This document shows, piece after piece, positions 1 to 45,090 of a stretch of DNA of 45,090 nucleotides. The DNA is from Lachnospiraceae bacterium (GTDB lineage: Bacteria; Bacillota; Clostridia; Lachnospirales; Lachnospiraceae). The stretch's first letter is position 1; the number at the start of each line of letters is the position of its first letter. The translations under genes were made by a program, and so were the position numbers. The stretch spans positions 1-45,090 of the forward strand of contig JAFZDQ010000047.1 of assembly GCA_017561085.1 (NCBI GenBank), written 5' to 3'. The notes beneath the pieces are model-generated. The model ran no database searches and was not told the origin of the DNA. It saw only the letters and a list, made by a program, of their open reading frames with translations.

Positions 1-2
1 AA

Positions 3-914
3 CCTTACTATGACAGGTTTATGACAAGTCTGTCAGATATTAAAGAACTGGCGGAGGCGGAGGAAGAGAAACTGCTAAAACTGTGGGAAGGACTCGGCTA
101 TTACAACAGAGTCAGGAATCTGAATAAAGCAGCCCGTATTATCATGGAGGAGCATGGCGGTAAGATGCCTTCTACTTATGAGGAACTGCTGAAGTTACCC
201 GGAATCGGCAGCTACACGGCCGGTGCCATTGCGTCCATCGCCTATGGACGGAAGGTGCCTGCGGTAGACGGAAATGTACTGCGCGTACTTGCAAGACTTC
301 GTATGGATGAGCGGGATATTATGCAGCAGTCTGTCAAAAAGCAGGTAGAAGAAGAACTATTTCTTTCCATGCCATCAGACAGACCGGGCGATTTTAACCA
401 GGCACTTATGGAACTTGGAGCTACGGTTTGTTTGCCAAACGGCGCACCCAAATGTGATGTTTGTCCATGGAAGGAACTTTGCCTGGCCCATGCAGAGGGC
501 AGGGAGCAGGAGTTCCCGGTTAAATCGGCCAAGAAAGCCCGTACCATAGAAAAGAAAACCATTTTGCTTTTGCGGGATGAAAATAAAGCGGCATTAAAGA
601 AGCGGCCCGAAAAAGGACTGCTTGCCGGTATGTACGAGTTTCCCTGGGTAGAAGGGCATCTGACTGATGATGAGGTGCTTTCCTACCTGCAAAAAATCGG
701 TTTATCCGCCATTCATATTAAGCCCCTTGCCGACAGCAAGCATATCTTTACCCACAAGGAGTGGCACATGAAAGGCTACGCGGTGCGGGTGGATGAGCTG
801 TCAGATCAAAAGGGAGAAAGCGACTTTATTTACGTGGATGCAAAGGAGGCGGTAGAGACCTATCCCATTCCTTCCGCATTTGCGGCTTACCTGAAAAACT
901 TCATAAATTTTTAA
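3..914 (+). CDS. mutY: A/G-specific adenine glycosylase MutY, 5' end outside window
   Basis: MutY removes adenine mispaired with 8-oxoguanine. The frame is open to the left edge and reads P-Y-Y-D-R-F before the first ATG at 21. That is the usual MutY sequence about 60 residues into the protein, so the ATG at 21 is internal and the true start lies outside. Visible are the helix-hairpin-helix (LPGIGSYTAGAI), the catalytic Asp in VDGNV, and the 4Fe-4S cysteines spaced C-x7-C-x2-C-x5-C (CLPNGAPKCDVCPWKELC). A C-terminal NUDIX-like domain that recognises 8-oxoG starts near KKTILLLRDE. The catalytic Glu of the N-terminal helix is in the missing part. The stop codon overlaps a terminator, so the gene ends its transcription unit. 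Confidence 0.95.
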   Translation, partial: PYYDRFMTSLSDIKELAEAEEEKLLKLWEGLGYYNRVRNLNKAARIIMEEHGGKMPSTYEELLKLPGIGSYTAGAIASIAYGRKVPAVDGNVLRVLARLRMDERDIMQQSVKKQVEEELFLSMPSDRPGDFNQALMELGATVCLPNGAPKCDVCPWKELCLAHAEGREQEFPVKSAKKARTIEKKTILLLRDENKAALKKRPEKGLLAGMYEFPWVEGHLTDDEVLSYLQKIGLSAIHIKPLADSKHIFTHKEWHMKGYAVRVDELSDQKGESDFIYVDAKEAVETYPIPSAFAAYLKNFINF

Positions 915-942
915 GTTTTCCTTAATGGGAAAACTTTTTTTT
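913..942 (+). terminator. Rho-independent terminator after mutY
   Basis: A 9-bp perfect stem (AAGTTTTCC / GGAAAACTT) with a 6-nt loop is followed by a T run. It overlaps the last bases of the mutY stop codon. Confidence 0.85.
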
Positions 943-1022
943 ATGTGTTATACTAGCGGTGTTTTGAAAAATGTGAGAGTTTTTGATAGCGGAACTTTCA
1001 GCGATTAAGAGGAGATAAAAGG

Positions 1023-2048
1023 ATGAAATTATTATCATTTGCAGTCCCTTGCTACAACTCGGCTGCATATATGGAAAATTGTGTCAGGTCCCTGCTTCCC
1101 GGCGGAGAAGACGTGGAAATTTTGATTATTAATGACGGTTCTACGGATGAAACGGCAGCAATAGCAGACAGATTGGCTGCAGAGTATCCGACCATCGTAA
1201 GAGCCATACATAAACAAAACGGCGGACACGGTTCTGCGGTAAATGCAGGCATTGCACACGCCACAGGTTACTATTTTAAAGTGGTGGACAGTGATGACTG
1301 GGTGAAAGAGGAGGCCTATCTGGAGGTGCTGAAAACCTTGAAGGAATTAACCGGCGGAGAGCAGGTGCTGGATATGCTGATTAGTAACTTTGTTTATGAA
1401 AAGGAAGGGGTATCCCGTAAGAAGGTAATGAAGTATAAGCATATTTTGCCGGTAGGGGAACTTTTTACATGGAAGGATATCCATCATTTTTATAAGGGAC
1501 ATTATATGCTGATGCATTCGGTAATTTTTAGAACGAAACTTCTTAGGGAATGCGGACTGCAATTACCGGAGCATACTTTTTATGTGGATAACCTTTATGT
1601 ATACGAACCCCTGATGTATGTAAAGAATATGTATTACCTGGACGTGAATTTTTACAGATATTATATCGGAAGGGAAGACCAGTCCGTAAATGAAACGGTA
1701 ATGATTGGCAGAATTGACCAGCAACTTAAGGTCAATAAATTGATGATTGATTTTATGGTAGAGCATAAAAAGGAAATCTTATCTGACCGAAAACTGTCTC
1801 AATATATGCTCAGTTATCTGGATATTATTACGACGGTTTCTTCTATTTTGCTGATTAAATCGGGAACAGAAGAAAATCTGAAAAAGAAAAAGGAACTTTG
1901 GAGCTATATTAAAAAGAAAGACTGGGTTTTATATAAGAAGTTGCGATACGGTCTGCTGGGACAGTGTATGAATCTGCCGGGGAAGGGCGGACGGAAAATT
2001 TCCGTGGAAGGATATAAAATCTGTAGACACTTCTTCCAGTTTAATTAA
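1023..2048 (+). CDS. Family 2 glycosyltransferase
   Basis: 341 aa with a GT-A fold GT2 domain at the N-terminus: FAVPCYNSAAYMENCVRSLL, then EILIINDGSTDET, and the metal/nucleotide motif VVDSDDW near residue 90. The C-terminal half is basic, without a clear membrane segment, as in cytoplasmic enzymes that add sugars to lipid-linked or capsule precursors. The ATG at 1023 has an AGGAG-type site (aagaggagataaaagg) just upstream. It precedes the UbiA, GT-C and HAD genes on the same strand, but a 126-bp AT-rich gap with its own regulatory signals separates it from them. The donor and acceptor sugars cannot be read from sequence. Confidence 0.88.
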   Translation: MKLLSFAVPCYNSAAYMENCVRSLLPGGEDVEILIINDGSTDETAAIADRLAAEYPTIVRAIHKQNGGHGSAVNAGIAHATGYYFKVVDSDDWVKEEAYLEVLKTLKELTGGEQVLDMLISNFVYEKEGVSRKKVMKYKHILPVGELFTWKDIHHFYKGHYMLMHSVIFRTKLLRECGLQLPEHTFYVDNLYVYEPLMYVKNMYYLDVNFYRYYIGREDQSVNETVMIGRIDQQLKVNKLMIDFMVEHKKEILSDRKLSQYMLSYLDIITTVSSILLIKSGTEENLKKKKELWSYIKKKDWVLYKKLRYGLLGQCMNLPGKGGRKISVEGYKICRHFFQFN

Positions 2049-2075
2049 TTTAAAATGCAACGAAAATTAAATGGG

Positions 2076-2138
2076 GTTAATTAAAAGTTAATTTTCAGTT
2101 AATTTTATATTCCAATTTTCAGATAAACAAGTTATAAT
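2076..2138 (+). promoter_or_regulatory. Three 11-bp iterons upstream of a TATAAT box
   Basis: GTTAATT occurs at 2076-2082, 2087-2093 and 2098-2104, an exact 11-bp period. A TATAAT sits at 2133-2138, and the -35 position has only a poor match (TTCCAA at 2110-2115). Helically phased direct repeats before a promoter lacking a -35 box are typical of activation by an OmpR/PhoP-family response regulator. That assignment is inference. Confidence 0.45.
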
Positions 2139-2174
2139 GAAAAGAACAACGACAGAGTAAAGAGGTTGACGGAA

Positions 2175-3104
2175 ATGAAGGATTATCTGAAAATTGCGAG
2201 ATTAGATCATTGGATTAAAAATATTTTTATATTTCCGGGAGTTGCAATAGCCGTTCTTCTGATAGAAGGAGGGCTTTCCGGTATCAGCTTGTGGAAGATT
2301 TGCGTGGGATTTTTGGCAACCTGCCTGATTGCTTCAGCAAACTATGTGATTAATGAATGGTTGGACGCGGAGTTTGACAGATTCCATCCTACGAAGAAGA
2401 ACAGGCCGGTAGTAGGCGGCAATGTGAAATTTAAATATGTAATGGTAGAATATTTCCTATTTGCCGTTGCCGGAATCGGTCTTTCTTTCCTGATAAATGT
2501 CTTCTTTGTATGGACGGAAGTCTGGCTTTTGGTGATGGGAATTTTATATAATGTAAAACCCATCCGTACGAAGGATATTATTTATCTGGATGTGGTCAGC
2601 GAGTCGGTCAATAATATGATCCGCTTGTTGCTGGGATGGTTTATGGTTACAGACACCCATTTTCCGCCGGTGAGTATATTGTTGGGCTATTGGATGGCCG
2701 GAGCATTTCTCATGGGTACGAAACGTCTGGCCGAATACCGGATGATTGGAGACGGAAGCGTGGCCGGTTCTTATCGGAAATCCTTCCAATTTTATACCGA
2801 AAAATCGCTTTTGGGTTCTTCCTTCTTTTATGCCCTTTGTGCGACCTTTTTCATGGGCGTATTTTTGGTAAAGTACAGAATTGAGTACCTGCTTGTAATG
2901 CCGGTTTTGTTTGCCATGTTTACCTATTATCTGATGATGGCCTACAAGGAAGATTCGGCAGCCCAGAAACCGGAGAAGTTATATAAAGAAAAGAAGCTGC
3001 TGGCGCTTGTTGCGTTGCTCATTGTAGTGCTTGCAATACTGACGGTTGTGGATATTGATATACTGCATTCTTTTATGGCGCCGCATTTGCTTAATTTAAT
3101 CTAA
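2175..3104 (+). CDS. UbiA-family prenyltransferase, decaprenyl-phosphate phosphoribosyltransferase-like
   Basis: About 309 aa, a polytopic membrane protein. It has the N-terminal pattern R-x-D-x-W-x-KN-x-F-x-F-P and the Asp-rich motif N-E-W-L-D-A-E-F-D-R-F-HPTKKNRP. The HPxKxxRP extension is characteristic of 5-phosphoribosyl-1-pyrophosphate:polyprenyl-phosphate transferases (mycobacterial Rv3806c type) rather than of quinone or heme UbiA enzymes. A second Asp motif lies near KDIIYLDVVSES. The expected reaction is transfer of 5-P-ribose from PRPP to a polyprenyl phosphate. The ATG at 2175 has AAAGAGG 9 nt upstream; a TTG at 2166 would abut that site and is not preferred. Ten bases separate it from the GT-C gene. 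Confidence 0.78.
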   Translation: MKDYLKIARLDHWIKNIFIFPGVAIAVLLIEGGLSGISLWKICVGFLATCLIASANYVINEWLDAEFDRFHPTKKNRPVVGGNVKFKYVMVEYFLFAVAGIGLSFLINVFFVWTEVWLLVMGILYNVKPIRTKDIIYLDVVSESVNNMIRLLLGWFMVTDTHFPPVSILLGYWMAGAFLMGTKRLAEYRMIGDGSVAGSYRKSFQFYTEKSLLGSSFFYALCATFFMGVFLVKYRIEYLLVMPVLFAMFTYYLMMAYKEDSAAQKPEKLYKEKKLLALVALLIVVLAILTVVDIDILHSFMAPHLLNLI

Positions 3105-3114
3105 GGAATTTATC

Positions 3115-4638
3115 ATGAAAAAAAGTAATGTTTTTGCAATCGCTGCCTGTTTTGTCAGTGCATTTGTTTTGTTGATGATTTGTTCACGATCCTCATTTTT
3201 GTACCCGTGTAATGATTGGAATGACGCAAACAGTTATTTCACCATGGGGAAGGGCATGATGAACGGTCAGGTGATTTATAGGGACCTTTATGATCAAAAG
3301 GGTCCTTATTTATATTTTCTGTATGGGGTGGCGTACCTGTTTTCCCACGATACGTTTGCGGGCGTATTTATACTGGAATTAACGGCTGTAGGGTTGTTTT
3401 TGTATTGGGCATACAGGATACTTTGCCTATATCTGAAAGAACAGACGGCTCTTTTATGGATTCCGGCGGTGGCAGCAGTGATGCTTGCGTCTAAAAGCTT
3501 TTACTGGGGCGGAGCGGCAGAAGAGTTTATGTTACCCTTATTTGGCTATAGCCTTTATGTAAGCCTTAAATATTTTAAAGAAGATTTTGCAGAAAAGCCA
3601 ACTGTGCGGATGCTTTTTATGAATGGAGCTTTGGCCGGTGTTATAATGCTGGTTAAGTATACCATGCTGGGATTTTATTTTGCATGGATGGCGATGATGG
3701 CACTTGCTTTTTTATTAAAAAAGGATTTGAAGGGGTGTCTGAAAGGATGTCTTTGGTTTTTGTCCGGAATGGGACTTGCCGCGCTGCCGTGGCTTATATA
3801 TTTAGGGATAAACGGAGCTCTTGCAGCCTTTTATGAGTGCTATATTTACAATAATATTTTCTTATACAGCAATTTGACTGATTCGGACAATGGAGTTTTT
3901 CAGAGAATATATGATTTAGTGAAGCTTTTGTACTGGCTGATTCTGGATAATTCATGGTATTTTGCGCTGATTATTTTGGGTGTGGGATATCTTCTTTTTG
4001 ACCGCAGAAGTAAGTGGGTTTCCAAATTAAATATCCTGATGCTGTTTGGCTTTTTGTTTTTAGGGATTTTTGTGGGAGGCTCCGTACTTCCGTATTATTC
4101 CATTCCGCTGATGACATTTACGGTACTTGGGATGATTCCCATAGGCTTGGCGGTTCAAAAAGCGTCAGCAGTCATTTTCAAAAAGAAGGTTCTTACAGAT
4201 ACGAAGAAAGACCTGCTTGTTACGGTCGGTCTGGTGATTATGCTTGCTGCAGGTAGCCTTTTTGCGTATCAGACTTCCATGAATGTATATTTTATGGAGC
4301 AGGAGCAGAAGACGTATTTCCTGTTCCGGTTTAAAGAAATCATGAATGAGGAAGAAAATCCGACTTTATTGAATGTAGGTTGTCTGGATGCAGGGCTTTA
4401 TACCGTGGCGGATGTGATGCCTGTGTGCAGATTTTTCCAGACAAACGGAATCGGATTTGAAACGATGTTTACAGAGCAGGAACGCTATATCAGGGAAGGA
4501 CTGACGGATTTTGTGCTGGTCAGAAATGACTGGATACCGGAAAAGATAGAAACATATTATGAAAGGGTGGCAGAGGAACCTTATGCGTGGGATGGAAAAG
4601 AATTCGTGTACATCCTGTACCGGCGAAAGGAGAACTAA
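3115..4638 (+). CDS. GT-C fold polytopic membrane glycosyltransferase (PMT/ArnT-like)
   Basis: 507 aa with about 10-12 hydrophobic segments. The N-terminal extracytoplasmic loop holds acidic residues in the GT-C position: PCNDWNDANSYF and then YRDLYDQKGPYLYF. The YDxKGP pattern is typical of PMT_2/GT39-like proteins that take sugars from polyprenyl phosphates on the outer face of the membrane. A short soluble C-terminal domain follows the last membrane span near residue 395. It lies 10 bp after the UbiA gene, which would supply its lipid-linked donor. A ribofuranosyl or arabinofuranosyl transferase role is inference from that pairing. Confidence 0.75.
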   Translation: MKKSNVFAIAACFVSAFVLLMICSRSSFLYPCNDWNDANSYFTMGKGMMNGQVIYRDLYDQKGPYLYFLYGVAYLFSHDTFAGVFILELTAVGLFLYWAYRILCLYLKEQTALLWIPAVAAVMLASKSFYWGGAAEEFMLPLFGYSLYVSLKYFKEDFAEKPTVRMLFMNGALAGVIMLVKYTMLGFYFAWMAMMALAFLLKKDLKGCLKGCLWFLSGMGLAALPWLIYLGINGALAAFYECYIYNNIFLYSNLTDSDNGVFQRIYDLVKLLYWLILDNSWYFALIILGVGYLLFDRRSKWVSKLNILMLFGFLFLGIFVGGSVLPYYSIPLMTFTVLGMIPIGLAVQKASAVIFKKKVLTDTKKDLLVTVGLVIMLAAGSLFAYQTSMNVYFMEQEQKTYFLFRFKEIMNEEENPTLLNVGCLDAGLYTVADVMPVCRFFQTNGIGFETMFTEQERYIREGLTDFVLVRNDWIPEKIETYYERVAEEPYAWDGKEFVYILYRRKEN

Positions 4639-5284
4639 AAGCATAGCAGAATATGACCTGGTATTGGTTGATATGGACGGGACCTTGTATTATCAGCGTC
4701 CGCTGCAGCTTACAATGGGTGTCCGGATGCTGTTGAATGCCGTATCCGCAAAAGAAGGTGTTTCGGAACTTTTAACAGTACTCCGCTTCCGTAAAATGCG
4801 TGAAAAGGTTATGGGGCAGCAGGATGTAGACGGAACATTATACCAAGGACTGGCTTTGCGGCAAAAGATGTCCGAAGAACAGGTGGAACAAATCATTCAA
4901 AAATGGATTTACAGGCTTCCGCTTGACCATATCCCGCGGTTTCGGGATGAAATCTTATTTCGGCTTGTGGGGGAATTGGAAGCATCCAAAACACCGGTTG
5001 TAATCTGGTCTGATTACCCTACGGAAGAGAAACAAAAGGTGCTGGGACTTGCAGGAATTCCCGGTTGTTACAACGGCGGGGATGAGATCGCAGCCCTAAA
5101 GCCTTCTCCGGCAGGTATTTTTTATCTGATGGAAAAGTACGGAGTAGAAGATGCAAAGCAGGTGCTGGTAATCGGAGACCGGCTCAGTAAGGACGGAAAG
5201 GCGGCCAAGACAGCGGAGACTGATTTCATTATTTTGAAAAAACATCCGTGGCAGAGAAAAAGGCAATATAAAAAACTCCTGTAG
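4583..5284 (+). CDS. HAD-superfamily phosphatase-like hydrolase
   Basis: About 233 aa. HAD motif I is LVLVDMDGTL (nucleophile and acid Asp), and motif III/IV is VIGDRLSKDGKAA. The start is unclear. An ATG at 4583 has AGAGGA 5 nt upstream but lies inside the end of the GT-C gene and gives 23 extra residues before the HAD core. The stronger site, AAAGGAG at 4626-4632, is followed only by an ATA codon at 4643. The gene may dephosphorylate the 5-phosphoribosyl lipid made by the UbiA enzyme; that is inference from context. The stop codon lies inside a bidirectional terminator. Confidence 0.75.
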   Translation: MRGMEKNSCTSCTGERRTKSIAEYDLVLVDMDGTLYYQRPLQLTMGVRMLLNAVSAKEGVSELLTVLRFRKMREKVMGQQDVDGTLYQGLALRQKMSEEQVEQIIQKWIYRLPLDHIPRFRDEILFRLVGELEASKTPVVIWSDYPTEEKQKVLGLAGIPGCYNGGDEIAALKPSPAGIFYLMEKYGVEDAKQVLVIGDRLSKDGKAAKTAETDFIILKKHPWQRKRQYKKLL

Positions 5285-5317
5285 GCATTTTTAATAAGAA
5301 TGCCTACAGGAGTTTTT
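5271..5317. terminator. Bidirectional terminator between convergent genes
   Basis: A 19-bp perfect inverted repeat (5271-5289 with 5299-5317) has A tracts on one side and T tracts on the other, so it works on both strands. It contains the HAD stop codon, and its loop holds the stop codon of the opposing PAP2 gene. Confidence 0.92.
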
Positions 5318-5983
5318 GTATGTAACACGTGCATTACGCAAAATTTGTACGATATCAAAGATATAAATCGGCAGATATAAAATGGCGGCCATCAGAAAAG
5401 CGGTAATTACATCAAATACCGAATGCTGTTTCAAAAATACGGTAGAAAGAACGATGGATGTACAAAGGAAAAATGAGCCCCAAATCAGTAGTTTATGCTT
5501 GTGCAGAGCGACATTTTTCGAAATGGCAATATGTGCACCCAGAGAATTAAATACATGGATACTGGGCCAGAGGTTGGTTGGAGTATCCGTCTGATAGAGT
5601 CTTTGGGTCAATGAGGTAAACACATTATCGCGGGGCATGATGCCGGGACGCAGATGATGACCGTTTGGAAAAAGGGTAGAAATCAGTAAAAATACGGTCA
5701 TTCCGGTGAACAGAAAAATGCATAGCCTGATATAGCCTTCTTTATCACGGAAAATAAAATAGATAAAGGTAAGTCCGATGTAAAAGAACCAAAGCAGGTA
5801 CGGAACAATAAAGTACTCGCAAAAAGGAATTTGATCGTCAATCTTCATATGAATCAGATTGGCGGGGTGCGTCACTTTTTTCTCTAAGATGGAAAACCAT
5901 GTGGTGTAAACGATAAAATAAAAAAGTGCAGGCAGGACATGTTTATATTGTCCCATAAGCTTTAGAATATTCATTTTTTTCAT
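5291..5983 (-). CDS. PAP2-superfamily membrane phosphatase
   Basis: About 230 aa with six hydrophobic segments. The PAP2 motifs are LWPSIHVFNS (SxxH, motif 2) and FLKQHSVFDVI (HxxxD, motif 3); motif 1 is weaker, around RPGIMPRD. The arrangement resembles the Aur1/Ipt1-like PAP2 group. Start chosen at the ATG at 5983, preceded by GAGGAG; an ATG at 5998 lacks a site. It faces the GT-C/HAD operon. In mycobacteria a PAP2 protein (Rv3807c) sits beside the UbiA-type phosphoribosyltransferase, so a role in polyprenyl-phosphate-pentose maturation or lipid carrier recycling is possible. Confidence 0.82.
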   Translation of the reverse strand: MKKMNILKLMGQYKHVLPALFYFIVYTTWFSILEKKVTHPANLIHMKIDDQIPFCEYFIVPYLLWFFYIGLTFIYFIFRDKEGYIRLCIFLFTGMTVFLLISTLFPNGHHLRPGIMPRDNVFTSLTQRLYQTDTPTNLWPSIHVFNSLGAHIAISKNVALHKHKLLIWGSFFLCTSIVLSTVFLKQHSVFDVITAFLMAAILYLPIYIFDIVQILRNARVTYKNSCRHSY

Positions 5984-6032
5984 AATCTCCTCAATCATTC
6001 TGTCTGACAGTTGATGTAAATGCTGCCTTGCA

Positions 6033-7004
6033 TCACCAAAGCAGTTGCAATTTGTCTTTTTCGCAGGTTAAGGTAACGCGGTCTGCTTTCACGGCAACTT
6101 CTCCGTCCGTATGAACATAGAGCGGAGCGGAAGACTGTACAACCAGCTTCCGGGCGGAATACTTCTCAATGCCATTAAACATATAGTGCTTTCCGAAAAA
6201 GGCAGTAGGAAGGGCACAAAGGATTAAGGGCTTGGATACGTTTCCGATGGTACAGATATCCAAAAGTCCGTCATGGGCATCTGCGCCGGGACAAAACATA
6301 AAGCCGCCGCCTTCATATTGGTGAACCATGGATGCTACCAGCAAAAAGCGGGGAAGGGTGATGGTTTCACCATTATCCAGGGTAATTTCACAGGAAATTC
6401 TTTTGGCCGCAATCAGCTGCTTTAAGGCAATTCCCATATAAGTAAGCTTGCCCAGTCCGATTTTGTTCAGTGTATTCTTAATCTTTGAGCATAATGCCTC
6501 TACGCAGACTGCTGCATCAAAGCCGATACCGCAGCTGACCGCAAAGTAACGCTTGCACCAGTCGGGATGTGATGCTAAATCCGTATTGCCGGCATCCGTA
6601 TTTTCAAGAAGAGCCACACCGATATCGGTGGGGGTGGGTTCCTTACAGGCCAAAATCCGGTTTAAGGCATCCAGAGAATCTTTGGGGAATCTTAAATCAC
6701 GGGCCATATCATTACTGGAACCGGTAGGAATATAACCCAGCCAAACTCTGGAAAAGTCGGTAATTCCCTGCAGGGTTTCATTTACGGTACCGTCGCCGCC
6801 AAGAACAATCAGCTTAAGGATATCGCTTTCTTCTTTCAGATTGTTTTCACAAAGCGCTCGGACCATGGTAATTACATCACCGGCCTTTTGGGAAAGACAC
6901 TCGGTATAAGGGATTTGTTTCTCGTCCAGCACCGGTTTGAGGCGGGACCAGATTTGTGCACCGCGTCCGGACTTGGACGCAGGATTGATAATCATATAGT
7001 ACAT
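6033..7004 (-). CDS. YegS/diacylglycerol kinase-family lipid kinase
   Basis: 323 aa, a normal length for the family. The N-terminal catalytic domain has MIINPASKSGRG and the nucleotide-binding LGGDGTVNETLQG, then the conserved GYIPTGSSNDMARDL. The C-terminal beta domain (GGGFMFCPGADAHDGLLD and HTDGEVA) is complete. Bacterial members phosphorylate diacylglycerol or related lipids at the membrane face. It lies 49 bp upstream of the PAP2 gene on the same strand, so the kinase and phosphatase may be co-transcribed. Confidence 0.9.
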   Translation of the reverse strand: MYYMIINPASKSGRGAQIWSRLKPVLDEKQIPYTECLSQKAGDVITMVRALCENNLKEESDILKLIVLGGDGTVNETLQGITDFSRVWLGYIPTGSSNDMARDLRFPKDSLDALNRILACKEPTPTDIGVALLENTDAGNTDLASHPDWCKRYFAVSCGIGFDAAVCVEALCSKIKNTLNKIGLGKLTYMGIALKQLIAAKRISCEITLDNGETITLPRFLLVASMVHQYEGGGFMFCPGADAHDGLLDICTIGNVSKPLILCALPTAFFGKHYMFNGIEKYSARKLVVQSSAPLYVHTDGEVAVKADRVTLTCEKDKLQLLW

Positions 7005-7116
7005 AAAAGAGCCCTCTCATCTTTTGAAATCTGCTTCTATTCTAGCAATATTTTCAGAGAGAGTAAAGGTGTTTGAAAAGTATTTTGAAAATCTTAATAT
7101 TTGTATGTTTATAAGG

Positions 7117-7146
7117 TTGACGTTATCTGAAAGGGTGTGCTATAAT
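7117..7146 (+). promoter_or_regulatory. glyA promoter
   Basis: TTGACG at 7117-7122, an 18-bp spacer, then TATAAT at 7141-7146. It stands 59 bp before the glyA ATG with no competing signal. Confidence 0.8.
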
Positions 7147-7204
7147 GCAGTGAAGTGCTATTTTAAAGTGCTAAAGTAAAAGAGTTTAAGCAGGAGGAAG
7201 AATC

Positions 7205-8443
7205 ATGTATTCACTTGACGAAGTAAAGAACGTGGATCCTGAAGTCGCACAGGCGATTGTTGAGGAGCAGGAAAGACAGAACAGTCACATTGAATTGATT
7301 GCATCAGAAAACTGGGTTAGCAAAGCTGTTATGGCAGCAATGGGAAGCCCTCTTACCAATAAATATGCCGAAGGTTATCCGGCAAAGCGTTACTATGGCG
7401 GGTGCCAGTGTGTAGACGTAGTTGAAAATCTTGCCATCGAAAGAGCGAAAGAACTGTTTGGTTGTGATTATGCAAACGTTCAGCCCCATTCCGGTGCACA
7501 GGCAAACCTTGCAGTGCAGTTTGCAATCTGTAATCCCGGCGATACCATTATGGGTATGAACTTAGATCACGGCGGACATTTAACACACGGAAGCCCGGTA
7601 AATATTTCCGGTAAATATTTCAACATCGTTCCTTACGGTGTAAATGATGAAGGTTTCATTGATTACGATGAACTTATGAGAATTGCAGTAGAATGCAAGC
7701 CCAAAATGATTATTGCAGGTGCATCCGCATATGCAAGAACCATTGATTTTAAGAAATTCCGTGAAGTAGCTGACGAAGTAGGCGCAGTACTTATGGTAGA
7801 TATGGCGCATATCGCAGGTCTCGTGGCAGCAGGCCTTCATCCCAATCCGATGGAATATGCTGATGTTGTTACTACCACTACCCATAAGACCTTAAGAGGA
7901 CCCAGAGGCGGTCTGATTCTTGCAAATCAGGAAGCAGCAGATAAGTACAACTTTAATAAAGCGGTATTCCCCGGTATCCAGGGTGGTCCTTTGATGCATG
8001 TAATTGCAGCAAAGGCAGTTTGTTTCAAGGAAGCATTATCCGATGAATTCAAAACATACCAGAAGGGTATCGTAGATAACGCACAGGCACTTTGCAAGGG
8101 CTTACAGGCAAGAGGCATCAAGATTGTTTCTGACGGTACAGACAATCATTTAATGCTGATGGATTTAACTCCTTTTGATTTAACAGGTAAGGCTGTAGAA
8201 AAGATGCTGGATGAAGCGCATATCACAGCAAACAAGAATACCATCCCCAACGATCCCAAGTCTCCTTTCGTAACCAGCGGTATCCGTCTCGGTACACCTG
8301 CAGTTACCTCCAGAGGTATGAATACAGAGGATATGGATAAGATTGCGGAAGCAATTGCCATGATTGTAAAGGGCGGCGAAGAGAAGATTGCAGAAGCGAG
8401 AGCAATCGTACAGGAACTGACAGACAAGTATCCTTTAAACTAA
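7205..8443 (+). CDS. glyA: Serine hydroxymethyltransferase
   Basis: 412 aa, the family's usual length. It converts serine and tetrahydrofolate to glycine and 5,10-methylene-THF in the cytoplasm. The PLP-binding lysine is in [14 protein letters not shown], about residue 228. The N-terminal [29 protein letters not shown] and [12 protein letters not shown] blocks are conserved. The ATG at 7205 follows AGGAGG. It is monocistronic, with its own promoter (7117-7146) and terminator (8471-8501). The homocysteine methyltransferase/MTHFR gene at 24554 consumes the one-carbon units this enzyme makes. Confidence 0.97.
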
Positions 8444-8470
8444 GGCCGAAATACAAACGTAACGAAATAC

Positions 8471-8501
8471 AAAAGAGTGGACGTGATGTCCACTCTTTTT
8501 T
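8471..8501 (+). terminator. glyA terminator
   Basis: A 12-bp perfect stem (8471-8482 with 8488-8499), a 5-nt loop and a T run. The A-rich 5' arm may let it also serve the convergent LUD gene. Confidence 0.93.
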
Positions 8502-8553
8502 GTTTTACAGAGTATTACCTTATTGCCTGCGAGTGCAGGAGTTACATGATAAT

Positions 8554-9189
8554 TTAATATCCCAGTTCTTCCGCTACAAAGAAAACTTTGATTCTGCCGG
8601 GATGTCCGCTTCTTCTGGTAACAACCACCTGATTACAGATACAATCGGGAGATAAGCAATCGCCGCATCTTCCGATATGGGCACAAGGGGTATTTTTGTT
8701 CAGACGTACGGTGTTAGCGGGAGTAGCGATGTCGCGGACTCTGTCATAGCCTTCCTGTACGGTAGAAACCAGTTTGTTCATACCCACAACCATAATAATG
8801 TGCTTCGGTCCGTGAATCAGGCAGGCAAGGCGGTTTCCGTTTCCGTCGATGTTAATCAGTTCGCCGTCCATGGTAATGGCATTGGTACTCATCAGATAGT
8901 AGTCAGCCATAACTGTTTTTGCGAAAATTTCTCTTGCTTCTTCGGGAGATTTGGCAGTCATTCTGTCGATTAAGGTATATTTGTCCCCCTGAATGGCATC
9001 CATTAATCCGCATTCCTTTACGGACTCACTTCCGCCCCAGCTGACAACACTGCCTTCCTCCATCATATTTAAGATGGCTTCTACACAGGACGCGCTGTCG
9101 TCAAAATAGTAGCCTTCCATGTTTCTCTTCTCGAGATTTTTGATAATGCCTTCAGCTGCATTTCTGAACGCTTTCACTTTTGGTGTCAT
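8554..9189 (-). CDS. LUD-domain protein (LutC/YkgG-related)
   Basis: 211 aa. The LUD domain (DUF162/LUD_dom) is recognised from VVSWGGSESVKECGL, the NAITMDGELINIDGNGNR block and GPKHIIMVVGMNKLV. A C-terminal Cys cluster (C-x5-C-x2-C-x4-C-x-C in the PCAHIGRCGDCLSPDCICN region) may hold metal. Family members are linked to lactate or glycolate oxidation and redox use, but stand-alone forms such as this are uncharacterised. The ATG follows AGGAGG. No lutA or lutB neighbour is present, so lactate oxidation cannot be concluded. Confidence 0.85.
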   Translation of the reverse strand: MTPKVKAFRNAAEGIIKNLEKRNMEGYYFDDSASCVEAILNMMEEGSVVSWGGSESVKECGLMDAIQGDKYTLIDRMTAKSPEEAREIFAKTVMADYYLMSTNAITMDGELINIDGNGNRLACLIHGPKHIIMVVGMNKLVSTVQEGYDRVRDIATPANTVRLNKNTPCAHIGRCGDCLSPDCICNQVVVTRRSGHPGRIKVFFVAEELGY

Positions 9190-9378
9190 ACTTATAACCC
9201 TCCTACATTGGTAAAACCTTTGCTTCTGAAACTATTATAATCGATATTGGATGATTGGAAAATAATTTTAATACTGTAAATTGTTGGAAAATACAAGAAA
9301 AAGCAAACAATTAAACTGTTTATATGACATATAAAAATAAAATAATTAAAAAATAATCATATTTTATCGAAAAATGTA

Positions 9379-9407
9379 TTGACAAATTATAATTGATTAG
9401 ATATACT
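9379..9407 (+). promoter_or_regulatory. Near-consensus sigma-A promoter with AT-rich upstream region
   Basis: TTGACA at 9379-9384, a 17-bp spacer, and TATACT at 9402-9407. About 130 bp of very A/T-rich sequence precedes it and could act as an UP element. The nearest recognisable gene begins 536 bp downstream, so the promoter either serves a separate RNA or creates a very long leader. Confidence 0.75.
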
Positions 9408-9413
9408 TAACTT

Positions 9414-9760
9414 ACAAACAAACAAGGAATTCACATAAATCTAAAATCTGATGAAAGGAAGGTACGGTCCAACAAAAACTTAACTTAAACTCCAATTCAG
9501 CTTTAAAAGTACGAAAGAATGAAGTACCAAAGAAGCGAACCTCAGTCGTATAACCACAGAAGAAAAAGTAGCGAAGAACGAAAGAATTTCAAACCGTTAC
9601 AGTACAGCAGGTACGAAAGAAGAAAGGGAAAAGTACGAAAGAGAAAACTGAATACAGAAAAGGAAAAGAGAGGTAAAGCCATTGGATAGTATAGTTTAGA
9701 GGCGGGTATGAATCAGAACGATTGATACCCGCTTCCTCGTTGTGTGAAAGTTTTTGATGA
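9414..9760 (+). ncRNA. Candidate non-coding RNA or long leader, purine-rich with ACGAAAGA repeats
   Basis: This segment follows a strong promoter. From about 9505 to 9680 it is almost entirely purine, with ACGAAAGA at 9511, 9578, 9613 and 9635, three of them as TACGAAAGA. It ends in a hairpin (GCGGGTAT 9702-9709 with ATACCCGC 9725-9732, plus inner AATC/GATT) that lacks a good T run. The remaining 180 bp before the GH3 gene show no further clear signal. I recognise no known RNA family. It could instead encode the small basic ORF listed below. Confidence 0.35.
9519..9689 (+). CDS. Possible small basic peptide, 56 codons
   Basis: An open frame from an ATG at 9519 to a TAG at 9687 would give a 56-residue peptide very rich in Arg, Lys and Glu. 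It has repeated units of the type K/R-Y-x-R (KYQRSE, RYERRKGK). There is no clear ribosome binding site before the ATG. The composition follows directly from the purine-rich repeats, so this may be chance. I do not recognise the peptide. Confidence 0.2.
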   Translation: MKYQRSEPQSYNHRRKSSEERKNFKPLQYSRYERRKGKVRKRKLNTEKEKRGKAIG

Positions 9761-9942
9761 GTAAGCGGTTTTGCCGGTGCGGAGTTTTGGGTGGAATTGT
9801 ACAGACCGTCTGCTTTGGACCATAAGAGAAAATTAAGAAAAAAGATGAGGTTTACTGTGGAAATTATACGTTAAATAAGGTATTATGTAAGAAGAAAGTA
9901 CTAATTACGGATGAAATGTGAAATCACGGAGGATATGTTTGC

Positions 9943-11283
9943 ATGGCAAATTCAGATAGAGAAGAATATACGGAAGAGATGCAGCGTCGGGAGTACCGTC
10001 GCAAAAGAAGAGTAAGAAATCAGATAATCGCATATATTACCGCAGCGGTTTTATTGGCGGCGCTGGTATTTGGTGCAGGAATCGGTGTTCATGAAGCGGC
10101 TAAGATTTTAAATGATAAGCAGCACGCCCAGGAACTGCAGAACCAGTTAGAGGAGCTTGAGAAGGAAGAACCGGTAGTGGTTGAGGCGCCGGAAGAGACG
10201 ACGGAACCTGAAACGGAAGAAGAGGAAGAAGTGATTGATCCCCTGGGAGAAATCGTGGAAGGCTGTATTGCGGAAATGCCCATCGCAGATAAGGTGGCAG
10301 GACTTTTTATGATTACACCGGAAGCACTTACCGGTACTGACGTGGCGGTGAAGGCGGGGAATACCACCAAGGAAAAAATCAGCCAGTATGCAGTAGGCGG
10401 TCTGGTTTATTTTGAACAGAATATGAAGTCGGAAGAGCAGTTTAAAGAGATGCTTTCTACCACAAAGAGCTATAGTAAATATGCGTTGTTCATGGGTGTA
10501 GATGAGGAAGGCGGCAGTGTCAGCCGTCTTGCCAAGAAGGGGCTTGCGGATAATGTGGGTTCCATGGCGGATATCGGCGCAGGCGGTGATGCCGCTAAGG
10601 CAAAGGAAGCCGGCGCAAGTGTAGCGGCTTATTTGTCCGAATACGGATTTAATGTAAATTTTGCCCCGGTGGCGGATGTGGTACTGGAAGGAAATACCGT
10701 ACTTGGTGACAGGGCTTTCGGCAGCAATGCAAGTGAAGTTGCTACCATGGTTTCTGCCAATGTGCAGGGACTTAATGAAGGCGGCGTAAGTGCATGCCTG
10801 AAGCATTTCCCCGGAATCGGAAGTACCTTAGAGGATACCCATGACGGCATGGCGGTTTCCGAGAAAACACTGGATGACTTCGGAACCACTGACTTTCTGA
10901 CCTTTCAGGCGGGCATTGATGCGGGTGCGGAGTTTGTGATGGTGAGTCATTTGTCTGTACCTAATATTACAGGGGACAATACCCCCAGTTCTCTTTCTGC
11001 GAAGATGGTGACAGAGGTGCTCCGTGGCCAGCTTGGCTTTGAGGGCATTGTTATCACGGATGCCATGAACATGTCGGCAATTACCGAATATTATACCTCT
11101 GATGAAGCAGCAGTCCGTGCGATTTTGGCCGGAGCAGATATGATTTTGATGCCGGAAGATTTTGAAGCAGCTTACAACGGCGTGCTGGAAGCAGTCAGCA
11201 ACGGAACCATTACCGAAGAGAGAATCAATGAATCTCTTCGCAGGATTTACCGCGTAAAGTGTAAGGACAGAGTGGCAGAATAA
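9943..11283 (+). CDS. Membrane-anchored GH3 beta-N-acetylhexosaminidase-like protein (NagZ type)
   Basis: 446 aa. A short basic cytoplasmic tail is followed by one membrane segment (about 26-50), then a Glu/Pro/Thr-rich linker with the run ETTEPETEEEEEV, then a single GH3 catalytic domain. NagZ hallmarks are ACLKHFPGIGST with the D-T-H dyad in EDTHDGM, and the nucleophile Asp in GIVITDAMNMSAI. NagZ enzymes cleave GlcNAc from muropeptides; here the anchor would place it outside the cell, as with B. subtilis NagZ. The ATG follows GGAGG. Its natural 3' flank has been rearranged: 20 bp after the stop codon a tRNA-Gly fragment begins. Confidence 0.9.
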   Translation: MANSDREEYTEEMQRREYRRKRRVRNQIIAYITAAVLLAALVFGAGIGVHEAAKILNDKQHAQELQNQLEELEKEEPVVVEAPEETTEPETEEEEEVIDPLGEIVEGCIAEMPIADKVAGLFMITPEALTGTDVAVKAGNTTKEKISQYAVGGLVYFEQNMKSEEQFKEMLSTTKSYSKYALFMGVDEEGGSVSRLAKKGLADNVGSMADIGAGGDAAKAKEAGASVAAYLSEYGFNVNFAPVADVVLEGNTVLGDRAFGSNASEVATMVSANVQGLNEGGVSACLKHFPGIGSTLEDTHDGMAVSEKTLDDFGTTDFLTFQAGIDAGAEFVMVSHLSVPNITGDNTPSSLSAKMVTEVLRGQLGFEGIVITDAMNMSAITEYYTSDEAAVRAILAGADMILMPEDFEAAYNGVLEAVSNGTITEERINESLRRIYRVKCKDRVAE

Positions 11284-11302
11284 GCGGTTCTTTACAGGAA
11301 CC

Positions 11303-11332
11303 GCCGCGGGTTCGAGTCCCGTCTCGCGCTCT
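11303..11332 (+). repeat. Left tRNA-Gly-derived attachment repeat
   Basis: These 30 bp are identical to 17283-17312, the T arm and 3' acceptor end of the intact tRNA-Gly gene plus two bases beyond it. No D arm or 5' acceptor strand precedes it, so this is a fragment and not a tRNA gene. It is the likely left attachment site of the element. Confidence 0.85.
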
Positions 11333-11342
11333 GATGAAAAGT

Positions 11343-11379
11343 GTGGAAACGTTGAAAGAACAACGTTTCCACTTTTTTT
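11343..11379 (+). terminator. Strong terminator just inside the left end
   Basis: A 12-bp perfect stem (11343-11354 with 11361-11372) is followed by seven Ts. Being 10 bp after the tRNA 3' fragment, it would terminate a tRNA restored by integration at the tRNA-Gly 3' end. Confidence 0.92.
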
Positions 11380-11392
11380 GTGTGTCTGAAAA

Positions 11393-11411
11393 GTTGTAGA
11401 CAGTTGTAGAC
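11393..11411 (+). repeat. Integrase arm-type repeats, left end
   Basis: GTTGTAGAC occurs twice at a 10-bp period (11393-11401 and 11403-11411), between the core repeat and the integrase gene. The same 9-mer recurs at the other end of the element (16995-17003). Confidence 0.6.
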
Positions 11412-11417
11412 AACTTT

Positions 11418-12632
11418 TTATAATGCATTGGTTATAAGGTCGTAAGTTTCTTTTTCTGTTAATGGATTATAAATGTATTCAAGTGTTGTAGATAGATTAC
11501 TGTGTCCTAACATTTCCCGAATACAATCTAAGGGTACTCCATTTGCATTAAGATTACTTGCATACGTTTTTCTCATTTTGTGAGTACTTTTGGTGGCGAT
11601 ACCTTGACGTTCTGCATATTTCTCCAAAACATATGCTATTTGCCTTGACGTAATTCGTTTGCCGTCTCTTACAAAGAGATATTCGTCTTGTTTGGGGATT
11701 TTCTGTAAAAGCGAAATTGCTTTTGGAACAAGAACAACGAAGCGGTCACGATTTGTTTTGGTATGCTCAACAACCTCATATTGATTTGTTTCTTGATTTT
11801 TTACTTCTTCACGTACTATATGAAGATGCGAGAGGTCTTGCCAATCATCCCACTTAAGGGCAACCAGTTCTCCAACACGTAAACCTAATAGAAAATTTAG
11901 TTTAACTGCCAGAAATACGGTATCGCCACTTTCGCTATACATATTATCAAGATACTTATTCAGAGCGCATAACTCTTCTGTATTATAGGTTTCTGTTTTT
12001 CCCGTCTTTTTTACTATTTGACGGTATCGAACCATTATTTGTACTTTGCTCATAGGATTATTAGTTAAATATCCTTTTCGCAAGGCATAGACATACATGC
12101 CGTTTAGAATTGTTTTAATATTGCACCATTCTTTTCTGGATAAGTTGAAATCTCGTACAATACGATTACATTCTTTTTCGAGAACTAATTCGTTGATAGC
12201 ATTGAGTCTCATGTTGTGAAGAATAGATGGCTCAAAGTACTTTGCATAATGTTGCTTGTGGCGTTTTATGGTGTTGGGGCTGTTCGTAACAGTGGTTTTA
12301 TAGACAAGCCATTCTTCATATAATTCGTAAAATATTAATTTGTCACGGTGCGCTTGGGAAAAATAAATGGGTATTAGTTTCTCCAATAATTCTTCCTCTG
12401 TTTGTGCCTTGATATTTTTTCGTTCCCCGTTTTCATTTTTATATGAAGTCTGCCATCTGCCCTTAGTTGTTTTTGGGGGTGTGATAGCATAGGGGTGCAT
12501 CTTTTTGACTTGTTCTCTCTTTGTTGACATTATTATATCATGCACACTGTCTATATCCACTATATCTAAATTCAAGGCATCTTGCAATAATGACAAATTG
12601 CTAATGCTAGAAAATTGTTTGTTTCTCATCAT
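11418..12632 (-). CDS. Tyrosine site-specific integrase
   Basis: 404 aa. Order: an N-terminal arm-binding region (about 50-90, GRWQTSYKNENGERKNIKA, Tn916-Int like), a SAM-like core-binding domain (about 100-200), and the catalytic domain. Catalytic residues are R252 (GLRVGELVALKW), H351 and R354 (HKMRKTYAS), H377 (LGHSNL) and nucleophile Y388 (EYIYNP). The gene abuts the left attachment repeat, as expected for an integrase. The start is uncertain: the ATG pair at 12632/12629 overlaps the ftsK-like gene by 26 bp and has no good ribosome site, so translational coupling is likely. No excisionase gene was recognised. Confidence 0.93.
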   Translation of the reverse strand: MMRNKQFSSISNLSLLQDALNLDIVDIDSVHDIIMSTKREQVKKMHPYAITPPKTTKGRWQTSYKNENGERKNIKAQTEEELLEKLIPIYFSQAHRDKLIFYELYEEWLVYKTTVTNSPNTIKRHKQHYAKYFEPSILHNMRLNAINELVLEKECNRIVRDFNLSRKEWCNIKTILNGMYVYALRKGYLTNNPMSKVQIMVRYRQIVKKTGKTETYNTEELCALNKYLDNMYSESGDTVFLAVKLNFLLGLRVGELVALKWDDWQDLSHLHIVREEVKNQETNQYEVVEHTKTNRDRFVVLVPKAISLLQKIPKQDEYLFVRDGKRITSRQIAYVLEKYAERQGIATKSTHKMRKTYASNLNANGVPLDCIREMLGHSNLSTTLEYIYNPLTEKETYDLITNAL

Positions 12633-13887
12633 ACCAGAATGCTTGGAATACCTCGCCAGAGTGCGTTGTGAATAGACCTTGCGATTCCTTTGGGATTTTT
12701 GTTGATGCGGAAGTATTATCCAATATTATTTGCGAAAGGACGTTGTCAGCTTTTCCACATATGCGGTAATCCATGTTATTCTTTATTTGCCCGGACAAGA
12801 TATCTGCAGAGGGTCGTTGCGTGGATAACATTAGATGCAAACCAAACGCCCTGCCTTGGCGCGCTAAAGTAGAAAGAGCGCTTTCTATAGCAGAAATCAT
12901 TTCCTTTCTTTCTTTACTGGCGGCGGTTCGATCAAAGAGTTCGGCAAATTCATCAAAGACTAAAATATTTCGTTTGATTTTTACTTCTGTTTGAGCATTG
13001 TAGGTATCAATGTCTGAAAAACCAGTATTATGAAATAATTCTCTTCTCTTGTTTAACTCGTTTATTAAGTAATCGGTGAGAGCTAGAACTTCATTTTCGT
13101 AATAAACTAGTGTGCAACTTTGACGAAATTCTCCGAAATCTACGCCTTTCAAATCGACTATATAGACTTGGGCATGTTTCATGATACACTGTTTTATCAT
13201 GAGTCGCAGGAGGGCAGATTTGCCTGAACCTGTTGAACCACCTATAAGAACGTGATGTGTCTTAGAAAGTTGAAGGGTTTGTAATTCGCCAGCAAGGTTT
13301 TTTCCTAGTACAAGTGTTGAGGGGGCTTGGCTTAAGAAACTATCTTTCCAAAGTAACTTATGGGGAGTAGATGTTTGATATGGGACAGTGTATAAGATAG
13401 TTTCACGCATTGTCTTTCCGTTGGTTATCTTGGCTATTTGGCATCCTAAAGCGGTTTCTAAAGCCTCCTGTGATTTTTCCCATTTAGAGAGAGGAATGCC
13501 ACGGTTACCAAATGTCAATATTGAAAGTTCTCGATTGGCATTATCCTTGTGTATTGTTAACAAAATAGGAACTTCGTCTATGGAGTTTGTAAAACCTATT
13601 TGTAATAATCTATCATGGTATGATTTTATGTGGCGAGGTGTACCAATGAAAGACATCATAAACAGGAAGATTATAATTGTTAATAGAATGAAGGAAATAT
13701 CCATTGCATAGTAGTAAACTTTTGTAAAGGGTGGTTTCTCCGTAAGGGGGATAATGTATATTTTGCTATACCATAAAATGGCAGTGATAGTAAAATAGCA
13801 TAATGGGAAAATACATTTCCATTTGTTAATAAGTAACTCTTTAAAACCATTTCGGATTTGAGTCAAAAATATGTTTCTTTCTTTCAT
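12607..13887 (-). CDS. FtsK/SpoIIIE-family DNA translocase (TraB/TcpA-like) of the element
   Basis: 426 aa. Two N-terminal membrane segments (about 26-46 and 62-82) are followed by a single FtsK ATPase domain: Walker A IGGSTGSGKSALLR (about 215-228), Walker B NILVFDEFAE (about 307-316), and the sensor block LHLMLSTQRPSADILSG. No gamma domain is evident, unlike chromosomal FtsK. In AICE elements a protein of this type moves double-stranded DNA between cells by itself; in Tn916-like elements (Orf21) it acts as a coupling protein. A strong AAGGAG site precedes the ATG. It lies 32 bp after the rep gene and overlaps the integrase gene. Confidence 0.88.
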   Translation of the reverse strand: MKERNIFLTQIRNGFKELLINKWKCIFPLCYFTITAILWYSKIYIIPLTEKPPFTKVYYYAMDISFILLTIIIFLFMMSFIGTPRHIKSYHDRLLQIGFTNSIDEVPILLTIHKDNANRELSILTFGNRGIPLSKWEKSQEALETALGCQIAKITNGKTMRETILYTVPYQTSTPHKLLWKDSFLSQAPSTLVLGKNLAGELQTLQLSKTHHVLIGGSTGSGKSALLRLMIKQCIMKHAQVYIVDLKGVDFGEFRQSCTLVYYENEVLALTDYLINELNKRRELFHNTGFSDIDTYNAQTEVKIKRNILVFDEFAELFDRTAASKERKEMISAIESALSTLARQGRAFGLHLMLSTQRPSADILSGQIKNNMDYRICGKADNVLSQIILDNTSASTKIPKESQGLFTTHSGEVFQAFWYDEKQTIF

Positions 13888-13919
13888 AATTTTATCTCCT
13901 TAAATATATTTTTGAATAG

Positions 13920-14492
13920 TTATTCGCTTCTTGAAGTTCTCCATGTTCTACTTTTTAAATAGTTTGTAAGCATAATTGATGAGGAACCTTCTGCAAGTAC
14001 ATGAAACCAACTTTCATTATTATCGAGAGCAAATTCTATAATGTCAGCTAAGCAATCAATATGTTCCGATTGACAAAATCTAATGATTTCTGAAATGACA
14101 TCATATTTATTGATTGAAGAAATTGTTATTTTGCTAAGATAATCAGCACCGCCAGATAAGGAAATTATTTCATTTGGGTCGTATTGAAATTTTTGGGGTG
14201 CATTCTTGTGTGTAAGATATAATCCATAAGACTTGGGACAATGAATTATTTCACATCCTACTGAACCGATTTGCTCAACTATCTCAGAAAATTGTTGCCT
14301 TGATTTAAGCGTTTCAAACAAAAATAAAATATGCCAGTGCGGTTTTAGGATATTGCCATGTTCGTCTATGTCAGAATTATGAAGCGGACTGATAAGACAA
14401 GGTATATGGAGATTTTCAAGAATGCCAACCCAGTTATCTTTTGCACTCTCTTCATAAACTAGCGAGGCATAATATAGAGAACGTCTATTCAT
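13920..14492 (-). CDS. Rolling-circle replication initiator, pMV158 RepB family (Rep_2)
   Basis: 190 aa. The HUH endonuclease layout is complete: metal ligands H38 and D41 (SPLHNSDID), HUH motif H52-W-H54 (KPHWHILF), and the nicking Tyr in SYGLYLTHK (Y89 or Y92). The block YDPNEIISLSGGADY closely matches plasmid RepB proteins. Start set at the ATG at 14492, with AAAGGA 6 nt upstream; a longer frame to 14567 crosses the predicted origin hairpin and is rejected. The origin lies directly upstream. RepB would let the excised circle replicate, or could act as a relaxase-like mobilization nickase. Confidence 0.88.
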   Translation of the reverse strand: MNRRSLYYASLVYEESAKDNWVGILENLHIPCLISPLHNSDIDEHGNILKPHWHILFLFETLKSRQQFSEIVEQIGSVGCEIIHCPKSYGLYLTHKNAPQKFQYDPNEIISLSGGADYLSKITISSINKYDVISEIIRFCQSEHIDCLADIIEFALDNNESWFHVLAEGSSSIMLTNYLKSRTWRTSRSE

Positions 14493-14525
14493 AGAAATCC
14501 TTTCTTGAACATTGATTAGTGATAT

Positions 14526-14554
14526 AATGTGCGGTGTCGTAGTGACCGCACATT
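14526..14554 (-). other. Predicted double-strand origin (nick hairpin) of the rolling-circle replicon
   Basis: A 10-bp perfect inverted repeat (14526-14535 with 14545-14554) encloses a 9-nt loop. Read on the rep-coding strand the loop is CACTACGAC, which matches the pMV158 nick sequence TACTACG/AC at eight of nine positions. As in pMV158, the nick site is in the loop of a hairpin just upstream of rep. Confidence 0.7.
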
Positions 14555-14611
14555 GTTTTGTGTTCATGTGCTATTTTGTTAGTAATATTCAAGATATAAA
14601 CTTGATTAAGT

Positions 14612-14671
14612 GGTAGTAATACCCTGCAGAGAAATTCTTGAGGAATTTCTCTAATGCAGCGTATTACTACC
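14612..14671. repeat. Large imperfect palindrome next to the predicted origin
   Basis: The outer arms GGTAGTAATAC (14612-14622) and GTATTACTACC (14661-14671) pair perfectly over 11 bp. An inner 10-bp stem (14628-14637 with 14643-14652) and CTGC/GCAG extend it. There is no T run on either strand. It may be part of the origin (RepB-binding or single-strand origin) or a site for DNA transfer. Confidence 0.6.
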
Positions 14672-14678
14672 AATAACA

Positions 14679-14996
14679 TTATTTGGTATTTACTAATGAA
14701 ATACCCGTAGCACGTGCACCTACGTGAGTACGCCCTTGCATGGTATACAAAAAAAGTTCTAAGCCATCAAATATGACCTCGCAAAAACTGTTCTGAGGTG
14801 CATCCATTAATTTTTTGCCATTTATTTTAATCCAGACTTTGTCCAGATTATGCTCTGGAAGAGCAACTTCATATTTGTAGCCAAGAAGAGTATCTGTGCG
14901 CACATTGTTTTTGTATTCAAACACGGGAGATACATCCGTAAGAAGTGTTCTGCCTAAGCTGGCATGAGCATCAATAACTAAGTCAGTAGGGTTCAT
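14679..14996 (-). CDS. Small element protein of unknown function
   Basis: 105 aa; not recognised with confidence. It is soluble, predicted mostly beta, with a central FEYKNNVRTDTLLGYKYEV stretch and a VWIKINGKK strand. The ATG follows GGAGG. It is the first gene of the rep-ftsK-int operon, the position held in Tn916-like elements by small accessory proteins (DUF961/YdcP type), but similarity to those is not clear. A role at the nearby origin is only a guess. Confidence 0.65.
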   Translation of the reverse strand: MNPTDLVIDAHASLGRTLLTDVSPVFEYKNNVRTDTLLGYKYEVALPEHNLDKVWIKINGKKLMDAPQNSFCEVIFDGLELFLYTMQGRTHVGARATGISLVNTK

Positions 14997-15109
14997 TTTG
15001 TTTCCTCCATTTCGTAATGAGTGTTTTGTTCGGCGCCTAAGAATAGAATATTATTAAAGTGGTAGAAAGTCATGAGCATAGATTAATAACTTATTAAACA
15101 AATATGTTA

Positions 15110-15138
15110 TTGTAATATGATGATATATTTGCTACAAT
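15110..15138 (+). promoter_or_regulatory. Promoter for the XRE gene
   Basis: TTGTAA (15110-15115), a 17-bp spacer and TACAAT (15133-15138), 38 bp before the ATG. It lies in the divergent region between the two operons of the element. Confidence 0.55.
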
Positions 15139-15176
15139 GTTCAGTTATATAATTGACTTGTAAGGAGGTGAAACTA

Positions 15177-15587
15177 ATGACAAAGAAAGAAATTCAAAAA
15201 CCAAGTTTTATAGAAAAGATGGACAAAAAGGTAGAACTAATACTAAGAAAGAAGTATCCCAATAATCTTAGAGAATTGCGTGAGAAAAACGGATTGTCGC
15301 AAGAAGTGTTTGCACAATTAGCAGAGGTTTCTACAATGACAATTTCTCGCGCTGAAAATGCAGAGACAGTTTTGAAACTAGAAGGGCTGGTTAGGGTTGC
15401 TTTGGCATCTGGTGAATCAATAGATGAGTTACTGGGAATAAGAACTGAACATGAGGATTTGGAGGGGTATTTGAAAATATATTCGCGTAACATTGCGGAT
15501 ATAAAGAGTTATGGTAATTTACGAATAAAAAACGGAAAAGCCGAATGGAGAAAGAAAAAGGTTATTACATATTATGAAACTGCGTAA
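15177..15587 (+). CDS. XRE-family DNA-binding regulator
   Basis: 136 aa. An HTH_3 domain covers about residues 27-85 (LRELREKNGLSQEVFAQLAEVSTMTISRAE). The C-terminal tail is short and basic (EWRKKKVITYY). The ATG at 15177 has AAGGAGG 8 nt upstream. It is divergent from the rep-ftsK-int operon and convergent with the second XRE gene, so it is a likely switch for excision or replication of the element. Confidence 0.82.
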   Translation: MTKKEIQKPSFIEKMDKKVELILRKKYPNNLRELREKNGLSQEVFAQLAEVSTMTISRAENAETVLKLEGLVRVALASGESIDELLGIRTEHEDLEGYLKIYSRNIADIKSYGNLRIKNGKAEWRKKKVITYYETA

Positions 15588-15595
15588 TATAGCAA

Positions 15596-15631
15596 AAGGG
15601 ATATTCTGTGGAATATCCCTTGAGTTGTTTT
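15596..15631 (+). terminator. Terminator between convergent XRE genes
   Basis: An 11-bp perfect stem (AAGGGATATTC 15596-15606 with 15611-15621), a 4-nt loop and a broken T run. Confidence 0.65.
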
Positions 15632-15639
15632 ATAGTAGT

Positions 15640-15951
15640 CTAAGTTTTGTCCTTTAGGTTGTTGTATTGCTCTAACTCGGCAATTAGTCGCAACATTAAT
15701 TGAGCCTGTTCATCCGTTAATGCAGACATTTTAAATTGCATATCATCTGATAGCCCGAGCAGATAGTCGGCAGAGACTTGAAAGAATGTACATAGTTTTA
15801 TGAGAACATCCAAAGACGGGTATTTAGTATTCTGTTCATATGCAGAAATAGACCCTTTTACGAGTTCCATTTTCTCTGCAAGTTGCTGTTGTGTTAGTCC
15901 TTTTTGTTTTCGTAATGCTTTTAGCTTGTCTCCAAAATATTCCATACCCAT
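15640..15951 (-). CDS. XRE-family repressor (Cro/CI or ImmR-like)
   Basis: About 103 aa. The N-terminal HTH is KLKALRKQKGLTQQQLAEKM followed by SISAYEQNTKYPSLDVLIKL and the ImmR-type VSADYLLGLSD. The C-terminal ~40 residues are helical. Start chosen at the ATG at 15951, with AAAGGA 12 nt upstream; ATGs at 15963 and 15945 are alternatives. It is transcribed divergently from the lipoprotein gene, so it may also control that cargo. ImmR-like repressors govern excision in ICEBs1-type elements. Confidence 0.82.
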   Translation of the reverse strand: MGMEYFGDKLKALRKQKGLTQQQLAEKMELVKGSISAYEQNTKYPSLDVLIKLCTFFQVSADYLLGLSDDMQFKMSALTDEQAQLMLRLIAELEQYNNLKDKT

Positions 15952-16093
15952 TTTTTTTACCATTCCTTTACCAAATACTATCAAAACAAAGACTTCTTAT
16001 AATTGTACACATAATACCCGAAGTTGACTTCTGGGGCGTGATATGATAAATTTGAATAGAAAAAATATATTATGAGTTTGGAGGAATGTATTT

Positions 16094-16948
16094 ATGAAAA
16101 AAAGTTTGGTAATGGGCTTATTGATGAGCATGATATTGAGTATGTCTGGTTGTGCTAATAAGGCAGATACAGAAGTTGTGAATGTAACAGATACAGTTAC
16201 AGAAGAAACAATTATCGAAGTTTCAACACCAGAGCCGACTGAAGAGCCTACTCCAGAACCAACAGAGGAACCAACACCAGAGCCGACTGAAGAGCCTGTA
16301 GAGGCTTTTACAGTAGAAGAAGGAATGAATAAGGTAGCACAACTTATTAATGCGCGTAATGAATTGATTCTCAATGGTGATTATCATGTAGAGCATCATT
16401 TCTTATATGCTGCTGAAACTCTTAGTGGTGGATTTATGCAGGCAGAAAATAATTTAGTAACATCTGATGGTATTTCTATCCAGGAAGATACACCAGAGAA
16501 TACTTTCATTAGAATTGCTACAACTGCTAATTATTTTTATAATTATGCCAATAATAATACAGGTTATTATAATTTTTCTGATTATGTAACATCTCATACA
16601 GTTGATGAAATTCTTTCTATTTGGGGCGGTCCTATTACAGGAGAATGGTCTACAAATAATTTTATTATGTTCGAAGCACCTGGTGTTCTTGAATATCTTT
16701 TGATTAACATTGAAACATTAGACCATGCAGAAATGCTTATTGGAGAAAATTGTACAGCAGAACCTGTTAGTGGTATAGAAGTATATTATCAGATTCCATT
16801 GACTATCAATGGAGAAACTTTTGGGGTTTGTGCAGTGTTTGATAAAGAAGGCAATATATTAAATATTGTTACTGAAGAAGATGCGGGATGGTCTGCCGAT
16901 AATTATGGTGATTGCTTAGATGAAATTGGTTTGAAGCGAAATGATTAA
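16094..16948 (+). CDS. Lipoprotein cargo gene with Pro-Thr-Glu repeat
   Basis: 284 aa. A signal peptide with lipobox LSMSGC places it on the outer membrane face. A low-complexity linker with repeated PEPTEEPT units follows (about 46-70), then a roughly 210-residue domain that I do not recognise. A GGAGG site is 9 nt upstream of the ATG. The linker style matches other lipoproteins of this group, such as the GH16 protein at 21695, but the coding region is very AT-rich like the rest of the element. It is the only obvious cargo gene; a surface function such as exclusion or host interaction is possible but unsupported. Confidence 0.8.
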   Translation: MKKSLVMGLLMSMILSMSGCANKADTEVVNVTDTVTEETIIEVSTPEPTEEPTPEPTEEPTPEPTEEPVEAFTVEEGMNKVAQLINARNELILNGDYHVEHHFLYAAETLSGGFMQAENNLVTSDGISIQEDTPENTFIRIATTANYFYNYANNNTGYYNFSDYVTSHTVDEILSIWGGPITGEWSTNNFIMFEAPGVLEYLLINIETLDHAEMLIGENCTAEPVSGIEVYYQIPLTINGETFGVCAVFDKEGNILNIVTEEDAGWSADNYGDCLDEIGLKRND

Positions 16949-16994
16949 TAATTTGGGGTGGAAAAGAAATGATAGCATTTTTTATATTTGTAAT

Positions 16995-17014
16995 GTTGTA
17001 GACACACGGTAGAC
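16995..17014 (+). repeat. Integrase arm-type repeats, right end
   Basis: GTTGTAGAC at 16995-17003 is followed 11 bp on by the related ACGGTAGAC (17006-17014), mirroring the pair at 11393-11411. It marks the probable inner right boundary of the element. Confidence 0.5.
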
Positions 17015-17062
17015 AGTGTGCTTTCCTCCTTGATTTTATGCGGTTTTCAAGACTCTAAAAAA

Positions 17063-17076
17063 GTTCGAGTCCCGTC
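17063..17076 (+). repeat. Short core-like tRNA fragment, possible right att site
   Basis: These 14 bp (GTTCGAGTCCCGTC) match the T-arm part of the 30-bp repeat and stand about 50 bp beyond the right arm-type repeats. They are the best candidate for the true right attachment core if the integrase arms define the ends. Confidence 0.5.
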
Positions 17077-17175
17077 CCGTAAGTGTGCACAGGATGTTGG
17101 TGTAAACGATAAAACACACTATAAAAAACGCCAAAACAAAAGTGTAAAAATTTTTAAAAAAATTTAAATTTTTTG

Positions 17176-17204
17176 TTGACAAAGTGAAATATATAAGGTA
17201 TAGT
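17176..17204 (+). promoter_or_regulatory. tRNA-Gly promoter
   Basis: TTGACA (17176-17181), a 17-bp spacer and TATAGT (17199-17204), 33 bp before the tRNA. An A/T-rich block precedes it. The promoter lies between the 17063 fragment and the tRNA. Confidence 0.85.
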
Positions 17205-17237
17205 ATTACTTGTCCGTGAGGTACGGATGAGCGATAT

Positions 17238-17310
17238 GCGCGAGTGGCTCAGTTGGTGGAGCACGACCTTGCCAAGGTCGGGGCCGCGGGTTCGAGTCCC
17301 GTCTCGCGCT
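17238..17310 (+). tRNA. tRNA-Gly, anticodon GCC
   Basis: 73 nt. The acceptor stem GCGCGAG (17238-17244) pairs with CTCGCGC (17303-17309), with discriminator T at 17310. The anticodon arm is CGACC-TTGCCAA-GGTCG with GCC at 17271-17273, and the T loop is TTCGAGT. CCA is not encoded. The gene has its own promoter and terminator. Its 3' end is the source of the repeats at 11303-11332, 17063-17076 and 17444-17460. Confidence 0.96.
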
Positions 17311-17312
17311 CT
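17283..17312 (+). repeat. Right copy of the 30-bp tRNA-Gly repeat
   Basis: Identical to 11303-11332. It is the 3' part of the intact tRNA-Gly gene plus two bases. Confidence 0.85.
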
Positions 17313-17315
17313 ATA

Positions 17316-17360
17316 TTCAAACAAAAAGGATATCCAAAAGGATGTCCTTTTTTGTTTGAA
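17316..17360 (+). terminator. tRNA-Gly terminator
   Basis: A near-perfect stem of about 19 bp (arms 17316-17335 and 17340-17360) with AAAA-type loop and an internal T6 run in the 3' arm. Confidence 0.8.
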
Positions 17361-17361
17361 A

Positions 17362-17460
17362 CGAGCCCCGCCGGGGCTCGAAGGTTCGAGGTCTACGTTC
17401 CACTCCGGTCGGCGCAAAACTGACGTCCCCCGGACGTCATGCGCCGTCTCGCGCTCTATA
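17362..17460. repeat. GC-rich double-palindrome repeat downstream of tRNA-Gly
   Basis: An 8-bp palindrome CGAGCCCC/GGGGCTCG (17362-17369 with 17373-17380) is followed by a nested hairpin with GGCGCA/TGCGCC outer (17411-17416, 17440-17445) and GACGTCC/GGACGTC inner stems (17422-17428, 17432-17438). The unit ends with a 17-bp copy of the tRNA 3' end and its flank (17444-17460 = 17299-17315). It is sharply GC-rich in AT-rich surroundings, and looks like a REP/MITE-type insertion or an old attachment scar. Confidence 0.6.
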
Positions 17461-17540
17461 AACAAAAATGTTGACTCTGTACTTCTGTAGAAGTATACTT
17501 TTATCAAGGATAACTCTAAAGAAGTATAGAGGTGGCTGGA

Positions 17541-18218
17541 ATGGGTAAACTGACATTATATCACGGTTCTCCGGAAATTATTCAAATGCCTGTGTTTGGA
17601 AAAGGTAAAGCATATAACGATTATGGAAGAGGCTTCTATTGCACGGAGCACTTGAAACTTGCAAGGGAATGGGCTTGCGTTGAAAACACAGACGGTTATG
17701 CAAACAAATATGAAATTGATATTACGGACCTTTCGATACTCAATCTTTCTTCCGGTGAATACACGATTTTGCATTGGCTGGCTTTGTTGATGCAGTATCG
17801 CAAATTCCGTGTATCTACACCGGTGATGAAGCGTGGTGCGGATTGGCTTAGAGAACATTTTTTGCTTGATTTGACGGCGTATGATGCAATTGTCGGCTAC
17901 CGTGCGGACGATTCCTACTTTTCTTTTGCAAGAGCCTTTGTTAACAATGAAATTTCACTTGAACAGCTTTCTTATGCAATGCGTCTGGGGAAACTTGGTG
18001 AACAGTTTGTTTTAAAAAGTCGTGCAGCCTTTGAAAAAATAAATTTTGTTTCGTATGAGGTTGTTGACAATACCCAATATTATGCAAAGAGAAAAGCCCG
18101 CGACGATGAAGCGAGAACTGCATTCCGAGCAGAACTTGAACGGGATGTTTTGGGAGGTTTGTATATGAGAGACATGATTCGCGAGGGGGTGGAAGCAGAT
18201 GATCCGCGCTTACGATAG
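17541..18218 (+). CDS. DUF3990-type protein, probable ADP-ribosyltransferase-like toxin
   Basis: 225 aa. The N-terminus carries LYHGSPEII and YGRGFYCTEHLKLAREWA, the pattern of DUF3990 proteins, which resemble the ADP-ribosyltransferase fold (the H-G and Y-G-x-G-F-Y/T elements line the NAD site). ILHWLALLMQYRKF and YDAIVGYRADDSYF are also conserved in the family. Start at the ATG at 17541 with AGAGGTGG upstream; a GTG at 17532 overlaps that site. It overlaps the downstream HTH gene by 20 bp, the usual coupling of a toxin-antitoxin pair. Toxin activity is inferred, not shown. Confidence 0.75.
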   Translation: MGKLTLYHGSPEIIQMPVFGKGKAYNDYGRGFYCTEHLKLAREWACVENTDGYANKYEIDITDLSILNLSSGEYTILHWLALLMQYRKFRVSTPVMKRGADWLREHFLLDLTAYDAIVGYRADDSYFSFARAFVNNEISLEQLSYAMRLGKLGEQFVLKSRAAFEKINFVSYEVVDNTQYYAKRKARDDEARTAFRAELERDVLGGLYMRDMIREGVEADDPRLR

Positions 18219-18870
18219 GGAGTATCTTGATGATGCCATGAAGTGTCTGGGCGAAGCGATAGACTATGCTGCCAACTCTTGTCGGATGAATATGGATGAT
18301 TTCCTTGAATTGTTCATTGGAACGGGCTATGCTGAGCAGTTTGCAGCAGGAGTTCCCAAATATGTATCCGGTGTATCCGGAACAGAACTTGTGATGGATG
18401 TACTGACAAAGGCGGGGACAGATATGGATTTTCCTGAGGCCAGGATTGAATATGATTATTCTCCGCAGTATTGGTGCGGGTGGATACTTGCTTATTATCA
18501 ATGGTACACGGGACGAAGCTTTAAGGACATTCAAAAGCATATCACGATGCAGGAAGTAGAGAGGATTTATCCTACGCTGCATGAGGCGTCTGAGAATAAA
18601 TTTGTAGATATCGTTAATCGAATGATACGTAAAAAGAACCAAACTACCCGCCTCCAGACACAAAGGAAAATCAGCGGTTATTCGCAAAGAGAACTGGCCG
18701 AAAAGGTCGGCGTCAATCTGCGTACGCTGCAGCAGTATGAGATTCGTGCCAAGGACATTAACAAAGCGGCAGGTGTTACACTCCTTGCATTGGCCAAAAC
18801 CCTCGGTTGCCGAGTGGAAGATTTGTTGGAGTATGATGTTGGCGAGACCAAAGGGACGTTTGATACTTAA
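18199..18870 (+). CDS. HTH protein, probable antitoxin partner
   Basis: 223 aa with two parts. The N-terminal ~135 residues (MNMDDFLELFIGTGYAEQFAAG, then YWCGWILAYYQWYTGRSF) form a domain typically found beside DUF3990 genes. The C-terminal part (about 150-215) is an XRE HTH: RKISGYSQRELAEKVGVNLRTLQQYE. It can bind the partner protein with one half and operator DNA with the other, as many type II antitoxins do. The start codon lies inside the toxin gene, and the preceding GGGGTGG sequence can serve as the ribosome site. Confidence 0.75.
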   Translation: MIRAYDREYLDDAMKCLGEAIDYAANSCRMNMDDFLELFIGTGYAEQFAAGVPKYVSGVSGTELVMDVLTKAGTDMDFPEARIEYDYSPQYWCGWILAYYQWYTGRSFKDIQKHITMQEVERIYPTLHEASENKFVDIVNRMIRKKNQTTRLQTQRKISGYSQRELAEKVGVNLRTLQQYEIRAKDINKAAGVTLLALAKTLGCRVEDLLEYDVGETKGTFDT

Positions 18871-18921
18871 CAGTTTAAGAAAAAATTTATATTTCTTTAA
18901 TATCGATTTATACTTTTTTAA

Positions 18922-18950
18922 TTGACGCAGAGGACTATAATTCATATAAT
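18922..18950 (+). promoter_or_regulatory. Promoter of the DUF3800-associated RNA
   Basis: TTGACG (18922-18927), an exact 17-bp spacer and TATAAT (18945-18950). Transcription would begin at about 18957, immediately before the first hairpin of the RNA. Confidence 0.8.
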
Positions 18951-18956
18951 AAATAT

Positions 18957-19041
18957 ATCAATAAACAGCAGAGTTGCTGTTAGGGCTGGTCGTAAGACCC
19001 TGGTCCATCTACCGGCAGGGAAGTTCCCTGCCACTTTTTTT
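18957..19041 (+). ncRNA. Structured RNA upstream of the DUF3800 gene, with its own terminator
   Basis: The predicted transcript is about 85 nt and almost fully structured: hairpin 1 AACAGC/GCTGTT (18964-18969, 18976-18981); hairpin 2 GGTC-GTAA-GACC with a GNRA tetraloop (18988-18999); a possible CTGGT/ACCGG stem (19000-19004, 19011-19015) that competes with hairpin 3; and the terminator GGCAGGGA/TCCCTGCC (19014-19021, 19025-19032) plus seven Ts. Comparative genomics has described several RNA motifs located upstream of DUF3800 genes (named DUF3800-I and so on); this is probably one of them, though I cannot match it to a specific model. Confidence 0.65.
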
Positions 19042-19054
19042 GGAGATATTACAT

Positions 19055-19753
19055 ATGAAGGAATTAAGTGTTTTTGTTGATGAAAGCGGAGATTTTGGTG
19101 AGTATAGTTACCATTCTCCATATTATATTATTACGATGGTTTTCCATGAACAAAGTAATGACATCACACAAGCAATACAAAAGTTTAATCATGAACTGGA
19201 ATTGTTAGGACTTGAAAATGAACATTGTGTTCATAATGGGCCGATTATACGTAGGGAGCCACCTTATGAGTATATGGATATAAGGCAACGTCGTAAGATA
19301 TTTAATAAAATGGTCGCATTTACCAAACAATTGGACATCTCTTTCAAATGTTTTTACATTGAAAAAAAGCATATCAAAGATTCTACTGAAATTTCTCAAA
19401 AATTATCAAAGCAAATTTCAACATTTTTTCAAGAAAATTATAATGACTTTTTTATTTATGATAAAATTAAGATATATTATGATAATGGTCAAATAGAACT
19501 TACCGGAATTCTTTCAGTTGTATTGAAAGAATTTCTTCCGCAGGCGGAGTTTAGAAAAGTGTTTCCTTCGGATTATCGTTTGTTTCAGGTGGCAGATTTG
19601 ATATGTACCATGGAACTGATGCGGTTAAAGTTGGAAAGTAAAGCGGTCTCAAAAAGTGAAATGTTCTTTTGGGGAAAAGAAAGTGATTTTAGAAAGAACT
19701 ATCTCAAACGAGTCTATCAGAAAGAATATGTGAATCAGAATTTTCAATATTAA
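19055..19753 (+). CDS. DUF3800-domain protein
   Basis: 232 aa. The N-terminal SVFVDESGDFG and the C-terminal FQVADLICTMELMRLK are the DUF3800 hallmarks; conserved acidic residues in an RNase H-like arrangement suggest a nuclease fold, but function is not established. The ATG at 19055 has GGAGA just after the upstream terminator. A longer frame from 18974 would cover the structured RNA and is rejected. Expression must read through the terminator at 19014-19041, or the gene has a second promoter I do not see. DUF3800 genes are common in defence and mobile regions. Confidence 0.85.
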   Translation: MKELSVFVDESGDFGEYSYHSPYYIITMVFHEQSNDITQAIQKFNHELELLGLENEHCVHNGPIIRREPPYEYMDIRQRRKIFNKMVAFTKQLDISFKCFYIEKKHIKDSTEISQKLSKQISTFFQENYNDFFIYDKIKIYYDNGQIELTGILSVVLKEFLPQAEFRKVFPSDYRLFQVADLICTMELMRLKLESKAVSKSEMFFWGKESDFRKNYLKRVYQKEYVNQNFQY

Positions 19754-19807
19754 AAAAATATGATAAAATATATTCAGAAAGATGTAGATGGGTAAGGAGG
19801 GATTACC

Positions 19808-20371
19808 GTGTCCAGAATTGATTTAGGAGCCAAACCGTTTTTGTTACCCATGCCGGTTTTGATTATCGGAACCTATGATGAAAACGGAGTACCCAATGCC
19901 ATGAACGCAGCCTGGGGCGCAGTTACCGATTTTCAGGAGATTACCATCAGTTTATCCGAGCACAAAACCACGGACAACCTGGCAGTTACCGGTGCTTTTA
20001 CGGTAAGCATGGGAACGGAGGCTACCGTAATTGCCTGCGATTATGTGGGCGTAGAGTCAGCAAACCATGTACCGGATAAGTTTGCCAAAGCAGGCTTTCA
20101 TGCAACTAAGAGCCAAAAGGTGAACGCACCGCTGATTGATGAATTGCCCTTGGCGCTTGAGTGCCGTATGAAGAGCTACGAGGACGATATCCTGATTGGG
20201 GAAATTGTCAACGTGACGGTGGACGAGTCTGTCCTTACGGATGGCAAGGTGGACTTAAAGAAGTTAAAGCCCATTGCTTACGACCCGTTAAACGGTTCTT
20301 ATGTAGCACTGGGAGATACAGTCGGCAAAGCATTTTTTGATGGTATGCAGCTGAAAGAAAAAAATATTTAG
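19808..20371 (+). CDS. Flavin reductase-like FMN-binding protein
   Basis: 187 aa, starting with GTG at 19808 behind a strong AAGGAGG. The split-barrel FMN-binding domain of the DIM6/NTAB family is seen in PVLIIGTYDENGVPNAMNAAWG, the phosphate-binding TDNLAVTGAFTVSMG and the C-terminal YDPLNGSYVALGDTVGKAF. Members reduce flavins or use FMN to reduce small molecules. It is a single-gene unit with a terminator after the stop. The substrate is unknown. Confidence 0.9.
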   Translation: MSRIDLGAKPFLLPMPVLIIGTYDENGVPNAMNAAWGAVTDFQEITISLSEHKTTDNLAVTGAFTVSMGTEATVIACDYVGVESANHVPDKFAKAGFHATKSQKVNAPLIDELPLALECRMKSYEDDILIGEIVNVTVDESVLTDGKVDLKKLKPIAYDPLNGSYVALGDTVGKAFFDGMQLKEKNI

Positions 20372-20402
20372 TGGAAAATAAAGGAATAGTAAGAAATATA
20401 GG

Positions 20403-20433
20403 AAAAGGGACGCCGCAGGGCGCCCCCTTTTTT
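20403..20433 (+). terminator. Terminator after the flavin reductase-like gene
   Basis: The hairpin AAAAGGGACGCC / GGCGCCCCC with a GCAG loop and one mismatch, followed by six Ts. Confidence 0.8.
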
Positions 20434-20510
20434 CTATTGTCATATACTTCAAAATTTTTTAGCAATACTTCAATATTTGGTAGCATATTTTGGTAGCATA
20501 TCTTGTTATT

Positions 20511-21461
20511 TTATAAATACTTCAAAATCTCTTCCCTTACACTGTCCAGGCGGGCATCGGAAATGCCGAAATCCATTTCCTTGTAGCTCCAAACGGCTCT
20601 GGCGATTTTGTACTTGTCAAAAACGGTATAAATGGTTTTAAACCATTCCAAAGCATCTTCCGGAGAAACTACATCAATCACACCGTATTCGCCGCAGTAA
20701 AGGGAAGTATTGTTTTCGGCGGCTTTTTGGATGGCACCGGAGAACAGGTCTTCAAAAAGGGCGGGCGCGATGCCGCTTTCGGAAAAAGGAATTCGCTCTT
20801 CGGGCTTGATGGCATCTGTCCAGGTTGCGCCCTGATGGGTGAATTTCAGGGGATCATAGCAATGGAAGTTGTAAATTACTTTGTCATCGTAGGGAGCGGC
20901 CAAATCTTTCACGGAAGAAGCGCTGTTGTTCCAGTAGCTGCCCACTAAAATCAGGGTGTCCGGTGCAAAAGCACGGATTCGGGCAATACATTTGTGGGAA
21001 AGCGCATTCCAGCTGTCAATATAGCTTTGGTCTGTTACTTCGTTTAAGAGCTCAAAAGCCACCTGGTCGGGATAAGAACCAAAATGGCGCGCCAATTCTT
21101 CCCAAAGTTTCATAAAACGTTCCTGAAGGGCAGGGCTTTCAAAAAAACCATTTTCTTCTACTAAAGCATCAAAGGAAAAACCGGCAGTTTTATGCAAATC
21201 CAGAACTACCTTCAGATTATATTGAAAAGCAAGTAAGAGGGCGTTTTTTACGCGGTTAAAGCCCTCCTCTTTGTAGGTGCCGTCTTCATTTTCGAGCACA
21301 TTGTAATCGATGGGGATACGTACGTGGTCCATGCCCCAGGATGCAATTTTGGCAAAGTCCGGTTCGGTGATGAAATTGTCCAGACGATCCTTGCTGTAGT
21401 CACACTGGGAAAGCCAGCCGCCTAAATTGATACCTTTATAAAAGCCTTTACTTTTTAGCAT
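20511..21461 (-). CDS. GH5 glycoside hydrolase, cytoplasmic
   Basis: 316 aa with no signal peptide. GH5 motifs: GINLGGWL, HVRIPIDYNVLE, VVLDLHKTAG, the acid/base Glu in AFELLNEVTD, and the nucleophile Glu in YCGEYGVID. The W-S-Y-K-E near the C-terminus is also typical. Most intracellular GH5 enzymes of this kind act on imported oligosaccharides (beta-glucosides, cello- or laminari-oligosaccharides). It is divergent from a secreted GH16 lipoprotein, with shared repeats in between, so it likely finishes what GH16 begins outside. The exact substrate is uncertain. Confidence 0.88.
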   Translation of the reverse strand: MLKSKGFYKGINLGGWLSQCDYSKDRLDNFITEPDFAKIASWGMDHVRIPIDYNVLENEDGTYKEEGFNRVKNALLLAFQYNLKVVLDLHKTAGFSFDALVEENGFFESPALQERFMKLWEELARHFGSYPDQVAFELLNEVTDQSYIDSWNALSHKCIARIRAFAPDTLILVGSYWNNSASSVKDLAAPYDDKVIYNFHCYDPLKFTHQGATWTDAIKPEERIPFSESGIAPALFEDLFSGAIQKAAENNTSLYCGEYGVIDVVSPEDALEWFKTIYTVFDKYKIARAVWSYKEMDFGISDARLDSVREEILKYL

Positions 21462-21540
21462 AGTGATACCTCCTTTTTCTTTATGAAATTACCTTACCAT
21501 GAAGTGCGGGGCGAAAATAATAAAAAAATGTCATTAATAT

Positions 21541-21590
21541 CAAAAATATGCTACAACAGACAAAAATATGATATAATAAGACAAAAATAT
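21541..21590. promoter_or_regulatory. Three CAAAAATAT iterons between divergent GH5 and GH16 genes
   Basis: CAAAAATAT lies at 21541-21549, 21561-21569 and 21582-21590, spaced 20-21 bp (two helical turns), flanking a TATAAT at 21572-21577. The -35 position is poor. The spacing suggests an operator, perhaps for the AraC regulator encoded after GH16. Confidence 0.45.
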
Positions 21591-21694
21591 TGATAAAATT
21601 GAAGATAGTGCAGTAGGCGCGCAGAGAAAGAAAGCGCCCATAGAAGGTGGGCGGCCGGTGAGAGAGAAGGATTTTGAAAGTGCGGAGGTTTGGG

Positions 21695-22564
21695 ATGAAA
21701 AAGAAGATGAGTTGGCTTTGTATATTTATGGTGATGACAGTGATGCTGACGGGCTGTGTGGCCGTTAAAGTGACGCAGGAAGAAATGAAAACAGAGGGCA
21801 CGGAAGCGGCACCCGCTCAGGGACTTACCCAGACACCCGATTCGGAAGAGGCACCCACTCCGAAACCGACGCCTACTCCGGAGCCTGAAATGACACTTGG
21901 GGAAACCACGATGATTGATTTGTCAAAAGGGCAGCCGGAGAATTTTGAGAAAGCAAACGGCTGGTGCAACGGGGACCCTTTTAACGTTACCTGGAGAGGG
22001 GACAATGTAACCTTTGAAGAGAGCAGGATGCAACTGATTATTGATGCGGACGAAACGCCTTCAAACGGCGTTCCTTACAGCGGAGGCGAATTCAGAAGCA
22101 AAGAGTTTTACGGATACGGCCGCTATGAGGTTAGTATGAAAGCCATTAAAAATGATGGTGTGGTCTCTTCCTTTTTTACTTACACCGGACCATCAGATAA
22201 CAATCCCTGGGATGAAATCGATATTGAAATTTTAGGGAAAAATACGGAGAAGGTACAGTTTAATTACTACACCAACGGACGCGGAAATCATGAATACATG
22301 TATGAGCTTGGCTTCGACGCGGCAGAAGATTTCCATACCTACGCGTTCGAGTGGTATCAGAACAAAATCCTGTGGTATGTGGACGGGGAACATGTCCATA
22401 CGGCCATTGTAAATATCCCGGTTACGGAAGGGAAGATTATGATGAACGCCTGGTGCGGTAAGGGCGTAGATAGCTGGCTGAAGGCCTTTGATGATACGAA
22501 GATGCCTCTTGCGGCAGAATATCAGTGGTTTTCTTATACACCCTTTATTTACGGAGAAGAATAG
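21695..22564 (+). CDS. GH16 beta-glucanase lipoprotein (lichenase/laminarinase type)
   Basis: 289 aa. A lipoprotein signal ends at MLTGC (about residue 21); a Pro/Thr linker with PTPKPTPTPEPE follows, then a GH16 domain. The catalytic block is WDEIDIEILG (E-x-D-x-E), preceded by FRSKEFYGYGRYEVSMKA and followed by HTYAFEWYQNKILWYVDGE. The motif without an extra Met matches the lichenase subgroup cutting beta-1,3-1,4-glucan. Start at the ATG at 21695 with GGAGG 6 nt upstream. The next gene, an AraC regulator, starts one base after its stop. Confidence 0.9.
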   Translation: MKKKMSWLCIFMVMTVMLTGCVAVKVTQEEMKTEGTEAAPAQGLTQTPDSEEAPTPKPTPTPEPEMTLGETTMIDLSKGQPENFEKANGWCNGDPFNVTWRGDNVTFEESRMQLIIDADETPSNGVPYSGGEFRSKEFYGYGRYEVSMKAIKNDGVVSSFFTYTGPSDNNPWDEIDIEILGKNTEKVQFNYYTNGRGNHEYMYELGFDAAEDFHTYAFEWYQNKILWYVDGEHVHTAIVNIPVTEGKIMMNAWCGKGVDSWLKAFDDTKMPLAAEYQWFSYTPFIYGEE

Positions 22565-23332
22565 ATGGAAGAGCGAAAGGAAGCGGAACTTCATATAGAA
22601 AAATATCTGTCCCAAGTGGAGGCTGTCCATCGGGAGAACAGCATTTCCCATTTGGCTTACGAGCGGGAAATGGCTTTTTTTCAGAGTATCAAGGAAGGGA
22701 ATATTGAAGAAACAAGGAGATTGTTTAAACCCCTGGAAGATGAAAAGATGGGAGTGCTCAGCAACGACAATCTGCGGAATCTGAAGTACCATCTGATCAT
22801 TACAGTAGCCCTTTTGACCCGTTATTGTATTGAAGGCGGGATGGAAATGGAAATTGCCTATAATCTAAGTGACATTTTCATCCGAAATATAGATATATGC
22901 AAAAATCCGGAAGAAGTAAAAAGTCTTCATCTGAAAATCGTGGAAGACTATGCGGAGCGGATGCATACTATTTGTACGGCGAATGTTTATCCCAAGTCAA
23001 TAATGGTTTGTATTGATTATATTTATAATCATTTACATGACAAAATCAACTTGGAGGATTTGGCGGCGGAAGTTTCTTTAAGTCCCTCCTATTTGTCCAG
23101 GTTATTCCACAGGGAAGTGGGAATGACCGTGAAGGATTACCTGCTGGGAAAGCGGATTGAGGCGGCACGGAATATGCTGCAGTACTCCGACCTTAGTTGT
23201 ATGGAGATTGCCATATATTTGTGCTTTAGCTCCGAAAGTCATTTTATCCGGGTGTTCAGGGAACGTACCGGATATACGCCGAAGAAATACAGACAAAAGT
23301 ATTTCAGAAGCCATTGGGGGCGGGAGATTTAA
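22565..23332 (+). CDS. AraC-family transcriptional regulator
   Basis: 255 aa. The C-terminal ~100 residues form the two-HTH AraC domain: INLEDLAAEVSLSPSYLSRLFHREVG and MEIAIYLCFSSESHFIRVFRERTGYTPKKYR. The N-terminal region is helical, starting with KEAELHIEKYLSQVEAVH, and lacks a cupin; this type is common in Lachnospiraceae. It begins directly after the GH16 stop codon and is surely co-transcribed, so it likely controls the glucanase genes or the RhaT-like transporter. Confidence 0.92.
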   Translation: MEERKEAELHIEKYLSQVEAVHRENSISHLAYEREMAFFQSIKEGNIEETRRLFKPLEDEKMGVLSNDNLRNLKYHLIITVALLTRYCIEGGMEMEIAYNLSDIFIRNIDICKNPEEVKSLHLKIVEDYAERMHTICTANVYPKSIMVCIDYIYNHLHDKINLEDLAAEVSLSPSYLSRLFHREVGMTVKDYLLGKRIEAARNMLQYSDLSCMEIAIYLCFSSESHFIRVFRERTGYTPKKYRQKYFRSHWGREI

Positions 23333-23348
23333 GGATGAACCGGGGCGT

Positions 23349-24308
23349 TTAAACAAGCGCCGTGAAAATCCATGCAACAATCAGTACAAAACAGCCTGTA
23401 AAAAGGGCTGTTTTTTTCTTGTCTTTCCATTCGCCGGATGTAAGACCCCACAAAACGGAAATTACAAGAGCCAAAGAGTTAAACAAAATCCAACCGATGC
23501 TGCTGCCCGATTCGCCTAATAAAACAGTGGCAAGTCCGTAAAGCAAAAGGGCTGCGTACCAGATGATGCTGACACCAAACAGGATGCCGGTCCGACGAAA
23601 AGCACCGGGCATTTTGAGGGTATGCCACTCTTTTTTCGTGGAAAGTTCTATAGCGCAAAACAGTGCCCCGAAGAGACAACCGCCTACAAGTACGGGGAGC
23701 CATTTGCCGCCGGATACGGCTGCCTGGGAGTAGCCCAGTTTTTCGAATTCCAGACTGATGCTTTCGGCGTAGGTAAAGCCCACGTTCATGGCACCGGAGC
23801 CGAGTCCTGACAAAACGGAAAGAATCATACCAAGGGCAGAACCTTTGGCACCGCCGTCACGCTTTATGCCTGCATAGGTAATCACCGCTACGCCCAGAAG
23901 TGTCAAAAGTAATCCGATAAGGAAAAAGACAAAGGATTTTCCGGAAGGAATCCGGTTTTCAAGAATCATAGGCATCACAGAGCCTACAATGGTGGAAATT
24001 CCCATGGAAATTCCGTAAACCATGGACATGCCCACCAGTGAAATTGCTTTGGAAAAGCCCACTGCCGACAGTCCCCAAAGGGCGCCGCAAAGAGCAGGAA
24101 TGACAAAGCATGAGGGACCTAAGTCACCCATCACCTGCCATAGCTTCGGTGCAACCATCCATGTGAATGCTACCGAAGTGATGATACAAAGGATATTATA
24201 AATTCCCCAGAACGCAGCCCAGGAAAAGGGGCTGTATTTTTTGTAACCAAGTCCGAAACTGCCCTGACAAAGTCCGGCAGCAAGCAAAAGTAAAAAGCCA
24301 AGCGGCAT
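23349..24308 (-). CDS. RhaT-like sugar transporter (DMT superfamily)
   Basis: 319 aa with ten hydrophobic segments. It resembles L-rhamnose-proton symporters: an N-terminal CQGSFGLGYKKYSPFSWAAFWG, a central GMILSVLSGLGSGAMNVGFTYAE, and a C-terminal SSIGWILFNSLALVISVLWGLTSGEWK. It is convergent with the AraC gene, 16 bp apart. The ligand could be rhamnose or another sugar; no rhamnose catabolic genes are near. The start has an AGGAGG site, and directly upstream lie two 18-bp direct repeats. Confidence 0.82.
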   Translation of the reverse strand: MPLGFLLLLAAGLCQGSFGLGYKKYSPFSWAAFWGIYNILCIITSVAFTWMVAPKLWQVMGDLGPSCFVIPALCGALWGLSAVGFSKAISLVGMSMVYGISMGISTIVGSVMPMILENRIPSGKSFVFFLIGLLLTLLGVAVITYAGIKRDGGAKGSALGMILSVLSGLGSGAMNVGFTYAESISLEFEKLGYSQAAVSGGKWLPVLVGGCLFGALFCAIELSTKKEWHTLKMPGAFRRTGILFGVSIIWYAALLLYGLATVLLGESGSSIGWILFNSLALVISVLWGLTSGEWKDKKKTALFTGCFVLIVAWIFTALV

Positions 24309-24323
24309 AGTAGGTTCCTCCTG

Positions 24324-24360
24324 AATCTGAGATAATTGATTAAATCTTAGATAATTGATT
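24324..24360. repeat. Tandem 18-bp direct repeat in the leader of the RhaT-like gene
   Basis: AATCTGAGATAATTGATT (24324-24341) and AATCTTAGATAATTGATT (24343-24360) differ at one base and have a 19-bp period. They end next to the ribosome binding site of the transporter gene, so they could be an operator or a leader element. Confidence 0.7.
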
Positions 24361-24553
24361 CGGGTATTATTGTATCATCGGAACGTAAAAGATGCCAGCC
24401 TGAAATGAAACCGGTAAAAGCCGGAAAATGGAATACGTCCTTTGGAGAGAGCTATTTTTGGCAAATGAGAACATTTTAGTGTCCTTACAGGCGGATTTGT
24501 GGTAAAATAGATGTGTTATTTTGGCGCAGGAAGGCGCCGAGGGGAGTACCTGT

Positions 24554-26365
24554 ATGAAAAAGGATTTGTGTTTATCCGAAAAAGAACTTTTGCGGAAGGA
24601 ATTAAATAAAAATTTTGTGCTTTTCGACGGGGCCTTTGGGACCTATTACGGAAGGCTTTATGAGACAGAAGAACTGCCGGAGCTTGCCAATACCATGTAC
24701 CCCGAGCGGGTACGCGGCATTCATGAGGAGTATGGAAAGGCCGGTGCACAGCTGATTCGTACCAATACCTTTGCAACCAATACGGTTTCCATGAAAGCCT
24801 CATGGGAAACGGTTGCGGAGAACATCCGTCAGGGCTATCGCCTGGCGAAGGAGGCAGCAGAAACGTGTCAGGACAGTCCTATCGGGAAGATTTTCATCGC
24901 GGCAGATATCGGACCGATTCCCTACGAAGCAGGAAGCGGCAGGGAAGCTGTTTCGGAAGAATACGTGGAAATCTGTAAAGTCTTTTTGGAAGAAGGTGCA
25001 GAGGTTTTTGTATTTGAAACCCTTGCGGATTTAGAAGATATTAGGGAGGCTGTCAGCCTGATTGGGGACAAGGCCTTTGTAATTGTCCAATTTTGTGTCA
25101 ACCAGTTTGGTTACAGTAATAACGGACTTTCTGCCCGGAAATTAATCGGACAGGCAGAAAAGATGCCGGGGGTTGATGCGGTAGGATTTAATTGTGGCGT
25201 AGGACCCGGTCATATGCAGCAGATGATTAAGAGCATTGCATTTTCCGGGGAGAAGTTTATTTCAGCCCTGCCCAACGCGGGATATCCGCAAATTGTCAAG
25301 GACCGTATGATTTTTGACAACCAAAACGTCCGCTATTTTGCAGAAAAAGCAGCTGATTTTGCGAAGGAAGGAGTTGGACTGATTGGCGGTTGTTGCGGTA
25401 CCACACCGGAATATATCTGTGCCATGAAGGAGCGGTTATCTTCTATGGAACCGCTGCAGCGTAAAGCAGGAAAAATAAGTGCCGAGACAGACGGACCGTC
25501 AAAAGATAATTCATTTTTTGCAGGAAAGAATGGCAAGAAACTGATTGCAGTAGAGCTTGCGCCACCTCTTGGCAGTGATGATGAGACCTTGATGGATGCG
25601 GCCCATTTACTGGAAAAAAGCGGTGTGGATGTGCTTACCTTCCCGGATTCACCTTCCGGCAGAACCAGAGCGGATTCCATCCTGATGGCGGAGAAGGTAC
25701 AGCGGGAAACCGGTATTTGCGTGATGCCCCACATTTGCTGCAGGGACAAAAATGCCATCGCCATGCGTTCCCAGCTGTTGGGAGCCCATATTAACGGTAT
25801 CAGGAACTTTCTGGTGATTACCGGTGACCCGATTCCTACTATGGCCCGCGGGAGCGTGAAAAGCGTCTTTAACTTTGACGCAGTAGGGCTGATGCGTATC
25901 ATGAATGATATGAACAGTGAGCAGTTTGTGAAGGAGCCGGTTTGCTACGGCGGTGCAATTAATCAGGGCCGCAGGAATTTAGAAATCGAAATTGCCAGAG
26001 TAAAGAAAAAGATGGAAGCGGGAGCAACCTTCTTTTTGACCCAGCCCGTTTCCACCGGGGAAAGTGCGGAACGTGTCAGAAGGATTAAGGAGGAGACAGG
26101 AGCGCGGATTTTGTGCGGAATCATGCCATTTGTCAGCTTGAAAAATGCTGCTTTTATGAAAAACGAGATGACCGGCATTGATGTATCGGAAGAGGTGCTG
26201 GCCCGTTACCGTGAGGATATGACCAGAGAAGAAGGGGAAAGGGCAGGAATTCTTCTGGCTAAGGAAATGATGGCGCTTACGGAAGCGTTTGCAGACGGAT
26301 ATTACTTTTCTTTTCCCTTTAACCGCGTGGGAATGCTTCAAAAAATATTAGAAAAAGAAATGTAA
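24554..26365 (+). CDS. Bifunctional homocysteine S-methyltransferase / methylenetetrahydrofolate reductase
   Basis: 603 aa. The N-terminal ~300 residues are a homocysteine methyltransferase (FDGAFGTYYGRL, zinc ligands in GFNCGVGP and IGGCCGTTP). The C-terminal ~280 are MTHFR (VELAPPLGSDDET, HICCRDKNAIAMRSQLLGAHINGIRNFLVITGD, GATFFLTQPV, GIMPFVS). There is no cobalamin-binding domain, as in B. subtilis YitJ. The fusion links methyl-THF formation to methionine synthesis, either directly or with other MetH parts encoded elsewhere. The ATG at 24554 has GGGGAG 8 nt upstream. No S-box or T-box leader was seen in the 190 bp upstream. Confidence 0.92.
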   Translation: MKKDLCLSEKELLRKELNKNFVLFDGAFGTYYGRLYETEELPELANTMYPERVRGIHEEYGKAGAQLIRTNTFATNTVSMKASWETVAENIRQGYRLAKEAAETCQDSPIGKIFIAADIGPIPYEAGSGREAVSEEYVEICKVFLEEGAEVFVFETLADLEDIREAVSLIGDKAFVIVQFCVNQFGYSNNGLSARKLIGQAEKMPGVDAVGFNCGVGPGHMQQMIKSIAFSGEKFISALPNAGYPQIVKDRMIFDNQNVRYFAEKAADFAKEGVGLIGGCCGTTPEYICAMKERLSSMEPLQRKAGKISAETDGPSKDNSFFAGKNGKKLIAVELAPPLGSDDETLMDAAHLLEKSGVDVLTFPDSPSGRTRADSILMAEKVQRETGICVMPHICCRDKNAIAMRSQLLGAHINGIRNFLVITGDPIPTMARGSVKSVFNFDAVGLMRIMNDMNSEQFVKEPVCYGGAINQGRRNLEIEIARVKKKMEAGATFFLTQPVSTGESAERVRRIKEETGARILCGIMPFVSLKNAAFMKNEMTGIDVSEEVLARYREDMTREEGERAGILLAKEMMALTEAFADGYYFSFPFNRVGMLQKILEKEM

Positions 26366-26426
26366 ATTACGCCGGGAATATATGTGTGTACAGTTAAAAA
26401 GATGGAAGTAAGAGAGGAACAAGAGC

Positions 26427-27833
26427 ATGGGATTATTTGATAAATTGAAAAAGAAAACAGCATCTGAGCCGATGTGCGGACAGGGGGCGGAACCTGTAAC
26501 TGAAGTACCGAAAACGGATGCAGGGGAAAACACTTTTGTCATGGGAGCCCTGGATGTATACAGTCTGAAGGATTCCGAGGACTGTGTGGTGATGGGCCGT
26601 GTGAAAGGAACCATAAGGAAAGGGGATGCGGTATATGTTTCCGAAGTGGGACGTGATGACGGCGGCATCCTGTTAACCACCGTTGAAGGGCTGGAGGATG
26701 GACCCGGCAAGGCCGTAGAGGAAGCTACGGACTGTGCAGTAAGCGTACGGCTGAAGCTTGGCATGAAGCAGGGCGTGAAGCCGGCTATGGTATTACATTC
26801 CCGCAGTGCCAAGGTGGCAGAGGTTCACAACGAATATATCAATGCACTTGGTGATATTTATGTGGGACGTAAGCAGCTTGTGATGACAAAGCAGGAGGCG
26901 GAAGCTTTAACTGTGACAGACTGTGCGGAGATTTATCGTCTTTTTGCGTGGTTCCATTCTAGTGTGATGAAGGATGAAAGCGAAGAGCAGAAAAAAGCAA
27001 ATAAGGAGAAAGCCAACAATTTAGGCGCCCTTCTTTGCAAGAAACTTTTGGATTCAGACAGTGTTTACTGCGTCTTTAATAAAAGGACCGGAGAGCCTCA
27101 TTTGTTCTCCAAGACCATTGCCAGGGAGGATGGGGAGTATCTGTGTACGCCGCCGGAGATTACGCTTCTTACGAAGGCATACAAGCAGTATCTTGCGGTA
27201 CATTATCCGAAGGACCAGTTTGAAATCAAAGAAATTACCAAGGGTGAGGACGGAAAAGGAATTTACAATTTCCTGGGAAGTGCCTTTTATTTAAACGGAG
27301 CCTGCGGCGTGAGAGTTTTGTCGGAGCATACCTCCATAGCGGCCCCTATGCTGGTGCTTCCGCCGGATTACAGTAACTTAAAACCGCAGGAGGTTCCGGT
27401 AACCAATCCTGATTTGGTCAGATGGATGCTTTTAATCGGACAAATGGGTGAGCCGGATACTGCAGATAAAGAATTGATTTATAAATTGTATTACAAATTT
27501 TTCTCCATGCAGCTCGTTAAGGCGAAACTTTTGATTCCCATGAAAAAAGAAGGGGAAATCGGAGAACCGGATCAGGATGGTAACATCACCCTGAAGGCGG
27601 ATGCCAAGATTATGTTCCCTACCATGCGCGGCAAGCAGGAAAAAGAAGCGGTCTACATGTACACCGACTGGAAACGCTTACGGATGGCCCATGATGAAGA
27701 ATGGGGCGGCCTGGTACAGACCGTGGAAGGAATGATAAAGCCCTTTGACTGTGCCATTAACGTGACGGAATATACAGCGGCAGGCTGCTATGTCAACGAA
27801 GCGATGTTTGAAGATATGAAGCGCTTTTCTTGA
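26427..27833 (+). CDS. Unknown protein with EF-Tu domain-2-like barrel and C-terminal SseB-like domain
   Basis: 468 aa; function unknown. The N-terminus (MGLFDKLKKK) is basic and amphipathic. Residues about 36-115 resemble the second beta-barrel of translation GTPases (DVYSLKDSEDCVVMGRVKGTIRKGDAVYV), without any G domain. A helical middle part follows (about 140-220). The C-terminus (about 390-468, EAVYMYTDWKRLRMAHDEEW and a terminal NEAMFEDMK) resembles the SseB N-terminal domain. An AGAGGAAC site precedes the ATG. It stands alone between the MTHFR gene and the polysaccharide locus promoter. Confidence 0.72.
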   Translation: MGLFDKLKKKTASEPMCGQGAEPVTEVPKTDAGENTFVMGALDVYSLKDSEDCVVMGRVKGTIRKGDAVYVSEVGRDDGGILLTTVEGLEDGPGKAVEEATDCAVSVRLKLGMKQGVKPAMVLHSRSAKVAEVHNEYINALGDIYVGRKQLVMTKQEAEALTVTDCAEIYRLFAWFHSSVMKDESEEQKKANKEKANNLGALLCKKLLDSDSVYCVFNKRTGEPHLFSKTIAREDGEYLCTPPEITLLTKAYKQYLAVHYPKDQFEIKEITKGEDGKGIYNFLGSAFYLNGACGVRVLSEHTSIAAPMLVLPPDYSNLKPQEVPVTNPDLVRWMLLIGQMGEPDTADKELIYKLYYKFFSMQLVKAKLLIPMKKEGEIGEPDQDGNITLKADAKIMFPTMRGKQEKEAVYMYTDWKRLRMAHDEEWGGLVQTVEGMIKPFDCAINVTEYTAAGCYVNEAMFEDMKRFS

Positions 27834-27858
27834 TTTTACATGCGTATGCGTCTATAAT
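27830..27858 (+). promoter_or_regulatory. Promoter of the polysaccharide locus
   Basis: TTGATT (27830-27835), a 17-bp spacer and TATAAT (27853-27858). The -35 box overlaps the stop codon of the previous gene, and the first glycosyltransferase starts 32 bp later. Confidence 0.72.
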
Positions 27859-27889
27859 AGAAATATTAGGATAAAATGCGAGGTTTCCC

Positions 27890-28849
27890 ATGAAAGTAAC
27901 GGCAATTGTTGTAACTTATAACCGGCTGGCGCTGCTGAAGGAATGTATTGCGGCATTGCTTGCCCAGGATTATGAAAATATGGATATCCTGCTGGTAGAT
28001 AACCACAGTACCGACGGAACCATAGAATATATGAATGAACTGCTGGCTGAGAACAGCAGCAAGATAAAGGCTTTATTTTTGGATGAAAATACCGGCGGTG
28101 CAGGCGGCTTTTACGCCGGCGTGAAGGCGGCAGCATACAGTGATGCTGACTGGCTCTGGCTGATGGATGATGATACCATTCCCGAAAGACAGGCCTGCAG
28201 CGAACTTGTAAGGGCGGTCGAGGTCATCGGCCCCGAGAATAAAATCGGCTATATTTCAAGTAACGTATACGGTATGCAGGGCGAGTGTATGAACACACCC
28301 CGTATGAAATTCATGCAAAAGGGTGAAAACGGGTATGCTGACTGGAACTGCTATTTGGAACACGGATTAGTGAAGGTAAACAGTGCAACCTTTTGTGCGT
28401 GCTTTGTCAGTACGGATGCCGTAAGACAGGTAGGACTGCCCCTAAAGGAATATTTCCTGTGGGGAGATGATACGGAGTACACACTGCGCTTATCCAAGTA
28501 CTACGGACAGGCTTATCTGGCAGGCAAAAGCAAGGTACTTCATAAGCGTACCGGCAGCCAGTCCCTTTCCATCGTGCAGGAAGAAAATCCGAACAGGATG
28601 AAGCTGTACTTTTTCTATGTGCGTAACTATCTGATTAATTTGCGGCTTTATTTCGGCGTGCTGGCACCTTTTGCCAAGACAGCGCACTTTTTGCTGATGA
28701 TGCTGCAGATTCTACTTGGAAAGAGCAAATTAAAGGGCAAGAAGATTGCCGTTCTCTGGAAGGGCATCTTTGCTTATTGGTTTAGAAGATATGACACCAA
28801 GATGGTGAAAAACCGCTTGGATATTAATTATGTAAGTGAGAAGAAGTAG
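27890..28849 (+). CDS. Family 2 glycosyltransferase (rhamnosyl/galactofuranosyl-transferase-like)
   Basis: 319 aa. The GT2 domain is VTAIVVTYNRLALLKECIAAL, DILLVDNHSTDGT, then NTGGAGGFYAGVKAA and the WLMDDDT metal motif. NTGGAGGF with a D-D-D is typical of the rhamnosyl- and galactofuranosyl-transferases (WbbL/GlfT1 group). The C-terminal region (about 225-300) has a weakly hydrophobic helix. It is first in the locus, behind its own promoter. The sugar is not certain. Confidence 0.88.
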   Translation: MKVTAIVVTYNRLALLKECIAALLAQDYENMDILLVDNHSTDGTIEYMNELLAENSSKIKALFLDENTGGAGGFYAGVKAAAYSDADWLWLMDDDTIPERQACSELVRAVEVIGPENKIGYISSNVYGMQGECMNTPRMKFMQKGENGYADWNCYLEHGLVKVNSATFCACFVSTDAVRQVGLPLKEYFLWGDDTEYTLRLSKYYGQAYLAGKSKVLHKRTGSQSLSIVQEENPNRMKLYFFYVRNYLINLRLYFGVLAPFAKTAHFLLMMLQILLGKSKLKGKKIAVLWKGIFAYWFRRYDTKMVKNRLDINYVSEKK

Positions 28850-28913
28850 GAGAAATAATTCGGATAGAAACAAGAATTATTCAGAAGAATCAAGGTAATT
28901 AAGGATAAAGTTT

Positions 28914-29939
28914 ATGGGCAGGAAAGAAATTGCGGATGTTCCCGTTGATGCGGTGATTTATTGGGTGGACGGAAATGACCCCCAGTGGCAAAAAGAATAT
29001 ATGAAGTACCGGTATGGGGAAGACTATGAAGGTAACCAGATTAAGCGTTATCGTGAATGGGATAATCTTCAATATATTTTTCGCGGAATTGAAACCTTTA
29101 TGCCCTGGGTGAACCGGATTTTCTTCGTGACCTGGGGACATGTACCTTCGTGGCTGAATTTAGAGCATCCCAAGTTACAGGTTGTAAAGCACAGCGAATA
29201 TATTCCGGAAGCTTATTTGCCTACCTTTTCTTCCAGAACCATTGAACTGAATTTTCACCGTATTGAAGGGCTTTCCGAACATTTCCTGGTAGTGGATGAT
29301 GATTGCTTTGTGACCCGTCCCATGAAAAAGAGTGATTTTTTCGTAGGGGATAAGCCCAGGGATATGTTCATGGAATATCCGGTTATGTGCGGCGGAAATG
29401 TGCCCGTATTTTCCCAGTCAGTTTGTAATAACAATAATTTTATCGGGAAGTATTATAAGAGAAGCGAGTACAAAAAGCGCCTGCGAAGCAAGATTTTGTC
29501 ACCAAAGTATGGTGCCTATTTCTTTTATAATCTGATTCAGTATGTGATGCCCTATCCACACTTTTTCGGTGTGCTGACACCGCATATTACCCTGCCTTAT
29601 TTGAAATCAGCATTTGAAGAAATGTGGGAGACAGAGGAGAAAGAACTGGACTTTGTGTGCAAGCAGCGGTTCCGGGACCGAAATGGGATGAATATCTATA
29701 TCGCCCGTATGTGGAATCTGATGAAGGGTAATTTTGTGCCGGGCAATTTATTGAAGGCAGGCAAAATGATTGTCATCCGCGAGGATGATGATGTAATTTA
29801 CGAGGCAATTGAGAAACAGAAATACAAATTGCTTTGCTTAAATGATGAATGCAGGGATGAGGCATTTGAAACGGTGAAAGAAAAAATTAAGTTAAGCTTT
29901 GAAAAGATTTTGCCGGAGAAATCCTCCTTTGAAAAATAG
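28914..29939 (+). CDS. Stealth-family hexose-1-phosphoryltransferase
   Basis: 341 aa. Stealth conserved regions are present in order: CR1 DAVIYWVDGNDPQW, CR2 YREWDNLQYIFRGIETFMPWVNRIFFVTWGHVPSWL with EHFLVVDDDCFV, CR3 around the PHFFGVLTPH region, and CR4 nearer the C-terminus. Stealth proteins join sugars by phosphodiester bonds in capsule-type polymers (for example N. meningitidis CapD-like enzymes). The presence of one suggests the polymer of this locus contains sugar-phosphate links. It is 64 bp after the first glycosyltransferase. Confidence 0.9.
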   Translation: MGRKEIADVPVDAVIYWVDGNDPQWQKEYMKYRYGEDYEGNQIKRYREWDNLQYIFRGIETFMPWVNRIFFVTWGHVPSWLNLEHPKLQVVKHSEYIPEAYLPTFSSRTIELNFHRIEGLSEHFLVVDDDCFVTRPMKKSDFFVGDKPRDMFMEYPVMCGGNVPVFSQSVCNNNNFIGKYYKRSEYKKRLRSKILSPKYGAYFFYNLIQYVMPYPHFFGVLTPHITLPYLKSAFEEMWETEEKELDFVCKQRFRDRNGMNIYIARMWNLMKGNFVPGNLLKAGKMIVIREDDDVIYEAIEKQKYKLLCLNDECRDEAFETVKEKIKLSFEKILPEKSSFEK

Positions 29940-29949
29940 AGGTAGCGAA

Positions 29950-30873
29950 ATGGTTTTATTTTCGGTGATTATACCCCATTATAACAGTGTTAAATATTTG
30001 GAAGAACTGATAGAGACGATTCCCGTTTGTGAGGATGTCCAGTTAATCGTGGTAGATGACAAGAGCGATGAGGACACTACAGGCGTGGAGGCTATGGTAA
30101 AGGCGCGGGGCGGACTGTTCCTTCACAATACGACCGATAAGAAGGGCGCCGGCACCTGCCGGAACTTGGGCCTAAAGGAAGCGGTGGGCAAATGGCTTTT
30201 ATTTGCGGATGCGGATGATTATTATACAGACGATGCCTTTGAAAAAGTAAGGGCACATGCAGACAGTGATGCGGATATTATTTATTTTGCACCTACCAGT
30301 ACTTTTAGATATTCAGATACTCATGCAAAGAGACATATTAATTATGTGAAGCTGGTGCAGGAGTATTTAAACAATCCATCTCATGAAAATGAAATTTCCA
30401 TGCGGTACAAGTTCATTATACCGGTTTCCAAGATGGTGAGAAATGAACTTGTTCAGAAGAATGGATTTACTTTTGATGAGGTACCTGCTTCTAACGATGT
30501 GATGTTTTCCTTAAAGTGTGCTTATGCAGCAGGGAAAATAGAAGTGACTGAAGATGTTATTTACCGTATTATCAGCGGAGAAGGAACTCTTACCACTAAG
30601 AAAAGTGAAAAGAATTATTGGGCAAGGGTAAGGATTTTTAAGGAAAGATATCATTTCCTAAAGGAACGCTTGATGAAAGAAGAGTTAAAGGTATTCGGAA
30701 TCAGTACTTTTTCCGGAATTGTGATGATATACCGTGCTTTAAAGCAGGGTTACGGGATGAAGATGGCAGGAGAAATTTGGAAATTCTTCCGTGAAAATCA
30801 GGTGAAACTGATTGATATGGGAAGCGTGAGAACTTCTGTGGGAAGAAAAGTAATGAGAAAGAAAAGCGCATGA
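29950..30873 (+). CDS. Family 2 glycosyltransferase
   Basis: 307 aa from the ATG at 29950, preceded by GAGG; an earlier frame start at 29899 lies within the Stealth gene and has no site. GT2 motifs: FSVIIPHYNSVKYLEELIE, LIVVDDKSDEDT, GAGTCRNLGLKEAVGKWLLFADADDYY. The stop overlaps the flippase start as ATGA, showing translational coupling. Confidence 0.9.
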   Translation: MVLFSVIIPHYNSVKYLEELIETIPVCEDVQLIVVDDKSDEDTTGVEAMVKARGGLFLHNTTDKKGAGTCRNLGLKEAVGKWLLFADADDYYTDDAFEKVRAHADSDADIIYFAPTSTFRYSDTHAKRHINYVKLVQEYLNNPSHENEISMRYKFIIPVSKMVRNELVQKNGFTFDEVPASNDVMFSLKCAYAAGKIEVTEDVIYRIISGEGTLTTKKSEKNYWARVRIFKERYHFLKERLMKEELKVFGISTFSGIVMIYRALKQGYGMKMAGEIWKFFRENQVKLIDMGSVRTSVGRKVMRKKSA

Positions 30874-32300
30874 AAAAGAATGTTGTTTTAGTTAATTTGT
30901 TTTGGAAATTTGCGGAGCGCTGTGGAGCCCAACTGGTACAGTTTATTGTATCTGTTGTTTTGGCGAGAATTTTATTGCCGGAGGTTTATGGAACTGTAAC
31001 GTTAGTGCTTGTGTTTACAAGATTGTTGCAGGTATTCGTGGATAGCGGTTTCGGAAATGCGTTAATTCAAAAGAAAGATGCAGACGAATTGGATTTTTCA
31101 TCTGTATTTTATTTCAATATTGTTGCTTGTAGTTTGATGTATGTCGGAATGTACTTGGTAGCACCGTATATTGCGATGTTTTATGAAGATATGTCTCTTA
31201 TACCTATCATTAGGGTGATGAGTTTATCTATTGTTGTTTCGGGTCTTAAGAATGTTCAGCAGGCGTATGTCTCTCGGACTTTACAGTTTAAACGTTTCTT
31301 TTATGCAACTTTGTGCGGAACCATATCATCCGGTGTTGTGGGTGTTTTTATGGCGCTTCGGGGTGCCGGCGTATGGGCACTTGTCGGACAGCATCTGACC
31401 AGTTTGCTTGTAGATACGGTGGTATTGTGGTGGACTGTGAAATGGAGACCGAAATGGATTTTTTCTTTGGAACGTTTGAAAAGGCTATACTCATATGGTT
31501 GGAAGATTTTTCTCTCATCATTGATAGATGTGGGATATAACGATTTGAGACAGTTGATTATCGGCAAACTTTATTCGACTTCCGACTTGGCATTTTATGA
31601 AAAAGGAAAACAGTTTCCGCATTTAATTATTAACAATGTGAATGCATCTATCAGTAGTGTGTTATTTCCGGTGATGGCGAATGCGCAGGATAACCCGCAA
31701 AAGGTCAAAGAAATGACCAGGAAAGCCATTATTACCAGCAGTTATATTATGTCTCCACTTATGATGGGATTGGCATTTACAGCAGAAGCTGTGGTAAGTT
31801 TGGTATTAACTGACAAGTGGCTGTTTTGTGTTCCTTTTATGCGGATTTTCTGTATAACCTATATGTTTTATCCGATTCATACGGCGAATCTGAATGCAGT
31901 AAAAGCATTAGGACGCAGTGATTTGTTTTTAAAGTTGGAAATCATTAAAAAAGGTGTAGGTCTAATTATTTTACTGATCAGTATGCCTTATGGTGTAATG
32001 GCGATGGCATATAGCTTATTAATTTCCAGTTTCACAAGTCAGATTATCAATTCATGGCCCAACAAGAAATTGCTTGATTATGGATATTTGGAACAGTTAA
32101 AGGATATATTGCCAAGTATATTCCTTGCAGTATTTATGGGGATTTGTGTTTTCGTTATAAGGTGGTTAGCATTATCTGATATTGTTACGTTGGTTCTGCA
32201 AGTTTGTTTCGGAGGGTTGCTTTATATCGGATTATCTGCACTATTTAAAATGGAGATTTTCCGACTGCTTATTGACGGTGTGAAAAATAGAAAGAAGTAG
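30870..32300 (+). CDS. Polysaccharide flippase (Wzx-like, MOP superfamily)
   Basis: 476 aa with 12-14 hydrophobic segments. The N-terminal NLFWKFAERCGAQLVQFIVSVVLARILLPEVYG is typical of the WzxC/PST group of lipid-linked oligosaccharide exporters. It would flip the undecaprenyl-linked repeat unit made by the flanking glycosyltransferases. The coding region is more AT-rich than the first three genes of the locus, and this continues in the next two genes, hinting at a composite origin. Confidence 0.92.
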   Translation: MKKNVVLVNLFWKFAERCGAQLVQFIVSVVLARILLPEVYGTVTLVLVFTRLLQVFVDSGFGNALIQKKDADELDFSSVFYFNIVACSLMYVGMYLVAPYIAMFYEDMSLIPIIRVMSLSIVVSGLKNVQQAYVSRTLQFKRFFYATLCGTISSGVVGVFMALRGAGVWALVGQHLTSLLVDTVVLWWTVKWRPKWIFSLERLKRLYSYGWKIFLSSLIDVGYNDLRQLIIGKLYSTSDLAFYEKGKQFPHLIINNVNASISSVLFPVMANAQDNPQKVKEMTRKAIITSSYIMSPLMMGLAFTAEAVVSLVLTDKWLFCVPFMRIFCITYMFYPIHTANLNAVKALGRSDLFLKLEIIKKGVGLIILLISMPYGVMAMAYSLLISSFTSQIINSWPNKKLLDYGYLEQLKDILPSIFLAVFMGICVFVIRWLALSDIVTLVLQVCFGGLLYIGLSALFKMEIFRLLIDGVKNRKK

Positions 32301-32312
32301 GAGTAAATATAT

Positions 32313-33356
32313 ATGAATATTGTAACAGATGATATAGCCGTATCCGTGATTTGTCTTGCATATAATCATGAAAAATATATCAGACAGACCTTGGAAGGAT
32401 TTGTAAATCAGGTAACGGATTTCCGGTACGAAGTGCTTGTACATGATGATGCTTCGACGGATGGAACTAAAGCCATAATCGAAGAATATGTGCACGAATA
32501 TCCTGATATATTTGTGCCGATATATCAGGAAGAAAATCAATATTCAAAGGGGAATCTGCTTATTCCCAAAACACTGTATAAATTAATTCGGGGAAAATAT
32601 GTGGCCAGTTGTGAAGGGGATGATTACTGGTGTGATAATAATAAATTACAAATGCAGTATGATGTTATGGAAAGTAATCCGGAATGCAGCATTTGTATCC
32701 ATAAAGTAAAGTGCATCAATGAAGACGGAAGTGACAATTTAAAGACATTTCCGAATGAAAACAGTTCTATAGGGGAAGGCTTGATTCCGAAAGCCCGGAT
32801 GGCAGAAAAACTATGGAAAAAAGATTCCTATCCATTCCACACATCCAGTTATTTTGTACGAAGAAGTGTCTATGATAAAAAGAGAGAATTGTTTGAATCA
32901 GAGAGTTGGGTTTACAAAATAAACGGAGATGCCAGTACGATGTGGATGAGCCTTTATCTTGGCGATTTTTATTATATTGATAAAGTAATGTCCAGAAGGA
33001 GATTAGAGGTTCCGGGGAGCTATAACGAACGCTTGAAAAAGTCAAGTGCCGAACTAAAATTCAAAAAATGGAAAGACAGGATAGAAGGAATTTGGTTATA
33101 TGATGAATATAGCCAAAAGGAGTTTCATCCATTGATTCAATATTATATAATAGATTCCGTTGCAAAAAGGATAAAAGTAGATTTAGATGATCCGTTTGTG
33201 ATTTTGCGGCAATGTGGAATTACTTTCAAGGATGTTGTGGGTAAGGTGAAAGTCAGAATATCGGCATTACTTGCATTTGTTTATTTATTTCCGTCATCAA
33301 TCCGTTTTATTCGAAGATTATGGGTAAAATGGGATGCGGCTAAGGGAAAGTTATGA
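32313..33356 (+). CDS. Family 2 glycosyltransferase
   Basis: 347 aa. GT2 motifs: VSVICLAYNHEKYIRQTLEGFVNQ, YEVLVHDDASTDGT, GKYVASCEGDDYWCDNNKLQMQ. The E-G-D-D-Y-W form is typical of capsule glycosyltransferases. A GGAG site precedes the ATG. It starts 12 bp after the flippase stop codon. Confidence 0.9.
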   Translation: MNIVTDDIAVSVICLAYNHEKYIRQTLEGFVNQVTDFRYEVLVHDDASTDGTKAIIEEYVHEYPDIFVPIYQEENQYSKGNLLIPKTLYKLIRGKYVASCEGDDYWCDNNKLQMQYDVMESNPECSICIHKVKCINEDGSDNLKTFPNENSSIGEGLIPKARMAEKLWKKDSYPFHTSSYFVRRSVYDKKRELFESESWVYKINGDASTMWMSLYLGDFYYIDKVMSRRRLEVPGSYNERLKKSSAELKFKKWKDRIEGIWLYDEYSQKEFHPLIQYYIIDSVAKRIKVDLDDPFVILRQCGITFKDVVGKVKVRISALLAFVYLFPSSIRFIRRLWVKWDAAKGKL

Positions 33357-33376
33357 ATTAAGAGAGGTTATTGTCT

Positions 33377-34072
33377 ATGAAAGAAAAACTGATTATTATA
33401 GGAACCAGTTCGTCAGCAAGGCATGTATATGAGTTTGTAAAAGATTATGGCTTATTTGAAATATTGGGCTTTGCGGTTGACAGAGCGTATATAGAACAGG
33501 ATAAGTTCTGTGATTTGCCTGTATATGCAATAGAAGATTTAGATACCATTATCGACAAGAAAGAAGTTAAATTGTTTGTTGCTGTTTTGTGGAACAGACT
33601 GAATGCAGACAGACGTTACCTGTATGAAAGATTGAAAGCAGATGGGTATCAGTTTGCAAATATTATTGCGCCTACGGCCATCGTACGTGGTAAAGTAACA
33701 GAAAATTCCAATTGCTGGCTTCATGATTATGTAATGATACAGCCCAATGCCGTAGTGGGAGAAAATTGTTTGTTGATGGCATTTTCTCTGGTGGGTTCTT
33801 CCGTGCAGTTGGGGGCGCATTGCTTTATGGGAACCAAGAGTACAATTGCCGGAAAAAGTAATGTAGGTGAGCAGACTTTTGTAGGGATTAATTGTACCGT
33901 ATTTGACGGAACCAATGTTGGCGATAAATGTATTTTAGGTGCCTGTACATCTGTAAAAAGGCACGTGGAGAGTTATTCGATTGTAAAGACAAATAGTGAT
34001 AGTACCGCAACTATTCAGATGGAAGAAGATACCATAGAGTCCAAATTATTGTTTAAGAAGAATGTACGCTAA
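33377..34072 (+). CDS. NeuD/PglD-like hexapeptide-repeat acyltransferase
   Basis: 231 aa. The N-terminal Rossmann-like part (KLIIIGTSSSARHVYEFV, residues 1-90) is followed by a left-handed beta-helix of hexapeptide repeats (IIAPTAIVRGKV to the INCTVFDGTNVGDKCILGA region). This layout is shared by NeuD sialic acid O-acetyltransferases and PglD amino-sugar N-acetyltransferases. With the DegT aminotransferase downstream, N-acylation of an amino sugar is the likelier job. Start at the ATG at 33377 (AGAGAGG 9 nt upstream) rather than the TTG at 33371. Confidence 0.85.
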   Translation: MKEKLIIIGTSSSARHVYEFVKDYGLFEILGFAVDRAYIEQDKFCDLPVYAIEDLDTIIDKKEVKLFVAVLWNRLNADRRYLYERLKADGYQFANIIAPTAIVRGKVTENSNCWLHDYVMIQPNAVVGENCLLMAFSLVGSSVQLGAHCFMGTKSTIAGKSNVGEQTFVGINCTVFDGTNVGDKCILGACTSVKRHVESYSIVKTNSDSTATIQMEEDTIESKLLFKKNVR

Positions 34073-34098
34073 GCAGCGTAATAAAAGGAGATTAGCTT

Positions 34099-34572
34099 AT
34101 GCAGGCAAATGTAATGGGAAGATTTTTTGAGGAGTTTGTAGAAGGAGAACAGATTGAACATTGTTTTTCGAAAACCATTTTTGAAAGCGATAATAACCTG
34201 TTTTCATTGATTACCATGAATGCACATCCGGTGCATACCAATGCAGATTATGCGTCCAAGCAGCAACATGGACAGGTACTGGTAGTAGGTACCCTGGTGC
34301 TTAGCCTGGTAGTAGGACTTACCGTGACGGATATCAGCGGAAAGGCAGTTGCAAACTTAGACTATGAAAAGGTAGAGCATCTGGCTCCTGTTTTTGTGGG
34401 AGATACTCTTTACGCGCGTTCGACCGTGCTTTCCTGCAGGGAATCCAAGAAGAAAAATGACAGAGGAATTATCTATATTGAAACGGTAGGATATAACCAG
34501 AACGGTGTTGAAGTGATTCGTTTAAGACGTCATGTACTTGTGAAAAAATCAAATTTTGTTGAGGAGAAATAG
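34099..34572 (+). CDS. MaoC-family hydratase/dehydratase
   Basis: 157 aa with a single hot-dog fold. The hydratase-2 region reads LITMNAHPVHTNADYASKQQHGQVLVVGTLVLSL; Asn-His and the PxHxN/D-x-x-YA layout resemble mesaconyl-CoA hydratase/beta-methylmalyl-CoA dehydratase members of the family. It would add or remove water on an enoyl-CoA type thioester. It directly precedes a CitE-like lyase, the same pairing known in the ethylmalonyl-CoA pathway (Mch with Mcl). An AAAAGGAG site precedes the ATG. The substrate is inferred. Confidence 0.87.
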   Translation: MQANVMGRFFEEFVEGEQIEHCFSKTIFESDNNLFSLITMNAHPVHTNADYASKQQHGQVLVVGTLVLSLVVGLTVTDISGKAVANLDYEKVEHLAPVFVGDTLYARSTVLSCRESKKKNDRGIIYIETVGYNQNGVEVIRLRRHVLVKKSNFVEEK

Positions 34573-34573
34573 A

Positions 34574-35455
34574 ATGAAGTATTTACTTAGAAGTATGCTT
34601 TTCGTACCCGCATACAGCGAGAAGTTTATTGATAAAGCCATTGATTGTGATGCAGATGCCATTATTTTTGATATGGAGGATTCTGTGCCGCCTACCAAAC
34701 GTGCCGAAGCAAGACAGATATTATCCGGCTATCTGGAAAAGAAAACCTTTTCCGGAAGACAGCTGTTTATCCGCGTAAATGAATTGGAAACCGAAGATTT
34801 GGAAGAAGATTTGAAAGTGATTCAGGATGGACAAATTCTGGGAATCGTGGCACCCAAAATCAGAAATACGGAAGATATTGATGCTTTTGTAAAGAAATTG
34901 GAAGAATGTGAAGCCCGCTGTGGTTTGGAAGAGGGAACTCTTAAGATTTTACCCCTGATTGAGACTGCAGATGCTGTGTTAAACGTACAGAGTATCGCGG
35001 GAAGTAATGAAAGAGTAATTGCACTTTTGTTTGGCGGTGAAGATTTCCTTGACAGCATTTGGGGCAGACATGATTATCCACCCAAAGCATTTGATGTACC
35101 CAGGGCAATGGTAGCGATGGCGGCCAGAATGCATGGAATTCTGCCCATCGATACGCCTTACCTGGATTTAAAGAATGAAGAAGGCTTTAAGCAGGAAGAA
35201 AGAGAATCCTGTTCTCTTGGTTATGCAGGTATTTTGCTTGTTAATCCCAGACAGATTCCCTGGGCCCATGAGTGCTTTACACCTTCCGAGGAGGAAATTG
35301 CGGAAGCAAGAGCCATTATGGAAGCAGTGGAGAATGCCAAAACTACCGGCGGAAGCATTGCAACCTTAAACGGCAAGATGATTGGACCTCCTATGAGGAA
35401 AAGAGCACAAAAGGTAGTGCAGATTGCAGACTTAATCAAAGCAAAGGAAAAATAA
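34574..35455 (+). CDS. CitE-like (HpcH/HpaI family) acyl-CoA lyase, copy 1
   Basis: 293 aa. TIM-barrel family with RSMLFVPAYSEKFIDKA, the metal-binding FDMEDSVPPTKRAEAR, ILPLIETADAVLNV, and FGGEDFLDSIWG. The C-terminal lid (SIATLNGKMIGPPMRKRAQ) is present as in malyl- and citramalyl-CoA lyases. The usual I-H-P near the active-site rim is V-N-P here. No citF or citD is nearby, so it is not a citrate lyase subunit. It starts at the ATG at 34574 with GAGGAG upstream. It may condense glyoxylate or pyruvate with an acyl-CoA. Confidence 0.87.
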   Translation: MKYLLRSMLFVPAYSEKFIDKAIDCDADAIIFDMEDSVPPTKRAEARQILSGYLEKKTFSGRQLFIRVNELETEDLEEDLKVIQDGQILGIVAPKIRNTEDIDAFVKKLEECEARCGLEEGTLKILPLIETADAVLNVQSIAGSNERVIALLFGGEDFLDSIWGRHDYPPKAFDVPRAMVAMAARMHGILPIDTPYLDLKNEEGFKQEERESCSLGYAGILLVNPRQIPWAHECFTPSEEEIAEARAIMEAVENAKTTGGSIATLNGKMIGPPMRKRAQKVVQIADLIKAKEK

Positions 35456-35456
35456 G

Positions 35457-36281
35457 ATGGGGCAGTCAGATGAAACTTGGCTTTTTGTACCGGCCAAAGG
35501 GAAGTTTTTGGATAAATTTGAAGAAATTGAATCGGAAATCATTATCTTGGATTTAGAGGATTCTTTGGCACCGGAGCAAAAGGAAGAAGGGCTTGAACTG
35601 GCGCAAAAAGTCATAGAACGCTTCGGAAAAGAACGGACTATTTATGTGCGGGTAAATTCCGGAGAGCGGTTGATATTCGAGTTGCAGAACTTGAGGAATT
35701 ATGAGTTTGACGGGTACATGATTCCGAAGTTTGAAAATCCTGATTTTTTGGAGGAATACGAGGAACTTCTGACAGGTAAAAAGGTGATTGCGCTGGTGGA
35801 GAGCATCAAAGGAATCTTTTCGCTGGAGAAAATTGCAAGTCATCCGCTTGTTAATATTCTGGCGTTCGGCGGAGAGGATTTTTGTAAGGAAATATCCATG
35901 GAAGCAGGCGAGGAAGCAACCATTTATGCCCGGAATCAATTGGTGATGTATGCTGCATTTAACGGGAAAACTGCGCTGGATTCCATCAGTTTGGAAATCC
36001 GTGATATGGAGATTTTTGCCGGACAATACCAAAAGTCCAAACGGATGGGCTTTAACGGAAAGCTGTTAATTCATCCGAATCAGGCCCGGGCGGTGCGGAA
36101 GTACCGGGAAAAGTTTGATAAACAGAGGTTGCAAAGAATTATTGATATCTATAATGATAGTAAAGAGGCAATCGTTCAAATAGACGGGCAGGTATATGAA
36201 CCCCCGCATATTGAAAAAATAAAGAAGTATTTACAGAATTTTCAAGGAGAATTGTTGAATGGTGAAAAGTGGGCAATTTAG
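35457..36281 (+). CDS. CitE-like acyl-CoA lyase, copy 2 (divergent paralogue)
   Basis: 274 aa, one base after copy 1. It has ETWLFVPAKGKFLDKF, ILDLEDSLAPEQKEEG, MIPKFENP, ALVESIKGIFSL, AFGGEDFCKEI and the intact GKLLIHPNQARAV. It lacks the first-residue RS of copy 1. Both copies keep the Glu-Asp metal pair. Two unequal lyases side by side suggest a heteromer or two successive steps on related thioesters. Its 3' end overlaps the carboxyltransferase gene by 23 bp. Confidence 0.85.
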   Translation: MGQSDETWLFVPAKGKFLDKFEEIESEIIILDLEDSLAPEQKEEGLELAQKVIERFGKERTIYVRVNSGERLIFELQNLRNYEFDGYMIPKFENPDFLEEYEELLTGKKVIALVESIKGIFSLEKIASHPLVNILAFGGEDFCKEISMEAGEEATIYARNQLVMYAAFNGKTALDSISLEIRDMEIFAGQYQKSKRMGFNGKLLIHPNQARAVRKYREKFDKQRLQRIIDIYNDSKEAIVQIDGQVYEPPHIEKIKKYLQNFQGELLNGEKWAI

Positions 36282-37782
36282 CGAATTGATAGAAAAGAAA
36301 AATGCTGTACACAGTATCGGCAGGGAAGAAAAGCAACACGCTGCCGGAAAACTTACGGCATGGGAGCGAATCAATTTACTGATTGATGAAGGTACCTTTG
36401 TGGAAACGGACATGCTGTTAGAGCACAGATGTACCTATTTTGGCATGGAAAATAAGAAAAAAGAAGGTGACGGCGTTATTACCGGTTACGGAAAAGTGGA
36501 GGGCCGTACCGTTTGTGTTTACGCCCAGGATTTTACCGTATTTGGCGGTTCTATCAGTGAGATGAATGCCAGAAAAATTGCCAGTATTCAGAAGAAAGCC
36601 TTAGAAATGATGGTACCGGTCGTAGCTTTGTTTGATTCCGGCGGAGCCCGTGTACAGGAAGGAATTCAGGGCTTGTCCGGGCATGGACATATCTTTTATA
36701 ATAACGTGAAAGCATCCGGGAAGGTGCCGCAGATTTCCGCGATTATGGGAACCTGTGCCGGCGGTGCATCTTATTCGCCTGCACTTACCGACTTTATTGT
36801 TATGGTGGACAAAACCAGTAATATGTTTATTACAGGTCCGAAGGTAGTAAAGGCTGCCATCGGACAGGAGGTTACTATGGATGAACTTGGCGGAACACAG
36901 GTGCATGCCAAGATCAGCGGTATTGCTGACCATGTGGCTGCGAATGATGAAGACTGTATCCGCTTTGTAAAGACATTGCTGAGATATTTACCTGACAATT
37001 ACAGGGAAATGCCGCAAGTGTTGAATGAATATAAGTTTACTTTAAATAAAAAGCCCGATATCAATGCCATTATTCCGGAATCGGCAAGACATGCTTATGA
37101 TATGCATAAAGTGATTGAGTGTATTATTGATGACGGAAGCGGAACGGAAATCAAAGGGGAACATGCTACTAATATTATTACCATGTTTGCCAGAGTCGGC
37201 GGCTATCCTGTAGGTATTGTAGCAAACCAATCTGCGGAAAAGGCAGGCTGTATTGATATTGATGCGGCTGATAAGGCAGCCAGATTTATCCGTATCTGTG
37301 ACAGCTTTAACATTCCCCTTTTAAATCTTGTGGATGTATCAGGGTTCTTCCCCGGCAAAGAGCAGGAGCAGAAGGGAATTATCCGTCACGGTGCCAAGAT
37401 GCTGTTTGCGTATAGCGAGGCAGAAGTTTTGAAGATCACTACCATTATCCGCAAGGCATATGGCGGTTCTTATCTTGCTATGTGCAGTAAGGAGATGGGG
37501 GCTGATATGGTATTTGCATGGCCTAAGGCGGAAATGGCAGTTATGAGTGCCAAAGCGGCAATTGATGTTCTTTACAGAAAGGCAGATGAAGAAGAAAAAG
37601 CAAATCGTCTGCAGGAATATGAAGAGCAGTTTTTGAATCCTTATGAAGCGGCGCATATGGGCTATGTGGATGAAGTGATTGAGCCGGCTATGACCAGAGA
37701 TTACATTTTAAAAGTGCTTCGCAATAATTGGGAAAGTATGGCTCGTAAAGAGAAATATTTCCATCAGAATATACCGTTATAG
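36259..37782 (+). CDS. Acyl-CoA carboxylase carboxyltransferase (beta) subunit
   Basis: 507 aa, full length for propionyl/acetyl-CoA carboxylase beta or the methylmalonyl-CoA decarboxylase alpha subunit. Crotonase-fold motifs: LTAWERINLLIDEGTF, VVALFDSGGARVQEG, ISAIMGTCAGGASYSPALTDF, and the C-terminal GGSYLAMCSKEMGADMVFAWP. No biotin carboxylase or biotin carrier gene is in the window, so the partners are encoded elsewhere. It would supply or remove a carboxyl group on an acyl-CoA used by the neighbouring lyases. AAGGAG precedes the ATG. Confidence 0.93.
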   Translation: MVKSGQFSELIEKKNAVHSIGREEKQHAAGKLTAWERINLLIDEGTFVETDMLLEHRCTYFGMENKKKEGDGVITGYGKVEGRTVCVYAQDFTVFGGSISEMNARKIASIQKKALEMMVPVVALFDSGGARVQEGIQGLSGHGHIFYNNVKASGKVPQISAIMGTCAGGASYSPALTDFIVMVDKTSNMFITGPKVVKAAIGQEVTMDELGGTQVHAKISGIADHVAANDEDCIRFVKTLLRYLPDNYREMPQVLNEYKFTLNKKPDINAIIPESARHAYDMHKVIECIIDDGSGTEIKGEHATNIITMFARVGGYPVGIVANQSAEKAGCIDIDAADKAARFIRICDSFNIPLLNLVDVSGFFPGKEQEQKGIIRHGAKMLFAYSEAEVLKITTIIRKAYGGSYLAMCSKEMGADMVFAWPKAEMAVMSAKAAIDVLYRKADEEEKANRLQEYEEQFLNPYEAAHMGYVDEVIEPAMTRDYILKVLRNNWESMARKEKYFHQNIPL

Positions 37783-37805
37783 GGCATGTAGAAAGGAATT
37801 GAGTA

Positions 37806-38999
37806 ATGAAAAAGATATTGATGCTTGGAGGTGCAATGTCACAGATTCCGGCAATCAAAAAGGCCAAGGAACTGGGATATTATGTCATTACGTGTGATTA
37901 TTTGCCTAATAATCCGGGGCATGCATTTTCTGATGAATATGTAAATATCAGTACTGTGGATAAAGAAGCCGTTTTATCCTTTGCAAAGGATAAAAAGATT
38001 GACGGAATTGTTGCATATGCTTCAGATCCTGCGGCAGCAACTGCGGCATACGTAAGCGAAAAATTAGGTCTTCCGGGAAATCCTTATGATGTAGTGAAGA
38101 TGTTTAGCGAAAAGGACTTGTTTCGGGAATTCCAAAAAAACAATGGTTTTCCGTATCCGCAATTTTATCGTTTGTCAAATATAGAAGAACTGAAAGAAGT
38201 TTGGGATGAAATAGAATTTCCGTGTGTAGTGAAACCTGTAGACTCCTCGGGTAGTAAAGGTGTAGTAAAAATTGACCGGAAGGAAGATTTGGAAAAAGCA
38301 GTTGAAGAAGCATTGCACTTTTCAAGGGGCGGACGTGTAATTATCGAGCAATTTATAGAGACACCTTATAATCATTTGCATGCGGATGGTGTGGTGACGG
38401 ATGGAAAATTGGACTTTGTAGTATTGGGGGATCAGAGATTTCGTAATATGGTTCCGATAGGTACGGCAATTCCTTCCATGGTGGATGAAGAAGTGGTTAG
38501 GAAAGCAACAAAAGAGGTGGCCAGATTTATAGAGAATAGCGGTCTGAAGAATGGTGCGGTTAATATTGAAGTCAGGGTGGCGGCAGATGGAACCGTATAT
38601 ATTATTGAGATTGGTCCCAGAGCCGGAGGAAATTATATTCCGCAGTTAATGTATCATGCTACCGGACAGGATGAAGTTGCGGCAGTATTAAAGCAGGCAA
38701 TGGGGGAAGAATATCCGATTCTGACACCTGAAGAGTTGACTTGTACCTTACAGTATAATATTGGCAGCCTTAAAAATGGAAAATTTAAGGAAGTGTTTGT
38801 GGATGAATATCTTCGCGATAAATTAGTGGAGTTGTACATTTACAAAAAGAAGGGTGATCCTGTTGTGGATTATCAGAACAGTAATGGTGTTGTAGGTGTG
38901 GCAATCATGAAATTTGACAGCTTGGAAGAGCGGGAAAGGACAATTCCTGAGATGCATAACTATATCAAAGTTATAACGGAAGAGGAAGTCTTAGGCTAA
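37806..38999 (+). CDS. ATP-grasp carboxylate-amine ligase
   Basis: 397 aa. An N-terminal preATP-grasp domain (KKILMLGGAMSQIPAIKKAKELGYYVITCD) precedes the ATP-grasp fold: FPCVVKPVDSSGSKGV and the metal-binding IIEIGPRAGGNYIPQL. A C-terminal domain of ~90 residues follows. Such ligases couple a carboxylate to an amine through an acyl phosphate. Between the CoA genes and a sugar aminotransferase, it could join an unusual acid to an amino sugar. The substrates are unknown. Confidence 0.9.
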   Translation: MKKILMLGGAMSQIPAIKKAKELGYYVITCDYLPNNPGHAFSDEYVNISTVDKEAVLSFAKDKKIDGIVAYASDPAAATAAYVSEKLGLPGNPYDVVKMFSEKDLFREFQKNNGFPYPQFYRLSNIEELKEVWDEIEFPCVVKPVDSSGSKGVVKIDRKEDLEKAVEEALHFSRGGRVIIEQFIETPYNHLHADGVVTDGKLDFVVLGDQRFRNMVPIGTAIPSMVDEEVVRKATKEVARFIENSGLKNGAVNIEVRVAADGTVYIIEIGPRAGGNYIPQLMYHATGQDEVAAVLKQAMGEEYPILTPEELTCTLQYNIGSLKNGKFKEVFVDEYLRDKLVELYIYKKKGDPVVDYQNSNGVVGVAIMKFDSLEERERTIPEMHNYIKVITEEEVLG

Positions 39000-39068
39000 G
39001 AGGTCAGATTTTGTTGTGCAGAGCAATAGAAAAAATAGTACAGAAAAAAATTAGTAAAAGAGATAAGT

Positions 39069-40172
39069 ATGGATAAAATTTTGGTTACACGGTCATCGAT
39101 GCCGGCATACGAGGAATATATTTCTGAAATTAAAGAGTTATGGGATTCTCATTGGCTGACTAATATGGGAGTAAAGCATAAGCAATTGCAAAAAGAGCTG
39201 AAAGAATATTTGGGCGTGGAAGGCATTGATTTGCTGACCAACGGACATATGGCATTAGAACTTTCACTTCAGGCATTACAGATGGAGGGAGAGGTTATTA
39301 CTACGCCTTTTACCTTTGCATCCACTACGCATGCAATTGTGCGTAATGGGTTAAAACCGGTTTTTTGTGATATTGACCCGGTAGATTTTACAATCGATGT
39401 GAGCAAAATAGAGGGATTGATTACAGAAAAAACTTGTGCGATTGTGCCGGTCCATGTTTACGGAAATATTTGTAATGTGGAAGAGATAGAGCGGATTGCA
39501 AAGAAACACAATCTGAAGGTGATATACGATGCGGCCCATGCTTTCGGCATTGAATATAAAGGGAAAGGAATCGGCTCTTTCGGAGATGTTTCCTGTTTTA
39601 GTTTCCATGCTACGAAGGTGTTTAATACCATTGAAGGAGGCGCGGTTTGTTTTAAGGATGAAGCTTTTGGACGTGCATTATATGGTCTTAAGAATTTCGG
39701 AATCCGCGGAACTGAAATTGTGGATAGTGTAGGGGCTAATGCAAAGATGAATGAGTTTTGCGCAGCTATGGGAATTTGCAATCTGCGACATATTGAAGAA
39801 GAAATAGCCAAGCGTGAAGTAGTATACAAGCGTTACGTTGAACGGTTACAAGGTGTGGCAGGTTTGCAGATGAATCCGGTGCAGAAGGATGTAAAACCGA
39901 ATTATTCCTACTTCCCTATTGTAATTGATGAGAAAATTTTTGGCATAGACAGAAATGGGTTGTTTGATAGGTTGGCGGAATCAGGTATTGGTGCGAGAAA
40001 GTACTTTTATCCGCTGGCAAATGCATTTGATTGTTATAAGGCGGAATATCATGCATCAGAAACGCCGATTGCACTTGGGATTAGTGAATGCGTACTTACT
40101 TTGCCGATGTATGCAGATTTGTCACTGGAACAGGTAGATATGATTTGTGATTGTATAACAAAGAAATACTAG
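39069..40172 (+). CDS. DegT/DnrJ/EryC1/StrS-family sugar aminotransferase
   Basis: 367 aa, a PLP fold type I enzyme. Landmarks: LTNGHMALELSLQAL, TTPFTFASTTHAI, DAAHAFGIEYKGKGIGSFGD, and the PLP lysine in SFHATKVFNTIEGGA. It would aminate a keto-sugar nucleotide, with the NeuD/PglD-like protein at 33377 as a possible next step. No dehydratase partner is in the window. The ATG follows AAAAGAGA. Confidence 0.92.
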   Translation: MDKILVTRSSMPAYEEYISEIKELWDSHWLTNMGVKHKQLQKELKEYLGVEGIDLLTNGHMALELSLQALQMEGEVITTPFTFASTTHAIVRNGLKPVFCDIDPVDFTIDVSKIEGLITEKTCAIVPVHVYGNICNVEEIERIAKKHNLKVIYDAAHAFGIEYKGKGIGSFGDVSCFSFHATKVFNTIEGGAVCFKDEAFGRALYGLKNFGIRGTEIVDSVGANAKMNEFCAAMGICNLRHIEEEIAKREVVYKRYVERLQGVAGLQMNPVQKDVKPNYSYFPIVIDEKIFGIDRNGLFDRLAESGIGARKYFYPLANAFDCYKAEYHASETPIALGISECVLTLPMYADLSLEQVDMICDCITKKY

Positions 40173-40190
40173 AGAAGGATATGTAATACC

Positions 40191-41273
40191 ATGGAATCAA
40201 AAGTCAGAAATTCGAATATAGAATTGTTCAGAATTTTATCAATGATTTGTATTATAGCACATCATTATGTGGTGAATTCCGGACTGACCAAAATGATGAA
40301 TGAAAGTCCGCTTTCTGTAAACAGTATTTTTTTGACGTTTTTTGGCGGTGGCGGCAAAATTGGTATTAACTGTTTTGTGCTGATTACCGGCTACTATATG
40401 TGTACTTCGGATATTTCACTGAAAAAGTTTTTGAAGCTGTTTTTAGAGGTGGAATTCTATAAGATTATTATTTATTCTATTTTTGTAGTGACCGGGTATA
40501 TAGATTTTACGGTAACAGGTTGTATCAAGTATATTTTCCCGATTACGGGAATCCGGACCGGATTTACTTTTTCCTATTTGGCGTTTTATTTATTGATTCC
40601 TTTTGTGAACAAATTGATTCATAATATAACCAAAAAGGAACACATATCTTTATTGGGAATATTGTTATTTGTTTACAGTGTGATGCCGTCACTCAAAATG
40701 GTGACCTTCAGTTTGGATTATGTAATATGGTTTATAATTATTTATTTGGTTGCATCCTATATCAGATTGTATCCTGCCCCCATTTATGAAAATAAAGGTT
40801 TTTGGACGCTGGCAATGGGCGGTACGGTTATGCTTTCGTATTTAAGTGAATTGGTGGGCTTGTGGATTGGTGTCACGAAAGATAATCCGTCCTTGAGATA
40901 CTTTTTTGTGGCGGATTCAAATAAAGTTCTGGCACTTATAGTAGCAGTGAGTGCATTCATGTTCTTTAAGAATTTGAATTTGAAATATTGTAAGTATATT
41001 AATGTGGCGGCAGCTTCTTGCTTTGGTATATTAATGATCCACGCAAATAGCGATGCTATGAGACAATGGCTTTGGGGCGATCTTTTAAGAAATACAGAAC
41101 AGTTTGACAGTAAGTATCTGGTATTACATGCGATTGGCGCAGTGATAGGTATATTCGGTATTTGTATGTTAATTGATATAATAAGAGTGAAATTATTGGA
41201 AAAACCGTTTTTTAGGTTGTATGACAGATATATAGTAAAGGAGCAGGTAAATGCAAAAGAGGAGAATCGTTAA
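40191..41273 (+). CDS. Acyltransferase-3 family membrane protein
   Basis: 360 aa with about ten hydrophobic segments. The start NIELFRILSMICIIAHHYVVN holds the conserved R and His dyad of the OafA/WecH family. Such proteins O-acetylate or succinylate exported sugars. The final 23 bp overlap the SGNH gene, so the two are coupled. In some family members an SGNH domain is fused to the C-terminus; here it is a separate adjacent protein. Confidence 0.9.
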   Translation: MESKVRNSNIELFRILSMICIIAHHYVVNSGLTKMMNESPLSVNSIFLTFFGGGGKIGINCFVLITGYYMCTSDISLKKFLKLFLEVEFYKIIIYSIFVVTGYIDFTVTGCIKYIFPITGIRTGFTFSYLAFYLLIPFVNKLIHNITKKEHISLLGILLFVYSVMPSLKMVTFSLDYVIWFIIIYLVASYIRLYPAPIYENKGFWTLAMGGTVMLSYLSELVGLWIGVTKDNPSLRYFFVADSNKVLALIVAVSAFMFFKNLNLKYCKYINVAAASCFGILMIHANSDAMRQWLWGDLLRNTEQFDSKYLVLHAIGAVIGIFGICMLIDIIRVKLLEKPFFRLYDRYIVKEQVNAKEENR

Positions 41274-42300
41274 AATTATATTGTTTCTTTTGATTCTTTT
41301 TGTCCTGTTTATGAATGTTGAAAAAGTTTTTAAAGAATCAGTAGGTGATCAAGCAAAATATCCTCAGATTGTTGAATTTTTTGACGAAAGAGAAGAGAGT
41401 CTGGATGCGGTGTTTATCGGAAGCAGTAGTACTTTTGCTTTCTGGCAGGCCCCCATTGCATGGGAAAAATACGGTATTACGGTCCGCTGTATGGCTAGTA
41501 ATACGCAGCCGCTTGTGGCAGCCAGATATTTAATTGAGGATGGGCTTAAGACACAGCCGGATGCAGTCTATGTGGTTGCAATCAATACCATGCATGAAAC
41601 TGTAAAGAGTCCTGCCATTCATTATCTGGTGGATAAGTATCCGTTCTCTATGACAAAGGCGAAGATGATTTTTGCGTGTGCAGACTATGGAGAGATTCCT
41701 TGGAGTGAGAGATTGGAATTTTTCTTTCCCATTATCCGCTATCATAACAGGTGGAGTGAATTGGGAGAACAAAATTTTAATAATGCTCCGGTGGGCTTAA
41801 AGGGAGGAAGTACGTACAAGAATTTCCTGGAAGTAGCAACGGATGTAACGGAAGAGTATACAGTACTTGAAGAAAAGGCTGCTAAGGAAGAACTCCCTTA
41901 TGACACGCTGGTAGAACTTTTGGAGTTCTGCAAGGAAAATGAGGTTAAGGTACTTTTTGTGACCAATCCCCAAGTGTTGAAATCTGAGAAACGGCTCAAA
42001 AAGTATAATGCAGCTAATGAATTGATTGAATCCTATGGTTTTGACACTTTAAATACAATACCTATGATTCCGGAAATCGGTATGGATTTGGCTACAGATT
42101 ATTACAACGGCAGTCACACTAACGTACACGGTTCTTTGAAATATACACTGTGGCTTGGTAATTATCTGAAAGACAAGTATGGCTTTACTGATAAGCGTTC
42201 TGATGGGGATTATGCGGATTGGGAACAGGAGAGTTCCAAATATATGAAAATTATCAAACCATATCTTTCGGAGGAAGAATATAAAAGGATTACGGAATAA
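41251..42300 (+). CDS. Membrane-anchored SGNH/DltD-like protein
   Basis: 349 aa. One N-terminal membrane anchor (about 7-24) is followed by an extracytoplasmic domain with the SGNH nucleophile block AVFIGSSSTFAFW, VVAINTMHE, and the late Asp/His-type block YYNGSHTNVHGSLKY. It resembles DltD and the AlgJ/AlgX group, which finish acyl transfer to surface polymers together with an MBOAT. AAAGGAG precedes the ATG. It ends the upstream operon at a terminator; the MBOAT follows. Confidence 0.82.
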   Translation: MQKRRIVKIILFLLILFVLFMNVEKVFKESVGDQAKYPQIVEFFDEREESLDAVFIGSSSTFAFWQAPIAWEKYGITVRCMASNTQPLVAARYLIEDGLKTQPDAVYVVAINTMHETVKSPAIHYLVDKYPFSMTKAKMIFACADYGEIPWSERLEFFFPIIRYHNRWSELGEQNFNNAPVGLKGGSTYKNFLEVATDVTEEYTVLEEKAAKEELPYDTLVELLEFCKENEVKVLFVTNPQVLKSEKRLKKYNAANELIESYGFDTLNTIPMIPEIGMDLATDYYNGSHTNVHGSLKYTLWLGNYLKDKYGFTDKRSDGDYADWEQESSKYMKIIKPYLSEEEYKRITE

Positions 42301-42313
42301 ATTTAGTAAAAAT

Positions 42314-42360
42314 AGGCAGGTAGTGCAGTGTGACGTAACATTGACACTACTTGCCTTTTT
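42314..42360 (+). terminator. Terminator after the SGNH gene
   Basis: The arms AGGCAGGTAGTG (42314-42325) and CACTACTTGCCT (42345-42356) pair over 12 bp with one G-U, followed by a T5 run. The loop and 3' arm contain a -35 box. Confidence 0.82.
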
Positions 42361-42369
42361 GTATATAAT
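42341..42369 (+). promoter_or_regulatory. Consensus promoter nested in the terminator, drives MBOAT-ACP-ligase
   Basis: A perfect TTGACA (42341-42346), an exact 17-bp spacer and a perfect TATAAT (42364-42369). The MBOAT ATG is at 42416, behind GAGGA. Confidence 0.88.
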
Positions 42370-42415
42370 TAGTTATTGAGTAAAATTATGCTTATATATC
42401 AGAAGAGGATTAGAA

Positions 42416-43921
42416 ATGAGTATTACTTCTATTTGGTTTATTATATTCATATTACTGGCGATGGTGGTTTATTACATCGTACCGAAGCGGTTTCAGTATC
42501 TGGTTTTACTGGCTGCAAGTATCGCCTTTTATTTATCCTACGGAATCGGATATATGCCTTATATTCTGGCGACGACGGTGATTACTTATGCAGGGGCCAG
42601 AATTTTCGGAAATCCGGAGTATAAGCACCGTAAGGCAGTGATGGTAGTAACCTTACTTTTGAGCCTGGGGCTTTTGTGCTATACCAAGTACACCAACTTC
42701 CTGTTAGGCACGCTGGATAAGCTTGCCGGAGGCGGCAAAATTGAGATGATTGATTTGGTGGTTCCTCTTGGTGTTTCTTTCTATACTTTTATGTCCGTGG
42801 GATATATTCTGGACGTATATTGGAAGAAATATGAGGCTGAGAAGAATTTCCTCAGGTATGCAACCTTTATTATGTACTTCCCCCATATCGTACAGGGACC
42901 CATTGACAGGTATAATAAACTTGCGCCCCAGTTCTTTGGTGGGAAGAAATTTGATTTTCAGAGAATGGTTTCCGGCGGGGAACTGATTCTTTGGGGCTTT
43001 TTCTTAAAACTTGTCATTGCCAACAGACTTGGCATGTTTGTAGATACCGTATTTGGGGATGTGACGGCCCATGGCGGTGCAGTATGGTTAGTTACTTTGG
43101 CACTTTATTCCATTCAGACCTATGCAGACTTTTTGGGATGTATGGAAATTGCCAGAGGTACCTCTTTATTATTCGGTATTGATTTAGAGAGAAACTTTGA
43201 CCATCCTTATTTTGCAAAGACCATTCCGGAATTCTGGAGAAGATGGCATATGACCATGGGTGCATGGTTTAAGGACTATTTGTTCCTGCCCGTATCCAAT
43301 TCTTCCTTTGTGAAGAAGACCAGTAAGAAGCTGGGTAAGAAGTTCGGTGCCAAGGCACGTAAGAACTTTGTAAGCTGCTTCTCGGTAGCAGTGGTATGGC
43401 TTTCTACCGGTATCTGGCACGGAGCCGGATGGAAATTTATTGCATGGGGATGTTATCATGGATGTCTGACCATTGGTGGCACCCTGTTTGGAGACAAGAT
43501 TGACAAGCTTACCGCGTGGCTTAAGATTAATACCAAAACCAAATCCTGGGAGTTATTCCAGATGACCAGAACCCTCCTGCTTTGTTGTTTCGGACGAATC
43601 TTTTTCAGGGCGAATTCCATATCAGAGGCATTTCTGATTATGAAGCAGATGGTAACCAGACTGGAAATTTGGAAATTGGTAGACGGCAGTTTGTATGAAC
43701 TTGGTCTTGACAGAGCAAACTTTATGGTAGCCATTTTAAGTATCGTTGTACTTTGGTGTGTCAGCATGCTTCAGGAGCGCGGCTCTGTACGTGAGATGAT
43801 AGCAAAGCAGAATCTGGTGTTCAGATATCTGATTTTATATATTGCTATATTTGCAGTTTTGATTTTTGGAATTTACGGCCCCGGTTATGTGGCAAGCTCA
43901 TTTATTTATGAGCAGTTCTAA
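42416..43921 (+). CDS. MBOAT O-acyltransferase (DltB/AlgI family)
   Basis: 501 aa with about 11 hydrophobic segments. The MBOAT signature is seen in YFPHIVQGPIDRYNKL, FWRRWHMTMGAWFKDYLF and the catalytic His in STGIWHGAGWKFIAWGCYHG. DltB and AlgI move an acyl group across the membrane onto a polymer or acceptor protein. The donor here is most likely the acyl-ACP formed by the two genes that follow. It is the first gene of its operon. Confidence 0.94.
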   Translation: MSITSIWFIIFILLAMVVYYIVPKRFQYLVLLAASIAFYLSYGIGYMPYILATTVITYAGARIFGNPEYKHRKAVMVVTLLLSLGLLCYTKYTNFLLGTLDKLAGGGKIEMIDLVVPLGVSFYTFMSVGYILDVYWKKYEAEKNFLRYATFIMYFPHIVQGPIDRYNKLAPQFFGGKKFDFQRMVSGGELILWGFFLKLVIANRLGMFVDTVFGDVTAHGGAVWLVTLALYSIQTYADFLGCMEIARGTSLLFGIDLERNFDHPYFAKTIPEFWRRWHMTMGAWFKDYLFLPVSNSSFVKKTSKKLGKKFGAKARKNFVSCFSVAVVWLSTGIWHGAGWKFIAWGCYHGCLTIGGTLFGDKIDKLTAWLKINTKTKSWELFQMTRTLLLCCFGRIFFRANSISEAFLIMKQMVTRLEIWKLVDGSLYELGLDRANFMVAILSIVVLWCVSMLQERGSVREMIAKQNLVFRYLILYIAIFAVLIFGIYGPGYVASSFIYEQF

Positions 43922-43961
43922 AGAAATTTGAAAGAAATTCTGATTAACGGAGGAAATGAAA

Positions 43962-44183
43962 ATGGAAAGATTATTGGAAGTATTAAGCGAATGTTGTCCC
44001 GATGTGGATTTTGACGTGGAAAAGGAACTGATTACCGGTAAGGTAATCGACTCTGTAGATTTGGTTGCAGTAGTTTCCGATATCGAAGATGAATTCGGTA
44101 TCTCCATTCCCATGGAAGAGTTAGTTCCCGAAAACTTTGATTCCATCGAAGCAATTTGGGAAATGGTTCAGAGATTATCATAA
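43962..44183 (+). CDS. Acyl carrier protein (DltC-like)
   Basis: 73 aa from the ATG at 43962, with GGAGG 8 nt upstream; the ATG at 43956 lies too close to that site. The phosphopantetheine Ser is in GKVIDSVDLVAVVSDIEDEFGI, followed by IPMEELVPENFDSIEAIWEMV. The acidic four-helix ACP layout is complete. It carries the activated acyl group between the ligase downstream and the MBOAT upstream. Confidence 0.93.
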   Translation: MERLLEVLSECCPDVDFDVEKELITGKVIDSVDLVAVVSDIEDEFGISIPMEELVPENFDSIEAIWEMVQRLS

Positions 44184-44200
44184 TACAGCGAGGATAAATT

Positions 44201-45090
44201 ATGTTTTGTTCAATTATGGATGCGGTAAGATACCATGCGCTTCATACCCCGGAGAAACTTTGTGTGGCTGACGGAATTGCGGATTACAGTTATCTTACCA
44301 TGTATGAAAAAGCGGGTGCGGTAGCAACCTGTCTTCAAAATGCAGGAGTTAAGCAGGGGGACAGAGTGACAGTGGAATGTACCCAGAATGCTTATTACCT
44401 GATTTGCGGGCTGGCTTGTCAGCTTCTCGGTGCTATTTTTGTGCCGGTAGAGAATAAGGTGGCCATTGAGCGTTTGAAGGAAATTACAGCAAGTGTGGAA
44501 GCAGCGCTTCATATTGGACAGACAGAATATCAGACAGAAAATCAGTTCTTAGATATCAATGTTTTGTTTGAGAATTTGCCGGCAGATGCAGATATGGATG
44601 AATTTTCTTCCTATCGTGATGAAAATGCGATTGCAGAAATTCTTTATACCACAGGTACCACAGGAAAGCCCAAGGGAATCATGATTTCTAACGGCAACAA
44701 TGTGGCAGTAGCGGAGAATATTCTTTACGGAACCGAGATGAAGAAGGACAGCGTGGAATTAATTCCCCTTCCCCTTAGTCATTCCCATGGTCTTAGAAGC
44801 TATTATGCCCATTTGATTAACGGAAGCAGTGTGGTACTGGCTGACGGTGTATTAAAAGTGAAAGAAATCTTTGAACTGATGGACAAGTATCAGGTGACAG
44901 CGCTGGATTTATCTCCCAGTGCGGCCAAGATCTTATTGAAGCTTTCCAAAGGTAATTTCAGTAATTACAGCGATAAGATTGATTATGTCCAAATCGGAAC
45001 CGCTATGCTTGGTGAAGATGTGAAGGAAGATATGTGCCGTATTTTCAGTAAGAGCCGTTTGTACAACTGTTACGGTTCCACCGAATCGGG
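44201..45090 (+). CDS. AMP-forming acyl/aminoacyl-ACP ligase, 3' end outside window
   Basis: The frame stays open from the ATG at 44201 to the right edge (296 codons so far). The adenylation-domain motifs are LYTTGTTGKPKG (A3, ATP binding) and YGSTESG (A5) at the very end; the C-terminal domain is outside. It lacks any N-terminal targeting signal. By order and type it corresponds to DltA: it activates a carboxylic acid with ATP and loads it on the ACP. The substrate pocket cannot be called from this part. It starts 17 bp after the ACP stop codon. Confidence 0.93.
   Translation, partial: MFCSIMDAVRYHALHTPEKLCVADGIADYSYLTMYEKAGAVATCLQNAGVKQGDRVTVECTQNAYYLICGLACQLLGAIFVPVENKVAIERLKEITASVEAALHIGQTEYQTENQFLDINVLFENLPADADMDEFSSYRDENAIAEILYTTGTTGKPKGIMISNGNNVAVAENILYGTEMKKDSVELIPLPLSHSHGLRSYYAHLINGSSVVLADGVLKVKEIFELMDKYQVTALDLSPSAAKILLKLSKGNFSNYSDKIDYVQIGTAMLGEDVKEDMCRIFSKSRLYNCYGSTES

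Follow-up and report, generated by a model that had tools for sequence, protein, structure and literature searches.

The window analysed here, i.e. a stretch of 45,090 nucleotides from a Lachnospiraceae bacterium, ends with genes for CoA ester chemistry followed by genes for polymer acylation, all on the forward strand. Do these genes form a single machine, as proposed in an initial annotation that saw a Dlt-like exporter joined to its own CoA module, or do they belong to separate systems? The gene list of that annotation is real: profile matches were obtained for a MaoC hydratase, two CitE-like proteins (CitE1 and CitE2), a carboxyltransferase (CT), an ATP-grasp ligase, a DegT aminotransferase, an acyltransferase-3 (AT3), an MBOAT, an acyl carrier protein (ACP) and an AMP-forming ligase. 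However, this gene stretch is probably not one machine but two adjacent transcription units, both of which would decorate one surface polysaccharide. We give a probability of about 0.42 to this explanation as a whole, i.e. an operon for an N-acylated sugar fed by the CoA genes (unit A) beside a separate O-acylation system (unit B).

Two gene runs and the probable break between them

Unit A (27890-42300) would be a Wzx-type polysaccharide operon. The promoter-like site before it (27830..27858; TTGATT-17-TATAAT, 10/12 matches) was graded weak because the total of the promoter scan about equals that of shuffled sequences (57 sites vs. 50.1, sd 6.4). From Pfam matches, the run begins with genes for a GT2 protein (27890), a Stealth protein (28914), a second GT2 protein (29899), a Wzx-type flippase (30870) and a third GT2 protein (32313), together covering 27890..33356. 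They are followed by a hexapeptide N-acyltransferase gene of the PglD/PerB/VioB-like kind (33377..34072; PF00132, with PF17836 slightly below its cut-off), whose product has perosamine N-acetyltransferase and PglD as top PDB matches, VioB being lower in the list. This gene ends 26 bp 5' of the MaoC gene, and the genes of 27890-34072 share one run with MaoC onward. The surface-polysaccharide setting initially proposed is supported. The spacing is close all along from PglD to CT. The CoA genes had been described as overlapping, which is nearly right: CitE2 and CT overlap by 23 bp, but gaps of 1 bp separate MaoC from CitE1 and CitE1 from CitE2.

Downstream of CT are encoded an ATP-grasp ligase similar to L-amino-acid ligases (37806..38999; profile and PDB matches), a DegT sugar aminotransferase similar to DesI and perosamine synthase (39069..40172; Pfam, NCBIfam and PDB matches), an AT3 membrane protein (40191..41273; PF01757, 39.7 bits) and a putative SGNH-type partner protein (41251..42300). 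The latter was recognised by its GSSS and HTN motifs; searches of Pfam, NCBIfam and the PDB gave nothing significant for it. It shares 23-38% identity with six proteins adjoining MBOAT in relatives, and none of the four such homologues scanned matched an SGNH profile. The SGNH gene of the initial annotation thus stands on motifs and genomic neighbours, but not on profiles.

An intrinsic terminator (stem-loop, then T run; 42314..42360) follows this gene, with a folding energy of -29.2 kcal/mol (z -6.7; 0/200 shuffles as good, for 42301-42365); a simple terminator scan did not list it. Its 3' arm is overlapped by a perfect sigma-70 consensus promoter (42341..42369; TTGACA-17-TATAAT, 12/12 matches), of which 0.04 are expected across the whole window and which was present in 4/100 shuffles. 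A transcriptional break between the SGNH gene and MBOAT (42314-42369) is probable, and the MBOAT-ACP-ligase set seems to have its own promoter. This set comprises an MBOAT with a WHG motif and a fused C-terminal acyl-shuttle motif, FIYEQF (42416..43921; Pfam/NCBIfam and motif), an ACP with a DSVDL site (43962..44183; PF00550, 26 bits) and an AMP-forming acid ligase (44201..45090; PF00501, 157 bits) cut by the window end after 296 residues. The partial ligase scores 138.6 bits with another NCBIfam family vs. 92.9 with DltA, and 46.8 bits with DltA in the PDB vs. 75.9 and 60.8 with others; as the protein is cut, these scores are not comparable with the DltA cut-off.

The CoA enzymes and the sugar they would serve

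The MaoC hydratase (34099..34572; Pfam/NCBIfam, PDB and motif comparison) is of an Asn type (MNAHPVH), Asn replacing the usual Asp ahead of the catalytic His. This Asn motif recurs in MaoC proteins of Methylobacterium and Salipiger that are encoded next to CoA ester lyases, and Asp was found instead in 23 of the 24 MaoC open reading frames of same-family genomes. The nearest solved structure is beta-methylmalyl-CoA dehydratase. Both observations agree with the hydroxy- or dicarboxylic CoA ester chemistry initially proposed, and we infer that the Asn motif marks hydratases of the mesaconyl/itaconyl-CoA type. In alignments with 8hgn and 4e3e, the Asn/His motif lies in domain 2 and domain 1 of each is without it; domain 1 of 8hgn is nevertheless its better-scoring half against the window MaoC, which counts against our preferred explanation. 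The score is also far below the NCBIfam equivalog cut-off of 2-methylfumaryl-CoA hydratase (58.6 vs. 560 bits). Three other loci (L204-L206) also have a MaoC gene, with ATP-grasp and either DegT or PglD genes nearby, but these MaoC proteins were rejected as orthologues (29-33% identity, Asp motif).

CitE1 (34574..35455, the start being taken as the ATG at 34574, where the open reading frame list had a TTG at 34556) and CitE2 (35457..36281) were assigned by Pfam, PDB, alignment and tree, with PF03328 (CitE-like superfamily) matches of 140.7 and 80.6 bits. None of the 9 module sequences and 59 homologues has lost the barrel Arg or the metal-binding Glu/Asp. In place of the lid Asp, CitE1 has Gly (G271 in the window; 4/4 sequences) and CitE2 has Glu (E248; 5/5), while the 59 homologues display 54 Asp, 5 Glu and no Gly. 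According to passages of PMC3832036, this Asp is conserved throughout the superfamily, the malyl-CoA thioesterase group alone having Glu instead, and the C-terminal lid extends to the neighbouring subunit. With Gly at this position, CitE1 should not be named a malyl-CoA lyase or a citrate lyase; among the NCBIfam models, plain citE fits it best (189.6 bits vs. a cut-off of 443.4). In the tree, CitE1 and CitE2 form two CitE-like clades on long stems, and they could have other substrates. CitE2 did not group with 4 Glu-bearing homologues in this tree, which holds one open reading frame from six plasmid reference regions and leaves out Mcl2 of R. sphaeroides; on this placement, CitE2 was rejected as a plain Mcl2 for now.

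As the lid reaches the neighbouring subunit in passages of PMC3832036, a mixed CitE1/CitE2 oligomer is a testable idea. The two proteins would probably act as a pair, perhaps in one oligomer where the Glu lid of CitE2 completes the CitE1 barrel. A stricter version is rather unlikely. In it, the oligomer would be obligate, the remaining sites would stay open through the Gly lid of CitE1, and the carboxyltransferase coupled to the enzyme would work without biotin carboxylase, drawing CO2 from oxaloacetate via a shared biotin carrier to build the acyl group of the surface polymer.

The carboxyltransferase (36259..37782; PF01039, 574 bits) is of the PccB/MmdA type, with Leu in GGSYLAM; it scores 657 bits against TIGR01117 (998.8 being the figure compared) and matches PCC beta in the PDB. 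It was not retained as a leucine-type (methylcrotonyl) enzyme, as it is PCC-like (556 bits, the top-scoring methylcrotonyl-CoA carboxylase chain of the PDB reaching 254). No biotin carboxylase (PF02785) was found in the five draft genomes with these genes (of the 2-7 candidates scored per genome, none passed; the control gave 13/14), and an ATP-driven acyl-CoA carboxylase was rejected on this ground. Each genome has one strong match for the biotin carrier BCCP, with an additional weak second match in two of them (G000 and G793). In the bacterium's own genome (C131), BCCP lies within a CT'-OADgamma-BCCP-OADbeta-5S cluster, so that parts of a Na+-pumping decarboxylase/transcarboxylase are present. 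With no biotin carboxylase found in five genomes, the carboxyltransferase likely swaps CO2 through a shared biotin carrier; it would use the carrier of the Na+ decarboxylase cluster and thereby set the short acyl-CoA.

DegT and a PglD-fold N-acyltransferase occur in one operon here, as in the VioA/VioB and PerA/PerB cassettes for N-acyl 4-amino sugars, and they probably make an N-acylated 4-amino-6-deoxy sugar. The substrate of DegT would be a 4-keto-6-deoxy nucleotide sugar, whose new amine would receive an acyl group from CoA through the PglD/VioB-like enzyme. MaoC, CitE1, CitE2 and the carboxyltransferase probably supply this acyl-CoA. They would start from a 2-oxo acid and a short acyl-CoA, and the acyl group obtained would most likely be 3-hydroxy C4-C5 dicarboxylic (malyl, methylmalyl or citramalyl type). 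The ATP-grasp ligase would add an amide to the DegT product or alter one on it; DegT genes with 51-69% identity lie near its homologue in 8 of the best 13 other loci. Anthrose and N-acyl-viosamine cassettes likewise combine a hydratase, an aminotransferase and an N-acyltransferase in one operon, with DesI-like and VioB/PglD-like enzymes. In the locus, however, the hydratase is of the MaoC type, and a CitE pair, a carboxyltransferase and an ATP-grasp ligase are added. The amide route already proposed for the acyl group remains plausible, and passages of PMC3210612 describe both amide-linked malic acid and hydroxyacyl-Qui4N in O-polysaccharides.

Conservation in relatives and alternative readings

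The notable part of the locus is the rarely encountered CitE1-CitE2-carboxyltransferase trio, a conserved unit in four relatives, where it occurs without MaoC (no match in their genomes). It was found in four other records, one of them cut inside the trio, with identities to the window genes of 63-64% for CitE1 (n=3), 55-58% for CitE2 (n=4) and 73-79% for the carboxyltransferase (n=4, one partial). Within the stretches seen, neither MBOAT nor DegT/PglD lies beside the trio in these records (L031-L034), so that its link with N-acylation was seen once. No further CitE2 orthologue was detected in 299 genomes of the family (P0003), nor in 397 family and 398 phylum genomes (A1; the samples overlap), where the best outside score was 133.6 bits vs. 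490.9 for the protein itself. A plasmid search with CitE2 gave 238 records, all with <60% identity (26-30% among the 30 matches listed). As the pattern scan that found the four relatives detects close relatives only, more trio loci may exist.

The trio could also be an independent module of carbon, propionate, glyoxylate or itaconate metabolism that lies by chance in a polysaccharide locus and does not feed the glycan. This alternative, which we consider unlikely but the strongest of those weighed, finds support in the neighbours of the trio, which follows glmS in L034 and precedes glf in L031 and L033, its last two genes preceding dnaE in L032. On the other side, LicD, cytidylyltransferase and glycosyltransferase-type genes are immediately upstream in L033, and in the window the trio stands unbroken inside the polysaccharide operon, in a run that starts directly behind the N-acyltransferase gene. 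The gene set also resembles Mch, Mcl1, Mcl2 and propionyl-CoA carboxylase (PccB) in the end part of the ethylmalonyl-CoA pathway or 3-hydroxypropionate bicycle: the four protein kinds are the same, and the lid Glu of CitE2 is that of malyl-CoA thioesterase. The locus differs by the lost lid acid of CitE1, by a genome in which no biotin carboxylase was found, by cell-surface genes around the trio and by a MaoC not found in relatives. Single enzymes of this end part are treated in passages of PMC3832036 and PMC5592240. Itaconate and leucine degradation is another likeness, MaoC matching RipB (146.5 bits) and CitE1 matching RipC (147.6 bits), but both are far under the cut-offs of 340 and 375 and CitE1 scores higher with citE; moreover, two CitE-like genes are present here, and profiling of the run revealed no gene for a CoA-transferase. 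For the Mycobacterium protein Rv2498c, passages of PMC6689899 give HMG-, citramalyl- and malyl-CoA as substrates.

In the reading of the initial annotation, the CoA genes make an acid that the ligase, ACP and MBOAT export as an O-ester, the thioesterase-like CitE2 freeing the acid for the ligase. Adjacency in the window and the lid Glu, a mark of the thioesterase group in passages of PMC3832036, speak for this. So does a CitMHS/Na-sulphate-symporter-type carrier, whose gene is part of the operon in four of the eight related MBOAT loci; its family takes up di- and tricarboxylates, and it hints at such an acid. Yet CitE, carboxyltransferase and MaoC genes are absent from all eight loci (13-19 kb stretches), an outcome that the initial annotation had itself named as refuting its reading, and the MBOAT set seems to have its own promoter behind a strong terminator. 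In addition, an AMP ligase would be superfluous for a CoA ester, and CitE2 stands apart from Glu-bearing homologues in the tree. We find this reading improbable, and the complete MaoC-CitE-CitE-carboxyltransferase-MBOAT-ACP-ligase set was rejected as one conserved system, the four relatives having the trio without MaoC and the eight MBOAT loci being without CoA genes in the stretches covered.

The MBOAT also departs from the Dlt type. D-alanylation by Dlt likewise joins an MBOAT, a carrier protein and an AMP ligase (plus an SGNH-like protein), but the locus MBOAT (157.8 bits) is below the DltB cut-off of 375, the ligase, as far as its cut sequence goes, scores nearer to other families, and the FxYxxF motif is fused, whereas DltB depends on DltX in passages of PMC12148441. 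This motif is C-terminal in 8 of the 9 MBOAT proteins from the eight related loci, the ninth ending in FVYAAY. By its motifs, the MBOAT shuttle resembles PatA, not DltB: PatAB/AlgI-type systems share the fused FxYxxF, the WHG motif and an SGNH-like partner (putative here). Unlike the locus, with its adjoining ACP and ligase genes (ACP also in 7/8 related loci by tblastn), they are reported in passages of PMC12148441 to lack a carrier protein and to use acyl-CoA; a fused shuttle with adjoining carrier and ligase genes is absent from the descriptions there. Unit B (42341 on) would be a separate O-acylation system, in which an acid would be loaded by the ligase on the ACP, passed to the C-terminal Tyr of the MBOAT itself and then to an SGNH protein.

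Lastly, CitE1, which lacks the lid acid and might be inactive, could be a dead paralogue beside a malyl-CoA thioesterase-like CitE2 working alone, with no mixed enzyme, since its Gly replaces a residue reported as conserved across the superfamily (passages of PMC3832036) and occurs in none of the 59 homologues, but this is very improbable, as CitE1 is retained in 3/3 relatives whose contig covers the gene, at a higher identity than CitE2 (62-63% vs. 54-58% over the alignment), and its metal site and Arg are intact, unlike in a decaying gene.

Among the literature matches listed (titles and abstract beginnings, mostly outside subscription journals), none names this gene set. If the two-unit explanation is true, Lachnospiraceae-type bacteria would have recruited central-carbon enzymes (a lyase pair, a hydratase and a transcarboxylase) for their surface sugars, and the origin of malyl- or citramalyl-type substituents would become accessible to genetics. 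In an obligate CitE1/CitE2 oligomer, the active site of a CitE-type C-C enzyme would be split across two gene products, and the pair would put to the test a puzzle raised in passages of PMC3832036, which concerns both the function of the lid Asp and what makes such an enzyme a lyase or a thioesterase. Finally, the fused-shuttle MBOAT-ACP-ligase set, which in four of the eight related loci comes with a built-in carrier of the di-/tricarboxylate type, suggests that polymer acylation has a broader form intermediate between Dlt and Pat, one that may not have been characterised yet.

Gene content and transcription units of the polysaccharide locus

The window makes up bases 1–45090 of contig C50 in its own genome (2.96 Mb, 131 contigs, 95.9% completeness). 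The kinds of genes named in the initial annotation were borne out by profile matches; the SGNH label is putative, being drawn solely from a motif and the neighbourhood. The AMP-ligase gene is incomplete, as the window stops inside it at 45090. Upstream of MaoC, we found genes for a GT2, a Stealth protein, a second GT2, a Wzx-type flippase, a third GT2 and a PglD-like N-acyltransferase. From the first GT2 to MaoC the gaps are at most 64 bp and some of these genes overlap. The genes from MaoC to the SGNH-like gene are part of this longer polysaccharide stretch (27890–42300). On its 5' side, integrase, FtsK/HerA-type and Rep_OBD genes (11418–14567) form a small integrative element, with DUF3990, HTH and DUF3800 proteins (17532–19753) as its possible cargo. 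A methylenetetrahydrofolate-reductase-like domain fused onto a homocysteine S-methyltransferase is encoded at 24521–26365.

The initial annotation had joined the MaoC-CitE-CitE-carboxylase genes with a Dlt-like MBOAT-ACP-ligase set into one acyl export machine. The 115-bp spacer between the SGNH-like gene and MBOAT contains a stem-loop followed by a run of T (-29.2 kcal/mol, z -6.7), whose 3' arm is overlapped by a perfect consensus promoter (TTGACA-17-TATAAT). The expected number of such perfect promoters is 0.04 for the full window; 4 out of 100 shuffles contained one. Promoter-like sites in general are roughly as numerous in the window as in shuffles (57 vs. 50.1, sd 6.4), and the list from a simple terminator scan of the window does not include this stem-loop. 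Because the spacer holds both a terminator-like stem-loop and a perfect promoter, the MBOAT, ACP and ligase genes are, to judge from the sequence, probably a separate transcription unit.

Conservation and putative donors of the acylation genes

Ligase matches (E 1e-30 or better) were identified in 16 of 250 genomes from the same family, own genome counted. Regions of 13–19 kb were taken for 12 of the 15 other genomes; MBOAT is present in 8 of them, with an ACP in 7 of these 8 (tblastn). No CitE, CT (carboxyltransferase) or MaoC gene was found within the 13–19 kb stretches of the eight MBOAT-bearing loci. The four MBOAT-less regions include one, L235, with an ORF resembling CT at 22% identity. 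The CoA genes therefore do not accompany MBOAT-ACP-ligase in the stretches taken from these relatives, the outcome that the initial annotation itself had named as counting against it; together with the probable transcriptional break, this leaves the one-machine reading unsupported. A DegT of 51–69% identity was found at 8 of the best 13 other ATP-grasp loci: ATP-grasp and DegT travel as a cassette of their own.

The window MBOAT ends in FIYEQF, which fits the acyl-shuttle motif FxYxxF described for MBOAT proteins (PMC12148441). This motif is terminal in 8 of the 9 MBOAT proteins of the eight related loci, the ninth ending in FVYAAY. MBOAT-SGNH systems other than Dlt are reported in PMC12148441 to have no carrier protein, whereas the window MBOAT, with its fused shuttle, adjoins ACP and ligase genes. 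On that account, the combination of fused shuttle, ACP and ligase is a mixed type.

In four of the eight related loci, a CitMHS/Na_sulph_symp-type carrier (citrate/dicarboxylate-like) is embedded in the MBOAT-(ACP)-AMP-ligase operon (L225:8283–9686, L226:7658–9076, L228:7836–9245 and, by similarity only, L230:9639–11057). The last three share 59–73% identity with that of L225. Its presence within these operons hints that their acyl donor may be a di- or tricarboxylic acid. None was seen in the window, whose end falls inside the ligase. In L228, an SGNH-like protein adjoining MBOAT (3985–5967; 20% identity to that of the window) carries a terminal ricin-type lectin domain.

For the N-acyl route, the best structures matching the PglD-like protein are perosamine N-acetyltransferase and PglD, with VioB lower down, and the DegT matches include DesI and perosamine synthase. 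Amide-linked malic acid and Qui4N with 3-hydroxy-acyl groups are known in O-polysaccharides, according to PMC3210612, so that by analogy a malyl-type amide would be chemically precedented. The dicarboxylic-acyl idea of the initial annotation is plausible.

The CitE1-CitE2-CT trio

When the species-genome collection was scanned once with CitE2 (35457–36281), four loci emerged at 55–58% identity, in three Lachnospiraceae and one Clostridium sp.; no further orthologue was found among 299 + 397 family and 398 phylum genomes (overlapping samples). CitE1 (34574–35455 in the window), CitE2 and CT (36259–37782) are adjacent in L031, L033 and L034, the CT of L034 being incomplete at a contig end; L032 begins inside the trio and holds CitE2-CT. 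MaoC had no match at E 0.001 in the four genomes, nor was MBOAT found in the four stretches. The trio is followed by glf in L031 and L033, preceded by glmS in L034, and in L032 CitE2-CT is followed by dnaE. In L033, a cytidylyltransferase and a LicD-methyltransferase protein lie upstream; the latter, two genes 5' of the trio (5473–8310), carries both domains in one protein. The genomes of L032 and L034 both have another CT of 48% identity. As L031 and L033 share their neighbourhood from glf onward and L032 may be related to L034, there are perhaps just two or three independent cases. In G793, one of these four genomes, a different CT (L126:7670–9292, 48% identity) stands beside glf, where L031 and L033 have the trio; G791, another of the four, has a similar CT (L086).

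The window MaoC has the motif MNAHPVH, with Asn at a position occupied by Asp (23/24) or Glu (1/24) in same-family MaoC ORFs (29 loci compared, 6 of them without ORF). Plasmids of Methylobacterium and Salipiger likewise carry Asn-type MaoC genes next to CoA ester lyases, and the second domain of 8hgn has Asn, which is absent from the first, better-scoring one. Two other genomes (L205, L206) show an independent hydratase and N-acyltransferase pairing, an Asp-type MaoC adjoining a PglD-like gene near ATP-grasp.

The window CT is PccB-like. Biotin carboxylase (PF02785) was detected in none of the five trio-bearing genomes, own genome included (drafts, in which genes may be missing), and in 13 of 14 controls. 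Each of the five has one strong biotin carrier; a weak second match lies below the cut-off in the own genome and slightly above it in G793. The own carrier clusters with a second CT, OAD gamma, OAD beta and a 5S-type protein, and G790 has a cluster (L127) alike in gene order and protein starts, the two features compared. Given the undetected biotin carboxylase, the single strong carriers and the OAD-type cluster, ATP-driven carboxylation is unlikely. The enzyme is likely to work by decarboxylation or by exchanging CO2 with oxaloacetate, provided that CT can use the OAD-cluster carrier.

Finally, the CitE proteins were aligned with homologues from 77 loci of the above CitE2 genome searches, giving 59 distinct ORFs (6 loci without ORF, identical ORFs collapsed). 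The barrel Arg, Glu and Asp are kept in all aligned CitE-like sequences. The lid position is Asp in 54 homologues and Glu in 5; it is Gly in CitE1 (4/4) and Glu in CitE2 (5/5). Zarzycki and Kerfeld (PMC3832036) report that the lid Asp is conserved superfamily-wide, the malyl-CoA thioesterase group with its Glu being the exception, and that a subunit's lid shuts over the active site of the adjacent one. A quick 40-sequence tree places all CitE1 in a single group and all CitE2 in another (SH-aLRT 100 for both), with stem lengths of about 1.6 and 1.9 changes per column, respectively. We infer that a mixed CitE1/CitE2 oligomer would be the simplest way to supply CitE1 with a lid acid. It is this trio, unusual CitE pair included, that merits follow-up.
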